Translations under genes and position numbers: made by a program | The notes under the pieces: generated by a model | Told to the model about the DNA's origin: nothing | Database searches by the model: none | The model's input: the letters and a program-made list of their open reading frames with translations, nothing else | Origin: Gordonia sp. KTR9 | GTDB taxonomy: Bacteria; Actinomycetota; Actinomycetes; Mycobacteriales; Mycobacteriaceae | Assembly (NCBI RefSeq): GCF_000143885.2 | Contig: NC_018581.1 | Span: 62,001-126,000 of the forward strand | DNA: 64,000 nt | Direction: 5' to 3' | Shown here: positions 1 through 64,000 of the stretch, one piece after another | Layout of the letters: the number at the start of each line of letters is the position of its first letter | Numbering within the stretch: position 1 is the stretch's first letter

Positions 1-32
1 TGCGCGAGAATTTCGGCGGAGTCGATGAGCGG

Positions 33-1232
33 CTACTTGCCGAACAGCCGGTTGAGGAACGGGATGGTGTCGGCCTGCGAACGGACCAGGGTGCCACTGT
101 GGTCACTCGGATACGTCCGGAAGGTCACCGGCTGGCCGTTGGCCGTCAGCGTCGCCGCGTACGCAGCGGTGGTGGCATACGGCACGTCCGTGTCCAGCAG
201 GCCGTGGCCCATGAAAAACGGCTTGTCGAACCCCTTTTCGGGCATCGCAAGGTAGTCGGCGAGGGTTGCGGAGAACCTCGGGAGGCTGTTCAGCGGGGCG
301 GTGAAGTAGTCACCGACGGAGACTCCCCGGAGTTGTTCCTCGAAGTCGCCGACGCACCGGGTCTCGGCGAGCCCCACGAACTTGCGGCCCGTCGGGGTGA
401 GGATGCGGTCTATGCCGAGTTCGGGATGTGCGTACCGGAGGCCGGCGGTGATGTAGCTGAGGTAGGCGGTCAGTGCCGGCGTGATCGCCACCGGGGGTAC
501 GCCCGGGCCGGCGATCTGGACGAGCCGTTCGATGTAGGCCGGCGTGCCGGTGCCCACGGCGCCCCGGTAGTCGAGTTCGGGACCGCCGAACTCGGTGGCA
601 TGGCGCGCGGTGTAGATCGCCGCGCCGCCGCCCTGGGACTGTCCGACCGCCGCCCACGAGCGCGACAACCGTTGTGTGACAGGGAGAGTTGCGGAGAACT
701 CGCGACCCGCGCGCACCATGTCGACGACGTTGTGGGCCGTCGTCCGGCCGTCGAGGTAGGCGTGCAGACCGGAGGTGCCCAGCCCGGCGTAGTCGCTCGC
801 GACGATGGCGTAGCCCTGCTGCATCCACTTCGCCAGGTACGGCAGGTCGCGCTCGGGTAGGCCCGGTCCCCGGACCGAGGGTGCGCAGTCGTCGCCGAGC
901 CCGGAGGTCCCGTGGGCCCACGAGATCACCGGCCAGCCGCCGGCCGGGGCGGTGCCCCGAGGGATGAAGACGGTCCCGGTGCTCAGTGCCCTGTTGCCGA
1001 ACGTGTCGGTGGTGACGTAGGTCAGGACGGAGGCGTCGGCGGAACCGGGCACCCAGTACTGCGGCGGCAGCGGTCTCGACGAGACGACGGAACCGGCTTC
1101 GCCGGCGGGCGACGGTGAACCGGTCGCCGGACCGGCGGCGAGGGTGCCGGCCGCACCGGAACTCCCGAGCACGACCGCCGCACATGCGGCGAGTGTCAGA
1201 ACCTTGCGATGCCATCGGGTCACGGTCCACAC
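33..1232 (-). CDS. Secreted lipase-family alpha/beta hydrolase
   Basis: A 399-residue exported hydrolase, probably acting on lipid or other esters outside the cytoplasm. Residues 1 to about 34 form a signal peptide with a hydrophobic alanine/valine stretch. The nucleophile elbow GQSQGG at 197-202 places the catalytic serine at 199. An HGTSG motif at 107-111 fits the oxyanion hole. Asp347 or Asp349 and His378 (in SDHSG) fit the rest of the triad. Length and motifs match secretory triacylglycerol lipases of the LIP family common in Mycobacteriales. The start is a GTG at 1232, and a second GTG nine bases downstream is equally possible because neither has a strong ribosome site. It is transcribed divergently from the gene at 1394. 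The substrate cannot be read from the sequence. Confidence 0.88.
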   Translation of the reverse strand: MWTVTRWHRKVLTLAACAAVVLGSSGAAGTLAAGPATGSPSPAGEAGSVVSSRPLPPQYWVPGSADASVLTYVTTDTFGNRALSTGTVFIPRGTAPAGGWPVISWAHGTSGLGDDCAPSVRGPGLPERDLPYLAKWMQQGYAIVASDYAGLGTSGLHAYLDGRTTAHNVVDMVRAGREFSATLPVTQRLSRSWAAVGQSQGGGAAIYTARHATEFGGPELDYRGAVGTGTPAYIERLVQIAGPGVPPVAITPALTAYLSYITAGLRYAHPELGIDRILTPTGRKFVGLAETRCVGDFEEQLRGVSVGDYFTAPLNSLPRFSATLADYLAMPEKGFDKPFFMGHGLLDTDVPYATTAAYAATLTANGQPVTFRTYPSDHSGTLVRSQADTIPFLNRLFGK

Positions 1233-1393
1233 CGTACTGCGAACGCGTCCTGGTCTTCGATCCGCTCACATATCCCGTTCCCGCTCAGACGCATTCGGTG
1301 ATCGGAAACGGATCCGGTGAGCGCGGCGGGTGGCTCCGGCAATACGCTGGCGGCGTGCGGGTCCGGACAATCCGGACAGAGAGGTGTCAGGCC

Positions 1394-2062
1394 ATGACGT
1401 TGAAGACGGTCGAGCTGCCGGCTCCCGCGGAGATGAGACCGAGGTGGGCTGCCTACGCGGCCCTACTGGCGGTGCGAGGCGAGCGCTGGGCGCAGGGCGC
1501 GCGTGCGACCCCTGACGGGTGGCACTACGACGACGGCGGCGGCAACTGGGCCGACATGGTGCTGGTCGGTGACGACCGGGCGGTGCTCGTCGGGCATGAC
1601 CATGAGTACTCCGAGACGTACTTCCGGGAGGGCGCGGCGTACTTCGGCGAGCCGGAGACCGACCTGCTCGACGGCGCGCCACCGTGGTGGGAGCCGGCCA
1701 TCGCGCCCCACCTCGAGAGGCAGCGCACCGAGGGGATGTGGATCGGGTTCGTCTACGGCTTCGACGGCCGGTGGACCCGGTCCGGCTACGACCTCGAGGA
1801 CGGCTTCACCGGTGTCGGTCTGCCGTTCGTCGACAGCCAGAAGACCGTCGACGCGCTGGCCGATCTGCTGGGGAACTGGTTCGGCGAGCTGCGACTCCCG
1901 CCTCCTGCCGATCTGGCTACCCGGGTACGGGCGATGATCGAACCCGCAGGTGAGGTGACCGAGGCCGGTTTGCGGCGGATACTCGGCCCGGCGGCCGCCC
2001 ATGCCGACATCGCCGGGGCGGTGACCGCCGCGCAACGGTTCGAGCCCGAAGGGCGTCAGTGA
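1394..2062 (+). CDS. Hypothetical protein, acidic and tryptophan-rich
   Basis: A 222-residue soluble protein that I do not recognise. The frame is open further upstream, but the ATG at 1394 follows a purine-rich AGAGAGGTG, and the first residues (MTLKTVELPAPAEM) begin the well-composed part, so I chose that start. The N-terminal half is rich in Asp, Gly, Trp and His around a DGWHYDDGGGNW segment. No signal peptide, membrane helix or known catalytic motif is visible. It may be a globular accessory protein of unknown role. It is divergent from the lipase and convergent with the LGFP-repeat gene, with no operon partner. Confidence 0.75.
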   Translation: MTLKTVELPAPAEMRPRWAAYAALLAVRGERWAQGARATPDGWHYDDGGGNWADMVLVGDDRAVLVGHDHEYSETYFREGAAYFGEPETDLLDGAPPWWEPAIAPHLERQRTEGMWIGFVYGFDGRWTRSGYDLEDGFTGVGLPFVDSQKTVDALADLLGNWFGELRLPPPADLATRVRAMIEPAGEVTEAGLRRILGPAAAHADIAGAVTAAQRFEPEGRQ

Positions 2063-2122
2063 CCGGGACCCGGACGAGTCGGGCACGGGACACACCAACG
2101 CCACCCGCGGCGGTTCGTCGCG

Positions 2123-2755
2123 TCAGGGCCAGAAGATGGTGCCGTTCAGGAAGTCCTGTGCGAACCGGCCCCCGGTGCGGTACTCCCCGCCGAGGGGAAC
2201 CCCGAAGTACCCGCCGGCACCGCCGGTGTTCTCCCACTTCTGCCGGATCTGGCCCCAGACGATCTGTGCCCCACCGGTTTTGGACCACGTGACCACGCCG
2301 CCCTGGAAGTCGTTGCTACGGCCGCTGCCCGATTTGTACTCGTTGCTGACCGGGTATCCCAGCGCGCCGCGCTCGGCGCCGGCCTTCTGCCAGCGGCTCC
2401 GGATGGCGCCGCCGACCTGATGCGCGGTGCCGCCGTCGGCGGCGGGATGCCAGTAGAACGACGTGTCGCGTGAGAACGACTGGAAGCGGCCGCGCTTGGC
2501 GGCCGCGCGTTCGGGACCGGTCGGAACGCCCCACTTGAAGAAGCCACCCGTCGCGGAGTAGGCCTCTCCGATCTTCCCGCCCACCAGATGCCCGTTGATG
2601 ATGCGGTCGGCCTGCGCGCTCGGCGCGAGCATCACCAGCGACGTCAGCGCAGCCACGATCGCGACGCTCGCCAGACGCACCCGGACCCGCCTGCGGACGG
2701 ATTCGGGACGGAGGTCACCAGAGGGGCGTCGCGTCGACGTCGTCAGAACAGACAT
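2123..2755 (-). CDS. Secreted LGFP-repeat protein
   Basis: A 210-residue exported protein with a basic N-terminus, a hydrophobic segment at about 28-45 and a likely signal peptidase site after SAQA (46-49). The mature part has LGFP-type repeats, seen as FKWGVPTGPE, ALGYPVSNEYK and YFGVPLGGEYR, each followed by a FQSF, NDFQGG or QDFLNG segment typical of the family. LGFP repeats occur in cell-wall-associated proteins of mycolic-acid bacteria and are proposed to bind the envelope. The protein consists of almost nothing else, so it is probably a stand-alone wall-binding protein. It is preceded by the DUF6777 gene on the same strand with a 62-bp gap, so co-transcription is possible. Confidence 0.87.
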   Translation of the reverse strand: MSVLTTSTRRPSGDLRPESVRRRVRVRLASVAIVAALTSLVMLAPSAQADRIINGHLVGGKIGEAYSATGGFFKWGVPTGPERAAAKRGRFQSFSRDTSFYWHPAADGGTAHQVGGAIRSRWQKAGAERGALGYPVSNEYKSGSGRSNDFQGGVVTWSKTGGAQIVWGQIRQKWENTGGAGGYFGVPLGGEYRTGGRFAQDFLNGTIFWP

Positions 2756-2817
2756 GCGCGCGATGGTACGGACGTGCCAGGGTGCTTGCTGTTGGACAGC
2801 TCACAGTCGCGGACCTG

Positions 2818-4557
2818 TCACGGCGTTTGCGCAGGTGCCTCCGGTTCGGCGGGCGCTTCCGGCGCAGGTGGGTTCTCCGTGGTGGTCGTCGTGGTGGTCG
2901 TGTCGACGGCGGCTTCCTCGGTGGGCGGCGCGGCATCGGTGGAGACGTCGGGTGCCGGCGGCTCGGACGCCGGGGCCGCGGGCGGCACGACGATCCAGTT
3001 GGCCGATCGGACGGTCACCGTCTGCGACGCACCGACAGCCGTCAGCGTCAGCGTCCACACACCGGTGCCGGTGGTGGAACCCGACACCGAGCTGCGTTGC
3101 AGTGCCGCGCCGGCGACCGACCTCGCCACGCCGTCGGTGCAGGACAGCGAGACGGTGCCGAGTTCCGGGGTGTGGGGAACGGTGCAGCCCACCGACAACC
3201 CGGCGTCGTCGAAGCTGAAACTGCCGACGACCTCCCCCGAGCCGCTGAACGAGGTCGGCGTCGCGGGAGCCTCGGCCGGGTTCTCCGGTCCGGGCACACC
3301 GGGTGCACCGGGTTCAGACGCCGGTCCGGGGACCTCGGAACCGGGTGCCTCGTAACCGGGCTCCTCCGGGACGGGGACGTCGGAAGCCGGCACCGATGCG
3401 TCCGGGGCGGGCGCGTCCGAGCCCGGACTGGGCGTATCGGGCCCGGCTGAGTCCGGTCCTGATGAGTCCGGAGCCGGGGAGTCCGTGGACGGCGCGCCTT
3501 CCGGCAGACCGTCGTGTTCCTCGGCGCGCTTCTCCAGTGCGGGCGCGGCCGCGGGATCGCCCGGGGCGAGGAGGCCGTTGCGCTCGGCGTCTTCGTCGGT
3601 GCCCGCCTCGAACGGGGTGTTCAACGCGGCCGGAGTGGGCAGGGGACCGGACGGCGGCGGGAATCCGCTCAGATCGAGCAGTCCGCCCGCGGGTTGAGAA
3701 AAGAGCTGTCCGGTAAGGAAATTCAGCAACTCGAGGACGTCTCCGGCGGGTGTGCCCGGTTGCGGCGCAGGCGGCGCGGGAACGATGGTCGTCGACTTGC
3801 CGACCGCGGTGACGTGCTGGTTGCTGTACGCGATCCGGGCGACCGATCGACTCTTGTACCCCTCCCAGGGCCGACCCTCGAGTCGATATCCGCCGAGGGG
3901 GGCGGCGGTCGGCGGGGCGAGTGGATTGCCGCACGAGCACATCGCGCGCGGGACACCGGCGGAATCGACGTAGACCGCGGTCCCGCGTTGCAGGACCGAC
4001 TGGAACGGCACGGCCCGGCCGGACGTGTACGAGTGATTGGTGACCCAGGTGTCGGTCGTCAGCACCACCGGGGTGAGGGTGTTCAGATAGTGCGGGATGT
4101 CGGCGGTGCTGATGCCGTAGACACTCGCCCAGGCGCGGGCCGCCGGGGGATCGGCGAGCAGCCGGTTGCTGAGTGCGGCGGTGTCGCAGGCCGCGGCGTC
4201 GCCCGAGCCGTACAACCCGGCGTCGGTGCCGTTCACCGCGCGGCCGCCGAGGTCGGCGGCCCCCGCAGTGCCGGTGAGGGCCACGTTCTCCGGCAGGTCG
4301 CCCGATCCGGCCACGAGGACGGGATCGGTGAACGGGTCGATCCCCGGGTCGTTGGCCGCGGTGAGGGTGAGCCCGGGAACGTAGATGTCCCCGTCGCGCG
4401 CCTTGGCCACGAAGACGATCCCCGCGGCGAGGATCAGCGCGAGGACGACGACGATCGCGCACAGCACGAGGGTGAGCGCGCGCCGGCTGTCGGACTGCGG
4501 CGGAATCGGGCCGTACGGGGTTGGCGGGTGAGTCGGGGGACCGGGCGGATAGGTCAT
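2818..4557 (-). CDS. DUF6777-type membrane-anchored protein with proline-rich tail
   Basis: A 579-residue protein: a proline-rich cytoplasmic N-terminus (1-22), one membrane helix (about 27-50), then an extracytoplasmic domain with CDTAALSNRLLADPPAARAW, a TWVTNHSYTSGRAVPFQSVLQ-type segment and a PRAMCSCGNPLAPP motif, which I recall as DUF6777. A long Pro/Asp/Ser linker and a small immunoglobulin-like C-terminal domain follow, then a run of eight threonines and a Pro/Ala/Glu tail. The start at 4557 is set by AGGAG seven bases upstream of ATG, and a longer frame to 4593 lacks such a site. The function of DUF6777 is unknown. The Cys-rich CSCGNP motif suggests a disulfide or metal site. Confidence 0.8.
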   Translation of the reverse strand: MTYPPGPPTHPPTPYGPIPPQSDSRRALTLVLCAIVVVLALILAAGIVFVAKARDGDIYVPGLTLTAANDPGIDPFTDPVLVAGSGDLPENVALTGTAGAADLGGRAVNGTDAGLYGSGDAAACDTAALSNRLLADPPAARAWASVYGISTADIPHYLNTLTPVVLTTDTWVTNHSYTSGRAVPFQSVLQRGTAVYVDSAGVPRAMCSCGNPLAPPTAAPLGGYRLEGRPWEGYKSRSVARIAYSNQHVTAVGKSTTIVPAPPAPQPGTPAGDVLELLNFLTGQLFSQPAGGLLDLSGFPPPSGPLPTPAALNTPFEAGTDEDAERNGLLAPGDPAAAPALEKRAEEHDGLPEGAPSTDSPAPDSSGPDSAGPDTPSPGSDAPAPDASVPASDVPVPEEPGYEAPGSEVPGPASEPGAPGVPGPENPAEAPATPTSFSGSGEVVGSFSFDDAGLSVGCTVPHTPELGTVSLSCTDGVARSVAGAALQRSSVSGSTTGTGVWTLTLTAVGASQTVTVRSANWIVVPPAAPASEPPAPDVSTDAAPPTEEAAVDTTTTTTTTENPPAPEAPAEPEAPAQTP

Positions 4558-4801
4558 CTCGCAGCTCCTACTGGTCCACTCCCGCTGGGTCACATGGTGG
4601 GGAGCGGCGCCCCGCGGGGGCGGGGCGGGTTCAGCGAGACGGCTGGCTCGCCGAGCCCAGTATCGGCGCGGCGGAGAGCGAGGAGCAAGGCTTGACCAGC
4701 AATTTTACGATGGTGTGGCGAAATCTCGACCGTTTGGACCACACCGGCGTAACGCCGTGGGCGGGGAGGCCGACACCTACCTGGGCCCGGTTCCGCGGAA
4801 G

Positions 4802-6280
4802 TCAGACCCTGCCGAACACCATCGAGTCCTCGACCTTGTTGATCCGGTGATCGATGGCGTCGCGGTAGTAGTTGTGCCGCACCTGCCAGTGACCTCGGGT
4901 GCCCGACTTCGGCAACGCCTCCGGGGACCGCTCGACGTAGCCCGCCTTGAGGTCCCACACGGGCCGCGAACCCATGACCTCCGAACCGAGATGCGGATAG
5001 GCATGGGTGTAGCCGTGCGTGCGCATGTACTTCACCAGCTCGGCGACGGCACGGGCGGTCATGTCCGCGCGGAGGGTCCACGAGGCGTTCGTGTACCCGA
5101 CCGACCAGGCGAGGTTCGGGACGTCCTCGATGAGGTAGCTCTTGAAGACGAAGCGGTCGTGTGGTTTCACCTCCGCACCGTCGACGCGCAGCCGGGTGCC
5201 GCCGAAGCCGAGCAGCTGTAGCCCGGTCGCGGTCACGATGATGTCGGCGTCGAGGTGCCGACCCGAGGTGAGGGTGACCCCCGACGCGTCGAATCGATCG
5301 ATGTGGTCGGTGACCATCTCGACCGTGCCCTCGGCGATGTCGGTGAACAGATCGGCATCGGGGACCATGCACATGCGCTGGTCCCACGGGTTGTACGTCG
5401 GGTTGAAGTGGAGGTCGACGGGATAGTCCGCCGGCAGGTTCGCCACGACGTTGTTCCGGATCATCTTGCGTCCGAGTTTCGGAAAACGATGGGTGAGATG
5501 GACGATCGCGGCGGTCTGCGCCGCGTATCGCGTGCGGATGACCTTGTGCGCGGCCTGTGGCGGCAACAGCTTCTGCACCAGCGGCGCGAGGTACTGCTTC
5601 TGTTTGGACGAGAAGATGTACGACGGCGAGCGCTGCAGCATCGTGACGTGTTCGGCCTTCTCTGCCAGACTCGGGATGAGGCTCACCGCGGTTGCGCCAC
5701 TTCCGATCACCACGATCCGCTTGCCCCGGTAGTCGAGGTCCTCCGGCCAGTGCTGAGGGTGCACGATCTGGCCGGTGAAGTCGTCGGCGCCGGTGAACCG
5801 TGGCGTGTACGGATTGTCGTAGTCGTAGTAGCCGGTCGCGAAGATGACGAACCTGGCGCGGTGGGTCTCGCGACGCCGGTCCTCGCCGACCTCGACCCCG
5901 AGCGTCCAGGTGTCGGTCGCCGAATCCCAGTCGGCGGTCAGGACGTGCCGGCCGAACCGGATCCGGTCGGTGATGGAGTACTTGGCGGCGGTGTCCTCGA
6001 TGTACTCCCGGATGTCGTCCCCGTGGGCCAGCGCACGTGGCTTGCGCCATGGCTCGAACGGGTAGCTCAGTGAGTAGATGTCGCTGTCGGAGCGCACGCC
6101 GGGATACCGGAACAGGTCCCACGTCCCGCCCATGCGCTCACGGCGCTCGAGGATCAGGTAGTCGGCGTCGGGGTTCTGCTCCTTCAGTCGGTAGGCGCAG
6201 TCGATGCCGGACAGGCCGGCGCCGATGATGATCACGTCGCGCACGGATGACTCCGTGGCGCCGGTGTCGCTGTCGGTCAC
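4802..6280 (-). CDS. EthA-like flavin-containing (Baeyer-Villiger type) monooxygenase
   Basis: A 492-residue FAD- and NADPH-dependent monooxygenase. Visible motifs: the FAD-binding GAGLSG at 20-25; GGTWDLFRYPGVRSDSD at 51-67, diagnostic of the EthA clade; the Baeyer-Villiger fingerprint F-x-G-x3-H-x3-W as FTGQIVHPQHW at 168-178; and the second dinucleotide site GSGATA at 193-198. Length and motif order closely match mycobacterial EthA, which activates ethionamide. Actinobacteria usually carry many paralogues, so the substrate (ketone, sulfide or thioamide) is uncertain and no symbol is given. It is divergent from the molybdenum oxidoreductase. No TetR-type regulator is adjacent, unlike the ethA-ethR pair. 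Confidence 0.9.
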   Translation of the reverse strand: MTDSDTGATESSVRDVIIIGAGLSGIDCAYRLKEQNPDADYLILERRERMGGTWDLFRYPGVRSDSDIYSLSYPFEPWRKPRALAHGDDIREYIEDTAAKYSITDRIRFGRHVLTADWDSATDTWTLGVEVGEDRRRETHRARFVIFATGYYDYDNPYTPRFTGADDFTGQIVHPQHWPEDLDYRGKRIVVIGSGATAVSLIPSLAEKAEHVTMLQRSPSYIFSSKQKQYLAPLVQKLLPPQAAHKVIRTRYAAQTAAIVHLTHRFPKLGRKMIRNNVVANLPADYPVDLHFNPTYNPWDQRMCMVPDADLFTDIAEGTVEMVTDHIDRFDASGVTLTSGRHLDADIIVTATGLQLLGFGGTRLRVDGAEVKPHDRFVFKSYLIEDVPNLAWSVGYTNASWTLRADMTARAVAELVKYMRTHGYTHAYPHLGSEVMGSRPVWDLKAGYVERSPEALPKSGTRGHWQVRHNYYRDAIDHRINKVEDSMVFGRV

Positions 6281-6415
6281 AGGGACCTCCTCGCTGGGGA
6301 TGCCTCAGGTGCTGACATCATGCAACACTTGTCCTCAGATGTGAACGGAATCACACCGAACCGCAGGCCGGCCCGTCTGCGGAACATCATTGCGCGAGGT
6401 CGAGGGGACGCACCG
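6281..6415. promoter_or_regulatory. Divergent promoter region, monooxygenase / molybdo-oxidoreductase
   Basis: This 135-bp gap must hold both promoters. The stretch CTCAGGTGCTGACATCATG followed by CAACACTTGTCCTCAGATGTG contains a half-conserved repeat (CTCAGGTG and CTCAGATG) and a loose inverted pair CAGGTG/CACTTG, which may be an operator. The ribosome site of the rightward gene is GAGGGG at 6402-6407. No convincing -10/-35 pair is visible. Confidence 0.3.
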
Positions 6416-8656
6416 ATGCCGATGGACAAGCACACCTATTGCCGTATCTGCGAGCCGCTGTGCGGCATGATCGCGACCGTCGAGGACGATCGGCTGGTGT
6501 CGCTGCGGCCCGACAAGGAGCATCCGCTGTCGCGGGGCTTCGCGTGTCCGAAGGGGATCGCGTTCACCGAGATCGTCAACGACCCCGACCGTCTCCGGCA
6601 CCCGCTCCGGCGGCGCCCCGACGGTGAGTTCGAACAGGTCTCGTGGGACACCGCGCTCGACGAGATCGGGCGGCGGCTGGTCGAGGTGTACAAGTCGTCC
6701 GGCAGCGACTCGATCGGCTGGTACTTCGGGAACCCGGCGACGTTCTCGACCGGGCACGTGCTGTGGACCGCGATCTTCATGAACCTGCTCGGGACGCCGC
6801 ACGTGTACTCGGCGGGGTCGCAGGACGTGAACAACCGGTTCGTCGCCAGTCACTTCCTGTACGGCAACCCGCTGACCGCGCCGATCCCCGACATCAACCG
6901 GGTCGACTACCTGGTGATCATCGGCGCGAACCCGGTCGTGTCGCACGGCAGTGTGATGAGCTCGCCGCGTATCCGCGAGGGCCTGAACGCCATCACGGCA
7001 CGCGGTGGGTCCGTCGTCGTCGTCGACCCTCGCCACACCGAGACCGCCCGGGAGTTCGACTGGCTGCCGATCACGCCCGACACCGACGCCTTGTTCCTGT
7101 TGTCGCTCCTCCACGTGCTCTTCGACGAGAACCTCGCCGACCGTGATCGGCTCCGGCGGCAGGCGCGCGGGGTGGCCGAGCTCGAGACGCTCGTCGCGGC
7201 ATATGCACCGGAGGTGACCGCGGCCCGCACGGACATCGACCCCGAGCGGGTACGCGAGGTCGCGCGGTCACTCGCGCGGACGGATCGTGCTGCGGTGTAC
7301 GGCCGGGTGGGTACGTCGTTGGGACGTACGGGCACGTTGACGACCGCCCTCCTGGACATGGTCAACCTCGTCGCAGGGAACCTGGACGTGCCCGGTGGCT
7401 CGATGTTCGGCGATCTGGGAATTCCCGGACAACGGCTGGGTGTGACTGCCCTGCAACGGGTGTCGAGCTTTCGCTGGGCCGGACGCCGAAGTCGTGTCGG
7501 CAATCTGCCGCAGGTCCTCGGGACGGCGCCGGCGTCGTTGATGGCCAAGGAGATCACGACACCCGGACGTGGCCGGCTCCGCGCGCTGCTCGTCAGTGCC
7601 GGCAATCCGGTGCTGTCGGTCCCGAATGGTGACGAACTGCGCTCGGCGCTCGACGAACTCGATCTCATGGTGTCCCTGGACATCTACCGCAACGAGACCA
7701 ACGCCCGGGCCGACTACATCTTGCCGGCCACCACGATGTACGAGCGCGAAGACTTCCTGCTCCCGTTCCAGGCGCTGTTCACGACCCCGTTCAAACAGGC
7801 CACCGAGGCCGTGATCCCACCGCAGGACGAGGCCCGCGAGGAATGGACGGTGATCAACGAGCTCATCGGCTTCCTGGCGCCGGAGAATCTGCTGGTCCGG
7901 TCACTGCACGCCGGCAACCGGCTGGCACGACGCCTCGGGCGTCCGGTCACCCCGCGCGGCATCTCCGACCTGGTGATCCGGATGGGGTTGGGCGGAGACC
8001 GATTCGGTCTGCGCCGCGGCGGATTGACCTACCGGCGTCTGGTCGAGGACCATCCGCACGGGGTCGTGGTCGCCGACGATCTCGCACCCGGGCAGCTCGG
8101 GAAGAACATCACCTACCTCGACAGCAAGATCCGCTTGGCGGTACCGGAACTGATGTCCGAGATAGAACGACTGGCGGTCGACGACGACACGGGTTACCCG
8201 TTGCGGCTCATCGGCATGCGCGAGATCCGTTCGGAGAACAGCTGGCAGCACAACGCACCGATGTTGTTGCGCGGAGGACGATCTCACGCAGCCAGAATGC
8301 ATCCCGACGATGCCACGGCACGCGGGCTGGCCGAGGGCGACCTCGCGACGGTGGCGTCGCGACACGGACGGATCTCGTTGCCCGTCACCATCACCGAGGA
8401 CATCAAGCCCGGTGTGGTCGCGATCCCGCATGGGTGGGGGCACAACGGATCCGGCGGGTGGACGCAGGCGAACGCGGCCGCGGAGAACGACCTCGGCGCC
8501 GGTGGCGTGAACGTCAATGCCCTCATCTCGTCGGATCCGGCCGACCTCGAGCGGCTTGCCGGGATGGCCAACATGACCGGGGTTCCGATCCAGGTGGCGG
8601 CTCTGACCGACACCCACGTGCGGCCCGGCGAGGCAGTGCCGTCGGTGCGGATCTGA
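6416..8656 (+). CDS. Molybdopterin (bis-MGD) oxidoreductase with N-terminal 4Fe-4S site
   Basis: A 746-residue oxidoreductase of the formate dehydrogenase/DMSO reductase superfamily. Cys9, Cys12, Cys16 and Cys44 (CRICEPLC and ACPKG) form the 4Fe-4S motif. The body has family landmarks such as GNPATFSTGH, GANPVVSHG, VVDPRHTETA, GNLDVPGGSMF, SAGNPVLSVPNG and DYILPATTMYE, and the C-terminal dinucleotide-binding domain has a GVVAIPHGWGHNG motif. There is no twin-arginine signal, so it should be cytosolic. The ATG at 6416 has GAGGGG eight bases upstream, and an upstream extension to 6320 looks non-coding. Electron-transfer partner subunits are absent nearby. The substrate is unknown. Confidence 0.9.
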   Translation: MPMDKHTYCRICEPLCGMIATVEDDRLVSLRPDKEHPLSRGFACPKGIAFTEIVNDPDRLRHPLRRRPDGEFEQVSWDTALDEIGRRLVEVYKSSGSDSIGWYFGNPATFSTGHVLWTAIFMNLLGTPHVYSAGSQDVNNRFVASHFLYGNPLTAPIPDINRVDYLVIIGANPVVSHGSVMSSPRIREGLNAITARGGSVVVVDPRHTETAREFDWLPITPDTDALFLLSLLHVLFDENLADRDRLRRQARGVAELETLVAAYAPEVTAARTDIDPERVREVARSLARTDRAAVYGRVGTSLGRTGTLTTALLDMVNLVAGNLDVPGGSMFGDLGIPGQRLGVTALQRVSSFRWAGRRSRVGNLPQVLGTAPASLMAKEITTPGRGRLRALLVSAGNPVLSVPNGDELRSALDELDLMVSLDIYRNETNARADYILPATTMYEREDFLLPFQALFTTPFKQATEAVIPPQDEAREEWTVINELIGFLAPENLLVRSLHAGNRLARRLGRPVTPRGISDLVIRMGLGGDRFGLRRGGLTYRRLVEDHPHGVVVADDLAPGQLGKNITYLDSKIRLAVPELMSEIERLAVDDDTGYPLRLIGMREIRSENSWQHNAPMLLRGGRSHAARMHPDDATARGLAEGDLATVASRHGRISLPVTITEDIKPGVVAIPHGWGHNGSGGWTQANAAAENDLGAGGVNVNALISSDPADLERLAGMANMTGVPIQVAALTDTHVRPGEAVPSVRI

Positions 8657-8692
8657 CGAGGATCACACGCCCGGGCCCCGCACAGCACGATT

Positions 8693-8717
8693 CCCACCGG
8701 CGGATGTCGCCGGTGGG
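8693..8717. terminator. Hairpin terminator between convergent genes
   Basis: Perfect 10-bp arms CCCACCGGCG and CGCCGGTGGG with a 5-base loop, lying 36 bp after the molybdo-oxidoreductase stop and 39 bp before the 3' end of the fasciclin gene. There is no T-run, as is usual for high-GC actinobacterial hairpins. It could act in both directions. Confidence 0.55.
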
Positions 8718-8755
8718 GATCGCGGAAAACGTTGTCACACAGTGCTACCGGGAAA

Positions 8756-9421
8756 TCACTCGCCGGCCGGGGGCATCAACACCGTGTCGATCAGGTAGAC
8801 CTGGGCGTTCGACGTGGTGACGCCGCCGCAGACGACCCCGGACTCGTTGACCTTGAGGTCGTCGCCGGATCCGGTCACGGTGACCTGCTGGCCCTCGAGC
8901 GTGGTGTGCTCACCGACGATCTGGTCGGGGGCGGTCTGACCCTCGACCACGTGGTAGGTCAGGATCTTGTTCAACAGGGGGGCGTCGGTCTTGAGCTGCT
9001 CGATGGTCTCCGGGGGCAGCTTCGCGAACGCATCGTTGGTCGGTGCGAACACGGTGAATTCACCCTCGTTCAGCGTCTTCACGAGGTTGACCTCGGGATT
9101 CAGCTGGCCCGAGAGGGCCTGGGTCAGCGTGGTGAGTTCGGGATTGGTGGCAGCCGCGGTGGCGACCGGGACGGTGGACATCCCGTTGACCGACGCCGGG
9201 CCCGAGGGGTTGGCCTCGGCATATGCGGCACAGCCGGGTCCGACGAGGTTCGCGGCCGGGTCCGCCATCGCGCTCTCGCTCATCATGGCGCTGGATTCGG
9301 TTGCAGCGCCGGTCGTTTCGCTCGAGGTGTCGGAGTCGTCACTGGAACAGCCGGCCATCACGCCGACAGCGAGGACCAGTCCTGTCAACGCACCTGCTAC
9401 ACGGGGAACTCGCTTGATCAT
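8756..9421 (-). CDS. Fasciclin-domain lipoprotein (MPT83/MPB70-like)
   Basis: A 221-residue lipoprotein. The lipobox V-M-A-G-C puts the lipidated cysteine at 25 after a hydrophobic signal, followed by a Ser/Thr/Asp-rich linker and then a FAS1 (fasciclin) domain at about 80-218. Typical FAS1 segments are visible: [29 protein letters not shown] and [14 protein letters not shown]. The family includes M. tuberculosis MPT70 and MPT83, which are controlled by SigK there. That is of interest because an rskA-type anti-sigma gene, but no sigK, lies at 27.5-28.3 kb. It probably has an adhesion or envelope role at the cell surface. It stands alone with a 140-bp gap to DinB. Confidence 0.92.
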
Positions 9422-9561
9422 CGTCGATCCAATCTGTGGGGTCGGTGTCGACTGCGTCTGATCGGCAGCCTCACAACGTCTTCGGTGCCGGGGGGCCCGC
9501 GGATTGGTCGAAGGCGAGACTGATCGTCGAATGCCGGCCGTTCCCTACCGCGACCTGGGCA

Positions 9562-10131
9562 TCACTGGGCCCACTCGGCGTCGGCCCAGTCCTGCCCTTC
9601 GGACACCGCGCCCATGGTGGTCTGGCCGTCGAGTGCTTCGCGGATGATGTCGGCGTGGCCGGAGTGATGGGCGGTCTCGCGGAGCAGATGGGCAATCATC
9701 GTGCGGATAGAAACCCACTCCCGCTCGGGTGCCCAGGGCGCGGTGGGCTGGGGGATGAGTTCGTCGAGACTCGCGGCGCCGGCGATCACGCGATCGAGTT
9801 CTGCCGCCGCGCGATCGTAGGCGTCCAGCCAGCCGGCCAGGGTCTCGTCGTCGCCCATCTCGTACTCGGTCATGGCCTGACTCATGTCGAACTCGGCGTT
9901 CTCGTCCCGTTCGGTGATGACGCGGGCAGCGTTCTCCTCGCCGTGTGCGAGGTGCTTGATGAGAGCGCCGATCGTGAGGGTGCTGACCGTCGACTGCTTC
10001 CGGGCGTCGTCGTCGGAGAGGTTGCGCGCCGTGATCTTCAGCATGTTGCGTTGGTCCTGCAGGACGGTCAGCAGTTCCTTCTTCTCGCCGGTGACCTCGA
10101 CGCTGAGTTCTGCGGGGGTGTAGGTGCTCAT
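9562..10131 (-). CDS. DinB / DUF664 family protein
   Basis: A 189-residue four-helix-bundle protein of the DinB/DUF664 superfamily. Metal-binding histidines are visible in ALIKHLAHGEENAARV (helix 2) and HLLRETAHHSGHADIIREA (C-terminal). Relatives include mycothiol- and bacillithiol-dependent transferases as well as uncharacterised members, so a thiol-S-transferase role is plausible but not shown. The ATG at 10131 follows GAGAGGAC with a seven-base gap. The frame stays open far upstream, but that part is a shadow of neighbouring sequence. It is divergent from the PPOX gene. Confidence 0.87.
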   Translation of the reverse strand: MSTYTPAELSVEVTGEKKELLTVLQDQRNMLKITARNLSDDDARKQSTVSTLTIGALIKHLAHGEENAARVITERDENAEFDMSQAMTEYEMGDDETLAGWLDAYDRAAAELDRVIAGAASLDELIPQPTAPWAPEREWVSIRTMIAHLLRETAHHSGHADIIREALDGQTTMGAVSEGQDWADAEWAQ

Positions 10132-10336
10132 GGTGTGTCCTCTCGATGTGTGTGAGGACCACGCTATGAGCGATAGAGGACAGTTTCGGTCCTCGTTGGT
10201 CAGCCCTGGTGAAAGCCACCCCGCAGAAGTGAATTGGCGACCATATGTCGCTCGGCGCGCTGTGGCGGGTGGTTTCCAGCAGGGGTGCCCCAGCAAACCT
10301 GTTGAGCCGACAGCCGTCGCGGGCGACCATGTCCGC
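10132..10336. promoter_or_regulatory. Divergent control region with inverted repeat
   Basis: A 205-bp gap between the divergent DinB and PPOX genes. It contains the inverted repeat GAGGAC (10176-10181) and GTCCTC (10189-10194) with a 7-base spacer, plus a further GTGAGGACC copy near 10152. These are candidates for an operator of a dimeric regulator. No promoter hexamers are clear. Confidence 0.3.
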
Positions 10337-10990
10337 ATGACCTCGAACGGCGGTACTCCGGTGGACGCGGCATCGCCGCTCTCGTCCTTGACGCGCAAAC
10401 CCGAGCGGGCAGCCGACCGCGCGTTGCTCGACGCCCTGCTCGACGAGGCGAAGGTCGGGACCCTGGGCACCGTCGTCGACGGCCTCCCCTGGTCGGTGCC
10501 GATGCTCTTCGCGCGGGACGGCGACTCGATCGTCCTGCACGGATCGACCGGGGCCGGTGCCCTGCGGCACGTGGCGGCGGGCGCGCCGGTGACCTTCACG
10601 GTGTTCGTCTTGGACGGGCTGGTCGTGGCCGACACCCTCTTCGACCATTCGGCGAACTACCGGTCGGCCGTCGTACGCGGTGTGCCCGAAGTCGCCGACG
10701 ATGCCCAGGCGGCATTGGAGATGTTGTCGGACAAACTCATTCCCGGTCGGGTCGCCGAAGTCCGGTCGACGACGCGCAAAGAGCTGGCGGCGACCGTCGC
10801 ACTGCGTCTGCCGATCGTCGACGGACAGTGGATCGCGAAGGCGCGGACCGGTGGGCCTGGTGGGGAGTCGGCGGAGTGGACCGGCGTCGTCCCCGTACGG
10901 ACGGTCTACGACGCCCCGGTGACCCACAGCGGGGAGTCGCCGCCGGATTCGGTGCGGGCGCTCGTGGACCCGTCGTGGGATGTTGGCTGA
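10337..10990 (+). CDS. PPOX-class (pyridoxamine 5'-phosphate oxidase fold) flavin-binding protein
   Basis: A 217-residue protein with the split-barrel flavin-binding fold. Segments seen: LLDEAKVGTLGTVVDGLPWSVPMLFARDGDSIVLHGSTGAGAL near the N-terminus, then NYRSAVVRGVPEVADDAQAALEMLSDKLIPGR, typical of the NimA-like/PPOX group that often has a redox or F420/FMN-linked role. I chose the ATG at 10337, which begins the compact protein, although the frame is open further upstream. It ends 24 bp before a strong hairpin and is convergent with the acyl-CoA synthetase. The substrate is unknown. Confidence 0.82.
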   Translation: MTSNGGTPVDAASPLSSLTRKPERAADRALLDALLDEAKVGTLGTVVDGLPWSVPMLFARDGDSIVLHGSTGAGALRHVAAGAPVTFTVFVLDGLVVADTLFDHSANYRSAVVRGVPEVADDAQAALEMLSDKLIPGRVAEVRSTTRKELAATVALRLPIVDGQWIAKARTGGPGGESAEWTGVVPVRTVYDAPVTHSGESPPDSVRALVDPSWDVG

Positions 10991-11013
10991 AGTGACCGGG
11001 AGGGATCGGAGAA

Positions 11014-11052
11014 GCGCAACCAGCGGATAGGGGTGTGACCCGCTGGTTGCGC
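11014..11052. terminator. Strong bidirectional hairpin
   Basis: Perfect 13-bp arms GCGCAACCAGCGG (11014-11026) and CCGCTGGTTGCGC (11040-11052) with a 13-base loop. It sits between the convergent PPOX and acyl-CoA synthetase genes and probably terminates both. Confidence 0.65.
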
Positions 11053-11189
11053 GTCCGGTGACCGCGTCGTGGGCCGGGCGAGGTCGTCGAAGCCCGGCCA
11101 GGCGCAGTCGGTCTTCGCGCGGCGGCGTCAGTGTCCGCGCAGTCGGTTCATCGCTCACACACGGTGAGGCCGTTACGCGCGAACGCGAC

Positions 11190-12767
11190 TCATCTCTGGC
11201 GCAGCAGGAACCGTTGGATCTTGCCGCTCGGGGTCTTGGGCAGGGCGTCGACGAAGTGCACGGTGCGCGGATAGGCGTGCGCGGCGAACCTCGTCTTGAC
11301 CAACTGCTGAAGCTCGGTTTCGAGAGCATCGGTGCCCTCGACCCCGTCCGCGAGGACGACGAACGCCTCCAGGACCTCGCCACGGAGCTCGTCGGGACGG
11401 CCCACGACGGCGACGTCGATGATCGACGGGTGGGTGATCAGGACGCTCTCGACGTCGAACGGGCCGATCCGGTACCCGGCCATGATGATCACGTCGTCGT
11501 CGCGTGCGGTGAAGAAGTAGCGGCCCTCGTCGTCCACCCGGCCGGTGTCGCCGGTCAGGTACCACCGGCCGTCGGGGGAGAACCGCTGCTCGGTCTTCTC
11601 CGGGGCGTCGAGGTAGCCCGAGAACCACATCAGCGGGCTGGCCGGGACGTCGATGGCGATCTGGCCGTCGACGACGCCCGCCGCGAAGCCGGGCATCGGC
11701 CGGCCCATCGAACCCGGGACCAGGGTCTCGTGGACCGACTCGTGCCAGTGGTTGTTGATGAACATGCCGTGCTCGGTCTGCCCGTAGTGGTCGCGGACCT
11801 CGGTGCCGATGGCGCCCAGCGCCCAGTCGATGACGTCAGGGGTCAGGGGTTCACCGGCCGAGGATGCCCGGCGGAGCGAGAACCCGGAGATGCGCGAGTC
11901 CTTGCTGAGCGAGCGGTAGACGGTCGGTGCCGCCGCGAAGTTGGTGACGCCGAGGTCGCCGAGGATCTTGGCGGTGAGTTCGGGGGTGAATCCGGCGTGC
12001 AGCAGCAGATTGCGCCGCCCGGCCGCCAGCGGGCCGAGCACACCGTAGTACAGCCCGTAGGCCCAGCCGGGGTCGGCGGCGTTCCAGAACACGTCGTCGG
12101 CCTGGACGTCGAGACCGAAGTGCATGTAGGCGACGAACGAGGCGAGCGCCTTGACCGGCACGGGAACGCCCTTCGGCGCACCGGTGGTACCGCTGGTGAA
12201 GAGCAGGATCAACGTCCCGTCGCCGCCGACCGCGACCGACTCGGTGACCGCGTCGTGCGAGGCGATGAGATCTTCGAACTGCTCGCCGGCGACCACCGTG
12301 GTGATGCCGTCGATCCCGGAGAGCTTGTCCGCCTGACTCGGCTCGGTGATGACGACCTTCGCGGCACCGGCCTGCAGGCGCATCTCGATCGCGGGGGTCG
12401 CGAAGGCGGTGAACAGCGGGATGTAGACCGCGCCGAGGCGAGCGATCGCCAGCAGCGAGACGACGAGCTCCTCGCGCTTGCCCATGAGGACGCCCACCGT
12501 GTCGCCGCGACCGACGCCCAGCTCCGCGAGAGCCGAGGCGAGTCGCTTGGACCGCTCGGCCAGCTCGCCGTAGGTGACATCAGTGGTGACCGGTCGGACG
12601 TCGCCGGACTGGTGATCGCCGGTCTGCTCGACCTCGATCACGGTGAAGGCGACCGCGTCGGGATCGTGTCCGTCGACGAGAAGCGACGCGGCGTCGGCGT
12701 CGGGCGCCCCGTAGATCGCCAACCAGCGGTCGACCAGGTCGGTGGGGGTCGTGGTGGCCTGTGTCAT
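11190..12767 (-). CDS. Acyl-CoA synthetase (AMP-forming)
   Basis: A 525-residue member of the ANL adenylating family, which makes acyl-AMP and then acyl-CoA. The AMP-binding P-loop LLFTSGTTGAPKG is at 188-200. Later motifs DHYGQTEHGMF and WYLTGDTGRVDDEGR are the acyl-adenylate core, and the catalytic lysine lies in LPKTPSGKIQRF at the C-terminus. The ATG at 12767 has GAGG seven bases upstream and is preferred to a frame extending to 12803. The profile resembles acetyl- or medium-chain-acyl-CoA synthetases. It is divergent from a GAF-LuxR regulator with a 95-bp gap, so that regulator may control it. Confidence 0.9.
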   Translation of the reverse strand: MTQATTTPTDLVDRWLAIYGAPDADAASLLVDGHDPDAVAFTVIEVEQTGDHQSGDVRPVTTDVTYGELAERSKRLASALAELGVGRGDTVGVLMGKREELVVSLLAIARLGAVYIPLFTAFATPAIEMRLQAGAAKVVITEPSQADKLSGIDGITTVVAGEQFEDLIASHDAVTESVAVGGDGTLILLFTSGTTGAPKGVPVPVKALASFVAYMHFGLDVQADDVFWNAADPGWAYGLYYGVLGPLAAGRRNLLLHAGFTPELTAKILGDLGVTNFAAAPTVYRSLSKDSRISGFSLRRASSAGEPLTPDVIDWALGAIGTEVRDHYGQTEHGMFINNHWHESVHETLVPGSMGRPMPGFAAGVVDGQIAIDVPASPLMWFSGYLDAPEKTEQRFSPDGRWYLTGDTGRVDDEGRYFFTARDDDVIIMAGYRIGPFDVESVLITHPSIIDVAVVGRPDELRGEVLEAFVVLADGVEGTDALETELQQLVKTRFAAHAYPRTVHFVDALPKTPSGKIQRFLLRQR

Positions 12768-12862
12768 CGTGAACCTCGCTCTTGACTGAGTAAGCTGAGT
12801 CACAGTGTCCTCCGCGGACGACTTCCTGGAACACCCTCCGAAGAGGGGGAGAGTGAGGTGAG

Positions 12863-13666
12863 ATGCCCGAGCCGCTGAGCGGGATCGTCACCGACGCGCT
12901 GCGCCGGGTTCGCAAGTCCAGCGGGGTGCCGCTGGCCTTCGCAGGTGTCCTGAACGGGCCATCGAACCTGCGTCTGCAGCACTTCGCCGGCTCGACGGTC
13001 GGAGCTTTGAGGGGGGTGTCGGTCGACGTCGGGCACGGGCTGGGCGGCAAGGTCGTCTCGCTGAACCGTCCGATGGTCGTCGACGACTACCTCCGCACCC
13101 CGCGCATCACCCATCGCTACAACACGATCATCGAGCGAGAGGGGTTGCGCGCCATGATGGCCGCGCCGGTGATCGTCGATCGGACGCCCGTGGCGGTGCT
13201 CTACGGCGCGCTGCACACCCCGGACCCGATCGGCGGACGGATGCTCGACGTCCTCGCCATGGAGGCCCGCACCGTCGAACACGAGATCGTCGCGTCGCGC
13301 GCGCGGCTCGAACACGCCGCCCGGGACGAGGCGGAGATGCGTGACCGGATGACCGCGGCCTACACACGACTCCGATCGCTGGTGGACACCGTCGACGACG
13401 ACCGGCTTGCCGACGAGCTCGCCGCGATCACCGAGGTCCTGGTCGCGGCGAACCCGGCAGCGCGGACGCAGGTGGATCTGACCGGGCGCGAGCAGGACGT
13501 GATCTCCCTTGCCGCACTGGGATACTCGAATGCGCGGATCGCCGAGACGCTCGGCGTGACCGTGTACACGGTGAAGGGCTACATGAAAGATGCGATGCGC
13601 AAGCTCGGGGCGTCGTCGCGGCTGGAGGCCGTGGTGACCGCCCGCAGCGCGGGTCTCCTGCCCTGA
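12863..13666 (+). CDS. GAF-domain LuxR-family transcriptional regulator
   Basis: A 267-residue regulator. Residues about 20-135 form a GAF sensor (GKVVSLNRPMVVDDYL and MMAAPVIVDRTPVAVLYGAL), followed by a helical linker (about 150-195) and a LuxR helix-turn-helix at about 205-265 (LTGREQDVISLAALGYSNARIAETLGV). The ATG has GAGGTGAG close upstream. It is divergent from the acyl-CoA synthetase and is likely to respond to a small ligand in that catabolic pathway, which is inference from position. The gene is followed directly by the 34-bp tandem repeat array. Confidence 0.88.
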   Translation: MPEPLSGIVTDALRRVRKSSGVPLAFAGVLNGPSNLRLQHFAGSTVGALRGVSVDVGHGLGGKVVSLNRPMVVDDYLRTPRITHRYNTIIEREGLRAMMAAPVIVDRTPVAVLYGALHTPDPIGGRMLDVLAMEARTVEHEIVASRARLEHAARDEAEMRDRMTAAYTRLRSLVDTVDDDRLADELAAITEVLVAANPAARTQVDLTGREQDVISLAALGYSNARIAETLGVTVYTVKGYMKDAMRKLGASSRLEAVVTARSAGLLP

Positions 13667-13674
13667 CGACCTCC

Positions 13675-13815
13675 GCTCCCTGAGGAGCGAGCTTGCGAGC
13701 GTCACCCTGCTCCCTGAGGAGCGAGCTTGCGAGCGTCACCCTGCTCCCTGAGGAGCGAGCTTGCGAGCGTCACCCTGCTCCCTGAGGAGCGAGCTTGCGA
13801 GCGTCACGAAGGGTC
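13675..13815 (+). repeat. Tandem array of four 34-bp units (dispersed GCTCCCTGAGGAGC repeat family)
   Basis: Four copies begin at 13675, 13709, 13743 and 13777. Each is exactly 34 bp and starts with the small palindrome GCTCCCTGAGGAGC, followed by GAGCTTGCGAGCGTCAC and CCT. The last copy ends instead in GAAGGGTC. Within each unit GCGAGC is repeated directly around TT. The array begins eight bases after the LuxR stop codon. Related copies occur at 27.37, 33.5 and 38.3-38.5 kb. Confidence 0.95.
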
Positions 13816-13868
13816 TCGCAACCCCGTCGGAGGGTTGATCCGCGCGCGGAGGGGTAACACCGGGTTCC

Positions 13869-14756
13869 ATGCGAACACTCTCGGTGGCACTGCTGACCGC
13901 CGCTCTGCTCGGAACACTCCTCGTCGCCGCGCCGGCAACGTCGACGGCGGCACCCGCCGAGACGTGTGGCACCGAGCTCCGCCCCGCCGACCGGGAGCGG
14001 CTCGTCGAGCTCAGTACCTATGAGCGTGATTCGCGAGACCTGCCCCTGGTACAGCTACGACGCAACGTCACGAAGCTGTACGGGATCGTGGACATCCTCA
14101 CCGACCGTCGCGACCGCCGCGGGCTCTTCGCTCTGGGACTTGCCGCGGTGGAACGCGACGCGGTGATGCCCCTGCAGAACAACCCGCGCGTCTTCCAGAC
14201 CCCGCGATGGGCCCCGGTGATCAGCCTCGAACTCCTCAACCGGTTCCTCGACGCCGTGCGCGGCGAGTTCGGGGGCGGTCCGGTCGCATCCCAGTGGCGG
14301 CACTACTTCGACATGGCGGCCGACTGCGCTGTCCCGGGCCAGCGGGTGGCGATGGCCGGGTACAACTCGCACATCACGGTCGACCTCGCCTACGCGACGG
14401 CCGCCTCCCGCGCGACGACTGGAAACGCGCGTGACTTCTTCTTCATCGTCGATGCCATTGCAGCGCATGGGAACTCGATTGTGACATCCACACTTCGGGA
14501 GTACGGCGTCGACCTCGGACCGATCTTCCGGTTCTACACCGTCGGGGAGGGCCTCGACCGTGTGGCCGGCGCCGGCCGGGCCACCGGGCCGATGCTGCGG
14601 GCCGCCGACGTCGGCTACAACGTGCTCACATTCCGCAACGGCCTCGCGCTCCAAGACGGCCGTGCGGCTGCCGGTGCGCGTGGCGATGTCCGCGCGCTCT
14701 GGAACACCGGGGAGACCGCGCTCACCGCGTTCCAGCGTCTCGGCCTGATCCGGTGA
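13869..14756 (+). CDS. Secreted DUF5995-family protein
   Basis: A 295-residue exported protein. A signal peptide covers residues 1 to about 28 (LLTAALLGTLLVAAPATSTAA). The core segment SQWRHYFDMAADCAVPGQ followed by VAMAGYNSHITVDLAYATAA resembles the conserved AGMNAHINHDL region I recall for DUF5995, a helical family of unknown function. Cys35 and the cysteine near residue 155 could form a disulfide outside the cell. The start codon is ATG with GGAGGGG at a rather long distance. It is followed by a hairpin at 14939-14974. The biochemical role is unknown. Confidence 0.75.
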   Translation: MRTLSVALLTAALLGTLLVAAPATSTAAPAETCGTELRPADRERLVELSTYERDSRDLPLVQLRRNVTKLYGIVDILTDRRDRRGLFALGLAAVERDAVMPLQNNPRVFQTPRWAPVISLELLNRFLDAVRGEFGGGPVASQWRHYFDMAADCAVPGQRVAMAGYNSHITVDLAYATAASRATTGNARDFFFIVDAIAAHGNSIVTSTLREYGVDLGPIFRFYTVGEGLDRVAGAGRATGPMLRAADVGYNVLTFRNGLALQDGRAAAGARGDVRALWNTGETALTAFQRLGLIR

Positions 14757-14938
14757 CCGGCGGGACACTGTGCCCGGACGCCCTCGGCACGTGGTGGTGA
14801 CCCGGCGGAATAACTTTCCGATCGCCGCAGTTGTACCCCGCGACGGTGACGGACTCAATGCCCCGGGTCCCACCCTTTTGCCGCTTCGAGCGGCCTGTTT
14901 GCCGAGAGGCGCACTGACCGGCACCGTCCCACAACACG

Positions 14939-14974
14939 CCGAAGCCGCCGATCCCTCAGGGTCGGCGGCTTCGG
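14939..14974. terminator. Bidirectional hairpin terminator
   Basis: Arms CCGAAGCCGCCGA (14939-14951) and TCGGCGGCTTCGG (14962-14974) with a 10-base loop. ACAACAC upstream and TGTTGT downstream can extend the stem past a bulge. It lies between the convergent DUF5995 and SAP/Rho-N-like genes. Confidence 0.65.
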
Positions 14975-14999
14975 TGTTGTCGGACCGGTTCGTCCCGGA

Positions 15000-15275
15000 T
15001 CAGTGATCCCGCAACTTCTCGATGAGCTCGTCCTTCTTCAGATCCGAGTAGCCGGACAGGTCGAGTTCCTTGGCGCGCTTCTTGAGTTCGTCGACGGTCC
15101 AGTCCTCGTAGGAGCCGGACTTTCCGCCGCTCTTGCCGACGTCCGAACGCGAACTGTTGGCGGCGGCGTTGGCGATGCGCGCGGACTTCTCCTTCGAGTT
15201 CCCCTCGTCGCGCAGCTTCTCGTAGAGTTCGTCGTCCTTGACCGAGGGTCCGGGGTCCTTCTTGTTCTGTGCCAT
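15000..15275 (-). CDS. Small charged protein with Rho-N/SAP-like C-terminus (DUF7218-like)
   Basis: A 91-residue, highly charged soluble protein. The N-terminal half (KDDELYEKLRDEGNSKEKSARIANAAANS) has the pattern of DUF7218 stress-type small proteins. The C-terminal about 35 residues (TVDELKKRAKELDLSGYSDLKKDELIEKLRDH) fit the Rho termination factor N-terminal/SAP helix-extended-helix, a nucleic-acid-binding fold. The start at 15275 is fixed by GAGGAGG upstream. It is a single-gene unit and may bind DNA or RNA. The actual role is unknown. Confidence 0.85.
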   Translation of the reverse strand: MAQNKKDPGPSVKDDELYEKLRDEGNSKEKSARIANAAANSSRSDVGKSGGKSGSYEDWTVDELKKRAKELDLSGYSDLKKDELIEKLRDH

Positions 15276-15531
15276 GGTCGACCTCCTCGTGATCGAACGT
15301 GAGTGGTGGTTCCTCTTCGGAGTGCCCGCGCGCCCGCGGCGCGAAACAAACCCGGGCCGTGCGACACGACCGACTATCAATAGTGGACGTTGTCCACTCC
15401 CAGTGGACCGGCGATCGACCTACGGATAAGGTTGTGACGATGTGTTCCGGCGATGCCGCGGTGCGTCGCTTCGCCCGCGGACACACGTCGCACACGTACC
15501 CCGAACAACGCAGTTGCGGAAGGAAGAGCGC

Positions 15532-16620
15532 ATGTCGCAGACAGTCAAGGGAGTCATCTCGCGCAGCAAGAAGGCGCCGACGGAGGTCGTGGACGTGGTG
15601 ATCCCGGACCCGGGCGCACGCGATGTGGTCGTGGCGATCAAGGCATGCGGTGTCTGCCACACGGACCTGGCCTACCGCGAGGGCGGCATCAACGACGAGT
15701 ATCCGTTCCTGCTCGGCCACGAGGCCGCGGGTGTGGTCGAGTCGGTCGGTTCCGACGTCACCCATGTGGAGGTCGGGGACTTCGTCGTCCTGAACTGGCG
15801 TGCGGTGTGCGGGCAGTGTCGTGCCTGTAAGCGCGGACGCCCCTGGTACTGCTTCGACACCTTCAACGCCAGCGTCCCGATGACCCTGACCGACGGCACC
15901 GAACTGACCCCGGCGCTGGGTATCGGCGCGTTCGCCGAGAAGACCCTCATTCACGAATTGCAGTGCACCAAGGTCAATCCCGACACCGACCCGGCCGTGG
16001 CCGGGCTGCTCGGCTGCGGTGTGATGGCCGGTATCGGCGCGGCGATGAACACCGGCAACGTCGGTCGTGGCGACTCGGTCGCGGTCATCGGCTGCGGCGG
16101 TGTCGGTGATGCCGCGATCGCCGGCGCCCGCCTGGCCGGTGCGACGACCATCATCGCGATCGACCGCGACGCGTCGAAGCTCGAGTGGGCGAGAGACCTC
16201 GGTGCCACCCACACCATCGACGGCTCGAAGGTCGACGACGTGATCGCGGCGGTGCAGGAACTCACCGACGGCAACGGCGCCGACGTCGTCATCGACGCGG
16301 TCGGCCGCCCGGAGACCTACAAGCAGGCCTTCTACGCCCGCGACCTCGCCGGCGTCGTCGTGCTCGTCGGTGTGCCGACCCCGGAGATGACGCTGGAGAT
16401 GCCGCTGGTGGACTTCTTCTCCCGCGGCGGCGCGCTCAAGTCCTCGTGGTACGGCGACTGCCTGCCCGAGCGTGACTTCCCGATGCTCATCGACCTCTAC
16501 GAACAGGGCCGCCTGCCGCTGGACAAGTTCGTCACCGAACGCATCGGCATCGACGACGTCGAAGCGGCGTTCTCGGCGATGGAGGCCGGCAAGGTGCTGC
16601 GTTCGGTGGTGGAACTCTGA
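15532..16620 (+). CDS. mscR: S-(hydroxymethyl)mycothiol dehydrogenase
   Basis: A 362-residue zinc-dependent medium-chain dehydrogenase that oxidises the formaldehyde-mycothiol adduct with NAD, and in mycobacteria also reduces S-nitrosomycothiol. Catalytic zinc ligands are Cys42 (ACGVCHTD) and His63 (LLGHEAAG). Structural zinc cysteines are 93, 96, 99 and 107 ([15 protein letters not shown]). The Rossmann motif [12 protein letters not shown] follows. Segments such as [20 protein letters not shown] and the C-terminal [10 protein letters not shown] match the M. tuberculosis enzyme Rv2259 as I recall it. AGGAAG precedes ATG 15532. The next gene overlaps its stop by one base, giving a two-gene unit for formaldehyde and nitrosative stress. 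Confidence 0.96.
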
Positions 16621-17249
16621 TGTCGGATCTGCGCATCGACAACGTCGTCACCTCGGGCACCTTCAGTCTCGACGGCGGAACCTGGGACGTCGACAACAAC
16701 GTGTGGCTCGTCGGCAATGACGACGAGGTGATCATCATCGACGCCGCGCACTCGGCGAAGCCGATCCTCGACGGCGTCGGCAACCGCACGGTGAAGGCAA
16801 TCGTGCTCACGCACGGCCACAACGACCACGTGACCGTTGCCCCGGAACTGTCGCAGGCCACCGGCGCGCCGATTCTGCTGCATCCCGGCGACGACATGCT
16901 CTGGAACGACACCCATCCCGATGTCGCGCACCAGGACCTCGAGGACGGCCAGAAGATCGGTGTCGCCGGTACCGAGCTGACGATCATCAACACCCCGGGC
17001 CATTCGCCGGGCTCGTCGGTGATCCATCTGCCCGAGGCGAAGGTGCTGTTCTCCGGCGACACCCTGTTCCAGGGCGGGCCGGGCGCGACGGGTCGCTCGT
17101 ACTCGAGCTTCCCCACGATCATTGCCTCGATCGCCGAGAAGATCTTCACCCTCGACCCCGAGACCAAGGTTTATACCGGCCACGGCGACGGCACGACCGT
17201 CGGCACCGAGGCCCCTCACCTGGAGGAGTGGATCAAGCGGGGTAGCTGA
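16620..17249 (+). CDS. Metallo-beta-lactamase-fold hydrolase, mscR partner
   Basis: A 209-residue soluble enzyme with the glyoxalase II/metallo-beta-lactamase fold. The di-metal motif HGHNDH, a second histidine in TPGHSPGSS, the aspartate in FSGDTLF and the final GHGDGTT are all present. The ATG overlaps the mscR stop (TGATG), so translation is coupled. By position and fold the likely job is hydrolysis of the S-formyl-mycothiol product of MscR to formate and mycothiol. That is inference from context, and the same pair occurs in mycobacteria (Rv2259-Rv2260). Confidence 0.9.
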   Translation: MSDLRIDNVVTSGTFSLDGGTWDVDNNVWLVGNDDEVIIIDAAHSAKPILDGVGNRTVKAIVLTHGHNDHVTVAPELSQATGAPILLHPGDDMLWNDTHPDVAHQDLEDGQKIGVAGTELTIINTPGHSPGSSVIHLPEAKVLFSGDTLFQGGPGATGRSYSSFPTIIASIAEKIFTLDPETKVYTGHGDGTTVGTEAPHLEEWIKRGS

Positions 17250-17312
17250 CCGGCGACTGCGTGAAGGCGGCACCGGGATCTGTGAGTCGTCGTGTGCGGG
17301 TAGCGTGCGGCC

Positions 17313-17765
17313 ATGAAATGGGTGCGGGCGGCATGGGTGGTCTTGGGAGTGCTCGGCGTCGCGTTCGCGGTGTGGAACGCGTTCGAACCTGCTGGCTGGT
17401 CGTCGATGTCGTGCGGCAAGATCGGCGAACTGGACGAGCCTGGTGTTCGCGCAGACGCGACGTGTGATGACCCGGTGTGGTTCGTGTACGGCGCATGGCC
17501 GCCGGTGACTGTCGGTGTCTTGCTGAGTGCCGCACCTGTTGTCGCCGCGCTGGTGATGCGCTGGTGGGTGTCGTGGCTGGCGGTAGCGGCGCTGGCGGGT
17601 GTGACCGTCTATGGGTTGGCGCACTGGACCGGCTTCTGGGGGCTGCTGATGGTCGGCGGCGCCCCCATGACGGTGACCGCAATTGTGATCGCGGCATCCC
17701 ACCTCGGCGTGACGGCGTACCGCGATTCGCGGCGCGCGACAACTGCCGAGTTCGCACCACGGTGA
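17313..17765 (+). CDS. Small integral membrane protein, unknown
   Basis: A 150-residue protein with four predicted membrane helices: about 5-22, 62-80, 84-102 and 108-128. Two cysteines (SCGKIGELDEPGVRADATC) lie in the first outside loop and could be disulfide-bonded. No known family is recognised. It follows the MBL gene by 63 bp on the same strand and may be a separate unit. Confidence 0.75.
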   Translation: MKWVRAAWVVLGVLGVAFAVWNAFEPAGWSSMSCGKIGELDEPGVRADATCDDPVWFVYGAWPPVTVGVLLSAAPVVAALVMRWWVSWLAVAALAGVTVYGLAHWTGFWGLLMVGGAPMTVTAIVIAASHLGVTAYRDSRRATTAEFAPR

Positions 17766-17938
17766 CGCCCGGTAAGTGCTCTGTGGTGCAACGGATTTCG
17801 TCATCAGGGGCGAAATGTTGCGGGTTCTTGATCGGACTGTTCCCGTTGAGGCGCACGCCGGACGCGGGTTTGTCGGGAGGCGAGTGTTAGTCTCAATAAC
17901 AACATAAGTAACTTGAGCACCATGATCCGGAGTTCGGA

Positions 17939-18832
17939 ATGCCCTTGCCGTACCGCCGCGGACCGCGCCGACGCCTCGGCATCCGAACCGCGCTGACCGC
18001 GGCGGCCACTGCCGTCGCGCTCGTCGGCGGACTCGTCCAGGCCGGTGGGGCCCAGGCAGCGGACGGGTATCCGTACGTGAACCTCGGCGACAGCTACAGC
18101 GCGGGCGCGTCGGTGTTCCCCCAGGCGACGAGTGCGGCAACCTTCTGCTCGAACTCGCTGGTCAACTACTCCAGCCTCGTCGCCAAGCGACGGGGGATCC
18201 CGGTCGCCGACGTCAGTTGCGCGGGCGCGACGACCGAGAATCTGACCAAGTCGCAGTACCGGTGGCAGGGACCGCAGATCAGCGCGTTGGGGCCGGCCAC
18301 CCGCTTGGTCACCATGACGATCGGCGCGAACAACAACGGGCTGTTCAACGACTCGACCTCGGCTTGTCAGCAGGCCTGGCTGTCGGCGCCGTTGTCGGCC
18401 ACCCCGTGCCGCGACGAGTTCGGCACCTCGTTGGTCGACAAGATCAACTCCTCGACCTACCCCGACCTCGTGAACGCGTTGCGCCGCATCGACCGCGCCG
18501 CGCCGCGCGCCCGCGTCCTCCTCGTCGGGTATCCGCAGATCTTCCCGGCCCGGGGCACTGCGCTCTGCTCGGCGTCTCTGCTGACCGCGCCCGGAGATAT
18601 CGGATACCTGCACCGGGTCTTCGCCGCCCTCGACGACGCAATGCGCCGCGCCGCTGCGGCCACAGATACGACCTATGTCGACATGACCAAGGTCTCCGCC
18701 GGCCACCACGCCTGCGCGGGCGATCAGCGATGGGTCGAACCGACGTTGGGTGCGGTCAGCTTCCCGGCGATGCACGCCAACACGCGTGGCCAGCAGGCGA
18801 TGGCCAATCAGGTCGCGGCCGCACTGCGCTGA
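17939..18832 (+). CDS. Secreted SGNH/GDSL-family esterase
   Basis: A 297-residue exported hydrolase. The signal peptide ends at AQA (38-40). Block I GDSYSAG at 50-56 gives the nucleophile Ser52, the block III asparagine is in GANNNG, and a C-terminal His lies in the HANTRGQ segment. Six cysteines in the mature part fit the disulfide-rich Streptomyces-type esterase/lipase subfamily. The 106 bp before it include an AT-rich patch (AATAACAACATAAGTAAC) that stands out from the surrounding sequence and may contain its promoter. It probably cleaves lipid or envelope esters. Confidence 0.88.
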   Translation: MPLPYRRGPRRRLGIRTALTAAATAVALVGGLVQAGGAQAADGYPYVNLGDSYSAGASVFPQATSAATFCSNSLVNYSSLVAKRRGIPVADVSCAGATTENLTKSQYRWQGPQISALGPATRLVTMTIGANNNGLFNDSTSACQQAWLSAPLSATPCRDEFGTSLVDKINSSTYPDLVNALRRIDRAAPRARVLLVGYPQIFPARGTALCSASLLTAPGDIGYLHRVFAALDDAMRRAAAATDTTYVDMTKVSAGHHACAGDQRWVEPTLGAVSFPAMHANTRGQQAMANQVAAALR

Positions 18833-18930
18833 GGGACCGCGTCGAGAACTGCTAGCCGTGTGGGGACACCACGCACTCGGCGACAATGGCAGAAGAGGCA
18901 AATCTACTCTTCAACTACGACCGGACATAG

Positions 18931-19151
18931 GCTGTCGGCATTTGTAATCAACTGTGGGGCAGGCGCTCGCGTTGCCGAATGTCATGACTGACGTTGCGCC
19001 GACGGTTGACGATCCCGGCATCGATGGCACCGCGGATGCGACGGTTCGGTTAGGTGGGCCCGTAATAACTCTGCAGGCCAGTTTGACGACGCCGCTGCGG
19101 GACCCCTTGGAGCTGACAGAGTATCGATTGTCGGCACTTGAAAATCACTGA
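18931..19151 (-). mobile_element. Possible remnant of an IS21-family insertion sequence end
   Basis: Two direct copies of a 21-22-base motif, TGTCGGCATTTGTAATCA at 18931 and TGTCGGCACTTGAAAATCA at 19129, lie about 198 bp apart in a gene-free stretch (18833-19336). IS21-family elements carry such repeated terminal motifs, usually starting TG and containing TTGAAAAT. No istA or istB reading frame remains. The stretch is less GC-biased than its surroundings and no convincing gene is present. The identification is tentative. Confidence 0.3.
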
Positions 19152-19336
19152 AGTAGAGGTGGTTTGGATTCCAGGGCGCCTCATGGGCCGATGCCGGCCC
19201 GAGCCGGAGTCGTGCGCGCGCCTCAGCGATCCGGGCTTGTAAGGACGCGTGGTCCGGGACCCGGTGATAACGCCGCGCCGACACTGGCGGGCCGACTCCG
19301 ACATTTCGGACGAAGGTCCTCTGTCAGGATAAATGT

Positions 19337-20239
19337 ATGGGAATACAGTTCGATGCGTCGGGTTTCCGTCCAGAGCGTGTTCCGGGCCTATGGGATGACC
19401 TCAGGACCCGGTATGCCGACGTCGGTTTCACCACCGCGGTAGGCGAGCTTCGAACTCGAGCGACCAGTAACGGCACATCAATCGATGTGACCGCTAGTTT
19501 CACGATCGCGCCAGGAGATCGATGGCACGTAACCGACGATGCCGGAGAGGTGCACATTCAACAGGGACAGCGATGCTGGATTCGCGGCGCCCACGGACAC
19601 CTCGAACCCGTAACCCGCGGGTCGGTCTTTTCCGCCGCGAGCAAATGGCGCGACGTCCATCCACACCCGCTACTAGGCAGTCCGGGTGACTGGCTATTCG
19701 ACAATCCTCACGACTTCCACACACCTGCCGGCCCGCCGACTGAAACCACTATCGCCGGCCGCCCAGCATGGGACTTCCTCCTCCAACCCCCTCCCAACAA
19801 ACCCAACCCGCTGAACGTCACCATGGACGCAGAGACAGGCGCCTGCCTGCGGATGCGCGGGCACGCACACGGTGACGAGCGACTCACTGAGATAACCCAT
19901 ATCGAGTTCAACAAAGCGGTCGACCCACACCGGTTCTTGCCTTCGGATCGGGTTGTCGAACCCGACTACCAGGATCAGCACATAGAGCAATTGGAACACC
20001 AGCGGGACCGCTACGCAGGTCTGAGGAAAGCGATCGACAATGCCGCCGAGGTCTTGGCAGTGGTTCAACACAGCACCGACCGCCCGTCAGCGGCGCACGA
20101 GCTCGCCGAGCTGCTAGCCGTGTCCAACGACGTCGCCGTGGACGTTCTTCGACAACCACTTCACCGGTTCACCTCCAAAGAGCGTAAGCAGGTCAACGTC
20201 CAGCTGGCTCGCGTAGTCCAGGCTCTGAGCTCCTATTAG
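19337..20239 (+). CDS. Hypothetical two-domain protein with GyrA-like C-terminal tail
   Basis: A 300-residue protein of unknown role. Residues 1 to about 205 resemble a LolA-like beta fold, with the motif GRPAWDF and MDAETGACLRM also found in the convergent neighbour at 20445-21683. Residues about 215-300 form a helical segment in which LAELLAVSNDVAVDVLR, QPLHRFTSKERKQV and NVQLARVVQ align well by eye with the GyrA coiled-coil region (LIELLDIDEIQAQAILDMQ, LRRLAALERQ). It has no DNA-cleavage tyrosine, so it is not a topoisomerase. No signal peptide is visible. Codon choice is less GC-biased than in housekeeping neighbours, in keeping with acquired DNA. Confidence 0.75.
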   Translation: MGIQFDASGFRPERVPGLWDDLRTRYADVGFTTAVGELRTRATSNGTSIDVTASFTIAPGDRWHVTDDAGEVHIQQGQRCWIRGAHGHLEPVTRGSVFSAASKWRDVHPHPLLGSPGDWLFDNPHDFHTPAGPPTETTIAGRPAWDFLLQPPPNKPNPLNVTMDAETGACLRMRGHAHGDERLTEITHIEFNKAVDPHRFLPSDRVVEPDYQDQHIEQLEHQRDRYAGLRKAIDNAAEVLAVVQHSTDRPSAAHELAELLAVSNDVAVDVLRQPLHRFTSKERKQVNVQLARVVQALSSY

Positions 20240-20444
20240 GCAGATTGTCAGCGAGCTGAGCCGCCCTCTTCCAGGCGGATCGTCTCTGCTGCGTTGCGCT
20301 GTCGCCCTCTACGGCACTCCTTCCGCAGAAGGCGTCATGCGCGTGGTCGTCGCGGGCTTCATCGACCTCTGAACCCCCGCCCCTCGGAAGGACGCAGCCG
20401 AAGTATCGACGGCCCGTGTCGCAGCCATGCGAGGAATCCGGGCG

Positions 20445-21683
20445 TCAATCCGGGAGCGTGAACAGGTCCTCAGGGAGGCTTTCATCGAGGGTGACGTTGT
20501 TGAGTTCTTCTGTCCGGTTGCTGGTTTCGGCGCGTAGCGGGATGCCGGTGTGGGCATCGAACGCGACCGCCGTCGGGCCGCCGCCGTAGAAGACGGGTGG
20601 AAAGGCGAACTCCCACGCTCGACGGCCGTTGACCTCGGTGACCGTTCCCGAGCTGGTGGGATCGATCACCAGACGAAACGGGGTTTGCTGGTCCCATCGG
20701 GTGTGTATTCCTATCAACTGGTCGGGCCATGTGTGGGGGCTGTAGGGGCCGCGGTGCCAGTGCAGACCGGAACCGTTGCTCACCGAGAGCAGGCCGTCGG
20801 CGTCGACCTGCCGCATCCCCTCGAACGGCGAGTACCAGAACTCGACCTCGTGGCGTTCCTCGCTGTCGCCCTGGTCCTCGGAGAGCACCATCGTCGCGTG
20901 GACGGTCGTCTCGCCGGCCGACCGATACAGCTGGTGCACCTCGCTCCAGGTCGCCCGATCCCCCAGCAGCGGAACGCGTGGTGGCATTTCGTGGGCGAAG
21001 GGTGCCTGAGGCTCGGTCGTCGTCGGCACCAGAGCAACAGTGAACTCAGCGGTCTCGATCAGATCCTTGGTGACTGCGATCCCGGTCAGCCGTTCAGCGA
21101 GTGCGAAACTGGCTTCGATGTGAAAGAACTCGGCGCGTGGCTCGTCGGTCTCCTCGAGCTCGAACCCGCCGACGTCGGACATCAGGTCGAACAGCGTCGA
21201 CGATCCAGCGGTCGGTATCGACCGGGCCCCGTCGAGGTCCGAGGTGGCGAACATCGGTTCAAACGAGATCTGTCGCTGCCCATTGCGCCACCAGACGAAC
21301 TGGGAGTTCGCATTGACGTTGCTGAAGTGGCTGACGACCTCGTGGTTGTCGATGACGGGCTTGAACAGCTCGTCACTGACGCCGAGGTATTCGCTGTTGT
21401 GCTGGATTAGCAGCACCCACCCGCCGCCGATGTCAGCAACCCCCACGGTTTGAACAGTCTGCGACATCATCGGAGCCAGGCCCAGCAGCTCGAACTCCAG
21501 GGACCGTTTGCCGAACCCCTCGAAGCCGATCCCGCGGGTCCGTCGGCTGTAGGCGGAGAGGGCATCGAGGACGCCGGTGGCGGTGGCATCACGAATGAGG
21601 CTGACCACGTGGCCGTTTGCCCGCCAACCAGCGAATTCGTCGTCGTCTTTGAACCACAGGTAGTCCCGGTAGGTTGTCGTCAC
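20445..21683 (-). CDS. DUF6461-like protein fused to LolA-like C-terminal domain
   Basis: A 412-residue protein. The N-terminal half (about 1-205) shows the DUF6461 pattern: an opening DYLWFKDDDEFAGW, then GGGWVLLIQHNSEYLGVSDEL, HFSNVNANSQFVWWRNGQ, SFEPMF and ALAERLTGIAVTKDLIE. The C-terminal half (about 230-412) contains GRRAWEFAFPP and FDAHTGIPLRAE, matching the core of the convergent neighbour at 19337. It is soluble with no signal peptide. DUF6461 proteins are uncharacterised and often lie in accessory, toxin- or defence-like neighbourhoods. The function is not known. Confidence 0.8.
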   Translation of the reverse strand: MTTTYRDYLWFKDDDEFAGWRANGHVVSLIRDATATGVLDALSAYSRRTRGIGFEGFGKRSLEFELLGLAPMMSQTVQTVGVADIGGGWVLLIQHNSEYLGVSDELFKPVIDNHEVVSHFSNVNANSQFVWWRNGQRQISFEPMFATSDLDGARSIPTAGSSTLFDLMSDVGGFELEETDEPRAEFFHIEASFALAERLTGIAVTKDLIETAEFTVALVPTTTEPQAPFAHEMPPRVPLLGDRATWSEVHQLYRSAGETTVHATMVLSEDQGDSEERHEVEFWYSPFEGMRQVDADGLLSVSNGSGLHWHRGPYSPHTWPDQLIGIHTRWDQQTPFRLVIDPTSSGTVTEVNGRRAWEFAFPPVFYGGGPTAVAFDAHTGIPLRAETSNRTEELNNVTLDESLPEDLFTLPD

Positions 21684-21895
21684 GCTCCCACCATCTCAGA
21701 CGTTCCTCCAGGGTGGGCCCATCCAGTACGAGAGCCCGAGATCTGTAGTTTCGCGACGACCGGTACCGGTCGTGGCCGGCCGCGACCGACCACGATTCAG
21801 AGCCCGACGGCTCCCCGGATTGTCCAGGTCCGGCGCTCAGGAATTCCTCAGGGGTCGGAGCTCGGGCGCCGATCCGCAGGCGTAACGTCGCGCGA

Positions 21896-23263
21896 ATGAG
21901 CGATTCCGCGGTCCGCAACATCGACCACCCCGATCAGGCGCCGGTACCCCGCAGCCGCATCGTGGTCGCGTCCATGATCGGGACGAGCATCGAGTTCTTC
22001 GACTTCTACATCTATGCGACGGCCGCGGTTCTGGTCTTCCCGGTGCTGTTCTTCCCCAAGGGCGACGACACCGCGGCGCTGCTGTCGTCGTTCGCGACCT
22101 TCGGCCTCGCGTTCGTGGCGCGGCCCATCGGCTCGATCCTGTTCGGCCACTTCGGAGATCGGGTCGGGCGCAAGGCGACGCTCGTCGGCTCGCTGCTCAC
22201 CATGGGAATCGCGACCTTCGTGATCGGACTTCTGCCCACCTACGACTCCGTCGGCTACCTCGCGCCCGCGCTGCTGGCGCTCATGCGCTTCTGCCAGGGC
22301 CTCGGCCTGGGCGGAGAGTGGTCTGGCGCAGCGCTTCTCGCGACCGAGACCGCGGAGAAGGGCAAACGCGCGTGGGCGGCCATGTGGCCGCAGCTCGGCG
22401 CACCGATCGGCTTCTTCTTCGCCAACGGCACCTTCTTGCTGCTGATACTCGCACTCGACTTCGACGCCAAGACCGCCGCGTCGAATCACGCCTTCATGAC
22501 CTGGGGTTGGCGAATCCCGTTCCTGGCCAGCGCCATCATGGTGGCGGTCGGGCTGTACGTCCGGCTGAAGCTCACCGAGACGCCGGTCTTCGCCAAGGCT
22601 GTCGCCGACGGCAAGAAGGTCAAGGCTCCGCTGACCGAGGTCGTGAAGACCAGCTGGCGCCCGCTCATCGCCGGCACGTTCATCATGGTCGCGACCTACA
22701 CGCTGTTCTACATCGTGACCACCTGGGTGATCTCCTACGGCACTGGCAAGGTGACCGATGAGTCAGGCGTGAAGCTCTCGATCAGCTACGTCGACTTCCT
22801 TCAGCTGCAGCTCGTCGCGGTCCTCTTCTTCGCCGCCTGCGTGCCGATCTCGGGGCGTCTCGCCGACCGGTACGGCCGTCGCGCCTTCCTCATCGTGATC
22901 ACCGCGGCGATCATCGTGTTCGGCCTGTGCTTCCAGTGGCTGCTCGACCCGTCGTCGATGACCGACGGCATGATGCTGTTCTTCCTGATCCTCGGAATGA
23001 CGCTGATGGGTCTCACCTTCGGGCCGATGAGCGCCATCCTGCCCGAGCTGTTCCCGACGAACGTGCGCTATACCGGCTCGGGAATCGCCTACAACGTCGC
23101 ATCGATCCTCGGCGCCGCCGTGGCCCCGTTCATCGCCACGTGGATCGTCGCGGACTACGGCGTCGGCTGGGTGGGTGTCTACCTCGCCATCGCCGCCTGC
23201 GCCACCATGATCGCGCTGCTCAGCGTCAAGGAGACCAAGACCGTCGACCTCACGGAGGTCTGA
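21896..23263 (+). CDS. MFS transporter, metabolite:H+ symporter (MHS) family
   Basis: A 455-residue, 12-helix secondary transporter. MHS-family marks are visible: SMIGTSIEFFDFYIYATAA in helix 1, GHFGDRVGRKATL in the loop between helices 2 and 3, RFCQGLGLGGEWSGA in helix 4, and PELFPTNVRYTGSGIAYN near helix 10. Relatives move shikimate, proline/betaine, alpha-ketoglutarate or other small acids with protons. The substrate cannot be assigned, and no adjacent catabolic enzyme gives a hint. The next gene starts 183 bp downstream and is probably separate. Confidence 0.92.
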   Translation: MSDSAVRNIDHPDQAPVPRSRIVVASMIGTSIEFFDFYIYATAAVLVFPVLFFPKGDDTAALLSSFATFGLAFVARPIGSILFGHFGDRVGRKATLVGSLLTMGIATFVIGLLPTYDSVGYLAPALLALMRFCQGLGLGGEWSGAALLATETAEKGKRAWAAMWPQLGAPIGFFFANGTFLLLILALDFDAKTAASNHAFMTWGWRIPFLASAIMVAVGLYVRLKLTETPVFAKAVADGKKVKAPLTEVVKTSWRPLIAGTFIMVATYTLFYIVTTWVISYGTGKVTDESGVKLSISYVDFLQLQLVAVLFFAACVPISGRLADRYGRRAFLIVITAAIIVFGLCFQWLLDPSSMTDGMMLFFLILGMTLMGLTFGPMSAILPELFPTNVRYTGSGIAYNVASILGAAVAPFIATWIVADYGVGWVGVYLAIAACATMIALLSVKETKTVDLTEV

Positions 23264-23446
23264 GCCGCGCCCGCGGCGGGCTTGGAAAACGTATCGCTGT
23301 CGGATGCGCCGCGTTGGGGCACACTGACCGTGGATGCCGTGCGCATGCGGGGCAGCTGGATGATCCGGGCACGTCGGTGGCGGAGGTTGGTCTGTGAGTG
23401 GTTCGGCTCGGAGGTCGGCGCCGTCTTCGCGGATTGACCCCGGACG

Positions 23447-25174
23447 ATGACAGCGCGGCGTCCGACGGGAGCAGTGTTCAGTTCCCTGCGCAATTATCGG
23501 ATGGCCTACCTGCGCCCCGACGTGGTTGCCGGGCTGACGGTGTGGGCGGTCCTGGTACCCGAGGCCCTCGCGTACGCGACCATCGCCGGTGTTCCGGCGG
23601 TGGTGGGTCTGTATGCCGCTGTCCCGGCGCTGGTGCTCTACGCCGCCGCCGGCAGCTCACGTCATCTGGTGGTCGGGCCGATGTCGGCGACCGCTGCGTT
23701 GTCCGCGGCGACCGTGGGCCCGATCGCCGGAGACGATCCGCAACTCTTTCTCGCCACCACGGTCGCACTGTCGATCACCGCCGGGCTGGTCGCGCTTCTC
23801 GCCGGCGTCCTGCGGATGGGGTTCATCGCCTCGTTCATCTCCGAGCCGGTCCTCAAGGGATTCATTGTCGGGCTCGCGCTGACCATCATCATCGGTCAGG
23901 TCCCGAAGCTTTTCGGCGTCCCGAAGGGCGCGGGAAACTTCTTCGAACAGGCCGGTTCCCTCCTCACCCATCTGTCGGAATGGAACTGGCGCACCACGAT
24001 CATCGGCGTGACCAGCCTGGTCCTGGTGTTGACGATCCGGCGGTGGCTACCGCTGGTTCCCGGATCACTGGTGGCGGTCTTGGGTGGTATCGGGGCCGTG
24101 TGGCTGTTGGGTCTCGATGACTCCGGTGTCGACATCGTCGGTCAGATCGACCCCGGCCTGCCCGAGCTGGGATTGCCGTCCGGGATGTCGATGGACCAGT
24201 ACCTCGAACTGGTGGGACCCGCGGCCGGGATCGTGCTGATCGGTTTCGCCGAAGGCCTCGGCGCAGCCAAGACATACGCCGCCAGAGCCGGATACACCGT
24301 CGATGCCAACCGTGAGCTCATCGGTCTCGGGGCCGCGAACGTCGGCTCCGGTTTGTGCTCGGGGATGGTCGTCAACGGCAGCTTGTCGAAGACAGCTGTC
24401 AACGGGGGTGCCGGCGCGAAGACACAAGCGAGCGGGCTCGTCGTCGCCGTACTGACCGTCCTGACGCTGATGTTCCTGACCGGTCTGTTCGAGAAACTCC
24501 CCGAGGCGACCTTGGCCGCGGTGGTCATCGCGGCGGTGGTCGAGCTCGTCGACCTCGCTGCGTTGCGGCGCCTGTACCGGGTGTGGACGGGCCGATTGGG
24601 CACGATCTACGGCCGCGCCGCTCGCGCCGACTTCATCGCCGCCCTCGTCGCGTTGTTCGGTGTTCTGGTCTTCGACACCTTGCCCGGCCTGATCATCGGC
24701 ATCGCCGCGTCCATGCTGCTGCTCCTCTACCGGGTCTCGCGGCCGCACGTGGCGACCGTGGTCAAGGACGGAACCCGCTGGGTGGAGACCACCGACGAGG
24801 CGGACCCCCGGCACGTCGAGGGCGTGGCGGTCATCCGCGTCGAAGCGGGATTGTTCTTCGCCAACGCCGACACCGTGCGCGATCGGATCTCCGACCTCGC
24901 CACCGGAGACACCCGCGCCATCGTCCTGGACGCCGAGACGTCACCCTTCATCGACGTCAGTGCCGTTACCATGCTCGTCGAACTCCATGACGCGCTGTCC
25001 GGCAGAGGTATTCAATTCGCGATTGCCCGTGAGGTCGGACAGTTCCGGGACGTCATCGGCACTGCGGCGCCGGACAGTGCGCTGCAGGTCTTTCCGACCG
25101 TTGCCGAGGCGCTGACCGCTCGGGCGCGGGGGAGACCCGGTCCAGCGACACCGCCAGAGCCGAACGATCCGTAG
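23447..25174 (+). CDS. SulP-family anion transporter with STAS domain
   Basis: A 575-residue membrane protein. About eleven to fourteen helices span residues 20-425, beginning with the SulP signature YLRPDVVAGLTVWAVLVPEALAYATIAGVP, with GLCSGMVVNGSLSKTAVNGGAGAKTQ in the middle. A cytoplasmic STAS domain occupies about 440-555 (VEGVAVIRVEAGLFFANADTVRDRI and DVSAVTMLVELHDALSGRGI). SulP proteins carry sulfate, bicarbonate or dicarboxylates. No carbonic anhydrase or sulfate gene is fused or adjacent, so the substrate is open. Confidence 0.92.
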   Translation: MTARRPTGAVFSSLRNYRMAYLRPDVVAGLTVWAVLVPEALAYATIAGVPAVVGLYAAVPALVLYAAAGSSRHLVVGPMSATAALSAATVGPIAGDDPQLFLATTVALSITAGLVALLAGVLRMGFIASFISEPVLKGFIVGLALTIIIGQVPKLFGVPKGAGNFFEQAGSLLTHLSEWNWRTTIIGVTSLVLVLTIRRWLPLVPGSLVAVLGGIGAVWLLGLDDSGVDIVGQIDPGLPELGLPSGMSMDQYLELVGPAAGIVLIGFAEGLGAAKTYAARAGYTVDANRELIGLGAANVGSGLCSGMVVNGSLSKTAVNGGAGAKTQASGLVVAVLTVLTLMFLTGLFEKLPEATLAAVVIAAVVELVDLAALRRLYRVWTGRLGTIYGRAARADFIAALVALFGVLVFDTLPGLIIGIAASMLLLLYRVSRPHVATVVKDGTRWVETTDEADPRHVEGVAVIRVEAGLFFANADTVRDRISDLATGDTRAIVLDAETSPFIDVSAVTMLVELHDALSGRGIQFAIAREVGQFRDVIGTAAPDSALQVFPTVAEALTARARGRPGPATPPEPNDP

Positions 25175-25190
25175 ATACGTGGATACGTGA

Positions 25191-25295
25191 CGCGGGACGG
25201 GGCACGCACTGTCGATCGAGACCCTGCGCACGGAGCTGATTTGCCAGCGCGCGGTCCAGAGCTACCTGTGGTCGCTTCCGGCCATCAACATCTAG
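25191..25295 (+). pseudogene. Decayed fragment of a DUF1254-domain gene
   Basis: One frame reads LSIETLRTELICQRAVQSYL then WSLPAINI and stops at 25293. The QRAVQ-YLW-LPA-N motif is characteristic of the N-terminal region of DUF1254/DUF1214 proteins. No start codon with a ribosome site and no downstream continuation in any frame were found, so this is a short relic of a gene normally about 450 residues long. It lies in the otherwise gene-poor stretch 25175-25845. Confidence 0.45.
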
Positions 25296-25420
25296 GCGAA
25301 CTCCAGAGGGTGAATTCGGGCCCGAGATCTCGCCGGCAAGAACGGTACTCGCAGTTATTCGCCGAATGGGCCTGGTCTTCGCGGGCTGGTGTCGGGAATG
25401 GGAGAGCGTCGAAACCCGTT

Positions 25421-25588
25421 GTGTTGCGCGTGTACGACTCCCTCGCTCCCGCCTGCTACATCGCTGACTGCCGCCGCAGTGCCACACATTGGGGCCGTGT
25501 GACCCCGAGTGGGACCTCTCCGGAGATGTCGGTACCGCTGTGCGGCGATCACAACGTCTCCGACCTGATCAGCACGTGCGCGTCCTGA
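25421..25588 (+). CDS. Possible small Cys/His-rich protein
   Basis: A 55-codon frame from a GTG. It contains C-x4-C and C-x2-H spacing (ACYIADCRRSATHWG and VPLCGDHNV), which resembles a small zinc-binding fold. The start is weakly supported (GGGAG is 15 bases upstream) and the frame runs back to 25187 without a good signal. It may be a fragment like the DUF1254 relic just upstream. I do not recognise it. Confidence 0.25.
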   Translation: MLRVYDSLAPACYIADCRRSATHWGRVTPSGTSPEMSVPLCGDHNVSDLISTCAS

Positions 25589-25631
25589 TCTGACGAACCG
25601 CGCGCTCCCTGGTCCAGACGAGCGCGGTGGC

Positions 25632-25705
25632 GCGTGCGAACGCACGCTGTGTGCGACCTCGAGTTCGCTCCGCGATACTCGAGCCGGTTTGGTGACTGGT
25701 CACCA
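25632..25705. promoter_or_regulatory. Two palindromes upstream of ligB
   Basis: GCGTGCG-AA-CGCACGC at 25632-25647 is a compact hairpin that could terminate upstream transcripts. TGGTGAC-TG-GTCACCA at 25690-25705 is a perfect 16-bp dyad about 140 bp before the ligB start, with the shape of an operator for a dimeric regulator. Nothing else is seen in 25589-25845. Confidence 0.35.
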
Positions 25706-25845
25706 GATGCGACGACCCGGTGATCGAGTACGCCCGAAGTGCTCGCGAGGTGATCGGTACGACTCGTCACGCACCGAGCCGGATTGTCGGACGCCCGGCG
25801 TACCGTCGAACGGATGAATGCTCGTCCGACAGGTGGTGAGACGGC

Positions 25846-27363
25846 GTGAGACTGATCGATGTCGTCGAGACCTCCGCTGACGTCGCACGCGATCGGTCGC
25901 GGACCCGCAAGACGGCGGTGCTGGCCGACGCGCTGACCGCGGCGACAGATGCGGAACTCCCGATCGTCGTCGCCTGGCTGTCGGGCGAGATACCGCAGGG
26001 CAGGCTCGGCGTCGGTTGGCGGTCGCTGTCGAAACTGATGGCGCCACCGGCCAATTCGCCGACGCTGGAGGTCGCTGCGGTCGACGCGGCGCTCGGTGAA
26101 CTCGCGTCGGCGTCGGGCCCCGGTTCGACGAAACGTCGTGGCGAGATCATCGCGTCCTTGTTCGCGGCGTCGACCGAAGCCGAACAGAAGTTCCTGGTCG
26201 CACTGCTCACCGGCGAGTTGAGGCAGGGGGCTCTCGCGGGTGTCATGACCGACGCGATCGCGAAGGTCACCGGGCAGGATCTGACGCTGGTGCGCCGGGC
26301 GAACATGCTGACCGGTTCGCTGCCGGAGACCGCGGCGCTCGCCCGGTTCGGCGCCGACGCGCTGGCCGGGGTCGGCCTGCAGGTCGGGCGCGCCGTCGAA
26401 CCCATGCTCGCGACACCCGCCGAGGACCTCGACTCCGCGCTGGCTCTCCTCGGACCCGACCTCGTCGTCGACTACAAACTCGACGGAGCGCGCATCCAGG
26501 TGCACCGCAAGGGAACCGAGATCTCGGTGTTCACCCGCACGCTGCGCGACGTGACGGCCAACGTGCCCGACCTCGTCGCGGTCATCGCCGCGTTGCCGTG
26601 CGACTCGGTGATCCTCGACGGGGAGACGCTGATGCTCTCCGACGACGGCCGGCCCAGATCCTTCCAGGACACGATGAGCCGATTCGGTTCCGGACCGACC
26701 GCCGCCGGCGAACCCGAACGTCTGCTCAAGCCGTTCTTCTTCGACTGCCTGCACCTCGACGGCACCGACCTCATCGACCGCCCCCTCTCCGAGCGGCTCG
26801 CGGCGATCGACTCGATCGCCCCGCACCTGCGGATCCCCGCGGTGACCCGGCCGGACCTCGAGGAGGCGCGCCGCCACTTCGACGCCGCGATGGCCGACGG
26901 ACACGAGGGCGTGATGGTGAAATCGCTCGACGGCCTATATGTGGCCGGCCGCCGCGGAAAGGCGTGGCAGAAGGTCAAACCGACGCACACGTTCGATCTG
27001 GTGGTGCTCGGCGCCGAGTGGGGCTCGGGGCGGCGGTCGGGATGGCTGTCGAACCTGCACCTCGGCGCCCGTGATCCCGAGACGGGTGAACTCGTGATGG
27101 TCGGGAAGACGTTCAAGGGTCTGACCGACGAGCTGCTTCGCTGGCAGACCGAGGAGTTCCCGAAGCACGAGACGCACCGGGACTCGTACACCGTGTACCT
27201 GCGTCCCGAGATCGTGGTCGAGATCGAACTCGACGGTGCTCAGCGCAGTTCGCGGTATCCCGGAGGCGTCGCGCTGCGCTTCGCCCGCGTGGTGCGCTAC
27301 CGGCCGGACAAGACGCCCGGGCAGGCCGACAGCATCGAGGCGATCCGCGCGCTGCTGAAGTGA
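25846..27363 (+). CDS. ligB: ATP-dependent DNA ligase
   Basis: A 505-residue ligase. The N-terminal helical domain (1 to about 180) has AWLSGEIPQGRLGVGW and ALLTGELRQGALAGVM as in mycobacterial LigB. Motif I VDYKLDGARIQVHR holds the adenylated Lys211. Later motifs include FFFDCLHLDGTD, HEGVMVKSLDGLYVAGRRG, WQKVKPTHTFDLVVLGAEWGSG and the C-terminal SSRYPGGVALRFARVVRYR. Start is GTG 25846 after AGGTGGTGAG. LigB is the non-essential ATP-dependent ligase of mycobacteria, beside the NAD-dependent LigA, with a presumed role in repair. It stands alone between an operator-like palindrome and the repeat at 27366. Confidence 0.94.
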   Translation: MRLIDVVETSADVARDRSRTRKTAVLADALTAATDAELPIVVAWLSGEIPQGRLGVGWRSLSKLMAPPANSPTLEVAAVDAALGELASASGPGSTKRRGEIIASLFAASTEAEQKFLVALLTGELRQGALAGVMTDAIAKVTGQDLTLVRRANMLTGSLPETAALARFGADALAGVGLQVGRAVEPMLATPAEDLDSALALLGPDLVVDYKLDGARIQVHRKGTEISVFTRTLRDVTANVPDLVAVIAALPCDSVILDGETLMLSDDGRPRSFQDTMSRFGSGPTAAGEPERLLKPFFFDCLHLDGTDLIDRPLSERLAAIDSIAPHLRIPAVTRPDLEEARRHFDAAMADGHEGVMVKSLDGLYVAGRRGKAWQKVKPTHTFDLVVLGAEWGSGRRSGWLSNLHLGARDPETGELVMVGKTFKGLTDELLRWQTEEFPKHETHRDSYTVYLRPEIVVEIELDGAQRSSRYPGGVALRFARVVRYRPDKTPGQADSIEAIRALLK

Positions 27364-27365
27364 GG

Positions 27366-27441
27366 TAGCCCTTCGTGGCTCGTCGCTTGCGCTCCTCACA
27401 CCTCAGGGATCAGTGGTTTGTGGTTCCCTCGGATGAGGGAC
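27366..27441 (-). repeat. Single inverted copy of the dispersed repeat family
   Basis: Three bases after the ligB stop, CCCTTCGTGGCTCGTCGCTTG then CGCTCCTCACACCTCAGGGA is a diverged, reverse-oriented copy of the family seen at 13675. It is followed by GTGGTTCCCTCGGATGAGGG, which resembles the tail after the 33.6-kb copy. It separates ligB from the convergent rskA gene and can fold as a hairpin. Confidence 0.7.
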
Positions 27442-27460
27442 CAGCGGTTGGTATCTCTTG

Positions 27461-28348
27461 TCAGGTCAGCGACAACTGTGCGACCGGGGTGGTGGTGGGT
27501 CGGTCCGAACCACCGGGCGGTTCCACGGTGAACGCGAGGGTCGAGGCGGAGTTGATCCCGGACAGGACGGCGGTGGTGACCGGTTCGACGTCCTTGTCGG
27601 TCATCGTGCCCGCCGAGCGCGGACCGTCCGGCCCGATGAGCCACATCTGATAGACGGTCCCCGGCTGGGGCGGCGGGACCGAATCCATCACCAGCACACC
27701 GGTGTCCGCCGACTTCGCGAGATAGACGGTGACCTTCCCGGTCGCGACCGGACCTCCCGTCGACCGTAGGTCTTCCGCGGAGAAGACCTGCTCGGCGGGT
27801 GAGGCCAGCGGCCGCACCTCCGGTTCCGGCGAACTCGACTGTCCGATGACCCACCCGGCGGCGCCGATGGCGACGGCGAGTACCGCCGCGGCGGCGAGAT
27901 ACGTCCAGCGGCGTCGTGGTCGTCGGTCATCCTGTTCGGACTCGGCGGCGATCGACGTGGAATCCTGCTGTGGGACAGCAGATTCCCGGGCAGCGGGCCC
28001 GGATGTGGGCGGCTGGTCGGACGTCTCGACGGTCCCCACGCCGACGGACGGGTCGGCGTGCGGTTCCGTGGTGTCCGGCCCATCGAGACCGGCATCGGCA
28101 CGCGCGGCGGAGAGGATGCGGTCGCGCAGTGTCGGCGGGGGCGGGGTCGCGGTGGTCTTGCTGATCGCGGCCATCGCCTCGCGCGTCGCGCGGACCTGCT
28201 TGTCGAACAGGGTGCGGAGATCCTGCGGCGCCGCCGCGACCCGAGTCTGGACGTCTCGCAGTTCGTCGTCGGACAGTGCATCGAGCGCGACGAGCGGGGC
28301 CATCTCCAACAACTCGGCAGCGTCGGGATCGAGATGGTCGGTCATCAC
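27461..28348 (-). CDS. rskA: Anti-sigma-K factor (RskA family)
   Basis: A 295-residue membrane anti-sigma factor. The N-terminal cytoplasmic part (1 to about 70) has LEMAPLVALDALSDDELRDVQ and lacks the zinc HxxxCxxC motif, as in RskA. A long Pro/Ser/Glu linker precedes one membrane helix (about 150-170, YLAAAAVLAVAIGAAGWVIG). The extracytoplasmic RskA domain follows (TVYLAKSADTGVLVMDSVP, GTVYQMWLIGPDG). It heads the rightmost end of the leftward cluster that mirrors Rv0444c-Rv0449c, but the sigK gene expected immediately upstream is missing: only 67 bp separate it from the DUF1295 gene. Confidence 0.9.
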   Translation of the reverse strand: MMTDHLDPDAAELLEMAPLVALDALSDDELRDVQTRVAAAPQDLRTLFDKQVRATREAMAAISKTTATPPPPTLRDRILSAARADAGLDGPDTTEPHADPSVGVGTVETSDQPPTSGPAARESAVPQQDSTSIAAESEQDDRRPRRRWTYLAAAAVLAVAIGAAGWVIGQSSSPEPEVRPLASPAEQVFSAEDLRSTGGPVATGKVTVYLAKSADTGVLVMDSVPPPQPGTVYQMWLIGPDGPRSAGTMTDKDVEPVTTAVLSGINSASTLAFTVEPPGGSDRPTTTPVAQLSLT

Positions 28349-28415
28349 GTACCTCCTGCCGTCGTCGTCGACCTGAATGGGTGGTCCACCGGGCTCGCCC
28401 GCCGGTGGGCGGGTG

Positions 28416-29222
28416 TCACGTGCCCGCGCGCGTCCGGGGACGAGGGGGCCGCGGCAAGAAGTATGACGTGCGCTGCTGGTACTCGCGGTATCCGGGCCGT
28501 CGGCTCATCGACTTCTCGAGCAGGCGGGCACCGGTGGCGTAGACCAGGAAGTAGGTCATCGCGAGCGGCGACAGCACCGTGAGCACGCCCGGCCACGCGC
28601 TCGCGACGATGAGCCAGAGCCCCCACCAGACGCACGAGTCGCCGAAGTAGTTGGGGTGCCGCGTCCACGCCCACAGACCCCGGTCCATGATCGTGCCCCG
28701 GTTCGACGGGTCGGCCTTGAACGCGCGCAACTGCGCGTCGCCGACCGCCTCGAAGGACACGCCGAGCACCCACACCAGCGTGCCAAGGATCATCACCGGC
28801 AGGAGGCCGGCGGACTCGGTCACCGCCGACACCTGCAGCGGTAGCGAGACGAACCATTGCGACGCCCCCTGGACTCCGAAGATCTTGCGCGCGACGGTAC
28901 CGAGGCCGGTACCACCGGATCGTTCCAGCAGGTCCACGTATCGCGGATCCTCGCCCTTGCCCGCGGACTTGGCGTGCATGTGCCACGACAACCGCACGCC
29001 CCACACCGTGACGAGGACGGCGAGCAACCAGTTGCGCAGCGGGTCACCGCCGCCGAGCAGCAGACCCAGCCAGGCCACGCCGACGAATCCGAGCCCCCAG
29101 GCGACATCGACGACGTTGTAGCGGCCGATACGGTGACCGACGGCGAAGGTGGCGGCCTGCAGTACCGCGAGGAACACCAGGCTCGCCACCGTGATCGTGA
29201 GGAAGCCGGACCATCCGGTCAT
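28416..29222 (-). CDS. DUF1295 / steroid 5-alpha-reductase-like membrane protein
   Basis: A 268-residue integral membrane protein of the DUF1295 family, the Rv0446c counterpart by position. About six to seven helices are visible, with family marks LSWHMHAKSAGKGEDPRYVDLL, GLWAWTRHPNYFGDSCVWWG and YREYQQRTSYFLP. Members resemble isoprenylcysteine methyltransferases and steroid reductases, and in this cluster a role in lipid or polyprenyl modification is likely. Its start overlaps the ufaA1 stop in an ATGA, so translation is coupled to the gene upstream. Confidence 0.9.
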   Translation of the reverse strand: MTGWSGFLTITVASLVFLAVLQAATFAVGHRIGRYNVVDVAWGLGFVGVAWLGLLLGGGDPLRNWLLAVLVTVWGVRLSWHMHAKSAGKGEDPRYVDLLERSGGTGLGTVARKIFGVQGASQWFVSLPLQVSAVTESAGLLPVMILGTLVWVLGVSFEAVGDAQLRAFKADPSNRGTIMDRGLWAWTRHPNYFGDSCVWWGLWLIVASAWPGVLTVLSPLAMTYFLVYATGARLLEKSMSRRPGYREYQQRTSYFLPRPPRPRTRAGT

Positions 29223-30550
29223 CGCGGTGACCGGCCCGTCGGACCGTCACCCGTGCCGGCGACTTCGCGGGTGAAGAGGAGCTGATGGACGTCGAGGTAC
29301 CCGGACCGGAAGCCCGCCTCGGAGTACGCGAGATAGAACTGCCACATCCGCAGGAAGGTCTGGTCGAAGCCGAGGCGCAGCACCTCGTCGGCGTTGCCGC
29401 GGAAGCGTTCGCGCCACAGTCGGAGCGTCTCCGCGTAGTGCCGGCCCATGGCACCGGTCTCGGTGAGGCGTAGGGAGGTGGAGCCGGCGGCGACCGCTCG
29501 CAGACCGGGAATCGACGTCAGTTGTCCGCCCGGGAAGATGTACTTGTGCACCCAGGTGTAGGTGTTGCGAGAGGCCATGAGCCGGTCGTGGGGCATCGTG
29601 ATCGCCTGGACGGCGACGCGTCCTCCCGGTGCGAGGACCCGATCGATGGTCTGGAAATAGGCCGGCCAATACCTCTGGCCGACGGCCTCGATCATCTCGA
29701 CCGACACCACCGCGTCGTAGGTACCGTCGACCTGGCGATAGTCGAGCAGGTCGATCTGCACGCGGTCGGCGTGGCCGGCTGCCTCGACCCTCGTTCGTGC
29801 GAGGTCGCGTTGCTCGGAGGACAGGGTCACCGATCGGACGGTGGCGCCGCGCGCCGCGGCGCGCAGGCACAGTTCTCCCCATCCGGTGCCGATCTCGAGC
29901 AGCCGGGTGCCGGGCCCGACTCCGGCCAGGTCGAGGAGCCGGTCGATCTTCCGATGCTGTGCGGTGGCGAGGTCGGACCATGCGGGCCGGTCCGAACCCC
30001 GCAGCGGCTGGTCGAACAGAGCGCTCGAGTAGCTCATCGTGTCGTCGAGGAAGGACGCGAACAGATCGTTCGACAGGTCGTAGTGCCGGGCGATGTTGCG
30101 TCGCGTGTTCGCAGCCGTGTTGTGCTCGGACAGTGGATGTTTCGGGAGCGCGGCCGCCCGCAACCACTGCAGCGGCCGCGGGACGAGATCACCGGGGCGT
30201 TCGGCGAAGGCGGTCAGGACGCCGACGAGGTCGTCGGTGGTCCAGTCGCCGGCCATGAACGCCTCGCCGAATCCGATGAGTCCCCCGGACCCGATCCGGC
30301 GCCAGAGTGCATCGGGGCGGCGGACGATCATCCGCGGCTGCACGACGGAGTGACGGAGTCCTCCGAGAGTGCCATCCGGGTATTCGATCCGGATGTCGAG
30401 ACGGTCGGTGGCCCGGCGGAACAGATGCTCGGCGGCCCGGGCGCGCGTGGACACCGTTCGTCCCACGGGCGGAGCGGCGACGTCGGGCCAGCGCGTGCTG
30501 TCGACGGACGCGTGGTCGGGTAGGCCGGGATGGCGGATGGGGATGCTCAT
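29219..30550 (-). CDS. ufaA1: Cyclopropane-fatty-acyl-phospholipid synthase family methyltransferase
   Basis: A 443-residue SAM-dependent methyltransferase that modifies the double bond of phospholipid-bound fatty acids. The N-terminal half (FGEAFMAGDWTTDDLVGVL and NIARHYDLSNDLFASFLDDTMSYSSALF) is the Cfa lipid-binding part. The SAM site LLEIGTGWGELCLRAAARG follows, then VVSVEMIEAVGQRYWPAYF and YIFPGGQLTS. In M. tuberculosis this position holds ufaA1 (Rv0447c). ATGA overlaps on both sides place it in one translationally coupled unit with the DUF1365 and FAD enzymes. Such clusters are linked to making tuberculostearic- or furan-type branched fatty acids. Confidence 0.92.
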   Translation of the reverse strand: MSIPIRHPGLPDHASVDSTRWPDVAAPPVGRTVSTRARAAEHLFRRATDRLDIRIEYPDGTLGGLRHSVVQPRMIVRRPDALWRRIGSGGLIGFGEAFMAGDWTTDDLVGVLTAFAERPGDLVPRPLQWLRAAALPKHPLSEHNTAANTRRNIARHYDLSNDLFASFLDDTMSYSSALFDQPLRGSDRPAWSDLATAQHRKIDRLLDLAGVGPGTRLLEIGTGWGELCLRAAARGATVRSVTLSSEQRDLARTRVEAAGHADRVQIDLLDYRQVDGTYDAVVSVEMIEAVGQRYWPAYFQTIDRVLAPGGRVAVQAITMPHDRLMASRNTYTWVHKYIFPGGQLTSIPGLRAVAAGSTSLRLTETGAMGRHYAETLRLWRERFRGNADEVLRLGFDQTFLRMWQFYLAYSEAGFRSGYLDVHQLLFTREVAGTGDGPTGRSPR

Positions 30551-31353
30551 CGAACCTTCTCCTCAAGTGCGATGGTGGTGGAAACGGGGTGGTCGGGTCG
30601 GGGGACAAGGGGCAGACGGCGCGCCCAGAGGGCGATTCCGTGACGGCGGATCCGCGCGGCGACGACGATGGGTGCCAAGGGCGTTCGCAGCTGCGCGGAC
30701 AGGACGGACCGGGGTGTCGCGGGGGTCGTCGTACCCGACAGGGACGCGACGAACGGGCGGTGGCCGGGACGTTCGAGGGTGACCGACAGCGCGACGCACC
30801 GCCCGGCCGGCTCGGGCAGCCAGAGGCGGTATCGGCCGTCCACCGGGTTGAACGGCGAGACGTAGAACTCCTTGTCCACGTCGGCCCGGCCGGCGGCGTC
30901 GGTGTGCACGACGTAGCAGTGCCGCTGCCCATAGGTGTTGTGGACCTCGGCGACGACGTAGACGAGCCGGCCGTCGGCGTCGTGGCACCAGAAGACGCTC
31001 AGCGGATTGAACACATAACCGGCCACTCGCGGTGACAGCAACGCGGTCACCCGTCCGGCCGGTGGCTCGACGCCCGCCCCACGCAGGTGCGCGTCCAGCC
31101 GATCCCGAAGTGTCGCACCGGGAGTGGCGGGCTCGGGAAAGTGGTCGTCGGGGCGGAAGCGGGCGAACGGACGCAACGCGCGCGGCAGCGTGGGGAGGGC
31201 ATCGAGGTCGATGAGCCACGACGTGGTCCGGTAGGTGAACGCGTGTCGCAGCGGCGTGATCCGCGAGTGCCCGATCTCGGCGTCGACGAGTGCCGGCAGG
31301 GCCGGTGCGGTCGATGTCGTGGAAAGGGGTCTTTCCGTCGGCGCGGTGCTCAT
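30547..31353 (-). CDS. DUF1365 family protein
   Basis: A 268-residue protein of the DUF1365 family (Rv0448c position). Motifs HSRITPLRHAFTYRTTSWLIDLD, GYVFNPLSVFWCHDADG, VVAEVHNTYGQRHCYVV and KEFYVSPFNPVDGRYRLWL are family hallmarks. The start at 31353 overlaps the stop of the FAD oxidoreductase gene (ATGA), so the frame's extension to 31713 is a shadow. It is always found with Cfa-type and FAD enzymes and is thought to help modify fatty acids. The exact reaction is not known. Confidence 0.92.
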   Translation of the reverse strand: MSTAPTERPLSTTSTAPALPALVDAEIGHSRITPLRHAFTYRTTSWLIDLDALPTLPRALRPFARFRPDDHFPEPATPGATLRDRLDAHLRGAGVEPPAGRVTALLSPRVAGYVFNPLSVFWCHDADGRLVYVVAEVHNTYGQRHCYVVHTDAAGRADVDKEFYVSPFNPVDGRYRLWLPEPAGRCVALSVTLERPGHRPFVASLSGTTTPATPRSVLSAQLRTPLAPIVVAARIRRHGIALWARRLPLVPRPDHPVSTTIALEEKVR

Positions 31354-32669
31354 GCCGGCACCGGCGGGGTGGTCTGCTCCCAGCTCACCCCGAGACGCGC
31401 CGCCGCACGGGCGCCCGACGCCGCGCCGTCCTCGTGGAAGCCCCACCCGTGGTAGGCGCCGGCGAAAGCCAGCCGATCGGTCCCGATGTCGGCCAAGCGG
31501 GACTGCGCGGCAACGGATTCGGTGGTGTAGATCGGGTGCTCGTACTGCATCTCGGCGTGCACCGTCGACGGGTCCACGAGGTCCGTCCGACCAAGGGTGA
31601 CGAGCATCCGCGGCGCGGTGTCGGGTAGACGCATCAGCCGGGTCAGGTCGTAGGTGACCGCGATCTCGGACGCCGACGAATCGTTGCGGATCTGGTAGTT
31701 CCACGACGCCCATGCCCGACGGGCCCGTGGCATCAGCGAGGTGTCCGAGTGCAGCACAGCAGGTTTCGGCAGGTACTGGATCGCGCTCAGGACTTCGCGC
31801 TGCTGGGGTGTCGGAGCGGCCAGCATCGACAACGCCTGGTGCGGATGGGTGGCGACGACCGCGGCGTCGAACATCTCGACCGGAAGCTCGCCGACGCCGA
31901 CCTCGACGCCCGCATCGGTCGTCGCCACATGCCGGACGGGCGAACCACGACGAATCCGCCCACCACGTGTGGCGATTCCGTCGGCGACCGCCTCGACGTA
32001 GCGGATCGACCCCCCGGCCACCGTTCGCCAGGTGGGCGAACCGAAAACGGTGAGCATGCCGTGATGCTCGAGGAACGCGAACAGGTAGCGCGCGGGATAG
32101 TCCGCAGCGGTCTGCTCATCGCACGACCACACCGCGGCCACCAGTGGCAGCAGGAAGTTGTCGCGGAAGTACTCGGAGAAGCCCTCGCGCTCGACGAAGT
32201 GTGCGAGAGGCACGTCGGCTCGCGGATCGTCGAGCACGCGACGTGCCGCGCGATGGAACCGCACGACCTCGCCGAGCATCACCAGGTAGCGCCCACGGGT
32301 GAGATTGCGCGGAGTCGGGAACAGTCCCGACGCCCCGAGCGCGCCCGCGTACTCGAGGCCGGTGACCGTCGACGACACCGACATCGACATGTCGGTGTCG
32401 AGGGTGGCCACACCCAGCTCGTCGAACAACCGGATCAGCGTCGGATAGGTGCGGTCGTTGTGGACGATGAAGCCCGAGTCGACGGCCAGCGGACCGGACG
32501 GCAGGTCGAGCAGATGCGTGTGCGCATGACCACCGAGTCGCGAATCCGCCTCGAACAGGGTCACCGTCGCCTGCATGGACAGGACGTGGGCGGCGGTCAG
32601 GCCCGCAACTCCACTGCCGATCACGGCGATGGATCTCGGCCCCTCGTCGGGGCCGGTCGTGAGTGTCAT
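31350..32669 (-). CDS. FAD-dependent NAD(P)-binding oxidoreductase of the ufaA1 cluster
   Basis: A 439-residue flavoprotein (Rv0449c position) with the Rossmann motif IAVIGSGVAGLTAAHVLS at about 13-30, the dinucleotide-domain ending LFEADSRLGGHAHTHL, and FIVHNDRTYPTLIRLFDELGV. The C-terminal AFAGAYHGWGFHEDGAASGARAA is the amine-oxidase-like FAD end. It is the first gene of the ATGA-coupled run FAD enzyme, DUF1365, ufaA1, DUF1295. It probably desaturates or reduces the lipid acyl chain in the same pathway. Confidence 0.92.
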   Translation of the reverse strand: MTLTTGPDEGPRSIAVIGSGVAGLTAAHVLSMQATVTLFEADSRLGGHAHTHLLDLPSGPLAVDSGFIVHNDRTYPTLIRLFDELGVATLDTDMSMSVSSTVTGLEYAGALGASGLFPTPRNLTRGRYLVMLGEVVRFHRAARRVLDDPRADVPLAHFVEREGFSEYFRDNFLLPLVAAVWSCDEQTAADYPARYLFAFLEHHGMLTVFGSPTWRTVAGGSIRYVEAVADGIATRGGRIRRGSPVRHVATTDAGVEVGVGELPVEMFDAAVVATHPHQALSMLAAPTPQQREVLSAIQYLPKPAVLHSDTSLMPRARRAWASWNYQIRNDSSASEIAVTYDLTRLMRLPDTAPRMLVTLGRTDLVDPSTVHAEMQYEHPIYTTESVAAQSRLADIGTDRLAFAGAYHGWGFHEDGAASGARAAARLGVSWEQTTPPVPA

Positions 32670-32734
32670 GCCCGCTGTTCGGATCCGACGGCGCGTCGGA
32701 TGGGTCCGGGGAGGTCAGCGCGGCGTTCGGTCGG

Positions 32735-33157
32735 TCACATCCGCACCGGCGTACCACCCGGCATCTGCTGATCGGTCGGGACGATCTCGGCGCCCAGCGG
32801 CAGCAGCGACACCGGCACCATCTTGAAACTCGCGATGCCGAGCGGGATGCCGATGATGGTGAGGCACATGGCCAGGCCGGTCGTGATGTGACCGATCGCG
32901 AGCCACAGGCCGGCCACGATGATCCAGATGATGTTGCCGATCGTCGACGCCACGCCCGCGGTCGGCTTGCGGACGACGGTTCGGCCGAAGGGCCAGAGCG
33001 CGTAGCTCGCCATCCGGAACGACGCGATGCCGAACGGGATGGTGATGATCAAGATGCAGCAGATGATGCCCGCGACGACGTAGCCGATCGCCATCCACAG
33101 TCCGCACAGCACGAGCCAGATGACGTTGAGGATGGTCTTCATTCCTCCATTGTCCAT
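32735..33157 (-). CDS. YccF domain-containing membrane protein
   Basis: A roughly 140-residue membrane protein with two YccF repeats, seen as ILNVIWLVLCGLWMAIGYVVAG then IPFGIASFRMASYALWPFGR, and again as IGNIIWIIVAGLWLAIGHITTG then IPLGIASFKMVPVSLLPLGA, each giving two membrane helices. The function is unknown. Two starts are possible, ATG 33157 (MDNGGMK) or ATG 33142. The GGAGG inside the first four codons sits too close to the second ATG, so I chose 33157, which has no strong ribosome site of its own. Confidence 0.88.
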   Translation of the reverse strand: MDNGGMKTILNVIWLVLCGLWMAIGYVVAGIICCILIITIPFGIASFRMASYALWPFGRTVVRKPTAGVASTIGNIIWIIVAGLWLAIGHITTGLAMCLTIIGIPLGIASFKMVPVSLLPLGAEIVPTDQQMPGGTPVRM

Positions 33158-33233
33158 GCGGTGCGGGTCGATGGGCACAAATGCGAGACGCAGGAGCACT
33201 GCCTGCGGGTCGGCGCGACACTACGATGACCTG

Positions 33234-33488
33234 GTGGGTGGACGGGCGGGGCGTGCGCGCGAGGCGTTGTGGGCGGTGCTGGCCACCGTCGTGCTCGTCA
33301 TCCGCATTCTGGCGACCATCGCGCTCGTGCTGCTCGTGATCGGCTGGGCCGTCGCGGCGGTCCGTGGGTCGCTCGACAACGAGTTCCTCTGGCCGTCGAT
33401 CGCGACCGGTGCCGCGCTCCTCCTCAGCACCTACGTCTACGGCCACCTGCGCGCACGCTACCCGCGGCACAACGGCTGGATTCCCTGA
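33234..33488 (+). CDS. Small membrane protein, unknown
   Basis: An 84-residue frame from GTG 33234 with two hydrophobic helices: about 12-38 (ALWAVLATVVLVIRILATIALVLLVIGWAV) and 48-66. It has a basic, Pro/His-containing tail (HLRARYPRHNGWIP). The frame extends upstream into the yccF start, but no ribosome site is strong at any candidate start. It is divergent from yccF and is immediately followed by the 33.5-kb repeat cluster. Confidence 0.55.
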   Translation: MGGRAGRAREALWAVLATVVLVIRILATIALVLLVIGWAVAAVRGSLDNEFLWPSIATGAALLLSTYVYGHLRARYPRHNGWIP

Positions 33489-33505
33489 GTTCCGCTGCCC
33501 CGCTT

Positions 33506-33647
33506 GCTCCCTGAGGTGCGAGCTTGCGAGCGTCACTCCGCTCCCTGAGGAGCGAGCTTGCGAGCGTCACGAAGGGTCTTGGTGAGTCGGGTTGCGATGA
33601 CCCTTCGTGACGCGCCCTCCGCAAGCTCCGGGCGCTCCTCAGGGAGC
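33506..33647. repeat. Dispersed repeat cluster, two direct and one inverted copy
   Basis: Copies start at 33506 (GCTCCCTGAGGTGC) and 33540 (GCTCCCTGAGGAGC), again 34 bp apart as in the 13.7-kb array. The second ends in GTCACGAAGGGTC (33566-33578). After a 20-base spacer an inverted copy runs from GACCCTTCGTGACGC (33599) to GCGCTCCTCAGGGAGC (33647). The second and third copies can fold into a stem of about 40 bp. It lies between convergent genes, and the sequence to 33728 holds no gene. Confidence 0.9.
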
Positions 33648-33728
33648 AGGGCGGGCCAGCGGGTCTGTGGTTCTTTCGGATTAGGGAGCAAGGGTTACGC
33701 GCTCCTGTCGGATCGGGAGAGCCGGGTG

Positions 33729-34292
33729 TCAGGTCGCGACGCGACCCAGCCGCGCGAGGAGGGTGGTCTGACGGTCGGCGCCGGCGGGGATCTCGACCTT
33801 GCGACACACTCCTTCGGAATAGAGCGCGTCACCGAAACCCTCGACGGCCGTCTCCATCTCGGACAGCTCGTCGTCGGTGAAACGATGCTCTGTCCCGGCG
33901 GCACGGGCGATGTCCCAGCGATGGGCGATCATGTCGAAACCGTAGAAGCGGATGAGGGTCTCGCCGATGGTGGTCGGTCCGAAGTGGCCGTCGAAGGCGC
34001 GGTCGCCGACGGCCGGGTCGGCGAGCAGACCCGCGATGGTGTCGCGATGGGTGTGCCAGGCTGCGGCGGGGTCGTCGAGCGAGGGTGCGGGCCCGAGATC
34101 GACGTCGTGGCGCGCGAAGAACTCGCGCTGGGTGTCGATGACGTGGCCGACGACGTCGCGGCCGGTCCATCCCTCGCACGGGGAGTTCGCGGTCCAGGTG
34201 TCCGCGGGTGAGGCGTCGAGGACGGCGGCGAATCCGTCGGCGAGGCGGGCGTAGTGGTCGAGCAATGGTGAGGTGTCGTTGATTGCGGTCAT
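33729..34292 (-). CDS. TIGR03086/maleylpyruvate-isomerase-N family protein
   Basis: A 187-residue four-helix DinB-superfamily protein. Motifs ANSPCEGWTGRDVVGHVIDTQREFF, PTTIGETLIRFYGFDMIAHRWDIARAAG and FTDDELSEME match the mycothiol-dependent maleylpyruvate isomerase N-terminal (TIGR03086) group, whose histidines bind metal. It is presumably a thiol-linked transferase or isomerase of unknown substrate. ATG 34292 begins the conserved part, and the frame's extension to 34343 overlaps the divergent regulator. Its 3' end abuts the repeat cluster. Confidence 0.85.
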   Translation of the reverse strand: MTAINDTSPLLDHYARLADGFAAVLDASPADTWTANSPCEGWTGRDVVGHVIDTQREFFARHDVDLGPAPSLDDPAAAWHTHRDTIAGLLADPAVGDRAFDGHFGPTTIGETLIRFYGFDMIAHRWDIARAAGTEHRFTDDELSEMETAVEGFGDALYSEGVCRKVEIPAGADRQTTLLARLGRVAT

Positions 34293-34329
34293 GATGAGAG
34301 TCAACCGCGAGACCACGGGACGGTGATTG

Positions 34330-35181
34330 ATGAAACCCGACAATCCGGGGCGGGCGCGGCTCGACGACGTCGAGCGCGCACACCTCGTCGACCCATCGGA
34401 CGCGAGTTATCGCATCGGACGGTGGACGCCGAGCCCCGATCTCGCCGACCTGGTGCGTCGTTTCTGGGTTCCGGTGTGGTGGGTGCCGCCCGGGGCGGAG
34501 GCGCCGCAGCGCGTGCTGCAGTACCCCGTGTGCCTCATCGTCGTGAGCAACACCTACGCCCGCTTCTACGGCGTGGTGACCGGCTTGTCGGAGACGGTGC
34601 TGACGGGTGGAGGCTGGGCGGTCGGGGTCATGCTGACGCCGGGTGCCGGGGGGTTGTTGACCGGCGACGTCGGCGAGTGGACGGATCGGCACGCGGAACT
34701 GTCCGAGGTCTTCGGCCGGCGCGGCAGCGATCTCGAGCGGTCGGTGCGGTCGGCGATGGCCGTCGAACCCGGGCTCGAGGAGACCCAGCGCGCCGCGACC
34801 GACCGGGTCGAGGACTGGCTGCGGTCCTATCTCCCGCTCGACGACGACGGCCGGCTGATCAACGCGATCGTGGAGTACGTCGAGACCGACTCGACCGTCA
34901 CGGCGGTCGCGCAGATCTGCGAGCGTTTCCACCTCACCGAACGCAGCCTGCAGCGGCTGACGCGGCGGCGCCTCGGCCTGACCCCCAAATGGCTGATCCA
35001 GCGTCGTCGTCTGCACGAGGCGGCCGAGCGACTGCGCGAACGGTCGGGAACCCTCGCCTCGCTCGCGGCGGATCTGTCCTACGCCGACGAGGCGCACTTC
35101 GTGCGTGACTTCAAGACCGTCACCGGCATGACCCCGCGGACGTTCTCGGCCCGGTTCTCCCAGGCCGGGCCCGGACGCTGA
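34330..35181 (+). CDS. AraC-family transcriptional regulator
   Basis: A 283-residue regulator. The N-terminal domain (DLVRRFWVPVWWVPPGAEAPQRVLQYPVCLIVVS) is the DUF6597-like sensor typical of the family. The C-terminal AraC helix-turn-helix pair at about 185-280 includes ICERFHLTERSLQRLTRRRLGLTPKW and LAADLSYADEAHFVRDFKTVTGMTPR. ATG 34330 directly follows a TTG at 34327. The gene is divergent from the TIGR03086 gene with a 37-bp gap, so it probably autoregulates and controls that neighbour. Confidence 0.88.
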   Translation: MKPDNPGRARLDDVERAHLVDPSDASYRIGRWTPSPDLADLVRRFWVPVWWVPPGAEAPQRVLQYPVCLIVVSNTYARFYGVVTGLSETVLTGGGWAVGVMLTPGAGGLLTGDVGEWTDRHAELSEVFGRRGSDLERSVRSAMAVEPGLEETQRAATDRVEDWLRSYLPLDDDGRLINAIVEYVETDSTVTAVAQICERFHLTERSLQRLTRRRLGLTPKWLIQRRRLHEAAERLRERSGTLASLAADLSYADEAHFVRDFKTVTGMTPRTFSARFSQAGPGR

Positions 35182-35287
35182 CCGTAGGGTCGTGCACCGA
35201 TCGACGGTGACAAGCTGGTCGAATGTTGCCGAGATCACATCGGTGCAGGCAGAATCGACGACATATCGGGCAATCGACGGAGGGTGC

Positions 35288-36580
35288 ATGACTGACGCGG
35301 CTACGGTGGCCACGCGCATCCGCCGGGCATACGAGGACTTCCTCTCCGGTGTCAACCCACCGGCGGATGCGGTCCGTTCGATCGTCCGCGAGTCGTGGGC
35401 GAGGTCGCTGACCAGGGGCGTCGACCCGAGCGAGGCAGCGCCCGACGGCGATCGTGCGTCCGCGATGTCACCCGACGAGTTCGCCGCCTATCGAGCCGCC
35501 CACCCCATCACCGCGGTCCGGCCGCTGGTGCAATCGCTGATGGTCGAAGCGATCGCCGACACCGGGGTCGTCGTCGCGCTGACCGACCAGGCCGGACGGC
35601 TGCTGTGGATCGAGGGCGACACCGCCGCCCGTGACCGTGCCGGGCACATCAACTTCGTCGAGGGCTCGGTGTGGAGCGAGGAGGTGGTCGGCACCAACGC
35701 CCCCGGCCTCGCGCTGGCCGTCGATCGGGGCGTGCAGGTCGTCGGACCCGAACACTTCGCCGGGCCGGTGCAGGAGTGGAGCTGCGCGGCAGCCCCCGTG
35801 CACGATCCGCTGACCGGGCACGTGATCGGTGTCGTCGACGTGACCGGCGGGCGTGAGGTCGCGGCGCCGTTCGCGCTGGCAGCCGTCCGGTCGGTGGTCG
35901 CGGCCGTCGAGCGTGAACTGCGGGCGGGCGCCGTCGACCTCGCCGACCCGTCCACTTTCGAACCGGCTCTCGGGCCCCGGGCCGCAGCGCATCTCACCGT
36001 CCTCGGCGACGGTTCGGGACGCTGGCACCGCACCGCCGACGGATCGGGCGCCCGCACCTTGTCGCGTCGGCATGCGGAGATACTCGTTCTGCTGCAAGCC
36101 TTTCCCGAGGGACTGAACACCGAGCAACTCGCACTGAAGCTGGCCGAGGACGGAGTCGACCCGGTGACCGTGCGGGCCGAGATCTCCCGGCTCCGCCGCG
36201 ATCTCGGCGCCGACGTCCTCGCCAGCCGGCCCTACCGGCTCACCCTCGACATCACGTCCGACGTCGATGACCTCCGGTCGCGTATCGCGTCGGGGTCGGA
36301 CCTCGTGTCGGTCGTCGACGACCTCGGCCGCGGCGGGCTGCTCGCCGAATCGAGTGCACCGGGGATCGTCGAGATCTTCGAGGAACTGCGAGAGGACCTG
36401 CGGTCGCGTCTCTTCGCGACCGGCGACGTCGCAGCACTGCGCCGGTGGACCTCGTCGACGCACGGACGCGACGACCTGGCGGCGTGGCGTCGCCTCGAAC
36501 ACCGCCTGCCCGTCGGCGATCCCGACCGCGCCGTCGTGGGTGGACGCATCCGGCTCCTCGACAAGCGGTACGGGGCCTGA
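35288..36580 (+). CDS. GAF-domain (AcoR-like) transcriptional regulator, no sigma54 domain
   Basis: A 430-residue regulator. Residues about 1-50 form an AcoR-type helical start (RESWARSLTRGVDPSEAAPD). The GAF sensor occupies about 75-210 (LLWIEGDTAARDRAG, NFVEGSVWSEEVVGTNAPGLAL, GPEHFAGPVQEWSCAAAPVHD). A winged-helix-like DNA-binding region follows at about 255-330 (LSRRHAEILVLLQAFPEGLNTEQLALKLAEDGV). The AAA+ activator and Fis domains of true AcoR are absent, as is usual for actinobacterial aldehyde/alcohol dehydrogenase regulators. The start ATG follows GGAGGGT. It lies directly upstream of the aldehyde dehydrogenase and probably controls it. Confidence 0.88.
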   Translation: MTDAATVATRIRRAYEDFLSGVNPPADAVRSIVRESWARSLTRGVDPSEAAPDGDRASAMSPDEFAAYRAAHPITAVRPLVQSLMVEAIADTGVVVALTDQAGRLLWIEGDTAARDRAGHINFVEGSVWSEEVVGTNAPGLALAVDRGVQVVGPEHFAGPVQEWSCAAAPVHDPLTGHVIGVVDVTGGREVAAPFALAAVRSVVAAVERELRAGAVDLADPSTFEPALGPRAAAHLTVLGDGSGRWHRTADGSGARTLSRRHAEILVLLQAFPEGLNTEQLALKLAEDGVDPVTVRAEISRLRRDLGADVLASRPYRLTLDITSDVDDLRSRIASGSDLVSVVDDLGRGGLLAESSAPGIVEIFEELREDLRSRLFATGDVAALRRWTSSTHGRDDLAAWRRLEHRLPVGDPDRAVVGGRIRLLDKRYGA

Positions 36581-36668
36581 AGGCTGCAACCCGCCGGCCG
36601 AGCCCGATCGCCGGGCGGGGTGCACGGTTCCGTCGGCGAGCCCCTGGCGGCCGAGCAGCGGAATCAAT

Positions 36669-36687
36669 GTTGCAACGCTCGTGCAAC
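36669..36687. promoter_or_regulatory. Candidate operator GTTGCA-N7-TGCAAC
   Basis: A perfect 6-bp inverted repeat with a 7-base spacer, about 107 bp upstream of the aldehyde dehydrogenase start and 89 bp after the regulator stop. Half-sites of TGTTGCA type are recalled for AcoR-like GAF regulators. It is the only such dyad in the 213-bp gap, so it is the best candidate binding site for the regulator at 35288-36580. Confidence 0.5.
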
Positions 36688-36793
36688 CACCGCGCTCCTA
36701 AGGTGTGGAACAGATCACAACGGGGCGCCCTCGGTGTCCTGTGTGACATCCGCAGAGCGTCCTCACGCTGAGGCCCACACGCAAGGAGCAACC

Positions 36794-38317
36794 ATGACCG
36801 TCTTCGCAAAGCCGGGTGCCGATGGATCGGTGATGAGCTACGAGTCTCGTTACGACAACTGGATCGGCGGACAGTGGACCCCGCCGGTGAAGGGGCAGTA
36901 CTTCGAGAACCCGTCGCCGGTCGACGGCAAGGTGTTCTGCGAGGTCGCGCGTTCGACGGCCGAGGACATCGACCTCGCGCTCGACGCCGCGCACAAGGCC
37001 GCACCCGGGTGGGGCAAGACCCCCGTCGCCGAGCGCTCGCTGGCCCTGCTCCGCATCGCCGACCGCATGGAGGAGAACCTCGAGAAGCTGGCTGTCGCAG
37101 AGACCTGGGACAACGGCAAGGCAGTCCGCGAGACCCTCGCCGCCGACCTCCCGCTGGCCGTCGACCACTTCCGCTACTTCGCCGGCGCGCTGCGCGCCCA
37201 GGAGGGTTCGATCTCCGAGGTCGACGAGGACACCGTCGCCTACCACTTCCACGAGCCGCTCGGCGTCGTCGGCCAGATCATCCCCTGGAACTTCCCGATC
37301 CTGATGGCCGTGTGGAAGCTGGCTCCCGCCCTCGCCGCGGGCAACGCGGTGGTGCTCAAGCCCGCCGAGCAGACACCCGCGTCGATCCTGTACCTGGTCA
37401 GCCTGATCAGCGACCTGCTCCCCGCCGGAGTCCTGAACGTGGTCAACGGATTCGGTGTCGAGGCGGGCAAGCCGCTCGCGTCGAGTAACCGCATCCGCAA
37501 GATCGCGTTCACCGGTGAGACCACGACCGGCCGGCTCATCATGCAGTACGCGTCGGAGAACCTGATCCCGGTCACCCTCGAACTCGGCGGCAAGAGCCCC
37601 AACATCTTCTTCAACGACGTGATGTCCGCCGACGACGGGTTCCTCGACCGTGCGCTGGAGGGCTTCTCGATGTTCGCGCTCAACCAGGGGGAGGTGTGCA
37701 CCTGCCCCAGTCGCGCGCTGATCCAGCAGGACATCTACGACGAGTTCATCGCCAAGGCCGTCGACCGCGTCGAAAAGATCAAGCAGGGCAACCCCCTCGA
37801 CACCGACACGATGATGGGCGCGCAGGCCTCCAACGATCAGTTCGAGAAGATCTCCTCCTACCTCGCCATCGGCAGGGACGAGGGCGCCGAGGTGCTGATC
37901 GGCGGCGAGGCGGCCGAGCTCGACGGCGACCTGGCCGGCGGCTTCTACATCAAACCGACTGTCTTCCAGGGCAACAACAAGATGCGCATCTTCCAGGAAG
38001 AGATCTTCGGTCCGGTCCTTGCGGTCACCACCTTCAAGGACTTCGCCGACGCCATGCACATCGCCAACGACACGCTCTACGGACTCGGCGCCGGTGTCTG
38101 GAGCCGCGACGGTGCGACCGCATACCGCGCGGGCCGCGAGATCCAGGCCGGCCGCGTCTGGACGAACACCTATCACGACTACCCGGCACACGCCGCCTTC
38201 GGTGGTTACAAGCAGTCCGGTATCGGCCGCGAGAACCACCTGATGATGCTCGAGCACTACCAGCAGACCAAGAACCTCCTGGTCGGATACGCTCAGAGTG
38301 CCAAAGGTTTCTTCTGA
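36794..38317 (+). CDS. NAD-dependent aldehyde dehydrogenase
   Basis: A 507-residue aldehyde dehydrogenase of the AldA/acetaldehyde dehydrogenase group (Rv0458 by synteny). The catalytic Cys is at 302 (GEVCTCPSR), the general-base Glu is in TLELGGKSP, and the cofactor segments are [19 protein letters not shown] and FTGETTTGR. The tail [17 protein letters not shown] and YAQSAKGFF is typical of enzymes paired with DUF779 proteins. AAGGAG precedes ATG 36794. It is followed by a 257-bp repeat-filled gap and then the DUF779 gene. It probably oxidises acetaldehyde or other small aldehydes under control of the upstream GAF regulator. Confidence 0.94.
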
Positions 38318-38339
38318 CCCTTCGAGGCTCGTCGCTTAC

Positions 38340-38547
38340 GCTCCTCGCACCTCAGGGAGCGGAGAGAAGACGCCCGCAGACCCGCTCCTCGCACCTCAGG
38401 GAGCAGAGAGAAGACGCCCGCAGACCCGCTCCCCGGGGAGCTGGGGGTAGCGCTTCGGCTTCATCCCGCTCCCTGAGGAGCTGGGGGTAGCGCTTCGGCT
38501 TCATCCCGCTCCCTGAGGAGCGAGCTTGCGAGCGTCACGAAGGGTCC
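38340..38547. repeat. Nested tandem repeats of the dispersed family
   Basis: Two 44-bp units start at 38340 and 38384 (GCTCCTCGCACCTCAGGGAGC plus GAGAGAAGACGCCCGCAGA). Two 40-bp units follow at 38428 and 38468 (GCTCCC then GGAGCTGGGGGTAGCG and CTTCGGCTTCATCCC). A final copy of the standard element starts at 38508 and ends GTCACGAAGGGTCC. A reverse piece CCCTTCGAGGCTCGTCGCTTACG precedes the array at 38318. The whole 257-bp gap between the aldehyde dehydrogenase and DUF779 genes is filled by this family. Confidence 0.9.
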
Positions 38548-38574
38548 ACGCACGACGACAGAGAGTGAAGCGAG

Positions 38575-39000
38575 ATGACCGCCGAGCAGAGTGTTCCTGA
38601 TCGCGTGGTCGCCACAGACTCCGCCGTGCAGCTCCTGACCAAGTTGTCGGAGCTGCACGGCGGCCTCATGATCCACCAGTCCGGTGGGTGCTGTGACGGC
38701 TCGGCCCCGATGTGTTACCCGGTCGGGGAGTACCGCGTGGGCCAGCGGGATGTGCTGGTCGGCGAGATCGAACTCCCCGAACCCATCCCGGCCGTCAGGG
38801 TCTGGATCAACGGCGACCAGTTCGAGCTGTGGAAGCACACCCAGCTGATCCTCGACGTCGTGAAGGGTCGCGGCGCCGGGTTCAGCCTCGAAGCACCGGA
38901 AGGAGTCCGTTTCCTCTCGCGTGCACGGACTTTCACCGACGAGGAGAACGAGGTCCTGGCGGCGTCCCCGCCGCTGACGGGGGCCACCGCCGGCCCCTAG
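38575..39000 (+). CDS. DUF779 domain-containing protein
   Basis: A 141-residue soluble protein of the DUF779 family (Rv0459 by synteny), usually encoded next to aldehyde dehydrogenases. The signature HQSGGCCDGSAPMCYP has cysteines 39, 40 and 47, which may bind metal or a cofactor. Later ILDVVKGRGAGFSLEAPEGVRFLSR completes the domain. A role as partner or maturation factor for the dehydrogenase is inferred from the steady pairing only. It ends 12 bp before a strong hairpin. Confidence 0.92.
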   Translation: MTAEQSVPDRVVATDSAVQLLTKLSELHGGLMIHQSGGCCDGSAPMCYPVGEYRVGQRDVLVGEIELPEPIPAVRVWINGDQFELWKHTQLILDVVKGRGAGFSLEAPEGVRFLSRARTFTDEENEVLAASPPLTGATAGP

Positions 39001-39011
39001 CCGGCCCCACA

Positions 39012-39058
39012 CAGAATGCGTCATACGTATCGGAAGCCGATACGTATGACGCATTCTG
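39012..39058. terminator. Perfect 22-bp inverted repeat
   Basis: Arms at 39012-39033 and 39037-39058 are exact complements (core GCGTCATACGTATCGG and CCGATACGTATGACGC) around a 3-base AAG loop. It lies 11 bp after the DUF779 stop and 14 bp before the stop of the convergent secreted-protein gene, so it can terminate both. The arms are less GC-rich than the surroundings. Confidence 0.7.
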
Positions 39059-39071
39059 CGTTCCGGAGCGT

Positions 39072-39667
39072 CTCACCACTGGTCGAAGCCGACGTTGACC
39101 TGGGGGTAGCCGGTGTCGATGTGTGGGTTGATCCAGTGGTTCTGGGCGTGTGGTCCCCAGATGGTGGTCATGTCGGTGTTGACGTTGTGGGGGTGGTTGG
39201 TGAGTTGGTAGTTGGCGGTGGGGCCGAACAGTCCGATGCGGTAGATGGCGTTGACGTCGAGGTGGTTGGTGTAGGGGGCTGTGGCGGTGATGGTTTCGGT
39301 GGCGCCGGGGTAGAGGATGTGTTGGGGTGCGTTGACCCATTGGCCGCCGTCGGCGTTGGCGCCTTGGAGGTATTCGGGCTTGTCGGTGTGGTTGGTGATG
39401 GTCATGGCGACGGTGGGTTCGCCGGGGCGGGTGATGGGCAGGGTGCCGGCGTGGGCTGCTCCGGCGGCGCCGAGGGCGATGCCGGTGGCGGCGGCGAGTC
39501 CGAGGGTGGCGGTGGCGATGCGGGTGGTGGTCTTCATGGTGTGCTCCCGGTGTGGTGGTGGGGTTGTTTCGGTGACACCAATGACTGTGCTCGCCGGGGG
39601 CGGTGTGTGGTTTCCGCTGATCGGGTGATGGAGGGGTTGAATCGCACCTCCACCGATCGGGGGACAC
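39072..39667 (-). repeat. 596-bp direct repeat, copy A
   Basis: This segment recurs at 52658-53253 in the same orientation with the same length and about four base differences by eye. It covers the whole small secreted-protein gene and about 130 bp of its promoter, and ends at GGGGGACAC. The two copies flank 13.0 kb that includes iniC, iniA, iniB, the Hsp70-like gene, iniR and arr. Confidence 0.95.
39073..39537 (-). CDS. Small secreted protein, copy A
   Basis: A 154-residue exported protein of unknown function. Signal peptide 1-30 ends at AHA (RIATATLGLAAATGIALGAA). The mature part is rich in Asn, Thr, His and Pro, with YTNHLDVNAIYRIGLFGP, NVNTDMTTIWGPHAQ and GYPQVNVGFDQW, and looks like a beta-sandwich. 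The paralogue at 52659 differs at two residues only (HILYP here against HVLYP, QNHW against QNYW). Start ATG 39537 follows a GGGAGCAC. The identical upstream regions mean that both copies should be regulated alike. Confidence 0.85.
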   Translation of the reverse strand: MKTTTRIATATLGLAAATGIALGAAGAAHAGTLPITRPGEPTVAMTITNHTDKPEYLQGANADGGQWVNAPQHILYPGATETITATAPYTNHLDVNAIYRIGLFGPTANYQLTNHPHNVNTDMTTIWGPHAQNHWINPHIDTGYPQVNVGFDQW

Positions 39668-39758
39668 CGGGCCGGTGTGCCCGAGACACGACGTGGACGA
39701 GACACGAGGTGCGTCGAGTTCAGCGAGTGGCAACCCATGGGGGCACTACCATCGAGGA

Positions 39759-40301
39759 ATGTCGAACGCCGACGGCTCCCCACCGCCCCGCCCGCGCGTC
39801 GCCGTCACACCGATGCGCCCGCAACGACCGACCGGACGCGCCCCCGCCATTCGGTACGTGATTCTCGGCTGGCTGATCTCGGTGGCCCTGGTGGTGGTGA
39901 CAGTCGGACTGACACTGCTGTCCCTCAACGACATTCGGGCCACCCTGGCCGCAGACCTGGTTCGGGCCAATCCGGACAGCGGAACCGACGCCGCGCGCGC
40001 TGTCGACATCTCGCTGATGGTCGGCGCGGTCATCGCCGGGATCGTGGTGGTCCTGGGCCTGTACGGATCTGCCCGGCTCTGGGACAGCCGTCGGTCCGGC
40101 CGGACCATCCTGACCGTCGGGGCAGTCGTCGCCGTGGCCGGCGCGGGGGCGTTTCACCTCACGGTGAGTCCATCCGCGACCGCTCTCGCCGATGTCGGAT
40201 TTCCGGTTCTCGCACAATGGATTCCGGCGGCCGCGGCACTCGTCGCGGTGATCGCCACCGGGTTCTCCTACAGCCGGTCGGTCACGGCATCCCTGCGCTG
40301 A
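39759..40301 (+). CDS. Four-helix integral membrane protein, unknown
   Basis: A 180-residue protein. The proline-rich cytoplasmic N-terminus (1-30) is followed by four membrane helices at about 33-55, 83-105, 115-132 and 145-168. The start ATG 39759 has CGAGGA just upstream. The family is not recognised; similar small proteins with a Pro-rich head are common in actinobacterial envelopes. Its last 20 bases overlap the 3' end of the convergent iniC gene. Confidence 0.78.
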   Translation: MSNADGSPPPRPRVAVTPMRPQRPTGRAPAIRYVILGWLISVALVVVTVGLTLLSLNDIRATLAADLVRANPDSGTDAARAVDISLMVGAVIAGIVVVLGLYGSARLWDSRRSGRTILTVGAVVAVAGAGAFHLTVSPSATALADVGFPVLAQWIPAAAALVAVIATGFSYSRSVTASLR

Positions 40302-41790
40302 ACCCGTCGTTGCCACCGGTCCGGACGGCCGCACCCAGTTGCGCGACGATGCCCTCCGCGCTGCGCACCGCGACCTGACACGCCGACGCCGATGACGGCG
40401 GTAGGAGCGGGTGGCCGGCACGTGCCCGCCAGACACGCGCGGAGTCGATGGCGGCGTCGCGCAGCGTGTACACATCGGCGGTCGGTGGCAGCCCGAGCCG
40501 GGCCGCGGGGTCGATACCCGAACCGCCGATGAGTCGGGTGACCTCGGCGGTCTGGTCGGGGGGAAGGTCGACGCCACCGGCCCGGATGGTGCTGAGCAGG
40601 CGCAATTCGCGGAACCCGTGCACGTCGGCGAGTTCCCGACGGACCGAGGCGCGGACGTCGCGGGCTCCCGCCGACGGTGACGCGGCCAGCAGATGATCCA
40701 TCGTCACCAGAGCGGAATGGGATTTGAGCTGGTCCGCGCGCTGTCCGAACTGGGTGTCGATGATGGCACCCAACTCGGAGAGTCCGCTGCGCTCGACGAG
40801 CTCGGCGGCCAGCGCCGACGACGAGGTGGCGCCGAAGCGGATGAGCGTGACCGCCATCCGGATCCCGAAGGCGCCGAAGCGTTCGGCCAGCGAACGACGC
40901 AGGTCCGCCGGGATGTCGGGCAGGATGTCGGGCCGGGAGAACCTGTCCATGGTCAGCAATGCCGCCTCGAGGTCGGGTCCCGGGGTCGACGCCAGCTGTG
41001 CCAGCGCGCGGAACTCGACCTCCCGCATCGTGCGGGCGGCGAGGGCCAGGAGTCCCGCGACCGGGACGACCGCCTGGCAGAGCCCGGTGCGTTCGAGTTC
41101 ACCGGCGAACCGCCCGGCGATCTGATGCGCCGAGATCATCGCGTCCATCCGGCCGGCGCCGAGTTCGTCGGCCCGGGAGACGACGCCGATCACGCCGAGC
41201 GGACCCGACGATCCGCCGATGGCGGACCCGATACGACGCAGCATCGTCGTGTCGGTGGCGGTCAGTGAACGCAGGAGGTAGACGACGGCGTCGACGCCGG
41301 ACAGGCCGTCGTCGGGGGTGAGGAGCCGAAGCGTGGACGCGGACAGCTCGGTCGAGAGCGACGCCGTGCCCGGGGTGTCGACGATGGTCGTCGACTGCAG
41401 CGCCCGTGCCGGCCATTCGACGTCCAGGTGGTCGACGCGTTCGGCGGTGAGGCGCCCGAAATCGAAGCCGAGCCGGCCGTCGATGCGGGTGACCGGGATG
41501 CCGACCGCGCGGCCGTCGTCGACGTGGGCGGTGACCGACGGCGACCGGCCGTTGCGGTACCAGGTGACGACCCGCGTGCACTCGGTGGCATCGGTGGGGG
41601 CGATGTCCTGTCCGACAAGGGCATTCAGCAGAGTCGACTTCCCCGCCTTGAGCGAGCCGGCCAGCGCGACCCGCACCGGCTGGTACAACCGGTGTGCGCA
41701 CACGTCGAGTTCGGCCTGTGCACGCGGGTCGTCGGCGAGGGCGGTGCGGGTGGCCTCGAGAAGTGCTCGGACGCGGGCGATGTCGGTCAT
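40282..41790 (-). CDS. iniC: Dynamin-like GTPase IniC
   Basis: A 502-residue dynamin-superfamily GTPase. G1 P-loop GSLKAGKST is at 45-53, the G2 threonine is in DATECTRV, G3 is DTPG (TTIVDTPGTAS) and G4 is VVSRAD. The rest is helical. It is the third gene of a leftward iniB-iniA-iniC unit, starting with an ATGA overlap on the iniA stop. In mycobacteria iniBAC is induced by cell-wall inhibitors such as isoniazid and ethambutol, and IniA/IniC are thought to remodel or repair membrane. That role is inferred here from orthology. Confidence 0.93.
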   Translation of the reverse strand: MTDIARVRALLEATRTALADDPRAQAELDVCAHRLYQPVRVALAGSLKAGKSTLLNALVGQDIAPTDATECTRVVTWYRNGRSPSVTAHVDDGRAVGIPVTRIDGRLGFDFGRLTAERVDHLDVEWPARALQSTTIVDTPGTASLSTELSASTLRLLTPDDGLSGVDAVVYLLRSLTATDTTMLRRIGSAIGGSSGPLGVIGVVSRADELGAGRMDAMISAHQIAGRFAGELERTGLCQAVVPVAGLLALAARTMREVEFRALAQLASTPGPDLEAALLTMDRFSRPDILPDIPADLRRSLAERFGAFGIRMAVTLIRFGATSSSALAAELVERSGLSELGAIIDTQFGQRADQLKSHSALVTMDHLLAASPSAGARDVRASVRRELADVHGFRELRLLSTIRAGGVDLPPDQTAEVTRLIGGSGIDPAARLGLPPTADVYTLRDAAIDSARVWRARAGHPLLPPSSASACQVAVRSAEGIVAQLGAAVRTGGNDGFSAGMP

Positions 41791-43796
41791 CGGCGGGGGA
41801 GCTCCGTGGCGGGGTCGTCGGGGTCGAGGTGATCGGCGGCCTTGCGCAGGGCGGCCACCGCGGTGAGCCGGGACTCGAGTTCGGCCACCCGTCCGGATCG
41901 CTCCGAATCGGCGAGGGACGCGGCTGACTGTGCGGCACTGAGGGATTCCGAGATCGACCGGGCGGTCTGTTCGGCCACCGAGCTGAAGTGGTCGCGGAGG
42001 ACCCGCTGGATGACCCGCAACCGGTCGCGGGACTCCTTGCCGACCTGGAAACTGACGTCGTCGGTGAACGAGCGGACGGCGACCTTCGCCTTGGCGCGGC
42101 GCTCGAGGACCTTGGCCTCCTTGTCGTCCCGGTAGGCCTTGGTGCCGAGCAGCAACCCGGCGCCGACGGACACCGGGTTGATCAGCGCCATGCCGACCAT
42201 CGTCGAGATGAGCCCGAACATCAGCACACCGCCGTACGAGCCGCGCATGCCGATCAGCAGCTTCTGGGCGACACCGACTCTGCCGCTGTCGAGTTCGGCG
42301 AGTTCGGCGACGGAGTCGAGAACGCCGGTGAGGTCCGCGACGTCGATGTCGGGGAGCGAGTTCTGACCGGCGGCCGCGAAGTGGTCGGCGACTCTCTCGG
42401 CGAGCCACACCGACCGCTCGTGCGCCCAGACGAAGTTGTCGCCGACGACCGCCGCGGTCTGGTCGGCCAGCCAGTCGCTCAACTGTTCCCAGTCGACCCC
42501 CGGATCGCCCTCGTCGATCGCCCGTTCGGCTTCCCGGGTCACCGCGCGGAGACGGTCCCGCAGGTCGTGGTCGATGTCGGCGGCGAGGTCGGCGATCCCG
42601 TCGGCCAGCGTCTGTTGCCACTGGGCGGACTGCCGGCGCATGGCCTCGGCGTCGGACTTGGCCTCCCGGAGGGCTCCGACGGCGCGGCCGGCGGTCTCCG
42701 GATCACGCAGCGCGGCGAGCTCGCTGCTCAGCGTGAGGGCGAGATGTTCACTGACGACGCGCAGGTCGGTGGCGACGGTGGTGCGGGTCGCCTGCCGGGC
42801 GGTCGCCACCACGCGCTCGCGCAGGTAGCGGTACAGCTCGAGGAATCCGGCCTCCGCATTGAGTTTCTCGTCGCCGAGGCGCAGCGCGTGCGTACGGAGC
42901 ACAGACGACACCGGGAGCAGCGGGATGTCGAGGCCCGCGGTCTGCAGATGCGTCCGGTCGGCGTCGACGATGGCCCGCCAGTGCGGATACAGGTCGGTTT
43001 TCGTGATCAGACACGCGATCGTCGGGCACAGCCCGGCCACCTGCTGGAGGAACGACATCTCCGGTGCGGTGAACTCCTGACTGGCATCGGACACCACGAG
43101 CACTGCGTCGGCCGCCGCGACCATGCCCAATGTTGCTGCGGCATACGGGTGCCCGTGGCCTCCGACGCCGGGGGTGTCCACGAGGACCAGGCCGTCGGCG
43201 AGCAGCGGGCCGGGTGCCTCGATCTCGAGGCGGAGGACCTCGCGGCCACCGGCGAGCGGGGAGTCGGGGGTGATGCCGGCGATGGCGTTCATCGGCACCG
43301 GGATGCGGTTGTCTGTCGACGGGCCGTCGACGATCAGATGAGCCGCCGGCTGCGGGGCGTGTGAGATGACGGTCGGGACCGCGGTCGTCTCGTCGTCGCC
43401 GACCGAGCACACGTCGAGGTTGAGCAGGGCGTTGACGAACGAACTCTTGCCCTGTTTGAGCTGACCCACCACGACGATCCGCAGCCGGGGGTCGGTGATC
43501 CTGGTGCGCGCGCCGTCGAGCCGGCTGACGAGATCGTTGCGACCGGCCTCCCGGGCCACCTCGGACATCGTGGCCAGCAGGTCGCCGATGGTGCTGGGCG
43601 ACTGCGTCGTTCCCGCCGGACGTGAGTGGGCCGGTGGCGTCGTCGCGGGCGGAGACGTCCGGGACGGGACGGCGGCATGTGCTGATCGGGCCGGTGTGGC
43701 CGGGATCGGCGGTGTCCGGGCCGGGGCGGGGTCCTGGGCGTCCCGACCGGCGGCGTGCCGGCCGACCCGAGGCGGTTCGGCGGGTGGAGTCGTCAT
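41787..43796 (-). CDS. iniA: Dynamin-like GTPase IniA
   Basis: A 669-residue dynamin-like GTPase. An Ala/Pro-rich N-terminus (1-65) precedes the G domain: G1 GQLKQGKSS at 111-119, G3 DTPGVGGHGHPYAA, G4 ITKTDLYPHW. The helical stalk holds a membrane paddle, GGVLMFGLISTMVGMALINP then VSVGAGLLLG, near residues 530-560. Mycobacterial IniA is a membrane-fission dynamin with this layout. ATG 43796 follows GAGGAC and replaces a longer frame to 43856. The stop overlaps the iniC start. It lies 189 bp downstream of iniB. Confidence 0.93.
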   Translation of the reverse strand: MTTPPAEPPRVGRHAAGRDAQDPAPARTPPIPATPARSAHAAVPSRTSPPATTPPAHSRPAGTTQSPSTIGDLLATMSEVAREAGRNDLVSRLDGARTRITDPRLRIVVVGQLKQGKSSFVNALLNLDVCSVGDDETTAVPTVISHAPQPAAHLIVDGPSTDNRIPVPMNAIAGITPDSPLAGGREVLRLEIEAPGPLLADGLVLVDTPGVGGHGHPYAAATLGMVAAADAVLVVSDASQEFTAPEMSFLQQVAGLCPTIACLITKTDLYPHWRAIVDADRTHLQTAGLDIPLLPVSSVLRTHALRLGDEKLNAEAGFLELYRYLRERVVATARQATRTTVATDLRVVSEHLALTLSSELAALRDPETAGRAVGALREAKSDAEAMRRQSAQWQQTLADGIADLAADIDHDLRDRLRAVTREAERAIDEGDPGVDWEQLSDWLADQTAAVVGDNFVWAHERSVWLAERVADHFAAAGQNSLPDIDVADLTGVLDSVAELAELDSGRVGVAQKLLIGMRGSYGGVLMFGLISTMVGMALINPVSVGAGLLLGTKAYRDDKEAKVLERRAKAKVAVRSFTDDVSFQVGKESRDRLRVIQRVLRDHFSSVAEQTARSISESLSAAQSAASLADSERSGRVAELESRLTAVAALRKAADHLDPDDPATELPRR

Positions 43797-43985
43797 GGTG
43801 TCCTCACGGTAGCGGTGAGTCGGCGCGTCCGGTCGGCATCGGCCGGGCTTTCGCATGTGGCCGGTCGGTGCGACCGCGGTCGGGCCGGTTGAGGGGACGC
43901 GGACGAGGACCGCCCCGGGGCCGGCCCACGTCCAGGGTTGCTGGAGCGATGGGCGGTCCCGGGGCGGGTTGCCGACCTGAAGGGG

Positions 43986-46900
43986 TCAGTCGGCCTCGGG
44001 TCCGGCGTCCGGGGTGTCGACGCCGATCCCGGTGTCTGTGTCGCCACCGAGGCCACCGGTCAGGCCTCCGGTGAGGCCCCCGGTCAATCCGCCGGTGAGA
44101 CCGGCGGTCGTGTCGGCCACGCCGCCGACGGTCGTGTCGAGTGCGCCGCCGAGTCCGGCGTCGGTGTCGGTCGCGCCGCCGAGGTCGAGGCCGCCCTCCG
44201 CACCGGCACCGCCACCCGCGTCGACTCCGCCACCGGCGACCGCGCCACCGGTGAGTCCACCGGCCACCCCGCCGACGATGTCCGTCGTCGTGTCGAGGGT
44301 GCCGCCGACGGTCGTGTCGAGGGTGCCGCCGATCCCGGTCTCGAGCGAACCCGCGGTCTCGCCGACCGCGTCGACCGCCCCGCCGGCGGTGCCGGAGATC
44401 GCGGTGGTCAGCTCCGCGGTGACGTCTGCAGGCAGCTCGGTGTCGAGCGCGCCGCCCAGGCCCAGGTCGCCACCCAGGCCGAGGTCCCCACCCAGTCCGC
44501 CGCCGAGGCCGCCGCCGGTGTCGAGACCCAGCGCACCGTCGAGCACCGGACCGGCGGTGGCTCCCAGCGCGGCGTCGCCGATACCGAGACCGGTCTCCAG
44601 GGTGCCGGCGAGTCCGCCCTCCAGGGTGGTGTCCAGTCCGGCGACCAGGTCCGTGCCGGTCTCGGCCACGGTGCCCAGGCCGGCCAGGGTCCCGGCGCCC
44701 AGGTTGCCGGTGAGGCTGTCGACGACCGTGCCGCCGAGTGATTCGGTGACCAGGATCGGGCCGCCGACGGTGATGGTGCCCTCGGGGGAGAGGATGAGGC
44801 TCGGGTTGATGATCGCCTCGAGTTCGCCGGTCAGCGCGCCGCCGAGGCCGCCGGTGGCCTCCAGGGTCGAGTCCAGGGTGGCGACGAGGCCGTCGGTGGC
44901 CGACAGGTCCACGTCGAGCGCGGTGCTGAGAACGGTGCTGAGCGCCGCGGGGAGGTCCGCTCCGGCCGTCAGCTGGCCGGCGAGCGAACCACCGAGTTCC
45001 CCGCTCAACGCGGTCCCGAGGACGGCGCCGAGTGACGCGCCGAGGTCGGCGCCGACATCGCCGCCGGCTGCCAGCACGGCCTCGAGGGTCCCGCTGAGGT
45101 CGGCTGCGGTCTCGGTCACCAGGCCGAGTCCTGCGCCGGCGTCGAGCGCGGCGTCCAGCGCCCCACCGAGCTGCGCGATCAGTGCGCCGTCGACGCCGAG
45201 AGCACCACCCAGATCCGCGGCCAACAGTTCGCCGAGGTTCAGGCCGGCGCCGGCCGCGGCGTCGAGGATGCCCTCGATGCCGGTGGTCGCGCCCAGCACG
45301 CCGCCCAGGGTGGCCCCGAGTCCGGCTGCGAGGTCGCCGCCACCGCCGACGATCGCGCCCAGTTGCGCGGCCAGGTCGGTCGCCAGGCCGCCCTCGAGCA
45401 GACCCGTGAGGTCGGCACCGAGAACGCCGCCCAGCTCGAGCGCACCGCCCAGGGCTGCCCCCAGGTCGGCACCCGCGGCAGCACCCAGGACGCCGGAGAG
45501 CACCGTGCTCAGCGCGGTGTCGAGGCCTGCGCCGGCCGACAACAGACCGTTGAGTGCGGCACCGAGTTCGGTGCCGAGCCCGCCCACGACCCCGAGGCCG
45601 CCGCCGAGTGCGCCCTCGACCGCGCCACCGAGGCCGGCGCCCAGTCCGGCACCGAGATCCAGACCTGCGTCCAGTGCGCCACCGACCCCGGCTCCGAGTG
45701 CACCACCGAGACCGAGTCCGGTCTCGAGGGCGCCGCCGAGGCCTGCGGTCAGGTCGGCGGCCAGGCCACCTTCGAGGGCTGCGGCCAGGGTGCCGCCCAG
45801 TGCCGCTCCGAGATCGGCAGCAGCCTCGCCACCGACCTCGAGGCCGGCGGCCAGGGCGCCCGCGAGCGTCGTGCCGAGGTCGCCGCCCGCTTCGAGCAGT
45901 GCCTCGACGTCGACGATCCCGCCGGCTTCGAGAACGGATTCGAGCGCCGCGGCGAGACCGGCCTGAGCGCCGCCGCCGACACCGAGCGCGGCGGTCAGGG
46001 CGCCGCCGAGCACGGCGTTCGCACCGGCCGCGCCGGTCAGGACCAGGCCGCCGGTCGCTGCTGCCGTCGAGGTCAGGGCGACACCCAGTGCGGTGCCGAG
46101 GGACGCGGCGGCCGTACCGCCCGCGGCCAGGGTCGAGCTGAGGGCGCCGCTGAGCGTGGCGCCGAGTTCGCCGGACAGATCGGCGATGGCCTGCGCGTCG
46201 AGCAGACCCGACAGCGTCGCGGAGAGGTCGCCGGCGACGTCGAGAGTGGAGGTGAGAGCCGCGGTCAGATCTCCGGACAGTTCGGCACCGAGGCCGAGTG
46301 CGCCGGTGAGGACCGCCGAGAGTGCGCCGCCGGCCCCGAGGCCGGCACCGAGCGCGGCCGCGAGGTCGGCACCGAGTGCGCCGCCCGCGCCGATCGTGGC
46401 ACCGAGCAGACCGCCCAGCGTCGCACCGAAGGAGCCGGCGAGTTCGCCACCCACGCCGAGTGCCGCGGACAGCTGTGCGGCGAGGCCGCCGCCGAGTCCC
46501 AGGCCGAGGTCGGCACCTGCGGCGAGGAGCGCGTCGAGCGACGCACCGAGCTGCGCGACCAGAGCGCCTTCGGCGCCGATCGCACCGGCCAGCGATCCGG
46601 CGATGACCGGGCCGATGCCCGCGCCGAGCTCGAGTCCGCCGTCGACGATCGTCTCGAGAGCGGCTCCGAGTGCCGCACCGAACTGTGCTGCGATCGCGCC
46701 GCCGGCGCCGACACCGGCCGCCAGCGCCGCACCCAGTGCGACGGCCAGCTGGCCGGCGAGGTCGAGGTCACCGAATGCGATACCGCCGAGGTCGAGATCG
46801 GCCAGGGACAGACCGGAGAGGTCGATGTCTCCCAGCCCGATGCCTCCGAGGAGGCCGCCGAAGTCGATGTCGCCCAGAGCGATTCCGCCCAGGTCGAGTC

Positions 46901-47297
46901 CACCCACGCCGAGGCCGCCGAGATCGAGCCCGCCGATGTTCACATCACCGAAGTCGACGTCGCCACCGCCGAGGTTGATGTCGCCGAGGTTCAGGCCGCC
47001 CAGACCGATACCGCCGCCGACCACGCCTCCGCCGACCACGCCTCCGCCGACTGCGCCGCCGACTGCTCCACCGGCCGCTCCGCCGCCGGCACCGATGATC
47101 GCGCCGAGTCCACCGGCGGCTCCGCCGGCCAGACCGGCATCCGCCACCAGCGGGGCCGCCGCGGAGACGTCGGCCGGGGTGATGCCGGTTAGTCCGGCAC
47201 GGTCGATGGCGGCCTGGGGGTTGCCGCAGTAGGCGTTGAAGGATTCCTCGTCGCGAAGCAGACCGAGGATGAAGTCGAGTACCGCGTTGGTCGGCAT
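43986..47297 (-). CDS. iniB: IniB-like giant Gly/Ala/Leu-rich repeat protein
   Basis: A 1103-residue protein, over twice the 479 residues I recall for M. tuberculosis IniB. Residues 9-51 (FILGLLRDEESFNAYCGNPQ, AAIDRAGLTGITPADVSAAA) are the IniB N-terminal domain. Residues about 100-182 are a pentapeptide-like tract (LGDIN, FGDVN, IGGLD, LGDID, FGDLD). From about 185 to 1060 the chain is a degenerate repeat of LGAALGGAL and AGAxL type with Leu and Ala at regular spacing, then a Thr/Gly/Asp tail. There is no signal peptide or cysteine apart from Cys24. ATG 47297 has AAGGAAC upstream. It is likely a structural or membrane-associated scaffold induced by envelope stress. Confidence 0.88.
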   Translation of the reverse strand: MPTNAVLDFILGLLRDEESFNAYCGNPQAAIDRAGLTGITPADVSAAAPLVADAGLAGGAAGGLGAIIGAGGGAAGGAVGGAVGGGVVGGGVVGGGIGLGGLNLGDINLGGGDVDFGDVNIGGLDLGGLGVGGLDLGGIALGDIDFGGLLGGIGLGDIDLSGLSLADLDLGGIAFGDLDLAGQLAVALGAALAAGVGAGGAIAAQFGAALGAALETIVDGGLELGAGIGPVIAGSLAGAIGAEGALVAQLGASLDALLAAGADLGLGLGGGLAAQLSAALGVGGELAGSFGATLGGLLGATIGAGGALGADLAAALGAGLGAGGALSAVLTGALGLGAELSGDLTAALTSTLDVAGDLSATLSGLLDAQAIADLSGELGATLSGALSSTLAAGGTAAASLGTALGVALTSTAAATGGLVLTGAAGANAVLGGALTAALGVGGGAQAGLAAALESVLEAGGIVDVEALLEAGGDLGTTLAGALAAGLEVGGEAAADLGAALGGTLAAALEGGLAADLTAGLGGALETGLGLGGALGAGVGGALDAGLDLGAGLGAGLGGAVEGALGGGLGVVGGLGTELGAALNGLLSAGAGLDTALSTVLSGVLGAAAGADLGAALGGALELGGVLGADLTGLLEGGLATDLAAQLGAIVGGGGDLAAGLGATLGGVLGATTGIEGILDAAAGAGLNLGELLAADLGGALGVDGALIAQLGGALDAALDAGAGLGLVTETAADLSGTLEAVLAAGGDVGADLGASLGAVLGTALSGELGGSLAGQLTAGADLPAALSTVLSTALDVDLSATDGLVATLDSTLEATGGLGGALTGELEAIINPSLILSPEGTITVGGPILVTESLGGTVVDSLTGNLGAGTLAGLGTVAETGTDLVAGLDTTLEGGLAGTLETGLGIGDAALGATAGPVLDGALGLDTGGGLGGGLGGDLGLGGDLGLGGALDTELPADVTAELTTAISGTAGGAVDAVGETAGSLETGIGGTLDTTVGGTLDTTTDIVGGVAGGLTGGAVAGGGVDAGGGAGAEGGLDLGGATDTDAGLGGALDTTVGGVADTTAGLTGGLTGGLTGGLTGGLGGDTDTGIGVDTPDAGPEAD

Positions 47298-47647
47298 GGC
47301 GTCGTTCCTTGCGTCGGGGAGATCGGAGTTCGATCCCGTGTCGAGTTCGACCGTATGGACTTCGGCGCGCGACGACATCGGGGTAAATCCCCAGTCCTGT
47401 GGCGGGGGGGGGTCTCGTCGGCGGCATAGGGGATCCGACCGGGGGATCGGTGCTCGTCCCGCCGCACGGGTGGGGGTGTCGGGACTTTCCCCCTAATCTC
47501 CGGCCAGGGCTAACACCCGGGGACCGGTACGCGACACACTGGGTGAAGTGCACCGCCGGGGCCGGGGCACGTGACATCGACGGTGAGCTCACGAGATGAG
47601 CGACCGTCACCGACCACCGTCTGCAGGTGCGAACAGGAGTGACCGTC
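47298..47647. promoter_or_regulatory. Divergent iniBAC / hsp70 control region
   Basis: A 350-bp gap without a gene. It has the dyad GGGG-TAAAT-CCCC at 47380-47392, a run of nine G at 47404-47412, and GGGACTTTCCCCCTAATC near 47480, which repeats the theme in degenerate form. Any of these may serve IniR or a nucleoid protein. The hsp70 ribosome site CAGGAG is at 47636. No clear -10/-35 pair was found. Confidence 0.4.
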
Positions 47648-49411
47648 ATGGCCATCGGGATCGGTGTGAAGATCGGAACCGCGAACAGCGTTGCGGTAGC
47701 TGCTTCGGAACAGTCCTGGGAGGGTGCGGTCTCGGTCGAGACCTCCGCTCTGGTCGATGCCGACGACTTCCTCGGACGGGTCGGCGACCCGGTACCGATG
47801 CTCGACGAGCACGGACGCACGATCGCGGCCGCCGAGATCTACGCCGACGCGGTCGCGGCGCTGATCACCCGGCTCGACCTCGGCGCGGACTCGACGTCGT
47901 TCGACGATCTGCACATGAGTGTCGTGTATCCGGACAACTGGACCGATCAAGCCGTCGACGAGGCCCGGGCGGCGCTCGCGGCCCACCCCGACACGGTGCC
48001 GGCGGAGTCGACCACCTGGGTGCCCGAATCGCGGGCGATCCTGGCCGCCGCCGAACACGCCGAGGGCGCCTTCGGTGAGGGCACCGTCGTCGTCTGCGAT
48101 CTCGGCGCCGCCGGCCTCACCGTCTCCGTCCTGGCCACCGGCTCCGACCCGGTCCGCCTCGGCCGGCCAGTGCACCTGGACACCGTGAGCGGCAACGAGT
48201 TCGATCGCCTGGTGCTCGCGCACACGCTGCGGGTGACCGGTGCCGACGCCGAGGTCGACTCGGGTCTGGCCGATCCGCAGCGCAGTGATGCGATCCTCGA
48301 CGACGTCAATCGGTTGCGCGCCGACTGCCGACGGGCCAAGGAGTCGTTGTCGGTCGACACCGACACCGTCGTCGGAGTGCGGATCGGAGCCGTCCACACC
48401 GAGGCGCGATTGGTCCGCGACGACATCGAGGATCTGCTTCGCGCGCCCGTCATGGAATCGGTTGCCCTCGTCCGCGAAGCTCTTGCCGCCTCCGCGAGCG
48501 GTGTCGACTCCGGAACGGCTGCCGCAGGACTGAAGCCGGCGGAGGTGAGCGCGGTTGTCCTCGGTGGCGGTGGTGCCGCGATCCCACTCGTGACCGAGAT
48601 GCTGTCCTCGACCCTGCGCCTGCCGGTCGTCCTCGACTCCGATCCGGCCTCCGCATCGGCAGCCGGTGGCGCGCTCCTGGCGGGCGCGGCGCTCGCCGAG
48701 CAGCGGTCGGCGATCACTCCCGCGACCGTCGCGACGACCGCATCGATCGTCCCGGCCTCACCCGAAGACCGGCCGCTCCGCGAGATCGTCCCGGCACCGA
48801 GCACTCCGCTGACCGAGCCCGCCCCGCGGTTGTCGCGGCGCAAGCGCGGGACGCTGATCACGCTCGGGGCCGCCGCATTGGCCCTGGTCACGGCCACCGG
48901 ACTCTCCGTCGGCACCGGACTCGTCGGCTCGGTCGGTGAGGCCACGCCCCCGCCGGCGGGTGCGGCGACCACGACGGCCACCTCGACGCAGAACCCCGCT
49001 GGCGGCCCTGGTACCACCGTGACAGGTGCGCGTCCCGGGACCACCGCGGCACCGGTGACCGGAACCGGCACGCGAGCGCCGGGTACGGCAACCGACGCCC
49101 CGCGTCGGACCGCCGCCGGGGCCTCGTCAGCCGGTGGCCCGTCGGGCGGCGCCCCGTCTGCCGGTGCTCCCGCGCCCGGAAACACCCCCGGGCGCCCGGC
49201 ACCAGCGCCGGCACCCGCGCCCGCTCCGGCACCTGCGCCCGCTCCGGCACCTGCGCCCGCGCCCGCTCCGGCCCCGGCACCTGCGCCGGAACCGGACACC
49301 AGCGGTGGCGGCATCACCCCGGGCGGCGTTCTCGACGGCACCGGCCGGGTCCTCGACGGCACCGGTCGGATCGTGTGCGGCGTGACCGGCGTCGTCGGCG
49401 TCGACTGCTGA
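47648..49411 (+). CDS. Membrane-anchored Hsp70-like protein
   Basis: A 587-residue protein. Residues 1 to about 360 form an actin-like ATPase domain related to DnaK: phosphate-1 IGVKIGTANSVAVA, phosphate-2 VVVCDLGAAGLTVSVL, and adenosine motif AVVLGGGGAAIPLVTEML. The substrate-binding domain of DnaK is absent. Instead a basic RRKRG stop leads into one membrane helix (about 402-424), then a Thr/Ala/Pro-rich outer region with a tract of about fifteen Ala-Pro pairs (49200-49290) and a C-terminal VLDGTGRVLDGTGRIVCGVT ending GVDC. Divergent from iniB, it precedes iniR. A role in sensing or chaperoning at the envelope is inferred. Confidence 0.87.
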   Translation: MAIGIGVKIGTANSVAVAASEQSWEGAVSVETSALVDADDFLGRVGDPVPMLDEHGRTIAAAEIYADAVAALITRLDLGADSTSFDDLHMSVVYPDNWTDQAVDEARAALAAHPDTVPAESTTWVPESRAILAAAEHAEGAFGEGTVVVCDLGAAGLTVSVLATGSDPVRLGRPVHLDTVSGNEFDRLVLAHTLRVTGADAEVDSGLADPQRSDAILDDVNRLRADCRRAKESLSVDTDTVVGVRIGAVHTEARLVRDDIEDLLRAPVMESVALVREALAASASGVDSGTAAAGLKPAEVSAVVLGGGGAAIPLVTEMLSSTLRLPVVLDSDPASASAAGGALLAGAALAEQRSAITPATVATTASIVPASPEDRPLREIVPAPSTPLTEPAPRLSRRKRGTLITLGAAALALVTATGLSVGTGLVGSVGEATPPPAGAATTTATSTQNPAGGPGTTVTGARPGTTAAPVTGTGTRAPGTATDAPRRTAAGASSAGGPSGGAPSAGAPAPGNTPGRPAPAPAPAPAPAPAPAPAPAPAPAPAPAPAPEPDTSGGGITPGGVLDGTGRVLDGTGRIVCGVTGVVGVDC

Positions 49412-49445
49412 GCCCGTTGACTCCCGGTCTGGTGTGGACTGTTCG

Positions 49446-51957
49446 ATGACGCCGACGACATCGGTCTCGACCATCGGCGACCGACCGGACCCCTCGCCCC
49501 CCGTGTCGCGCACCGCGTCGTGGGTGACGAGCGTCGTCGACCGTGCGCACCGGGGCCATCCGCTGTGTGCCGTCGCCGTCGGCACCCCGGGCAGCGGCCG
49601 GTCGGCGCTGCTGGGCGCCGTGCACGAGCAGCTTCGGCGGCGGGGCCTGCCGGTGAGTGTCGGCCTGCCCGCGGGCGGCGAGACCGGCCCCGTGTTCGTC
49701 CTCGCCGACGACATGCACTTGTGGCCCGCTCCCGTGATCGCGACCACGTTGGGCATGCTCGACGCCGGGACGATCGGCCTGATCGCCACAACCGAACCGC
49801 GGGAACTGGACCCGAACGTCCGCCTACTCCGCGACCACGCCCGGCCGTACGGCGCCGTCCTCGAACTGGAGGCGTTGGGCACCGCTGATGTCCTGACCCG
49901 CGCGGCCCGCGCGGGAGTCACCCTTGAGCCGACCATGGCGTCGCAGATCCGTCGACGCTGTGGTGGTGCGCAAGTGCTCATCGACACCGCGCTCGCGGCG
50001 ATCCGGAACGCGGCGGGCGGCGGCCCGCAGATCGTCGGCGAGCCTGCGGCCGACGTGATCGCGATCGTCGATCAGGTTGCCCGCGAATGGCATCACCGGC
50101 TGCTGCGCGGGCTCGATCCGCTGACGCTGGCGGTGCTCGCCCTCGCCTCGGTCCGGGCACCACTCGACCCCGACAGCGTCGCCGATGCGTCCGGTGTCGA
50201 CCGGGCCGACGCGGCCGGGGCCATCGATCGGGCACGAGGGTGTGGCCTGCTGCGCGGATCGGACGTCTTCGTCTCGGCGGCCACCGGGCCGCTGCGGGAT
50301 GTGCTGGGCGACCGGCGGATCGACGAGCTCCGGCACAACTCCGTGGCAGCCGGTCTACGCGCGGCCGAACTCACCCCCGACACCGCCCTGCTCGCGGCCG
50401 AGGCGGGCGTCGACGACCCACGCATCGTCGACGCGTTGCTGGCCGGTGCTGCCGACGCGACCGCTGCGCGGGCGGTGGTCCTCCTCCGGGCTGCCGATCG
50501 GGTGGAGCCGGGACGCGATGACGTCCGGCTGCTGATGGCGCAGCGTGCCCTGTCGTCGGGTGACCTCGACGGTGCGGGCGCCGTCGCCGATCAGCGGCTG
50601 GAGGCGGCCGGCCCGACCGACCCCGGGGTGCAGGAGTGGGTGGAACTCGCCGCCACTGTCGCCGCGCATCGCGGTCTCGCCTCACACGCCGCCGACCTGT
50701 ATCGCTGGCTCGGATCGAATCCGACGAGTACGCAGTCCCTTTCGGCCGCGGTCTCGCTGCTCGCAGTCGGCGACCGCGCGGCGGTCACCGCCATCGCGGA
50801 GGCGGACCGCGGCCGCGCGCCGGTGGCGAGTCGGGCCGCTCGGTCGATGGTGGTCCGCGGCTTGCTGGCCACCGTAGGAGAAGCGGGTGACACGATCGCC
50901 GGTGATGCGGTGGACTCCGTGATCCGTGGCCTCTCCGCCGGGGGGTCCGCGTCACGGGGGCCGTACGCGATCCGGATCCTGCAGGCGGCCGTCGCGATGA
51001 TGCTCAACCACGGCGACATCGCTGCCGCGCAGACGATCCGGACGGCGGCACCGGAGTCGGGGCGAGCTCTCACCGACGCCGAGATCGCGCTGACGGCCGG
51101 TGATCTCGAGGCAACCGCACGTCTGTTGCCGTCGGACGATCCGGTGGCGATGTCCGATCGGCTTCGGTGGCAGGCGATCCGGCTGGGACTGGCCCGGCGC
51201 CAGGGTGACATCCCGGCGCTGACCGCGGCGTGGCAGCACGGATTGCCGCTGCTCGCCGCCACGGAGGTGGACCTCTACCTGCTGCGTTCGCTCGGCGAGT
51301 TCTGGATCGGCGCAGCGTGTCTCGAGCAGGTGCCGGCGATCACCCGATATGTCGACGCGGCCGACAGGTTGCTCGCGGCTCTCGACAACCCCCCGGCGTG
51401 GTCGGCGTCCTGGGACTTCGCGGGGGTACAGGCCGCGGCCATCGCACGTGATGACTCCGCCGTGGCGCACCGGTTGGCGCGTCTGGACCGCGCGGCTGCG
51501 CAGGACCGGACGGCCCGACTGCTGGCGAGGAGTGCCCACGCCTGGGTGTCCCTGACCCTCGATGGCACCGACGCCGGCGCCGAGACCGCCGCGGACGAGG
51601 TCCCCGGGTCCGTCGACGCGCTGCGCAGTGTCGGATTGCACTGGGAGGCAGCCCGGTTGGCGGGTATGGCCGCTCTGCGTGCCGACGATCCGTCGACCGC
51701 GGCCGGCCTCCTTGACACCGCGCGATCGGCCGGCGAGGACCGGCACCGCACTCCGCCGGCCGGCGGGCCGCTCACCGAGCGTGAGGCAGAGGTCGCGCAC
51801 GAACTGCTGCCAAGGATTGACCCACCGGGAAATCGGTGAGCGACTGTACATCTCGGCGAAGACCGTCGAGCATCACGTCGCCCGGATCCGCCGCCGGCTC
51901 GACGCCGGATCCCGGTCGGAACTGCTCGCCGCCCTGCGTGCAGCCGGATATCGGTGA
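49446..51957 (+). pseudogene. iniR: IniR-type LuxR regulator with a single-base frameshift in the DNA-binding domain
   Basis: A large LuxR (LAL-type) regulator of about 836 codons if read through, close to the 832 residues I recall for mycobacterial IniR (Rv0339c). The N-terminal nucleotide-binding part has GTPGSGRSA at 46-54, where Arg replaces the usual Walker A lysine, and VFVLADDMHLW as Walker B. A long helical (TPR-like) middle follows. The HTH begins LTEREAEVAHELL in frame 1, but one extra C at about 51810 moves the rest (QGLTHREIGERLYISAKTVE, HHVARIRRRL) to another frame. Without a shift translation stops at 51839 with no HTH. GTG 49434 is an alternative start. Confidence 0.82.
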
Positions 51958-52069
51958 CCACGGCCATGACCCTTGACTGTAAACCGCCCTGTGGTGGGAC
52001 GCCGCGACCGTATTGTCTTCTGTCCGTTTCTATGGGGTGGTTTCCAGCCCGACCGGCCGCCGTCAAGGG

Positions 52070-52507
52070 CTAGTCGTAGAGAACCGCGTCGCCACGCTGC
52101 CGAAGCGCCTCCAACCCCGCGCGGAACTGCCGGAGGTAATCCGGCGAATGGGCTACCCAGCCGGTCATCTCGCCGACGATCCGCACCGGTTGTGCACTCC
52201 GGTACGAGTGGGTCGGGTTGCCGGGGAACTTTTTGTCGGTGACGTTCGGATCGTCGTGGACGTCGTCCTGTGGTTCGACGACGTAGACCCGGGGGCGACC
52301 GTCGCCCACCGCCATCTCGGCTGCGAGGACCGCGCCGTCCAGCACCTTGGTCATGTAAACGTAGTTCGAGACGTGTTCCGGACGGTAGTTCGACCGGTGG
52401 CCCGGTGTCAGGAAGTCGCCGACGCAGAGGTCGGCCTTCGTGCCGTGAAAGTACGCCCCGGACTCGTGGACCCGGAAACGTTCCGGTGTGTCCGCCATAT
52501 CTGCCAT
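52070..52507 (-). CDS. arr: NAD(+)-rifampin ADP-ribosyltransferase Arr
   Basis: A 145-residue enzyme that inactivates rifampin by ADP-ribosylation at its C23 hydroxyl. The sequence runs closely with M. smegmatis Arr: FRVHESGAYFHGTKADLCVGD, GHRSNYRPEHVSNYVYMT, VYVVEPQDDVHDDPNVTDKK then FPGNPTHSYRSAQPVRIVGE, and the ending LRQRGDAVLYD. The active-site His, Tyr and Asp of the family are in place. ATG 52507 has GGGAGG six to seven bases upstream. It lies alone between iniR and secreted-protein copy B. It should confer intrinsic rifampin tolerance, to be shown by testing. Confidence 0.96.
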   Translation of the reverse strand: MADMADTPERFRVHESGAYFHGTKADLCVGDFLTPGHRSNYRPEHVSNYVYMTKVLDGAVLAAEMAVGDGRPRVYVVEPQDDVHDDPNVTDKKFPGNPTHSYRSAQPVRIVGEMTGWVAHSPDYLRQFRAGLEALRQRGDAVLYD

Positions 52508-52657
52508 CGATCGCCTCCCGGTGTCGGTCGTCGAGCGATTGTGCACGGTCGCGGGGGCCTTGCCGCAAGCCCCTACTCCTCGCTTATGGTGAAAGGGGCG
52601 GGGTTCGGAGGCGGAGCACCACCCCCGAACCGTTCCCTCATCCTCCTTTCGAGAATC

Positions 52658-53253
52658 CTCACCACTGGTCGAAGCCGACGTTGACCTGGGGGTAGCCGGT
52701 GTCGATGTGTGGGTTGATCCAGTAGTTCTGGGCGTGTGGTCCCCAGATGGTGGTCATGTCGGTGTTGACGTTGTGGGGGTGGTTGGTGAGTTGGTAGTTG
52801 GCGGTGGGTCCGAACAGTCCGATGCGGTAGATGGCGTTGACGTCGAGGTGGTTGGTGTAGGGGGCTGTGGCGGTGATGGTTTCGGTGGCGCCGGGGTAGA
52901 GGACGTGTTGGGGTGCGTTGACCCATTGGCCGCCGTCGGCGTTGGCGCCTTGGAGGTATTCGGGCTTGTCGGTGTGGTTGGTGATGGTCATGGCGACGGT
53001 GGGTTCGCCGGGGCGGGTGATGGGCAGGGTGCCGGCGTGGGCTGCTCCGGCGGCGCCGAGGGCGATGCCGGTGGCGGCGGCGAGTCCGAGGGTGGCGGTG
53101 GCGATGCGGGTGGTGGTCTTCATGGTGTGCTCCCGGTGTGGTGGTGGGGTTGTTTCGGTGACACCAATGACTGTGCTCGCCGGGGGCGGTGTGTGGTTTC
53201 CGCTGACCGGGTGATGGAGGGGTTGAATCGCACCTCCACCGATCGGGGGACAC
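52658..53253 (-). repeat. 596-bp direct repeat, copy B
   Basis: The partner of 39072-39667, same orientation and length, with about four substitutions by eye (near 52723, 52809, 52902 and 53206) and no indel. It ends five bases before the stop codon of the histidine kinase gene. The left edge is not preceded by the 22-bp hairpin found next to copy A, so the junctions are sharp. Confidence 0.95.
52659..53123 (-). CDS. Small secreted protein, copy B
   Basis: A 154-residue exported protein, almost identical to the product at 39073. Val replaces Ile in QHVLYPG, and Tyr replaces His in QNYW. It has the same signal peptide (AHA cleavage at 28-30) and the same upstream 130 bp. A C-rich spacer at 52558-52658 with GGGTTCGG/CCGAACC arms separates it from arr and may act as a terminator. 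The function is unknown. The second copy doubles gene dosage unless one is silent. Confidence 0.85.
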   Translation of the reverse strand: MKTTTRIATATLGLAAATGIALGAAGAAHAGTLPITRPGEPTVAMTITNHTDKPEYLQGANADGGQWVNAPQHVLYPGATETITATAPYTNHLDVNAIYRIGLFGPTANYQLTNHPHNVNTDMTTIWGPHAQNYWINPHIDTGYPQVNVGFDQW

Positions 53254-53257
53254 GCCC

Positions 53258-54589
53258 TCACTGTTCGCGGGCGGGTACCTCCACGATGGCGACCGTGCCG
53301 CCGCGGGGGTGGTCGGCGAGCGACATCGTGCCGCCGGCCCCCTCGATCCGCACTCGTCGCGAGGCAAGTCCGATGTGGCCCTTGGCCTGTCGCTGCCGCA
53401 TCAGCTCCTCGACGTCGACGTCGGCGGGCAGGCCGACACCGTCGTCGACCACGACGAGTCGCGCTCGCCCGTCGTCGAACTCGGCGGTGACCTCGACGGT
53501 TGTGGCGGAGGCGTGTTTGGCGACGTTGGCCAGCAGTTCGCGAGCGGTGGCGAATATCAGCGGATCGACCGAGGTACGAAGCCCCGGTGGCCATCCGGCG
53601 GTGTCGACGGAGACCGTGGGTGCTCCGGCGCGGCTGCCGAACGACGACGCGAGATCGGTCAGGGCGACCGCCAGCCCGGCTTGCTCGAGCACCGCCGGGT
53701 GCAACTCGCTCAGCGTCGAACGCAGGAGTTGGGCCGCGTCGCGCAGCGCACCGTCGACGCGGTCGAGGGTCACGGGGTCGGCAGAATCGCGGAGCGTGGC
53801 GAGTTCCTGACGCGCGGCCAGCACGTACTGCAGGGCGCCGTCGTGGAGATTGTCGGCGAGATCGCGCCGTTCGCGCTCCTCGATCTCCATCGTCGCATCG
53901 AGCAGTCGGGCGCGTTCGGCGGCGAGCGCCCCGATCGTCCTCACCCGGGATCGCTGCAAGCGGGACAGCAGGATCGCGCCGACGGCCAGCGCCGCGACGA
54001 CGAGGATGCGCAGCACGATCACCGACCACGGTTCGCCGTTCGACGTGCGGGCCAACGCGGAGGAGACGGCGTACACCGCGGTCGTGACGACCACCACCGC
54101 GGCACATGTCCTGGGCTGCAGGGCGATCGCCGCGATCATCGGCACGAGGACGAAACCACTGAGGAGAACGTCGGTGGTCCAACTCGATTCGTTGGACCGG
54201 CTCGCCGCGACGGCGAGTGCGGTGAGCAGGAGAAGGTCGATGGGCAACGCGATCCACGAGTAACGGATCATCGCCGACTCGTGGCGGACCACGACGACCG
54301 CTCCACCGATACACCACGCCGCGTACAGGATTGCGGTCACGACGCTGAACGTCTCCGCGTGCGCTGGTGGATCGAGACTGACGGTCAGCAACACGAACAC
54401 CGACAGGAACAGCCGCAGGACCACCTGAATCCGAATACCGCGGATCGCGTGATCGATCAGGATGTCGTGGATCCTCGGCTCGTCGGCGAACTCGTCGAGG
54501 CCGAGATACCGAGTGGCCCCGGCGATCTTGTCGTCACCGCCGACGTCGACCCCTCGACTCGAGGAGGCCGCGCTACTCGAGGAGGCCAC
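53258..54589 (-). CDS. NarL-type sensor histidine kinase
   Basis: A roughly 443-residue kinase. Five to six membrane helices at about 50-220 are followed by a HisKA_3 dimerisation domain with the phospho-His in RRDLADNLHDGALQYVLAARQ. The HATPase domain has the N-box in LLANVAKHASATTVEV and the G-box VVDDGVGLPADVD. The start is uncertain. GTG 54589, inside the end of the upstream response regulator gene, is the best in-frame candidate, and the longer frame to 54757 overlaps that gene. It forms a two-component pair with the gene at 54573. The signal is unknown. Confidence 0.85.
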   Translation of the reverse strand: MASSSSAASSSRGVDVGGDDKIAGATRYLGLDEFADEPRIHDILIDHAIRGIRIQVVLRLFLSVFVLLTVSLDPPAHAETFSVVTAILYAAWCIGGAVVVVRHESAMIRYSWIALPIDLLLLTALAVAASRSNESSWTTDVLLSGFVLVPMIAAIALQPRTCAAVVVVTTAVYAVSSALARTSNGEPWSVIVLRILVVAALAVGAILLSRLQRSRVRTIGALAAERARLLDATMEIEERERRDLADNLHDGALQYVLAARQELATLRDSADPVTLDRVDGALRDAAQLLRSTLSELHPAVLEQAGLAVALTDLASSFGSRAGAPTVSVDTAGWPPGLRTSVDPLIFATARELLANVAKHASATTVEVTAEFDDGRARLVVVDDGVGLPADVDVEELMRQRQAKGHIGLASRRVRIEGAGGTMSLADHPRGGTVAIVEVPAREQ

Positions 54590-55211
54590 GGCGCATCGCT
54601 TCGGCCACCGCCGCCGCACGGTCGGACACCCCGAGCTTCTCGTACAGACGCTGTGTGTGCGTCTTGACCGTCGACGCACCGATGTAGAGCTCGGCGGCCA
54701 CCTGTGGAATCGATTGCCCCCGTGCGAACCCGGTGAGGACCTGTCGTTCCCGTTCACTCAGGGCGGGCGCATCGCGCTGGGTCTGCGCCCGGATCTCGCC
54801 GGCCAGTCCGGCGGCGAGCTCCGGTGGCACCACCGTCTCGCCCTTGGCCACCCGGGTCACCGCGCCGACGATGTCGTCGCGATCGGCATCCTTCGACAGA
54901 TAACCGGCCGCACCCTCCTGGAGCGCCCGGAAGACGATCGGCCCGTCGGTGACCGCGGAGAGCAACAACACCCGCGTCGGCAGAGCGTCGCGCGAGACGG
55001 CATGCGCGACCTCGACGCCGGTCATGAGCGGCATCTGATGGTCGACGACCGCGACGTCGGGTTTCTCCTGCCGGATCAGCTCGAGCCCCGCCATGCCGTC
55101 GGCGGCCTCGCCGACGACCCGCACCCGCCCACTTGCTGTCAGGCCCCGGGACACCCCGTCGCGGAAGAACGGGTGGTCGTCGACGACGACGACGGTGACG
55201 AGGCTGTCCAT
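54573..55211 (-). CDS. NarL/FixJ-family response regulator
   Basis: A 212-residue response regulator. The receiver has acidic residues in VVVVDDHPFFRDG, the phospho-acceptor Asp in DVAVVDHQMP and the conserved Lys in GYLSKDAD. The LuxR HTH at about 145-212 reads LSERERQVLTGFARGQSIPQ, VAAELYIGASTVKTHTQRLY. ATG 55211 starts the conserved protein. It overlaps the start of the kinase gene. The last codons lie in an 18-bp tandem duplication (ACTCGAGGAGGCC at 54557 and 54575 on the + strand). Target genes may include the adjacent secreted-protein copy B. Confidence 0.92.
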   Translation of the reverse strand: MDSLVTVVVVDDHPFFRDGVSRGLTASGRVRVVGEAADGMAGLELIRQEKPDVAVVDHQMPLMTGVEVAHAVSRDALPTRVLLLSAVTDGPIVFRALQEGAAGYLSKDADRDDIVGAVTRVAKGETVVPPELAAGLAGEIRAQTQRDAPALSERERQVLTGFARGQSIPQVAAELYIGASTVKTHTQRLYEKLGVSDRAAAVAEAMRRGLLE

Positions 55212-55371
55212 CGGCCCAGGATATGTGGAGGAACGGCTGGAACCGAGTCGAACGGCGCTTCGAGCGAGGGGGTGCCCCGACCACACTGTCCGCCGCCGGT
55301 CGCGCATCGCGGCGCGGTTTGGCAACCTCGGACCGGGGACGGGGGACCGATACCGAGGATCGGAGTGGGGG

Positions 55372-56364
55372 ATGTACCGACCGGACTTGCACCTGGGAGC
55401 GCTGCGGGGCCCGCTCCCGCGATCGCCGCTGCACGTGCTGCGAACCTATCTCGCGGTGACATCGCTGCTGTACGCGATCGGGGTGGCCCTCACGCTGTTC
55501 CCGGTCGACGACTCGGCGACGCTGTCCGACCCGACCGGGGGATTCGTCGCAGTCGCCCTGGGCGTCGCGGCGCTCGGCTGGCTGTCCGTGCGTCCGCAGC
55601 GCCCGCTCCTGGCCGTGATCGCAGCCTGTGCGGCGACCCCTGCGGTGATGGCGTTCCACGAGCTGATCAGTGCCGAGTTCCTGTGCTTGGTCGCGGCGAT
55701 GTTCCTGGCGATGTACCTGCGCGCCACCTTTCCGCGGCGGCAGGCGTGGGCGCTGATCGCTCTGCTGACCGTCGCGTGCGTCGTCGCATTGGCAGTGGCA
55801 CCTGCGCCCAAGTACCTCAGCACGTACATCGTCGTGGCCGTCGCCATCCCGGCGGCCGCCGAGTCGTTCGGGCTGCTGACGCGGACGCTGCTCACCGCCG
55901 TCTGCACGGATCCGGTGACCGGGGTGTTCAACCGCGCCGGCTGGGAACTCGCCACCGCCGGACTTCTCGACGGGCGACGGCCGGCTGCGGCGGTCACGGT
56001 CATCTCCCTATCGATCGACCACGACGCGACGGCCACCGACACGCTCGGTCGTGAGGCGGCGGATCAACAGCTCGTGCACCTGGCCCAGACCTGCGTCGAT
56101 CTGCTTCCCACCGAGACCGCCATGGCACGCCTGAGTGATTCCGACTTCGCGATCTGCCTCGTCCACGATGACGACGGCCCGCCCGGACAGGCCGCGGACC
56201 TGATCGCCGAGCTACGCCGCCGACTACCGGCCTCGTCGCTGGGCGCCGCGACGGCGCCCGCGCCGGCGGCGAACATCACCGCCCTCCATGCGCAGGCGTC
56301 GTCGCGGCTGGCGTCGGTCCGACGCAACAGGGCCCGACGGTCCGATCAGCCGGACCCGCAATGA
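55372..56364 (+). CDS. Membrane protein with degenerate GGDEF domain
   Basis: A 330-residue protein with about six membrane helices (25-175) and a C-terminal GGDEF-like domain starting DPVTGVFNRAGWELA. The catalytic GG(D/E)EF loop is replaced by ARLSDSDFAICLV, so it should not make cyclic-di-GMP and may bind GTP or only sense. ATG 55372 follows GGAGTGGGGG. It is divergent from the two-component system, so the regulator may control it. Confidence 0.82.
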   Translation: MYRPDLHLGALRGPLPRSPLHVLRTYLAVTSLLYAIGVALTLFPVDDSATLSDPTGGFVAVALGVAALGWLSVRPQRPLLAVIAACAATPAVMAFHELISAEFLCLVAAMFLAMYLRATFPRRQAWALIALLTVACVVALAVAPAPKYLSTYIVVAVAIPAAAESFGLLTRTLLTAVCTDPVTGVFNRAGWELATAGLLDGRRPAAAVTVISLSIDHDATATDTLGREAADQQLVHLAQTCVDLLPTETAMARLSDSDFAICLVHDDDGPPGQAADLIAELRRRLPASSLGAATAPAPAANITALHAQASSRLASVRRNRARRSDQPDPQ

Positions 56365-56460
56365 CATCGTCGACGGCGACATGACCGCATGAGATCGACT
56401 CGACCTCCCGACGTCGATCGAACCCCGTAGGTTTCCGGGACATACCGCTAGGGTCGGGGG

Positions 56461-58644
56461 ATGGCCGGATGGTTCGATGAGCGGATCGTCGAGACCGGTC
56501 GTCTACCGTTGTTCTTCCTTCTGCTCGCCTTCGTCCTGACCTTCCTGTTCATCCGGTTCAGCGTGCGGATGATCCGCGCGGAGGTCAGCTGGTGGCCCGG
56601 GAACGTGACACCCGGCGGGGTGCACGTCCATCACGCCTTCTTCGGCATGATGGCGATGCTCCTGTCCGGCTTCGGTTTCGTCGCGGTCGACCCATTGCGC
56701 ACGCCGGTCATCGACTGTGTGCTGGCGGCCGCGTTCGGCATCGGCGCGGCCCTGGTGCTCGACGAGTTCGCGCTCATCCTCCACCTCCGCGACGTCTACT
56801 GGGCGGAGGAGGGCCGGACGTCGATCGACGCGGTGTTCGTCGCGATCGCCATCGGCCTGCTCTTCCTGCTGGGCTTGCAGCCGTTCGGGGCGTTCGAGGT
56901 CGTCGGGGACATCCGGAAAGAAGACGGACTGGTGGCGCGACTTGTGGCGGCGGGTGTCGTCGTGCTCAACGTGCTCCTGGCAGTCGTCACCCTCCTCAAG
57001 GGCAAGGTGTGGACGGGCCTCGTGGGCATGTTCGTCCCGGTCCTGTTGTGGTTCGGTGCCGCCCGGCTGGCACGCCCGCGATCACCGTGGGCCCGGTGGC
57101 GGTACAAGAACCGTCCCCGCAAGATCGCTCGGTCGATCGGGCGAGAGCAGCGGTATCGAGAACCGCTGATGCGCTGGAAGATCGTCGTGCAGGAGGCGGT
57201 GGCAGGCCGATTCGGAGTGCCCGACACCGTCGCGCCCGTCCCCGACCCGACGCCGGCCCCGACCGCGGTCGGCGTGGTGACGGAAGCGGTACCGAGCGCG
57301 CTGGCGACCGCGATCCGGTGGCGGCGTACGCGCCGGGCGTTGCGCACCGTCCCGATCTGGCGGCTGCCGGTCGTGCTCGTGACGTTCGCGATCGTCGCGG
57401 CGTGGACGACGGTGGGTTTCGACGAACTGCTCGAACTCGAGGTCGACCCCGGAACACTGGCCACGCTGCTCAGCGTGATCGCCGGTTCGATGGCGACGCT
57501 GACCGGCCTCGTGTTCACCGCTGTCACCCTCGCGATGCAGTTCGGGGCGTCGTCGATCTCGGTGCGGGTGATCCCGATGCTGCAGCAGGAACCCGTCATG
57601 CGGTGGTCCACCGGCTTCTTCCTCGCGACCTTCGTCTATAGCGTGATCATCGCGATCGACCTGTCGGTGGGTGGCCCGGACGAGCCGACTCCGGGTCTGT
57701 CCACGGCGATCGCGTTCATGCTCACGACGATCAGCGCGTACCTCTTCATCGCGCTCGTCGGCAAGGTCGGGACGATCCTGAACACCGCGCGCCTGCTGCA
57801 GTGGATCGCCGACGACGGCCGGTCGGCGATCGTCCGGCAGCTACCGCCGCCGACAGCGCACGACGAGACCACGGCCCCAACCGCTTTCGACGACCAGGTC
57901 GTCGTCGGGACAGCGCTCGACCGGGGCGATGGGGGAACCGATCCGGGCGCGGAGATCGAAGCGGAGCGCACGCAGATCAGGCTGGGGGAGGTGACCGCGC
58001 GCGGTCGGGTGCTCCTGGCGGTCAACGGCGACCGCCTGCGGCGATATGCGGCTTCGTGGGACGTGCGGATCAACCTGCTGGTCGCCGTCGGCGACCATGT
58101 CCCGCACGATCTCCCGGTCGTCGAGATCGTCGGCGACCCGGCACGGGTGGAGACGCGTCGGGTGCTGGCCTGCCTGTTGTTCGGTGACACCCACCAGCCG
58201 TCGGTGAGTCCCGCCGCGGCGCTGCAGGCGATCTCGGACATCGCGCTCAAGGCGATGTCCGCGGGCAGCAACGACCCGAGCGTAGTGGTGCAGGCACTCG
58301 ACCACACCGAGGATCTACTGCTGCTGTTGGCACCGCGGCTGTGTGGCGAACCGACTGCACCGGGCGCCTCGGTGCGCGGCATCCGCCGCAGTTGGGCGGA
58401 CTACGTCGCGATCGGGACCGATGAGATCCGCCGGCACAGCACCGGCCAGGTGCAAGTGCAACGCCGGTTGCGCGCGCTGTTCGAGTCCCTCCTCGACGGA
58501 TGCGGCCCGGCGCAGCGCGTCCCGGTGACCGAGCGGCTGGCCGTGCTCGACGCGCAGGTCGCGCGCGACTGGTCCGACGACCTCGACCGGCGACTCGCCG
58601 CGGCGGCGGACCGGCAGGGCTACGGTTCCGAATTCGGCCGGTGA
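56461..58644 (+). CDS. DUF2254 membrane protein with extra N-terminal membrane domain
   Basis: A 727-residue membrane protein. Residues 1 to about 215 have five helices and the motif TPGGVHVHHAFFGMMAMLLSG. A linker rich in Arg and Pro leads to a DUF2254 domain (about 285-715) with VGFDELLELEVDPGTLATLL, SVIAGSMATLTGLVFTAVTL and AMQFGASSISVRVIPML. The C-terminal half is cytoplasmic, with SDIALKAMSAGSNDPSVVVQ and ALDHTEDLLLLLAP. Typical DUF2254 proteins are about 400-450 residues, so this is a fusion. It may be a channel or transporter-like protein of unknown substrate. Confidence 0.85.
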   Translation: MAGWFDERIVETGRLPLFFLLLAFVLTFLFIRFSVRMIRAEVSWWPGNVTPGGVHVHHAFFGMMAMLLSGFGFVAVDPLRTPVIDCVLAAAFGIGAALVLDEFALILHLRDVYWAEEGRTSIDAVFVAIAIGLLFLLGLQPFGAFEVVGDIRKEDGLVARLVAAGVVVLNVLLAVVTLLKGKVWTGLVGMFVPVLLWFGAARLARPRSPWARWRYKNRPRKIARSIGREQRYREPLMRWKIVVQEAVAGRFGVPDTVAPVPDPTPAPTAVGVVTEAVPSALATAIRWRRTRRALRTVPIWRLPVVLVTFAIVAAWTTVGFDELLELEVDPGTLATLLSVIAGSMATLTGLVFTAVTLAMQFGASSISVRVIPMLQQEPVMRWSTGFFLATFVYSVIIAIDLSVGGPDEPTPGLSTAIAFMLTTISAYLFIALVGKVGTILNTARLLQWIADDGRSAIVRQLPPPTAHDETTAPTAFDDQVVVGTALDRGDGGTDPGAEIEAERTQIRLGEVTARGRVLLAVNGDRLRRYAASWDVRINLLVAVGDHVPHDLPVVEIVGDPARVETRRVLACLLFGDTHQPSVSPAAALQAISDIALKAMSAGSNDPSVVVQALDHTEDLLLLLAPRLCGEPTAPGASVRGIRRSWADYVAIGTDEIRRHSTGQVQVQRRLRALFESLLDGCGPAQRVPVTERLAVLDAQVARDWSDDLDRRLAAAADRQGYGSEFGR

Positions 58645-58695
58645 GGGTGCGCGGATAGATCACGCGAATCGGACACAGCCGATACCCTGGGTTTC

Positions 58696-61431
58696 GTGCT
58701 CGCGTCCCAGCCCGCCGATCGTCGCGCGGTGGTCGACGAGATGCGCGAGTTCATCGCCGCCGCTCAGCGGGAACCGGGGGCCGTCCGGCGAAAGGTCTGC
58801 GTGATCACGGCGGGCCCGGGCGCAGGCAAGACCCACACCCTGCGGGAATTGGTATCCGCCGCCGATGGATTCGTCCGCACGGTCCGGGCGGACGAGCTGT
58901 CGTGGCGCCAGCCGTTCGGGCTCGCGGGACAGTTGCTCGACGTCGATCTGCCGACCCCCGTACCCGACGGATTCGAGGACGAACTCTACGCGCGAGTGGA
59001 CGCGCTGTGTGCCGGTGAGCCGCTCGTGCTCGTCGTCGACGATGCTCACCACGCCGACGCCGCGACCCTGGAATTGTTGTACCGACTCGTCACCGGCACA
59101 CGTGTGCTGCCGCTGGTGGTCCTCGTCGGCCGCAGGCCGCTTCCGGAGCGGGACCTGCTGAACCGGCTGGTGGCGCGCACCGAGGTCGGCGAATGGGCCT
59201 TGCCGCCGCTGGGACTCGACGAGGTTCGCCGGATCTCGACCGAGATCATCGGTGCCGCACCGGATGACGAACTCCTCGGGCTGCTCGCATCGGGAGGTAA
59301 TCCGATGCACGTGATCTCGGTCCTGCGCGCCCTGCAGCAGTCGGGCGGGCTGCGGATCGTCGAAGGCCGCGCAACCGTCGACGCCCGCACTCGGGATGGG
59401 ATACCGAAGGGGCTCGAGGACGCGATCGCCGAACATGCCGCGCTCCTCGACGGACGGGCCCGCGAACTGACGCAGAAACTGGCGGTGTGGGGCGGTCCGG
59501 CGACACTCGCCCAGCTGGCCGCGGTCGATGCGGTACCACCCGCATCCCTGGTCGGGCCGGCGCAATCGGCGATCGACGCCGGCATCGTCGCCGCCGACGA
59601 CAGCGGAGCGTTGCGGTTCACCCACGATCTGTACGCCGACGTCACCTACGAGCACCTCGATCCGGCGCTGCGCTCGGTGTTGCACGACGCGATCGCCAGC
59701 CATCCCAGCACTCGGCACAACCCGCAGTCGGTCGCGCACCATCGAATTGCCTCGGGCAGTGACGAATCCGCCATGTTCGCCGCGGTACGACGTGCCGAGA
59801 GCGAGCTCGGCGGCACGCCTGCGGTGGCGGCCGAACTGCTGGAGACGCTGGCGACTCGGACTGCGCGTCCGTCGGCAGGCGTCAACACCGCCCTCGCGGT
59901 CGCCCTCGCCCGTACCGGTCGGCTGGACCGCGCCTGTCGGGTGGCGGAGGAGGGCATGGCGCTGGCGACCGAGATCGCCGAGATCGCCGAACTGCTCCGA
60001 ATCCTGTTGTTCGCGTTGACCGCGAAGGGCGACACCGACCGGGTCCGGGCACTCATCGACGAGACGCTGCAGCTCCCCGTCGACGACGAGGTCGCGGACA
60101 CCCTCACCGATCTGCGTCACTACGTCGGGCTCCTCGACGGACGCGCACCGGCCCCGCGCACCCCGTTCTTCGACATCGACCGAGAAGCGACCACCCGCTC
60201 GGTGCCCGGCCTGATCGCCGAGGCGCTCCGGCGGTTCCTGCGCGGCGAGGTCGACGATGCACTCGGGTTGGCGCTGCACGCCTCGCGACGCGACGCCGTG
60301 GAATCTGCCACCGGCCCGTTGTCCACGTCATCGGCCGACATCTGGCCGTCGCTGATCGAGCAGTACGCGCATGGCCCCGCAGCCGCGGCGGACCTGCTGG
60401 CGGGCGCCGCCCGGTTGCGTTCGAGCCGAGGCGCCGACTGGATGACCGCGTACCACGAGTTCACCCGGGGTGGGATCGCACTCGGGCTCGGCGACCTCGA
60501 CGACTCCGCGGCCTCGTTCGACGCCGGCCTGGACCGTGCGGACTCCGCGGACATGGGATGGAAGTCGATGGCGGTCGGCGGCCGGGCGATGGTCGACGTT
60601 CTCCGCGGCGACCTCGCGATCGCGTCGAACCGACTCGACGAGTGGGACGGGACCGGCCTGCCCGATCAGTTCGGGTTCCCGGTGCCCATCCACGCCCGCG
60701 CACTGCTCCATGAAGCGAACCGGAAGCTGCGGGTGGCCGCGACGACGGTCACCCGGGCCTGGGATCACGGCCGTCGCTTCAACCTCTACTCCTGGCTGCC
60801 CACCGTCGCGCTCGGGACCGCGCGGATCGGCGTCCGCGCGGGCGACAACACCTTGCTCGGCAGCGTCTTGGACGGGCTCGACGAGTTCCCGGTCCCGCCC
60901 GCGTGGCCCATGTCCGGCCCCGTCGCGGTGACCCGTGCAATGTGTTCGGTGGCGCTGCGCGACGAGGATCCGCTCACGATCGTGGCCGCCGCCGACGAAC
61001 ACGCCGAGATCCTGCAGACCGTCGGAGACCGGCAGTCCGAGGCGTGCGTGTGGGAGGAGGCGGCATGCGCGGCGGCCATGGCGGGAGACCGGGACAGAGC
61101 CCGCGATCTCGCCCGCCGCGCCATGCGACTGACCCGGGGCATGGGCGCGAGCACCAGCTCGGCGCGGGTGGCCTCGCGGTTGCGCCCGTTGGGGATACGG
61201 CTGGACCCCGCAGCACGGGACCGCCCGACACATGGATGGGAGAGTCTCACGCGGACCGAGACGACCGTCGCCGAACTGGTCGCGACCGGCATGAGCGGTG
61301 GCGAGATCGCCGACCGTCTGTTCATCTCGACCCGCACCGTGCAGACCCACGTCTCCCACGCCCTGGCCAAGCTCGGCCTGCGCACTCGCGTCGAACTCGC
61401 CGCGTTCGTCGTGGGCCGGCAGCAGAACTGA
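58696..61431 (+). CDS. Large ATP-binding LuxR-family (LAL) regulator
   Basis: A 911-residue regulator. The P-loop AGPGAGKTH is at about 37-45, Walker B is in LVLVVDDAHHADAATLEL, and a sensor-like segment LLNRLVARTEVGEWALPPLG follows. A long helical repeat region leads to a C-terminal LuxR HTH (about 850-905: LTRTETTVAELVATGMSGGE, IADRLFISTRTVQTHVSHAL). Start is GTG 58696. It is a single-gene unit, 51 bp after the DUF2254 gene. LAL regulators usually switch on secondary metabolism or carbon use. The target is unknown. Confidence 0.92.
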   Translation: MLASQPADRRAVVDEMREFIAAAQREPGAVRRKVCVITAGPGAGKTHTLRELVSAADGFVRTVRADELSWRQPFGLAGQLLDVDLPTPVPDGFEDELYARVDALCAGEPLVLVVDDAHHADAATLELLYRLVTGTRVLPLVVLVGRRPLPERDLLNRLVARTEVGEWALPPLGLDEVRRISTEIIGAAPDDELLGLLASGGNPMHVISVLRALQQSGGLRIVEGRATVDARTRDGIPKGLEDAIAEHAALLDGRARELTQKLAVWGGPATLAQLAAVDAVPPASLVGPAQSAIDAGIVAADDSGALRFTHDLYADVTYEHLDPALRSVLHDAIASHPSTRHNPQSVAHHRIASGSDESAMFAAVRRAESELGGTPAVAAELLETLATRTARPSAGVNTALAVALARTGRLDRACRVAEEGMALATEIAEIAELLRILLFALTAKGDTDRVRALIDETLQLPVDDEVADTLTDLRHYVGLLDGRAPAPRTPFFDIDREATTRSVPGLIAEALRRFLRGEVDDALGLALHASRRDAVESATGPLSTSSADIWPSLIEQYAHGPAAAADLLAGAARLRSSRGADWMTAYHEFTRGGIALGLGDLDDSAASFDAGLDRADSADMGWKSMAVGGRAMVDVLRGDLAIASNRLDEWDGTGLPDQFGFPVPIHARALLHEANRKLRVAATTVTRAWDHGRRFNLYSWLPTVALGTARIGVRAGDNTLLGSVLDGLDEFPVPPAWPMSGPVAVTRAMCSVALRDEDPLTIVAAADEHAEILQTVGDRQSEACVWEEAACAAAMAGDRDRARDLARRAMRLTRGMGASTSSARVASRLRPLGIRLDPAARDRPTHGWESLTRTETTVAELVATGMSGGEIADRLFISTRTVQTHVSHALAKLGLRTRVELAAFVVGRQQN

Positions 61432-61565
61432 TCACCAGGCACGGTTGGCGGCGATTTCTCCGTCATGACGCAGATGTACGCGTGACCGGCACGGCGGACA
61501 GTGGATTCACCCAGACGTGGGCACCCGTGAGGGCCCACAACCGCCGTACCGAAGGAGACCGCACC

Positions 61566-62189
61566 ATGAACGCCAAGTCGATGATCCTGGGACTCGCTCC
61601 GTGGTTCGTATTCGCATGGTCGGCCGAACGTCTCGGCGCCGACCACGTCACGCTCGCCGGGCTCGCCGCGTGCGTACTGGCCCTGGCCGTCACCATCTAC
61701 GAGGCGGTCCGCACGGGCGGCGGCTGGAAGATCATCGACGTCGCCGGAGTTGTTCTGTTCGGCGTCATCGCGCTCATCGGCATCTTCGGCGACACGCAGG
61801 TCGACGAGGCGCTCGTGTTCTTCGGGCGTGGTGGTTCGGCGTTCGTCCTCGCCGCCGTCATGGCCGTGTCCGCGTTCACGGTCCCGTTCACCGAGCAGTA
61901 CGCCCGGGAGACCGTCGATCCCGCACTCTGGAACTCGCCGGTGTTCCGCGCCAAGAACCGGCAGATCAGCCTCCTGTGGGCGGCCGCGATCGCGCTCATG
62001 GGTTGCTCGCACATCGTCGCCGGGCTGCTGGCCTCCACCTCGACGGCGTCCGGGAGCCACCCGGGCAACATCCTGCTGAACTGGGTCGTCCCGATCGCAC
62101 TGATCGTCTTCGCGGTCAAGCGAACCCGAGCGATCGCCGACTCGGCGCCCAGCACGCCCGCCGGCAGCGCCGCCCCGACCGCCGGCTGA
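61566..62189 (+). CDS. Integral membrane protein, unknown
   Basis: A 207-residue protein with five to six predicted membrane helices: about 5-22, 27-45, 57-75, 90-107, 138-158 and 170-185. The C-terminal Ala/Pro/Ser tail is cytoplasmic. AAGGAG precedes ATG 61566. The family is not identified; KSMILGLAPWFVFAWSAERLG is characteristic of small actinobacterial membrane proteins often annotated as septation-protein-A-like. The next gene starts 63 bp further on the same strand. Confidence 0.82.
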   Translation: MNAKSMILGLAPWFVFAWSAERLGADHVTLAGLAACVLALAVTIYEAVRTGGGWKIIDVAGVVLFGVIALIGIFGDTQVDEALVFFGRGGSAFVLAAVMAVSAFTVPFTEQYARETVDPALWNSPVFRAKNRQISLLWAAAIALMGCSHIVAGLLASTSTASGSHPGNILLNWVVPIALIVFAVKRTRAIADSAPSTPAGSAAPTAG

Positions 62190-62252
62190 AACTCGCCGGT
62201 ACCACTCCATCCGCCCGACCAGCCCGTCGCCAAGCAGCCCGAAGGTAGTCCC

Positions 62253-63662
62253 ATGACCCTCACCACGCCCCCCACCCCCGCCCCCGTCGACATGGCGCAC
62301 CACGCCCACCTCACCGGCGTGTTCGCCCCGCAGCGCAAAGAGGTCGATGTCGCCGACTTGCCCGTCTCCGGAGAGATCCCCGCGGATCTGCGGGGCAGCT
62401 ATCTCCGCAACGGCCCCAATCCGCGCTTCGACCCGATCGGATCCTTCGTCTACCCCCTCGACGGCGACGGCATGGTGCACCGGATCAGCATCGACGACGG
62501 TCGGGTCGGGTACACCAACCGTTTTGTCCGGACCCCGATGGTCCTCGCGGAAGAGGCTGCCGGACATGCCCTCTGGTCAGGACTCACCGACGGATACACG
62601 CCGCCGGCGAGTGTGGTGGGCGACGAGCTCGCCGGCACCTACCGCGAACTGCCCGACATCAACATCGTCCGGCACGGCGGACGCCTGATGGCGATGGCCG
62701 AATCCGACCGGCCCTATCTGCTCGAACCGTCGTCGCTGGCGACCCTGGCCAAGACCGACTGCGACGGTGCGATGCGGGTTGGTAGCACCGCCCACCCGAA
62801 GATCGACCCGGCCACCGGCGAGATGGTCTTGTTCAACTACGGGCTCGAGGCGCCGTATCTGACGTGGTCGGTGGTCGCCGCGGACGGGACGACGACCACC
62901 GGCCCCACCCCGGTCGACGGACTCGACAAGCCGGTGATGATCCACGACATGGCGCTGACGTCGCGATACCTCGTACTCTTCGTGTGCCCGTTGATCTTCG
63001 ACCTCGAGGGCGTGATGACCGGTGGGTCGCTGCTGTCGTGGCAGCCCGACGACGGCACGCGCATCGCGCTCATCCCGCGCGACGGTGGCCCGGTGCGCTG
63101 GGTGCACACCGACCCGTTCTGGGTGTGGCACTTCGCCAACGCCTTCGACGGCCCGAACCCCGAGGACGGCGTCATCGTCGACTACGTCGAGTGGAGCTAC
63201 CCGGGCGGTTTCGCCGACGAACCGCGGCCGGCGACCTCGGCGCTCACCCGCGCGATCATCCGCCCGGATGGGACGATCACCCGGAATACGGTCAGCGACA
63301 ACGCCTTCAACATGGAATTCCCACGGGTCGACGACCGCCTGCTCACCCGGGACCACCACCGGATCGCCTCGGTGGCCAAGGGTCCGCGCGACAGTGGTGC
63401 CAGCGACAGCCTCTGGTTCCACGATCTCTCCGCCGGTACCGAGACCTTCTGGAGCCCCGGAACCGCCATCGGCGAGCCGATCTACATCCCGGGTACCGAA
63501 CGCGACCACTGGGGCGCGATCGGCACCGATCCCGCCGACATGCGTTCGTACTTCTACCTTCTCGCCGCCGACGACCCCGCGGCCGGGCCGGTGGCCACCG
63601 TCGAACTGCCGATCCGCGTCCCAGCCGGGCTCCACGGCGCCTGGCTCGCGGACCCGGCCTGA
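62253..63662 (+). CDS. Carotenoid oxygenase / lignostilbene dioxygenase family protein
   Basis: A 469-residue non-haem iron dioxygenase of the carotenoid cleavage (RPE65) family. The N-terminal GSYLRNGPNPRFDPIGSFVYPLDGDGMVHRISI is the family opening. The four iron-binding histidines fit GSTAHPKIDP, VMIHDMALTSRYLV, WVWHFANAFDG and GLHGAWLADP near the C-terminus. Enzymes of this family cleave carotenoids or stilbene-type phenolics. Which one applies is unknown, although Gordonia species make carotenoids. ATG 62253 has GAAGG just upstream. It ends before a strong hairpin. Confidence 0.92.
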   Translation: MTLTTPPTPAPVDMAHHAHLTGVFAPQRKEVDVADLPVSGEIPADLRGSYLRNGPNPRFDPIGSFVYPLDGDGMVHRISIDDGRVGYTNRFVRTPMVLAEEAAGHALWSGLTDGYTPPASVVGDELAGTYRELPDINIVRHGGRLMAMAESDRPYLLEPSSLATLAKTDCDGAMRVGSTAHPKIDPATGEMVLFNYGLEAPYLTWSVVAADGTTTTGPTPVDGLDKPVMIHDMALTSRYLVLFVCPLIFDLEGVMTGGSLLSWQPDDGTRIALIPRDGGPVRWVHTDPFWVWHFANAFDGPNPEDGVIVDYVEWSYPGGFADEPRPATSALTRAIIRPDGTITRNTVSDNAFNMEFPRVDDRLLTRDHHRIASVAKGPRDSGASDSLWFHDLSAGTETFWSPGTAIGEPIYIPGTERDHWGAIGTDPADMRSYFYLLAADDPAAGPVATVELPIRVPAGLHGAWLADPA

Positions 63663-63679
63663 CGACAAACCCACCCTAT

Positions 63680-63723
63680 TTCCGCAAACCCACCCCGTCC
63701 GAGCGTGGTGGGTTTGCGGAAAA
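63680..63723. terminator. Strong bidirectional hairpin
   Basis: Perfect 16-bp arms TTTCCGCAAACCCACC (63680-63695) and GGTGGGTTTGCGGAAA (63708-63723) with a 12-base loop, extendable outwards by CCACCC/GGGTGG. It lies between the carotenoid oxygenase stop and the 3' end of the convergent hydrolase gene. Confidence 0.75.
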
Positions 63724-63741
63724 GGGGTGGATTTGCGGGCC

Positions 63742-64000
63742 TCAGGAAGCCGGCGCCGTCACCGCGATGAACCGGGCCGCGGTGTCGATCGCCGACCGCG
63801 CTTCGGCCGACAGACGTGGGATCAGCTGGAACACGTGCCCCTGATCCGGCCACGCCTGGATCACCGAAACCCCTCCGGCGCCGACGATCTCATCGTGGGT
63901 GGCCCGGGCGTCGGCGCCCATCACCTCGCGTGCCCCGTACTGGATGAGGGTCTTGGGCAGACCCATGTCCCGGGTCAGGCGGACGCGCATCCGAGGGTGA
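63742..64000 (-). CDS. Alpha/beta hydrolase, C-terminal part (cut by window edge)
   Basis: The last 85 or so residues of a leftward gene that continues beyond 64000. The segment PKTLIQYGAREVMGADARAT, HDEIVGAGGVSVIQAWPDQG, HVFQLIPRLS is the end of a hormone-sensitive-lipase-type alpha/beta hydrolase. The acid is likely within GAREVMGADA and the catalytic His is in DQGHVFQ. The nucleophile region lies outside the window, so class and start cannot be judged. Confidence 0.75.
   Translation of the reverse strand, partial: HPRMRVRLTRDMGLPKTLIQYGAREVMGADARATHDEIVGAGGVSVIQAWPDQGHVFQLIPRLSAEARSAIDTAARFIAVTAPAS

What the first reader, a model, noticed from the sequence alone, without database searches (positions are those of the whole stretch)
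39072..53253. Near-identical 596-bp direct repeats bracket the iniBAC / hsp70 / iniR / arr block
Seen: copies at 39072-39667 and 52658-53253 have equal length, the same orientation and about four differences, and include a secreted-protein gene plus its promoter. They enclose 13.0 kb holding iniC, iniA, iniB, the Hsp70-like gene, iniR and arr. Inference: homologous recombination between them could delete or circularise a block of drug- and envelope-stress genes, or the copies may be kept alike by gene conversion. This would be a natural route to reversible loss or amplification of rifampin and cell-wall-drug tolerance.
Basis: partly seen in the sequence, partly recalled or inferred. Interest (0 to 1): 0.75.

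Follow-up and report, generated by a model that had tools for sequence, protein, structure and literature searches.

The report
Duplicated sensor-controlled secreted-protein gene in Gordonia
Two almost identical 596-base stretches in this soil bacterium look less like a deletion switch for drug-tolerance genes than like two old copies of one secreted-protein gene with its own promoter, kept alike by copying between them, and that gene appears to be the target of a neighbouring sensor system.

Summary
The repeats are real: 39072-39667 and 52658-53253, same strand, 4 differences in 596, no third full copy in the genome. Each is one complete unit, from a 16-bp palindrome to the stop codon of a 154-aa exported protein ("SEC"). 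The genus is Gordonia. Four relatives also carry two SEC copies here, three of them at the window's positions. Copies of the window, G022 and G046 group by genome, not by position; position clades are rejected (AU p 7e-12, 3e-4), with 0 position-marking and 31 genome-marking sites. So the positions are old and gene conversion keeps the copies alike. I found no clear product of SEC x SEC deletion or circle formation, but only one genome per species was at hand; one relative (G046) has the block circularly permuted, unexplained.

The parts
39072..39667 (-). Repeat copy A: SEC_A gene with its whole upstream region
   Evidence: 4 mismatches to copy B in 596 bp
52658..53253 (-). Repeat copy B: SEC_B gene with its whole upstream region
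39073..39537 (-). SEC_A, 154-aa exported protein with predicted aegerolysin/actinoporin-like fold
   Evidence: ORF; model and fold matches
52659..53123 (-). SEC_B, same protein with V74 and Y134
39649..39664 (.). Palindrome P1 of copy A (proposed operator)
53235..53250 (.). Palindrome P1 of copy B (proposed operator)
39613..39628 (.). Second, weaker site P2 of copy A, 36 bp from P1; holds one of the 4 differences
53199..53214 (.). Second, weaker site P2 of copy B
39571..39579 (-). GGTGTCACC element of copy A, 85 bp after P1
53157..53165 (-). GGTGTCACC element of copy B, 85 bp after P1
53258..54570 (-). Sensor histidine kinase directly before SEC_B (open frame runs to 54757; true start probably near 54570, inferred from where relatives' matches begin)
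   Evidence: HATPase_c, HisKA_3; present in the same 33 of 59 genomes as SEC
54573..55211 (-). NarL-type response regulator directly before the kinase
39011..39062 (.). Hairpin (likely terminator) between DUF779 and SEC_A; moves with SEC_A in G046
38575..39000 (+). DUF779 gene, left flank of copy A
39762..40301 (+). TM4, small membrane protein gene, right flank of copy A
40282..47378 (-). iniC, iniA, iniB (bracketed block)
47627..49411 (+). Hsp70-like gene (bracketed block)
49434..51957 (+). iniR-like gene, frame broken near its C-terminal helix-turn-helix (bracketed block)
52070..52546 (-). arr, rifampin ADP-ribosyltransferase gene (bracketed block)

Best explanation
The repeats are two copies of one complete, regulated gene: the exported protein SEC with its operator and promoter. 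SEC was probably duplicated once, in the ancestor of the window, G015, G055, G022 and G046. Ectopic gene conversion then kept the copies alike while their positions on either side of the ini/arr block stayed fixed in the window and its three closest relatives. SEC is most likely the dedicated output of the adjacent two-component system: the kinase senses an unknown cue, the NarL-type regulator binds P1 and P2 and switches on both copies, and a small beta-sandwich protein with a lipid-binding type of fold is exported. Shown by computation: the duplication, the concerted evolution, the co-inheritance, the motif and the predicted fold. Inferred: that the regulator binds P1/P2, that recombinational conversion is the agent, and that SEC acts on a lipid or envelope.
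Against: G015 copies are not resolved as a pair (p 0.479) and G055 copies are rejected as a pair (p 0.011), its copy A resembling G046, so conversion is incomplete or other exchange has occurred. G046 has copy A elsewhere, so a single duplication needs an extra rearrangement. 11 of 58 SEC matches (fragments and contig ends included) lack an exact site, 4 of 33 SEC genomes have none, and 15 of 63 sites are not at SEC, 4 of them in 3 of the 26 genomes without SEC. Williamsia SEC genes L077 and L079 have only sites with 3 mismatches. SEC and kinase are not always neighbours (2 of 33 far apart on one contig, 9 of 33 on different contigs). No DNA-binding or expression data; the fold gives no proof of function.
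Confidence: 0.72

Rival explanations
1. The repeats are a recombination switch: crossing-over between them deletes, circularises or amplifies the ini/arr block in a reversible way.
For: 596 bp of near-identity in direct orientation is ample for homologous recombination (general knowledge). G046 has hairpin-SEC_A and TM4-to-iniR in the opposite order, a circular permutation. The distant G051 has DUF779-SEC-kinase with no secX and no iniC match.
Against: None of the 12 close genomes shows the deletion junction. G021, without ini, keeps secX. G051 lies outside the clade that carries the block at this locus. No plasmid match to the block. No reads were available.
Confidence: 0.08
2. Recent independent duplications in each species, without gene conversion, made the copies alike.
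For: Copies of window, G022 and G046 pair by genome in the tree. SEC is duplicated elsewhere too, as secX-SEC pairs in G029.
Against: Copy A sits between the same hairpin and TM4 in four genomes with alignable flanks, and the unit has the same edges in window, G015 and G055. Repeated insertion at one base-exact place is unlikely.
Confidence: 0.06
3. The 12.7-kb interval was once tandemly duplicated as hairpin-SEC_A-TM4-to-iniR, and different pieces were later lost in G046 and in the window's group; the present SEC pair is partly a scar of that amplification.
For: It would yield both the window order and the permuted G046 order.
Against: No leftover fragments of a second ini block were seen at the locus, and G046 is a draft that breaks in SEC.
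Confidence: 0.1
4. The unit is a mobile cassette, the palindrome being a recombination site.
For: The unit ends at a palindrome on one side and at the stop codon on the other in window, G015 and G055. SEC_A with its hairpin sits at a different place in G046.
Against: The palindrome stands before SEC in most single-copy genomes too, with a second site at a fixed step, as expected of an operator. The unit encodes no recombinase, occurs only twice in the genome, and SEC has no plasmid or phage match.
Confidence: 0.04

Closest known systems
Aegerolysin / actinoporin-like beta-sandwich proteins (Cry34Ab1 4jox, ostreolysin A 6myi, RahU 6zc1, IP-1A 5v3s, actinoporins)
   Different: Identity 6-16%; no aegerolysin match in Pfam in any of 29 members, none in the PDB by sequence; carries an N-terminal export signal by inspection; function untested
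NarL-type two-component systems, MadRS and MctRS of NCBIfam
   Same: Regulator matches NarL (144.7 bits) and MadR (135.3); kinase matches MctS (85.9) and MadS (64.5)
   Different: All far below the curated cut-offs; here tied to SEC by co-inheritance and an operator motif
Paralogous gene pairs under concerted evolution by gene conversion (known kind in bacteria; recalled, no paper could be searched)
   Same: Fixed positions, copies alike within genomes
   Different: Each unit is one promoter-plus-gene cassette about 13 kb apart, and the conversion is patchy in G015 and G055
Mycobacterial iniBAC/IniR locus (name from NCBIfam models; function recalled)
   Same: IniB N-terminal domain over cut-off, two dynamin-like genes, IniR-like ATPase
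   Different: IniR below its cut-off and frame-broken in the window; Hsp70-like gene and TM4 in the block

Membership tests
Concerted evolution by gene conversion | Copies at orthologous positions in several species | tested here: met
   Window, G015, G055, G022; G046 differs
Concerted evolution by gene conversion | Copies more alike within a genome than with positional orthologues | tested here: met
   Clear for window and G022 (and G046 pair); G015 unresolved, G055 against
Recombination switch on direct repeats | A genome or subpopulation with the expected SEC x SEC junction | tested here: inconclusive
   0 of 12 close genomes; distant G051 has a like layout but no sign of a lost block; no reads
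Aegerolysin family | Fold of aegerolysins | tested here: met
Aegerolysin family | Match to the family by sequence profile | tested here: not met
   No aegerolysin model among Pfam matches of 29 members at E up to 10
Aegerolysin family | Binding of a membrane lipid | not testable with these tools
   Needs purified protein
MadRS / MctRS two-component systems | Scores over the curated NCBIfam cut-offs | tested here: not met
   MadR 135.3 of 300, MctR 127.4 of 300, MctS 85.9 of 700, MadS 64.5 of 500
Regulon of the adjacent two-component system | Target and sensor inherited together | tested here: met
   Same 33 of 59 genomes, 7 of 7 independent pairs
Regulon of the adjacent two-component system | Regulator binds the palindrome | not testable with these tools
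   Needs a gel shift or footprint

The most novel reading that the evidence does not exclude
Gordonia species carry a private signalling module: a NarL-type sensor pair whose main output is an exported aegerolysin-fold protein, read through a two-site 16-bp operator found almost nowhere else in each genome. The output gene is multiplied as complete promoter-plus-gene units held alike by gene conversion; in the window's clade these units bracket the ini/arr envelope-stress block, whose circular permutation in one species suggests that the block has been duplicated or excised in the past.
Probability: 0.5. Interest if true: 0.62.

Novelty: new variant of a known kind. Interest (0 to 1): 0.5.

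Why it matters
It replaces a plausible but unsupported drug-tolerance switch with a testable regulatory module: one sensor pair, one operator code and one exported protein of lipid-binding type fold in mycolic-acid bacteria. Because operator and target match nearly one to one, the regulon can be read from sequence, and one can ask which envelope or competitor signal Gordonia answers with an aegerolysin-like protein. The SEC pair is also a natural gauge of gene conversion over 13 kb.

Tried and rejected
Repeat as insertion sequence or mobile cassette: no recombinase in the unit, two copies only, no plasmid or phage match of SEC. G021 as a SEC x SEC deletion product: rejected because secX is kept. 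Recent duplication without conversion: unlikely given the shared A-site flanks. secX as obligatory partner of SEC: no secX match in the window, which has SEC twice; secX has no Pfam match. A first rpoB tree was wrong because antisense open frames were picked in some genomes; replaced. A viral-contig scan with a query spanning iniC and part of the next frame found no relative. Viral fold matches are four uncharacterised proteins of large DNA viruses at E up to 0.001, TM about 0.5, not pursued. PDB by sequence: no match. All six paper searches failed, so nothing is claimed about what is or is not in print. Mended against the calls: the next-best kinase match among genomes without SEC is 5.5e-17, and the G051 layout is now told.

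Full report
OBSERVATION. The two stretches are present as described: 596 bp each, same strand, 4 mismatches, sharp ends. The window lies in an assembly of 5.89 Mb in 4 contigs, and a search of that genome finds only these two full copies. Each holds one minus-strand gene for a 154-aa exported protein, called SEC here, plus 131 bp upstream. The unit runs from the stop codon of SEC to just past a 16-bp palindrome; nearly the same edges recur in G015 and G055. The four differences are I74V, H134Y, one silent change and one base in a second operator-like site.

SETTING. Around copy B the minus-strand order is response regulator (54573-55211), sensor kinase (53258 to about 54570), SEC_B. Around copy A the order is aldehyde dehydrogenase, DUF779, a hairpin, SEC_A, TM4. 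Between the copies lie TM4, iniC, iniA, iniB, an Hsp70-like gene, iniR and arr.

RELATIVES. I laid out the locus in 12 close genomes, the window's included. A tree of rpoB, aldehyde dehydrogenase, kinase and DUF779 gives ((G003, G005, G026, G035, G056), (G021, (G046, (window, G015, (G055, G022))))) with G029 as outgroup; the G055-G022 fork has modest support, 83/88. Trees of iniC, iniA, hsp70, iniR and TM4, each on the genomes where a piece was found, agree with the split of the two clades and with G046 as sister to the rest of the window's group, so the block was probably inherited and G021 lost it; G021 has no iniC match anywhere. The five genomes of the first clade have one SEC, before the kinase. 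Window, G015, G055 and G022 have SEC at both places. G022 is a draft that breaks in SEC, and no arr was found in it. G046, also a draft that breaks in SEC, has two copies, but its first lies after iniR, with the DUF779-type hairpin, instead of after DUF779. That is a circular permutation of hairpin-SEC_A and TM4-to-iniR; both junctions lie inside one 99-kb contig. arr lies between the SEC copies in window, G015, G055 and G046; in G026 and G056 arr is elsewhere, and none was found in G003, G005 or G035, so arr may have come to this locus at about the time of the SEC duplication (inference).

CONCERTED EVOLUTION. Within-genome identity of the two copies is 99.3% in the window (99.2% on the alignment), 99.0% in G022 (partial), 99.5% in G046, 96.6% in G015 and 95.8% in G055; the window's copies against the well-covered copies of those genomes are 91.4-92.7%. 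In the tree the copies of window, G022 and G046 pair by genome; the G015 pair is unresolved (p 0.479) and the G055 pair is rejected (p 0.011), its copy A resembling G046. All A copies as one clade are rejected at AU p 7e-12, all B copies at 2.9e-4. Over window, G015 and G055 there are 0 sites that mark position and 31 that mark the genome with A equal to B. Two short G046 fragments were dropped from that tree. Flanks of copy A are alignable in the four genomes, 53 of 86 and 50 of 117 columns invariant on the two sides, the palindrome included in the second. With interspecies divergence of about 8.4%, about 50 differences would be expected between the window's copies and 4 are seen (a simple binomial yardstick). 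Gene conversion between fixed loci is the simplest account.

NO DELETION SWITCH SEEN. A crossover between the copies would leave DUF779-SEC-kinase with neither secX nor ini nor arr between. None of the 12 close genomes shows this. G021, without ini, keeps secX between DUF779 and SEC, an order also seen in G029 and G008. Against my reading: the more distant G051 does have DUF779-SEC-kinase without secX, and no iniC match. It lies outside the clade that carries the block here, so a loss by this route is not needed, nor excluded. The block has no megablast match in 72,556 plasmid records. One genome per species cannot exclude rare events.

A PRIVATE REGULON. SEC is found in 33 of 59 Gordonia genomes. 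Strong matches to the kinase (weakest 7.1e-83, in G008, where it falls into two pieces) are in exactly the same 33; the best match in a genome without SEC is 5.5e-17. In 22 of 33 a SEC lies within 20 kb of the kinase, in 2 the nearest on the same contig is 1.9-2.1 Mb away, and in 9 they are on different contigs. On an rpoB tree of 53 of the 59 genomes the two traits change together in 7 of 7 independent pairs, sign test p 0.016. The 6 genomes left out (G010, G039, G042, G045, G057, G058) all lack SEC. Regulator and kinase lie side by side in each of the 6 further genomes where I looked: G001, G020, G053, G018, G008, G032.

OPERATOR. The palindrome TCCMCCGATCGGKGGA has 10 distinct sites in 6 genomes, all before the 10 SEC genes, reversed-pattern control 0 (SEC places). 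With N at the two variable positions there are 63 distinct sites in 59 genomes: 48 within 350 bp upstream of SEC and 15 elsewhere, 4 of these in 3 of the 26 genomes without SEC; the reversed control matched in 1 genome. 47 of 58 SEC matches, fragments and contig ends included, have a site; 4 of 33 SEC genomes have none, and near-misses such as L060, L064 and L066 differ by one base from the N form. A weaker copy sits 36 bp downstream: 5.2 mean mismatches against a median of 11.9 over offsets 20-79, in 27 promoters, the window's two and 25 of the 33 loci. Left out were L054, L055, L068, L083, L085 and L086, and the Williamsia loci L077 and L079, which have only sites with 3 mismatches. GGTGTCACC or a one-base variant lies 85 bp after P1 in the 18 of 33 promoters where it was found. 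The Mycolicibacterium locus L071 has the palindrome too, with its second site at 35 bp. Three of the 15 other sites (G001, G020, G053) lie a few kb from the kinase; in G053 and G001 the open frame behind the site is a membrane-anchored, repeat-rich protein, and the DNA behind the G020 site starts the same way. In G020 and G053 the +36 and +85 elements are there as well; in G001 they are not clear. That gene may be a second target. Of the other 12 sites I looked at 7 and saw no such arrangement; 5 were not looked at.

VERDICT. The deletion or amplification idea is not supported by the comparisons possible here, with the permuted order of G046 left unexplained. The more interesting result is the sensor-operator-SEC module. 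Whether it has been published could not be checked, as every paper search failed.

Noticed in passing
49434-51957: The iniR-like gene is split over two frames near its C-terminal helix-turn-helix in the window, while relatives such as G015 read on in one frame. A sequencing error is not excluded.
   Followed up: partly
13671-13816, 33505-33579, 38492-38546: A short repeat with a 34-bp period recurs at three places in the window, once just before DUF779.
   Followed up: no
L038 (G046), DUF779 to SEC: Hairpin-SEC_A and TM4-to-iniR are in the opposite order to the window: a circular permutation of the interval.
   Followed up: partly
L034 4757-6258 (G015): iniC of G015 is read in two pieces in different frames.
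   Followed up: no
L157 3399-3962, L155 4803-5348, L156: A membrane-anchored, repeat-rich protein gene near the kinase has the SEC-type palindrome in front of it in G053, G001 and apparently G020; possible second regulon member.
   Followed up: partly
L053 (G029) 9265-11676: SEC is tandemly duplicated with a partial secX between the copies; the two copies are only about 75-77% identical, so no recent homogenisation there.
   Followed up: partly
L037 1472-11713 (G055): About 10 kb of variable genes (among them an enoyl-CoA-hydratase-like frame also seen in G046) lie between iniR and arr in G055; the window has none there (likeness by eye).
   Followed up: no
39011-39062: The hairpin after DUF779 keeps its pairing in G015, G055 and G022 while its stem sequence changes.
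   Followed up: no
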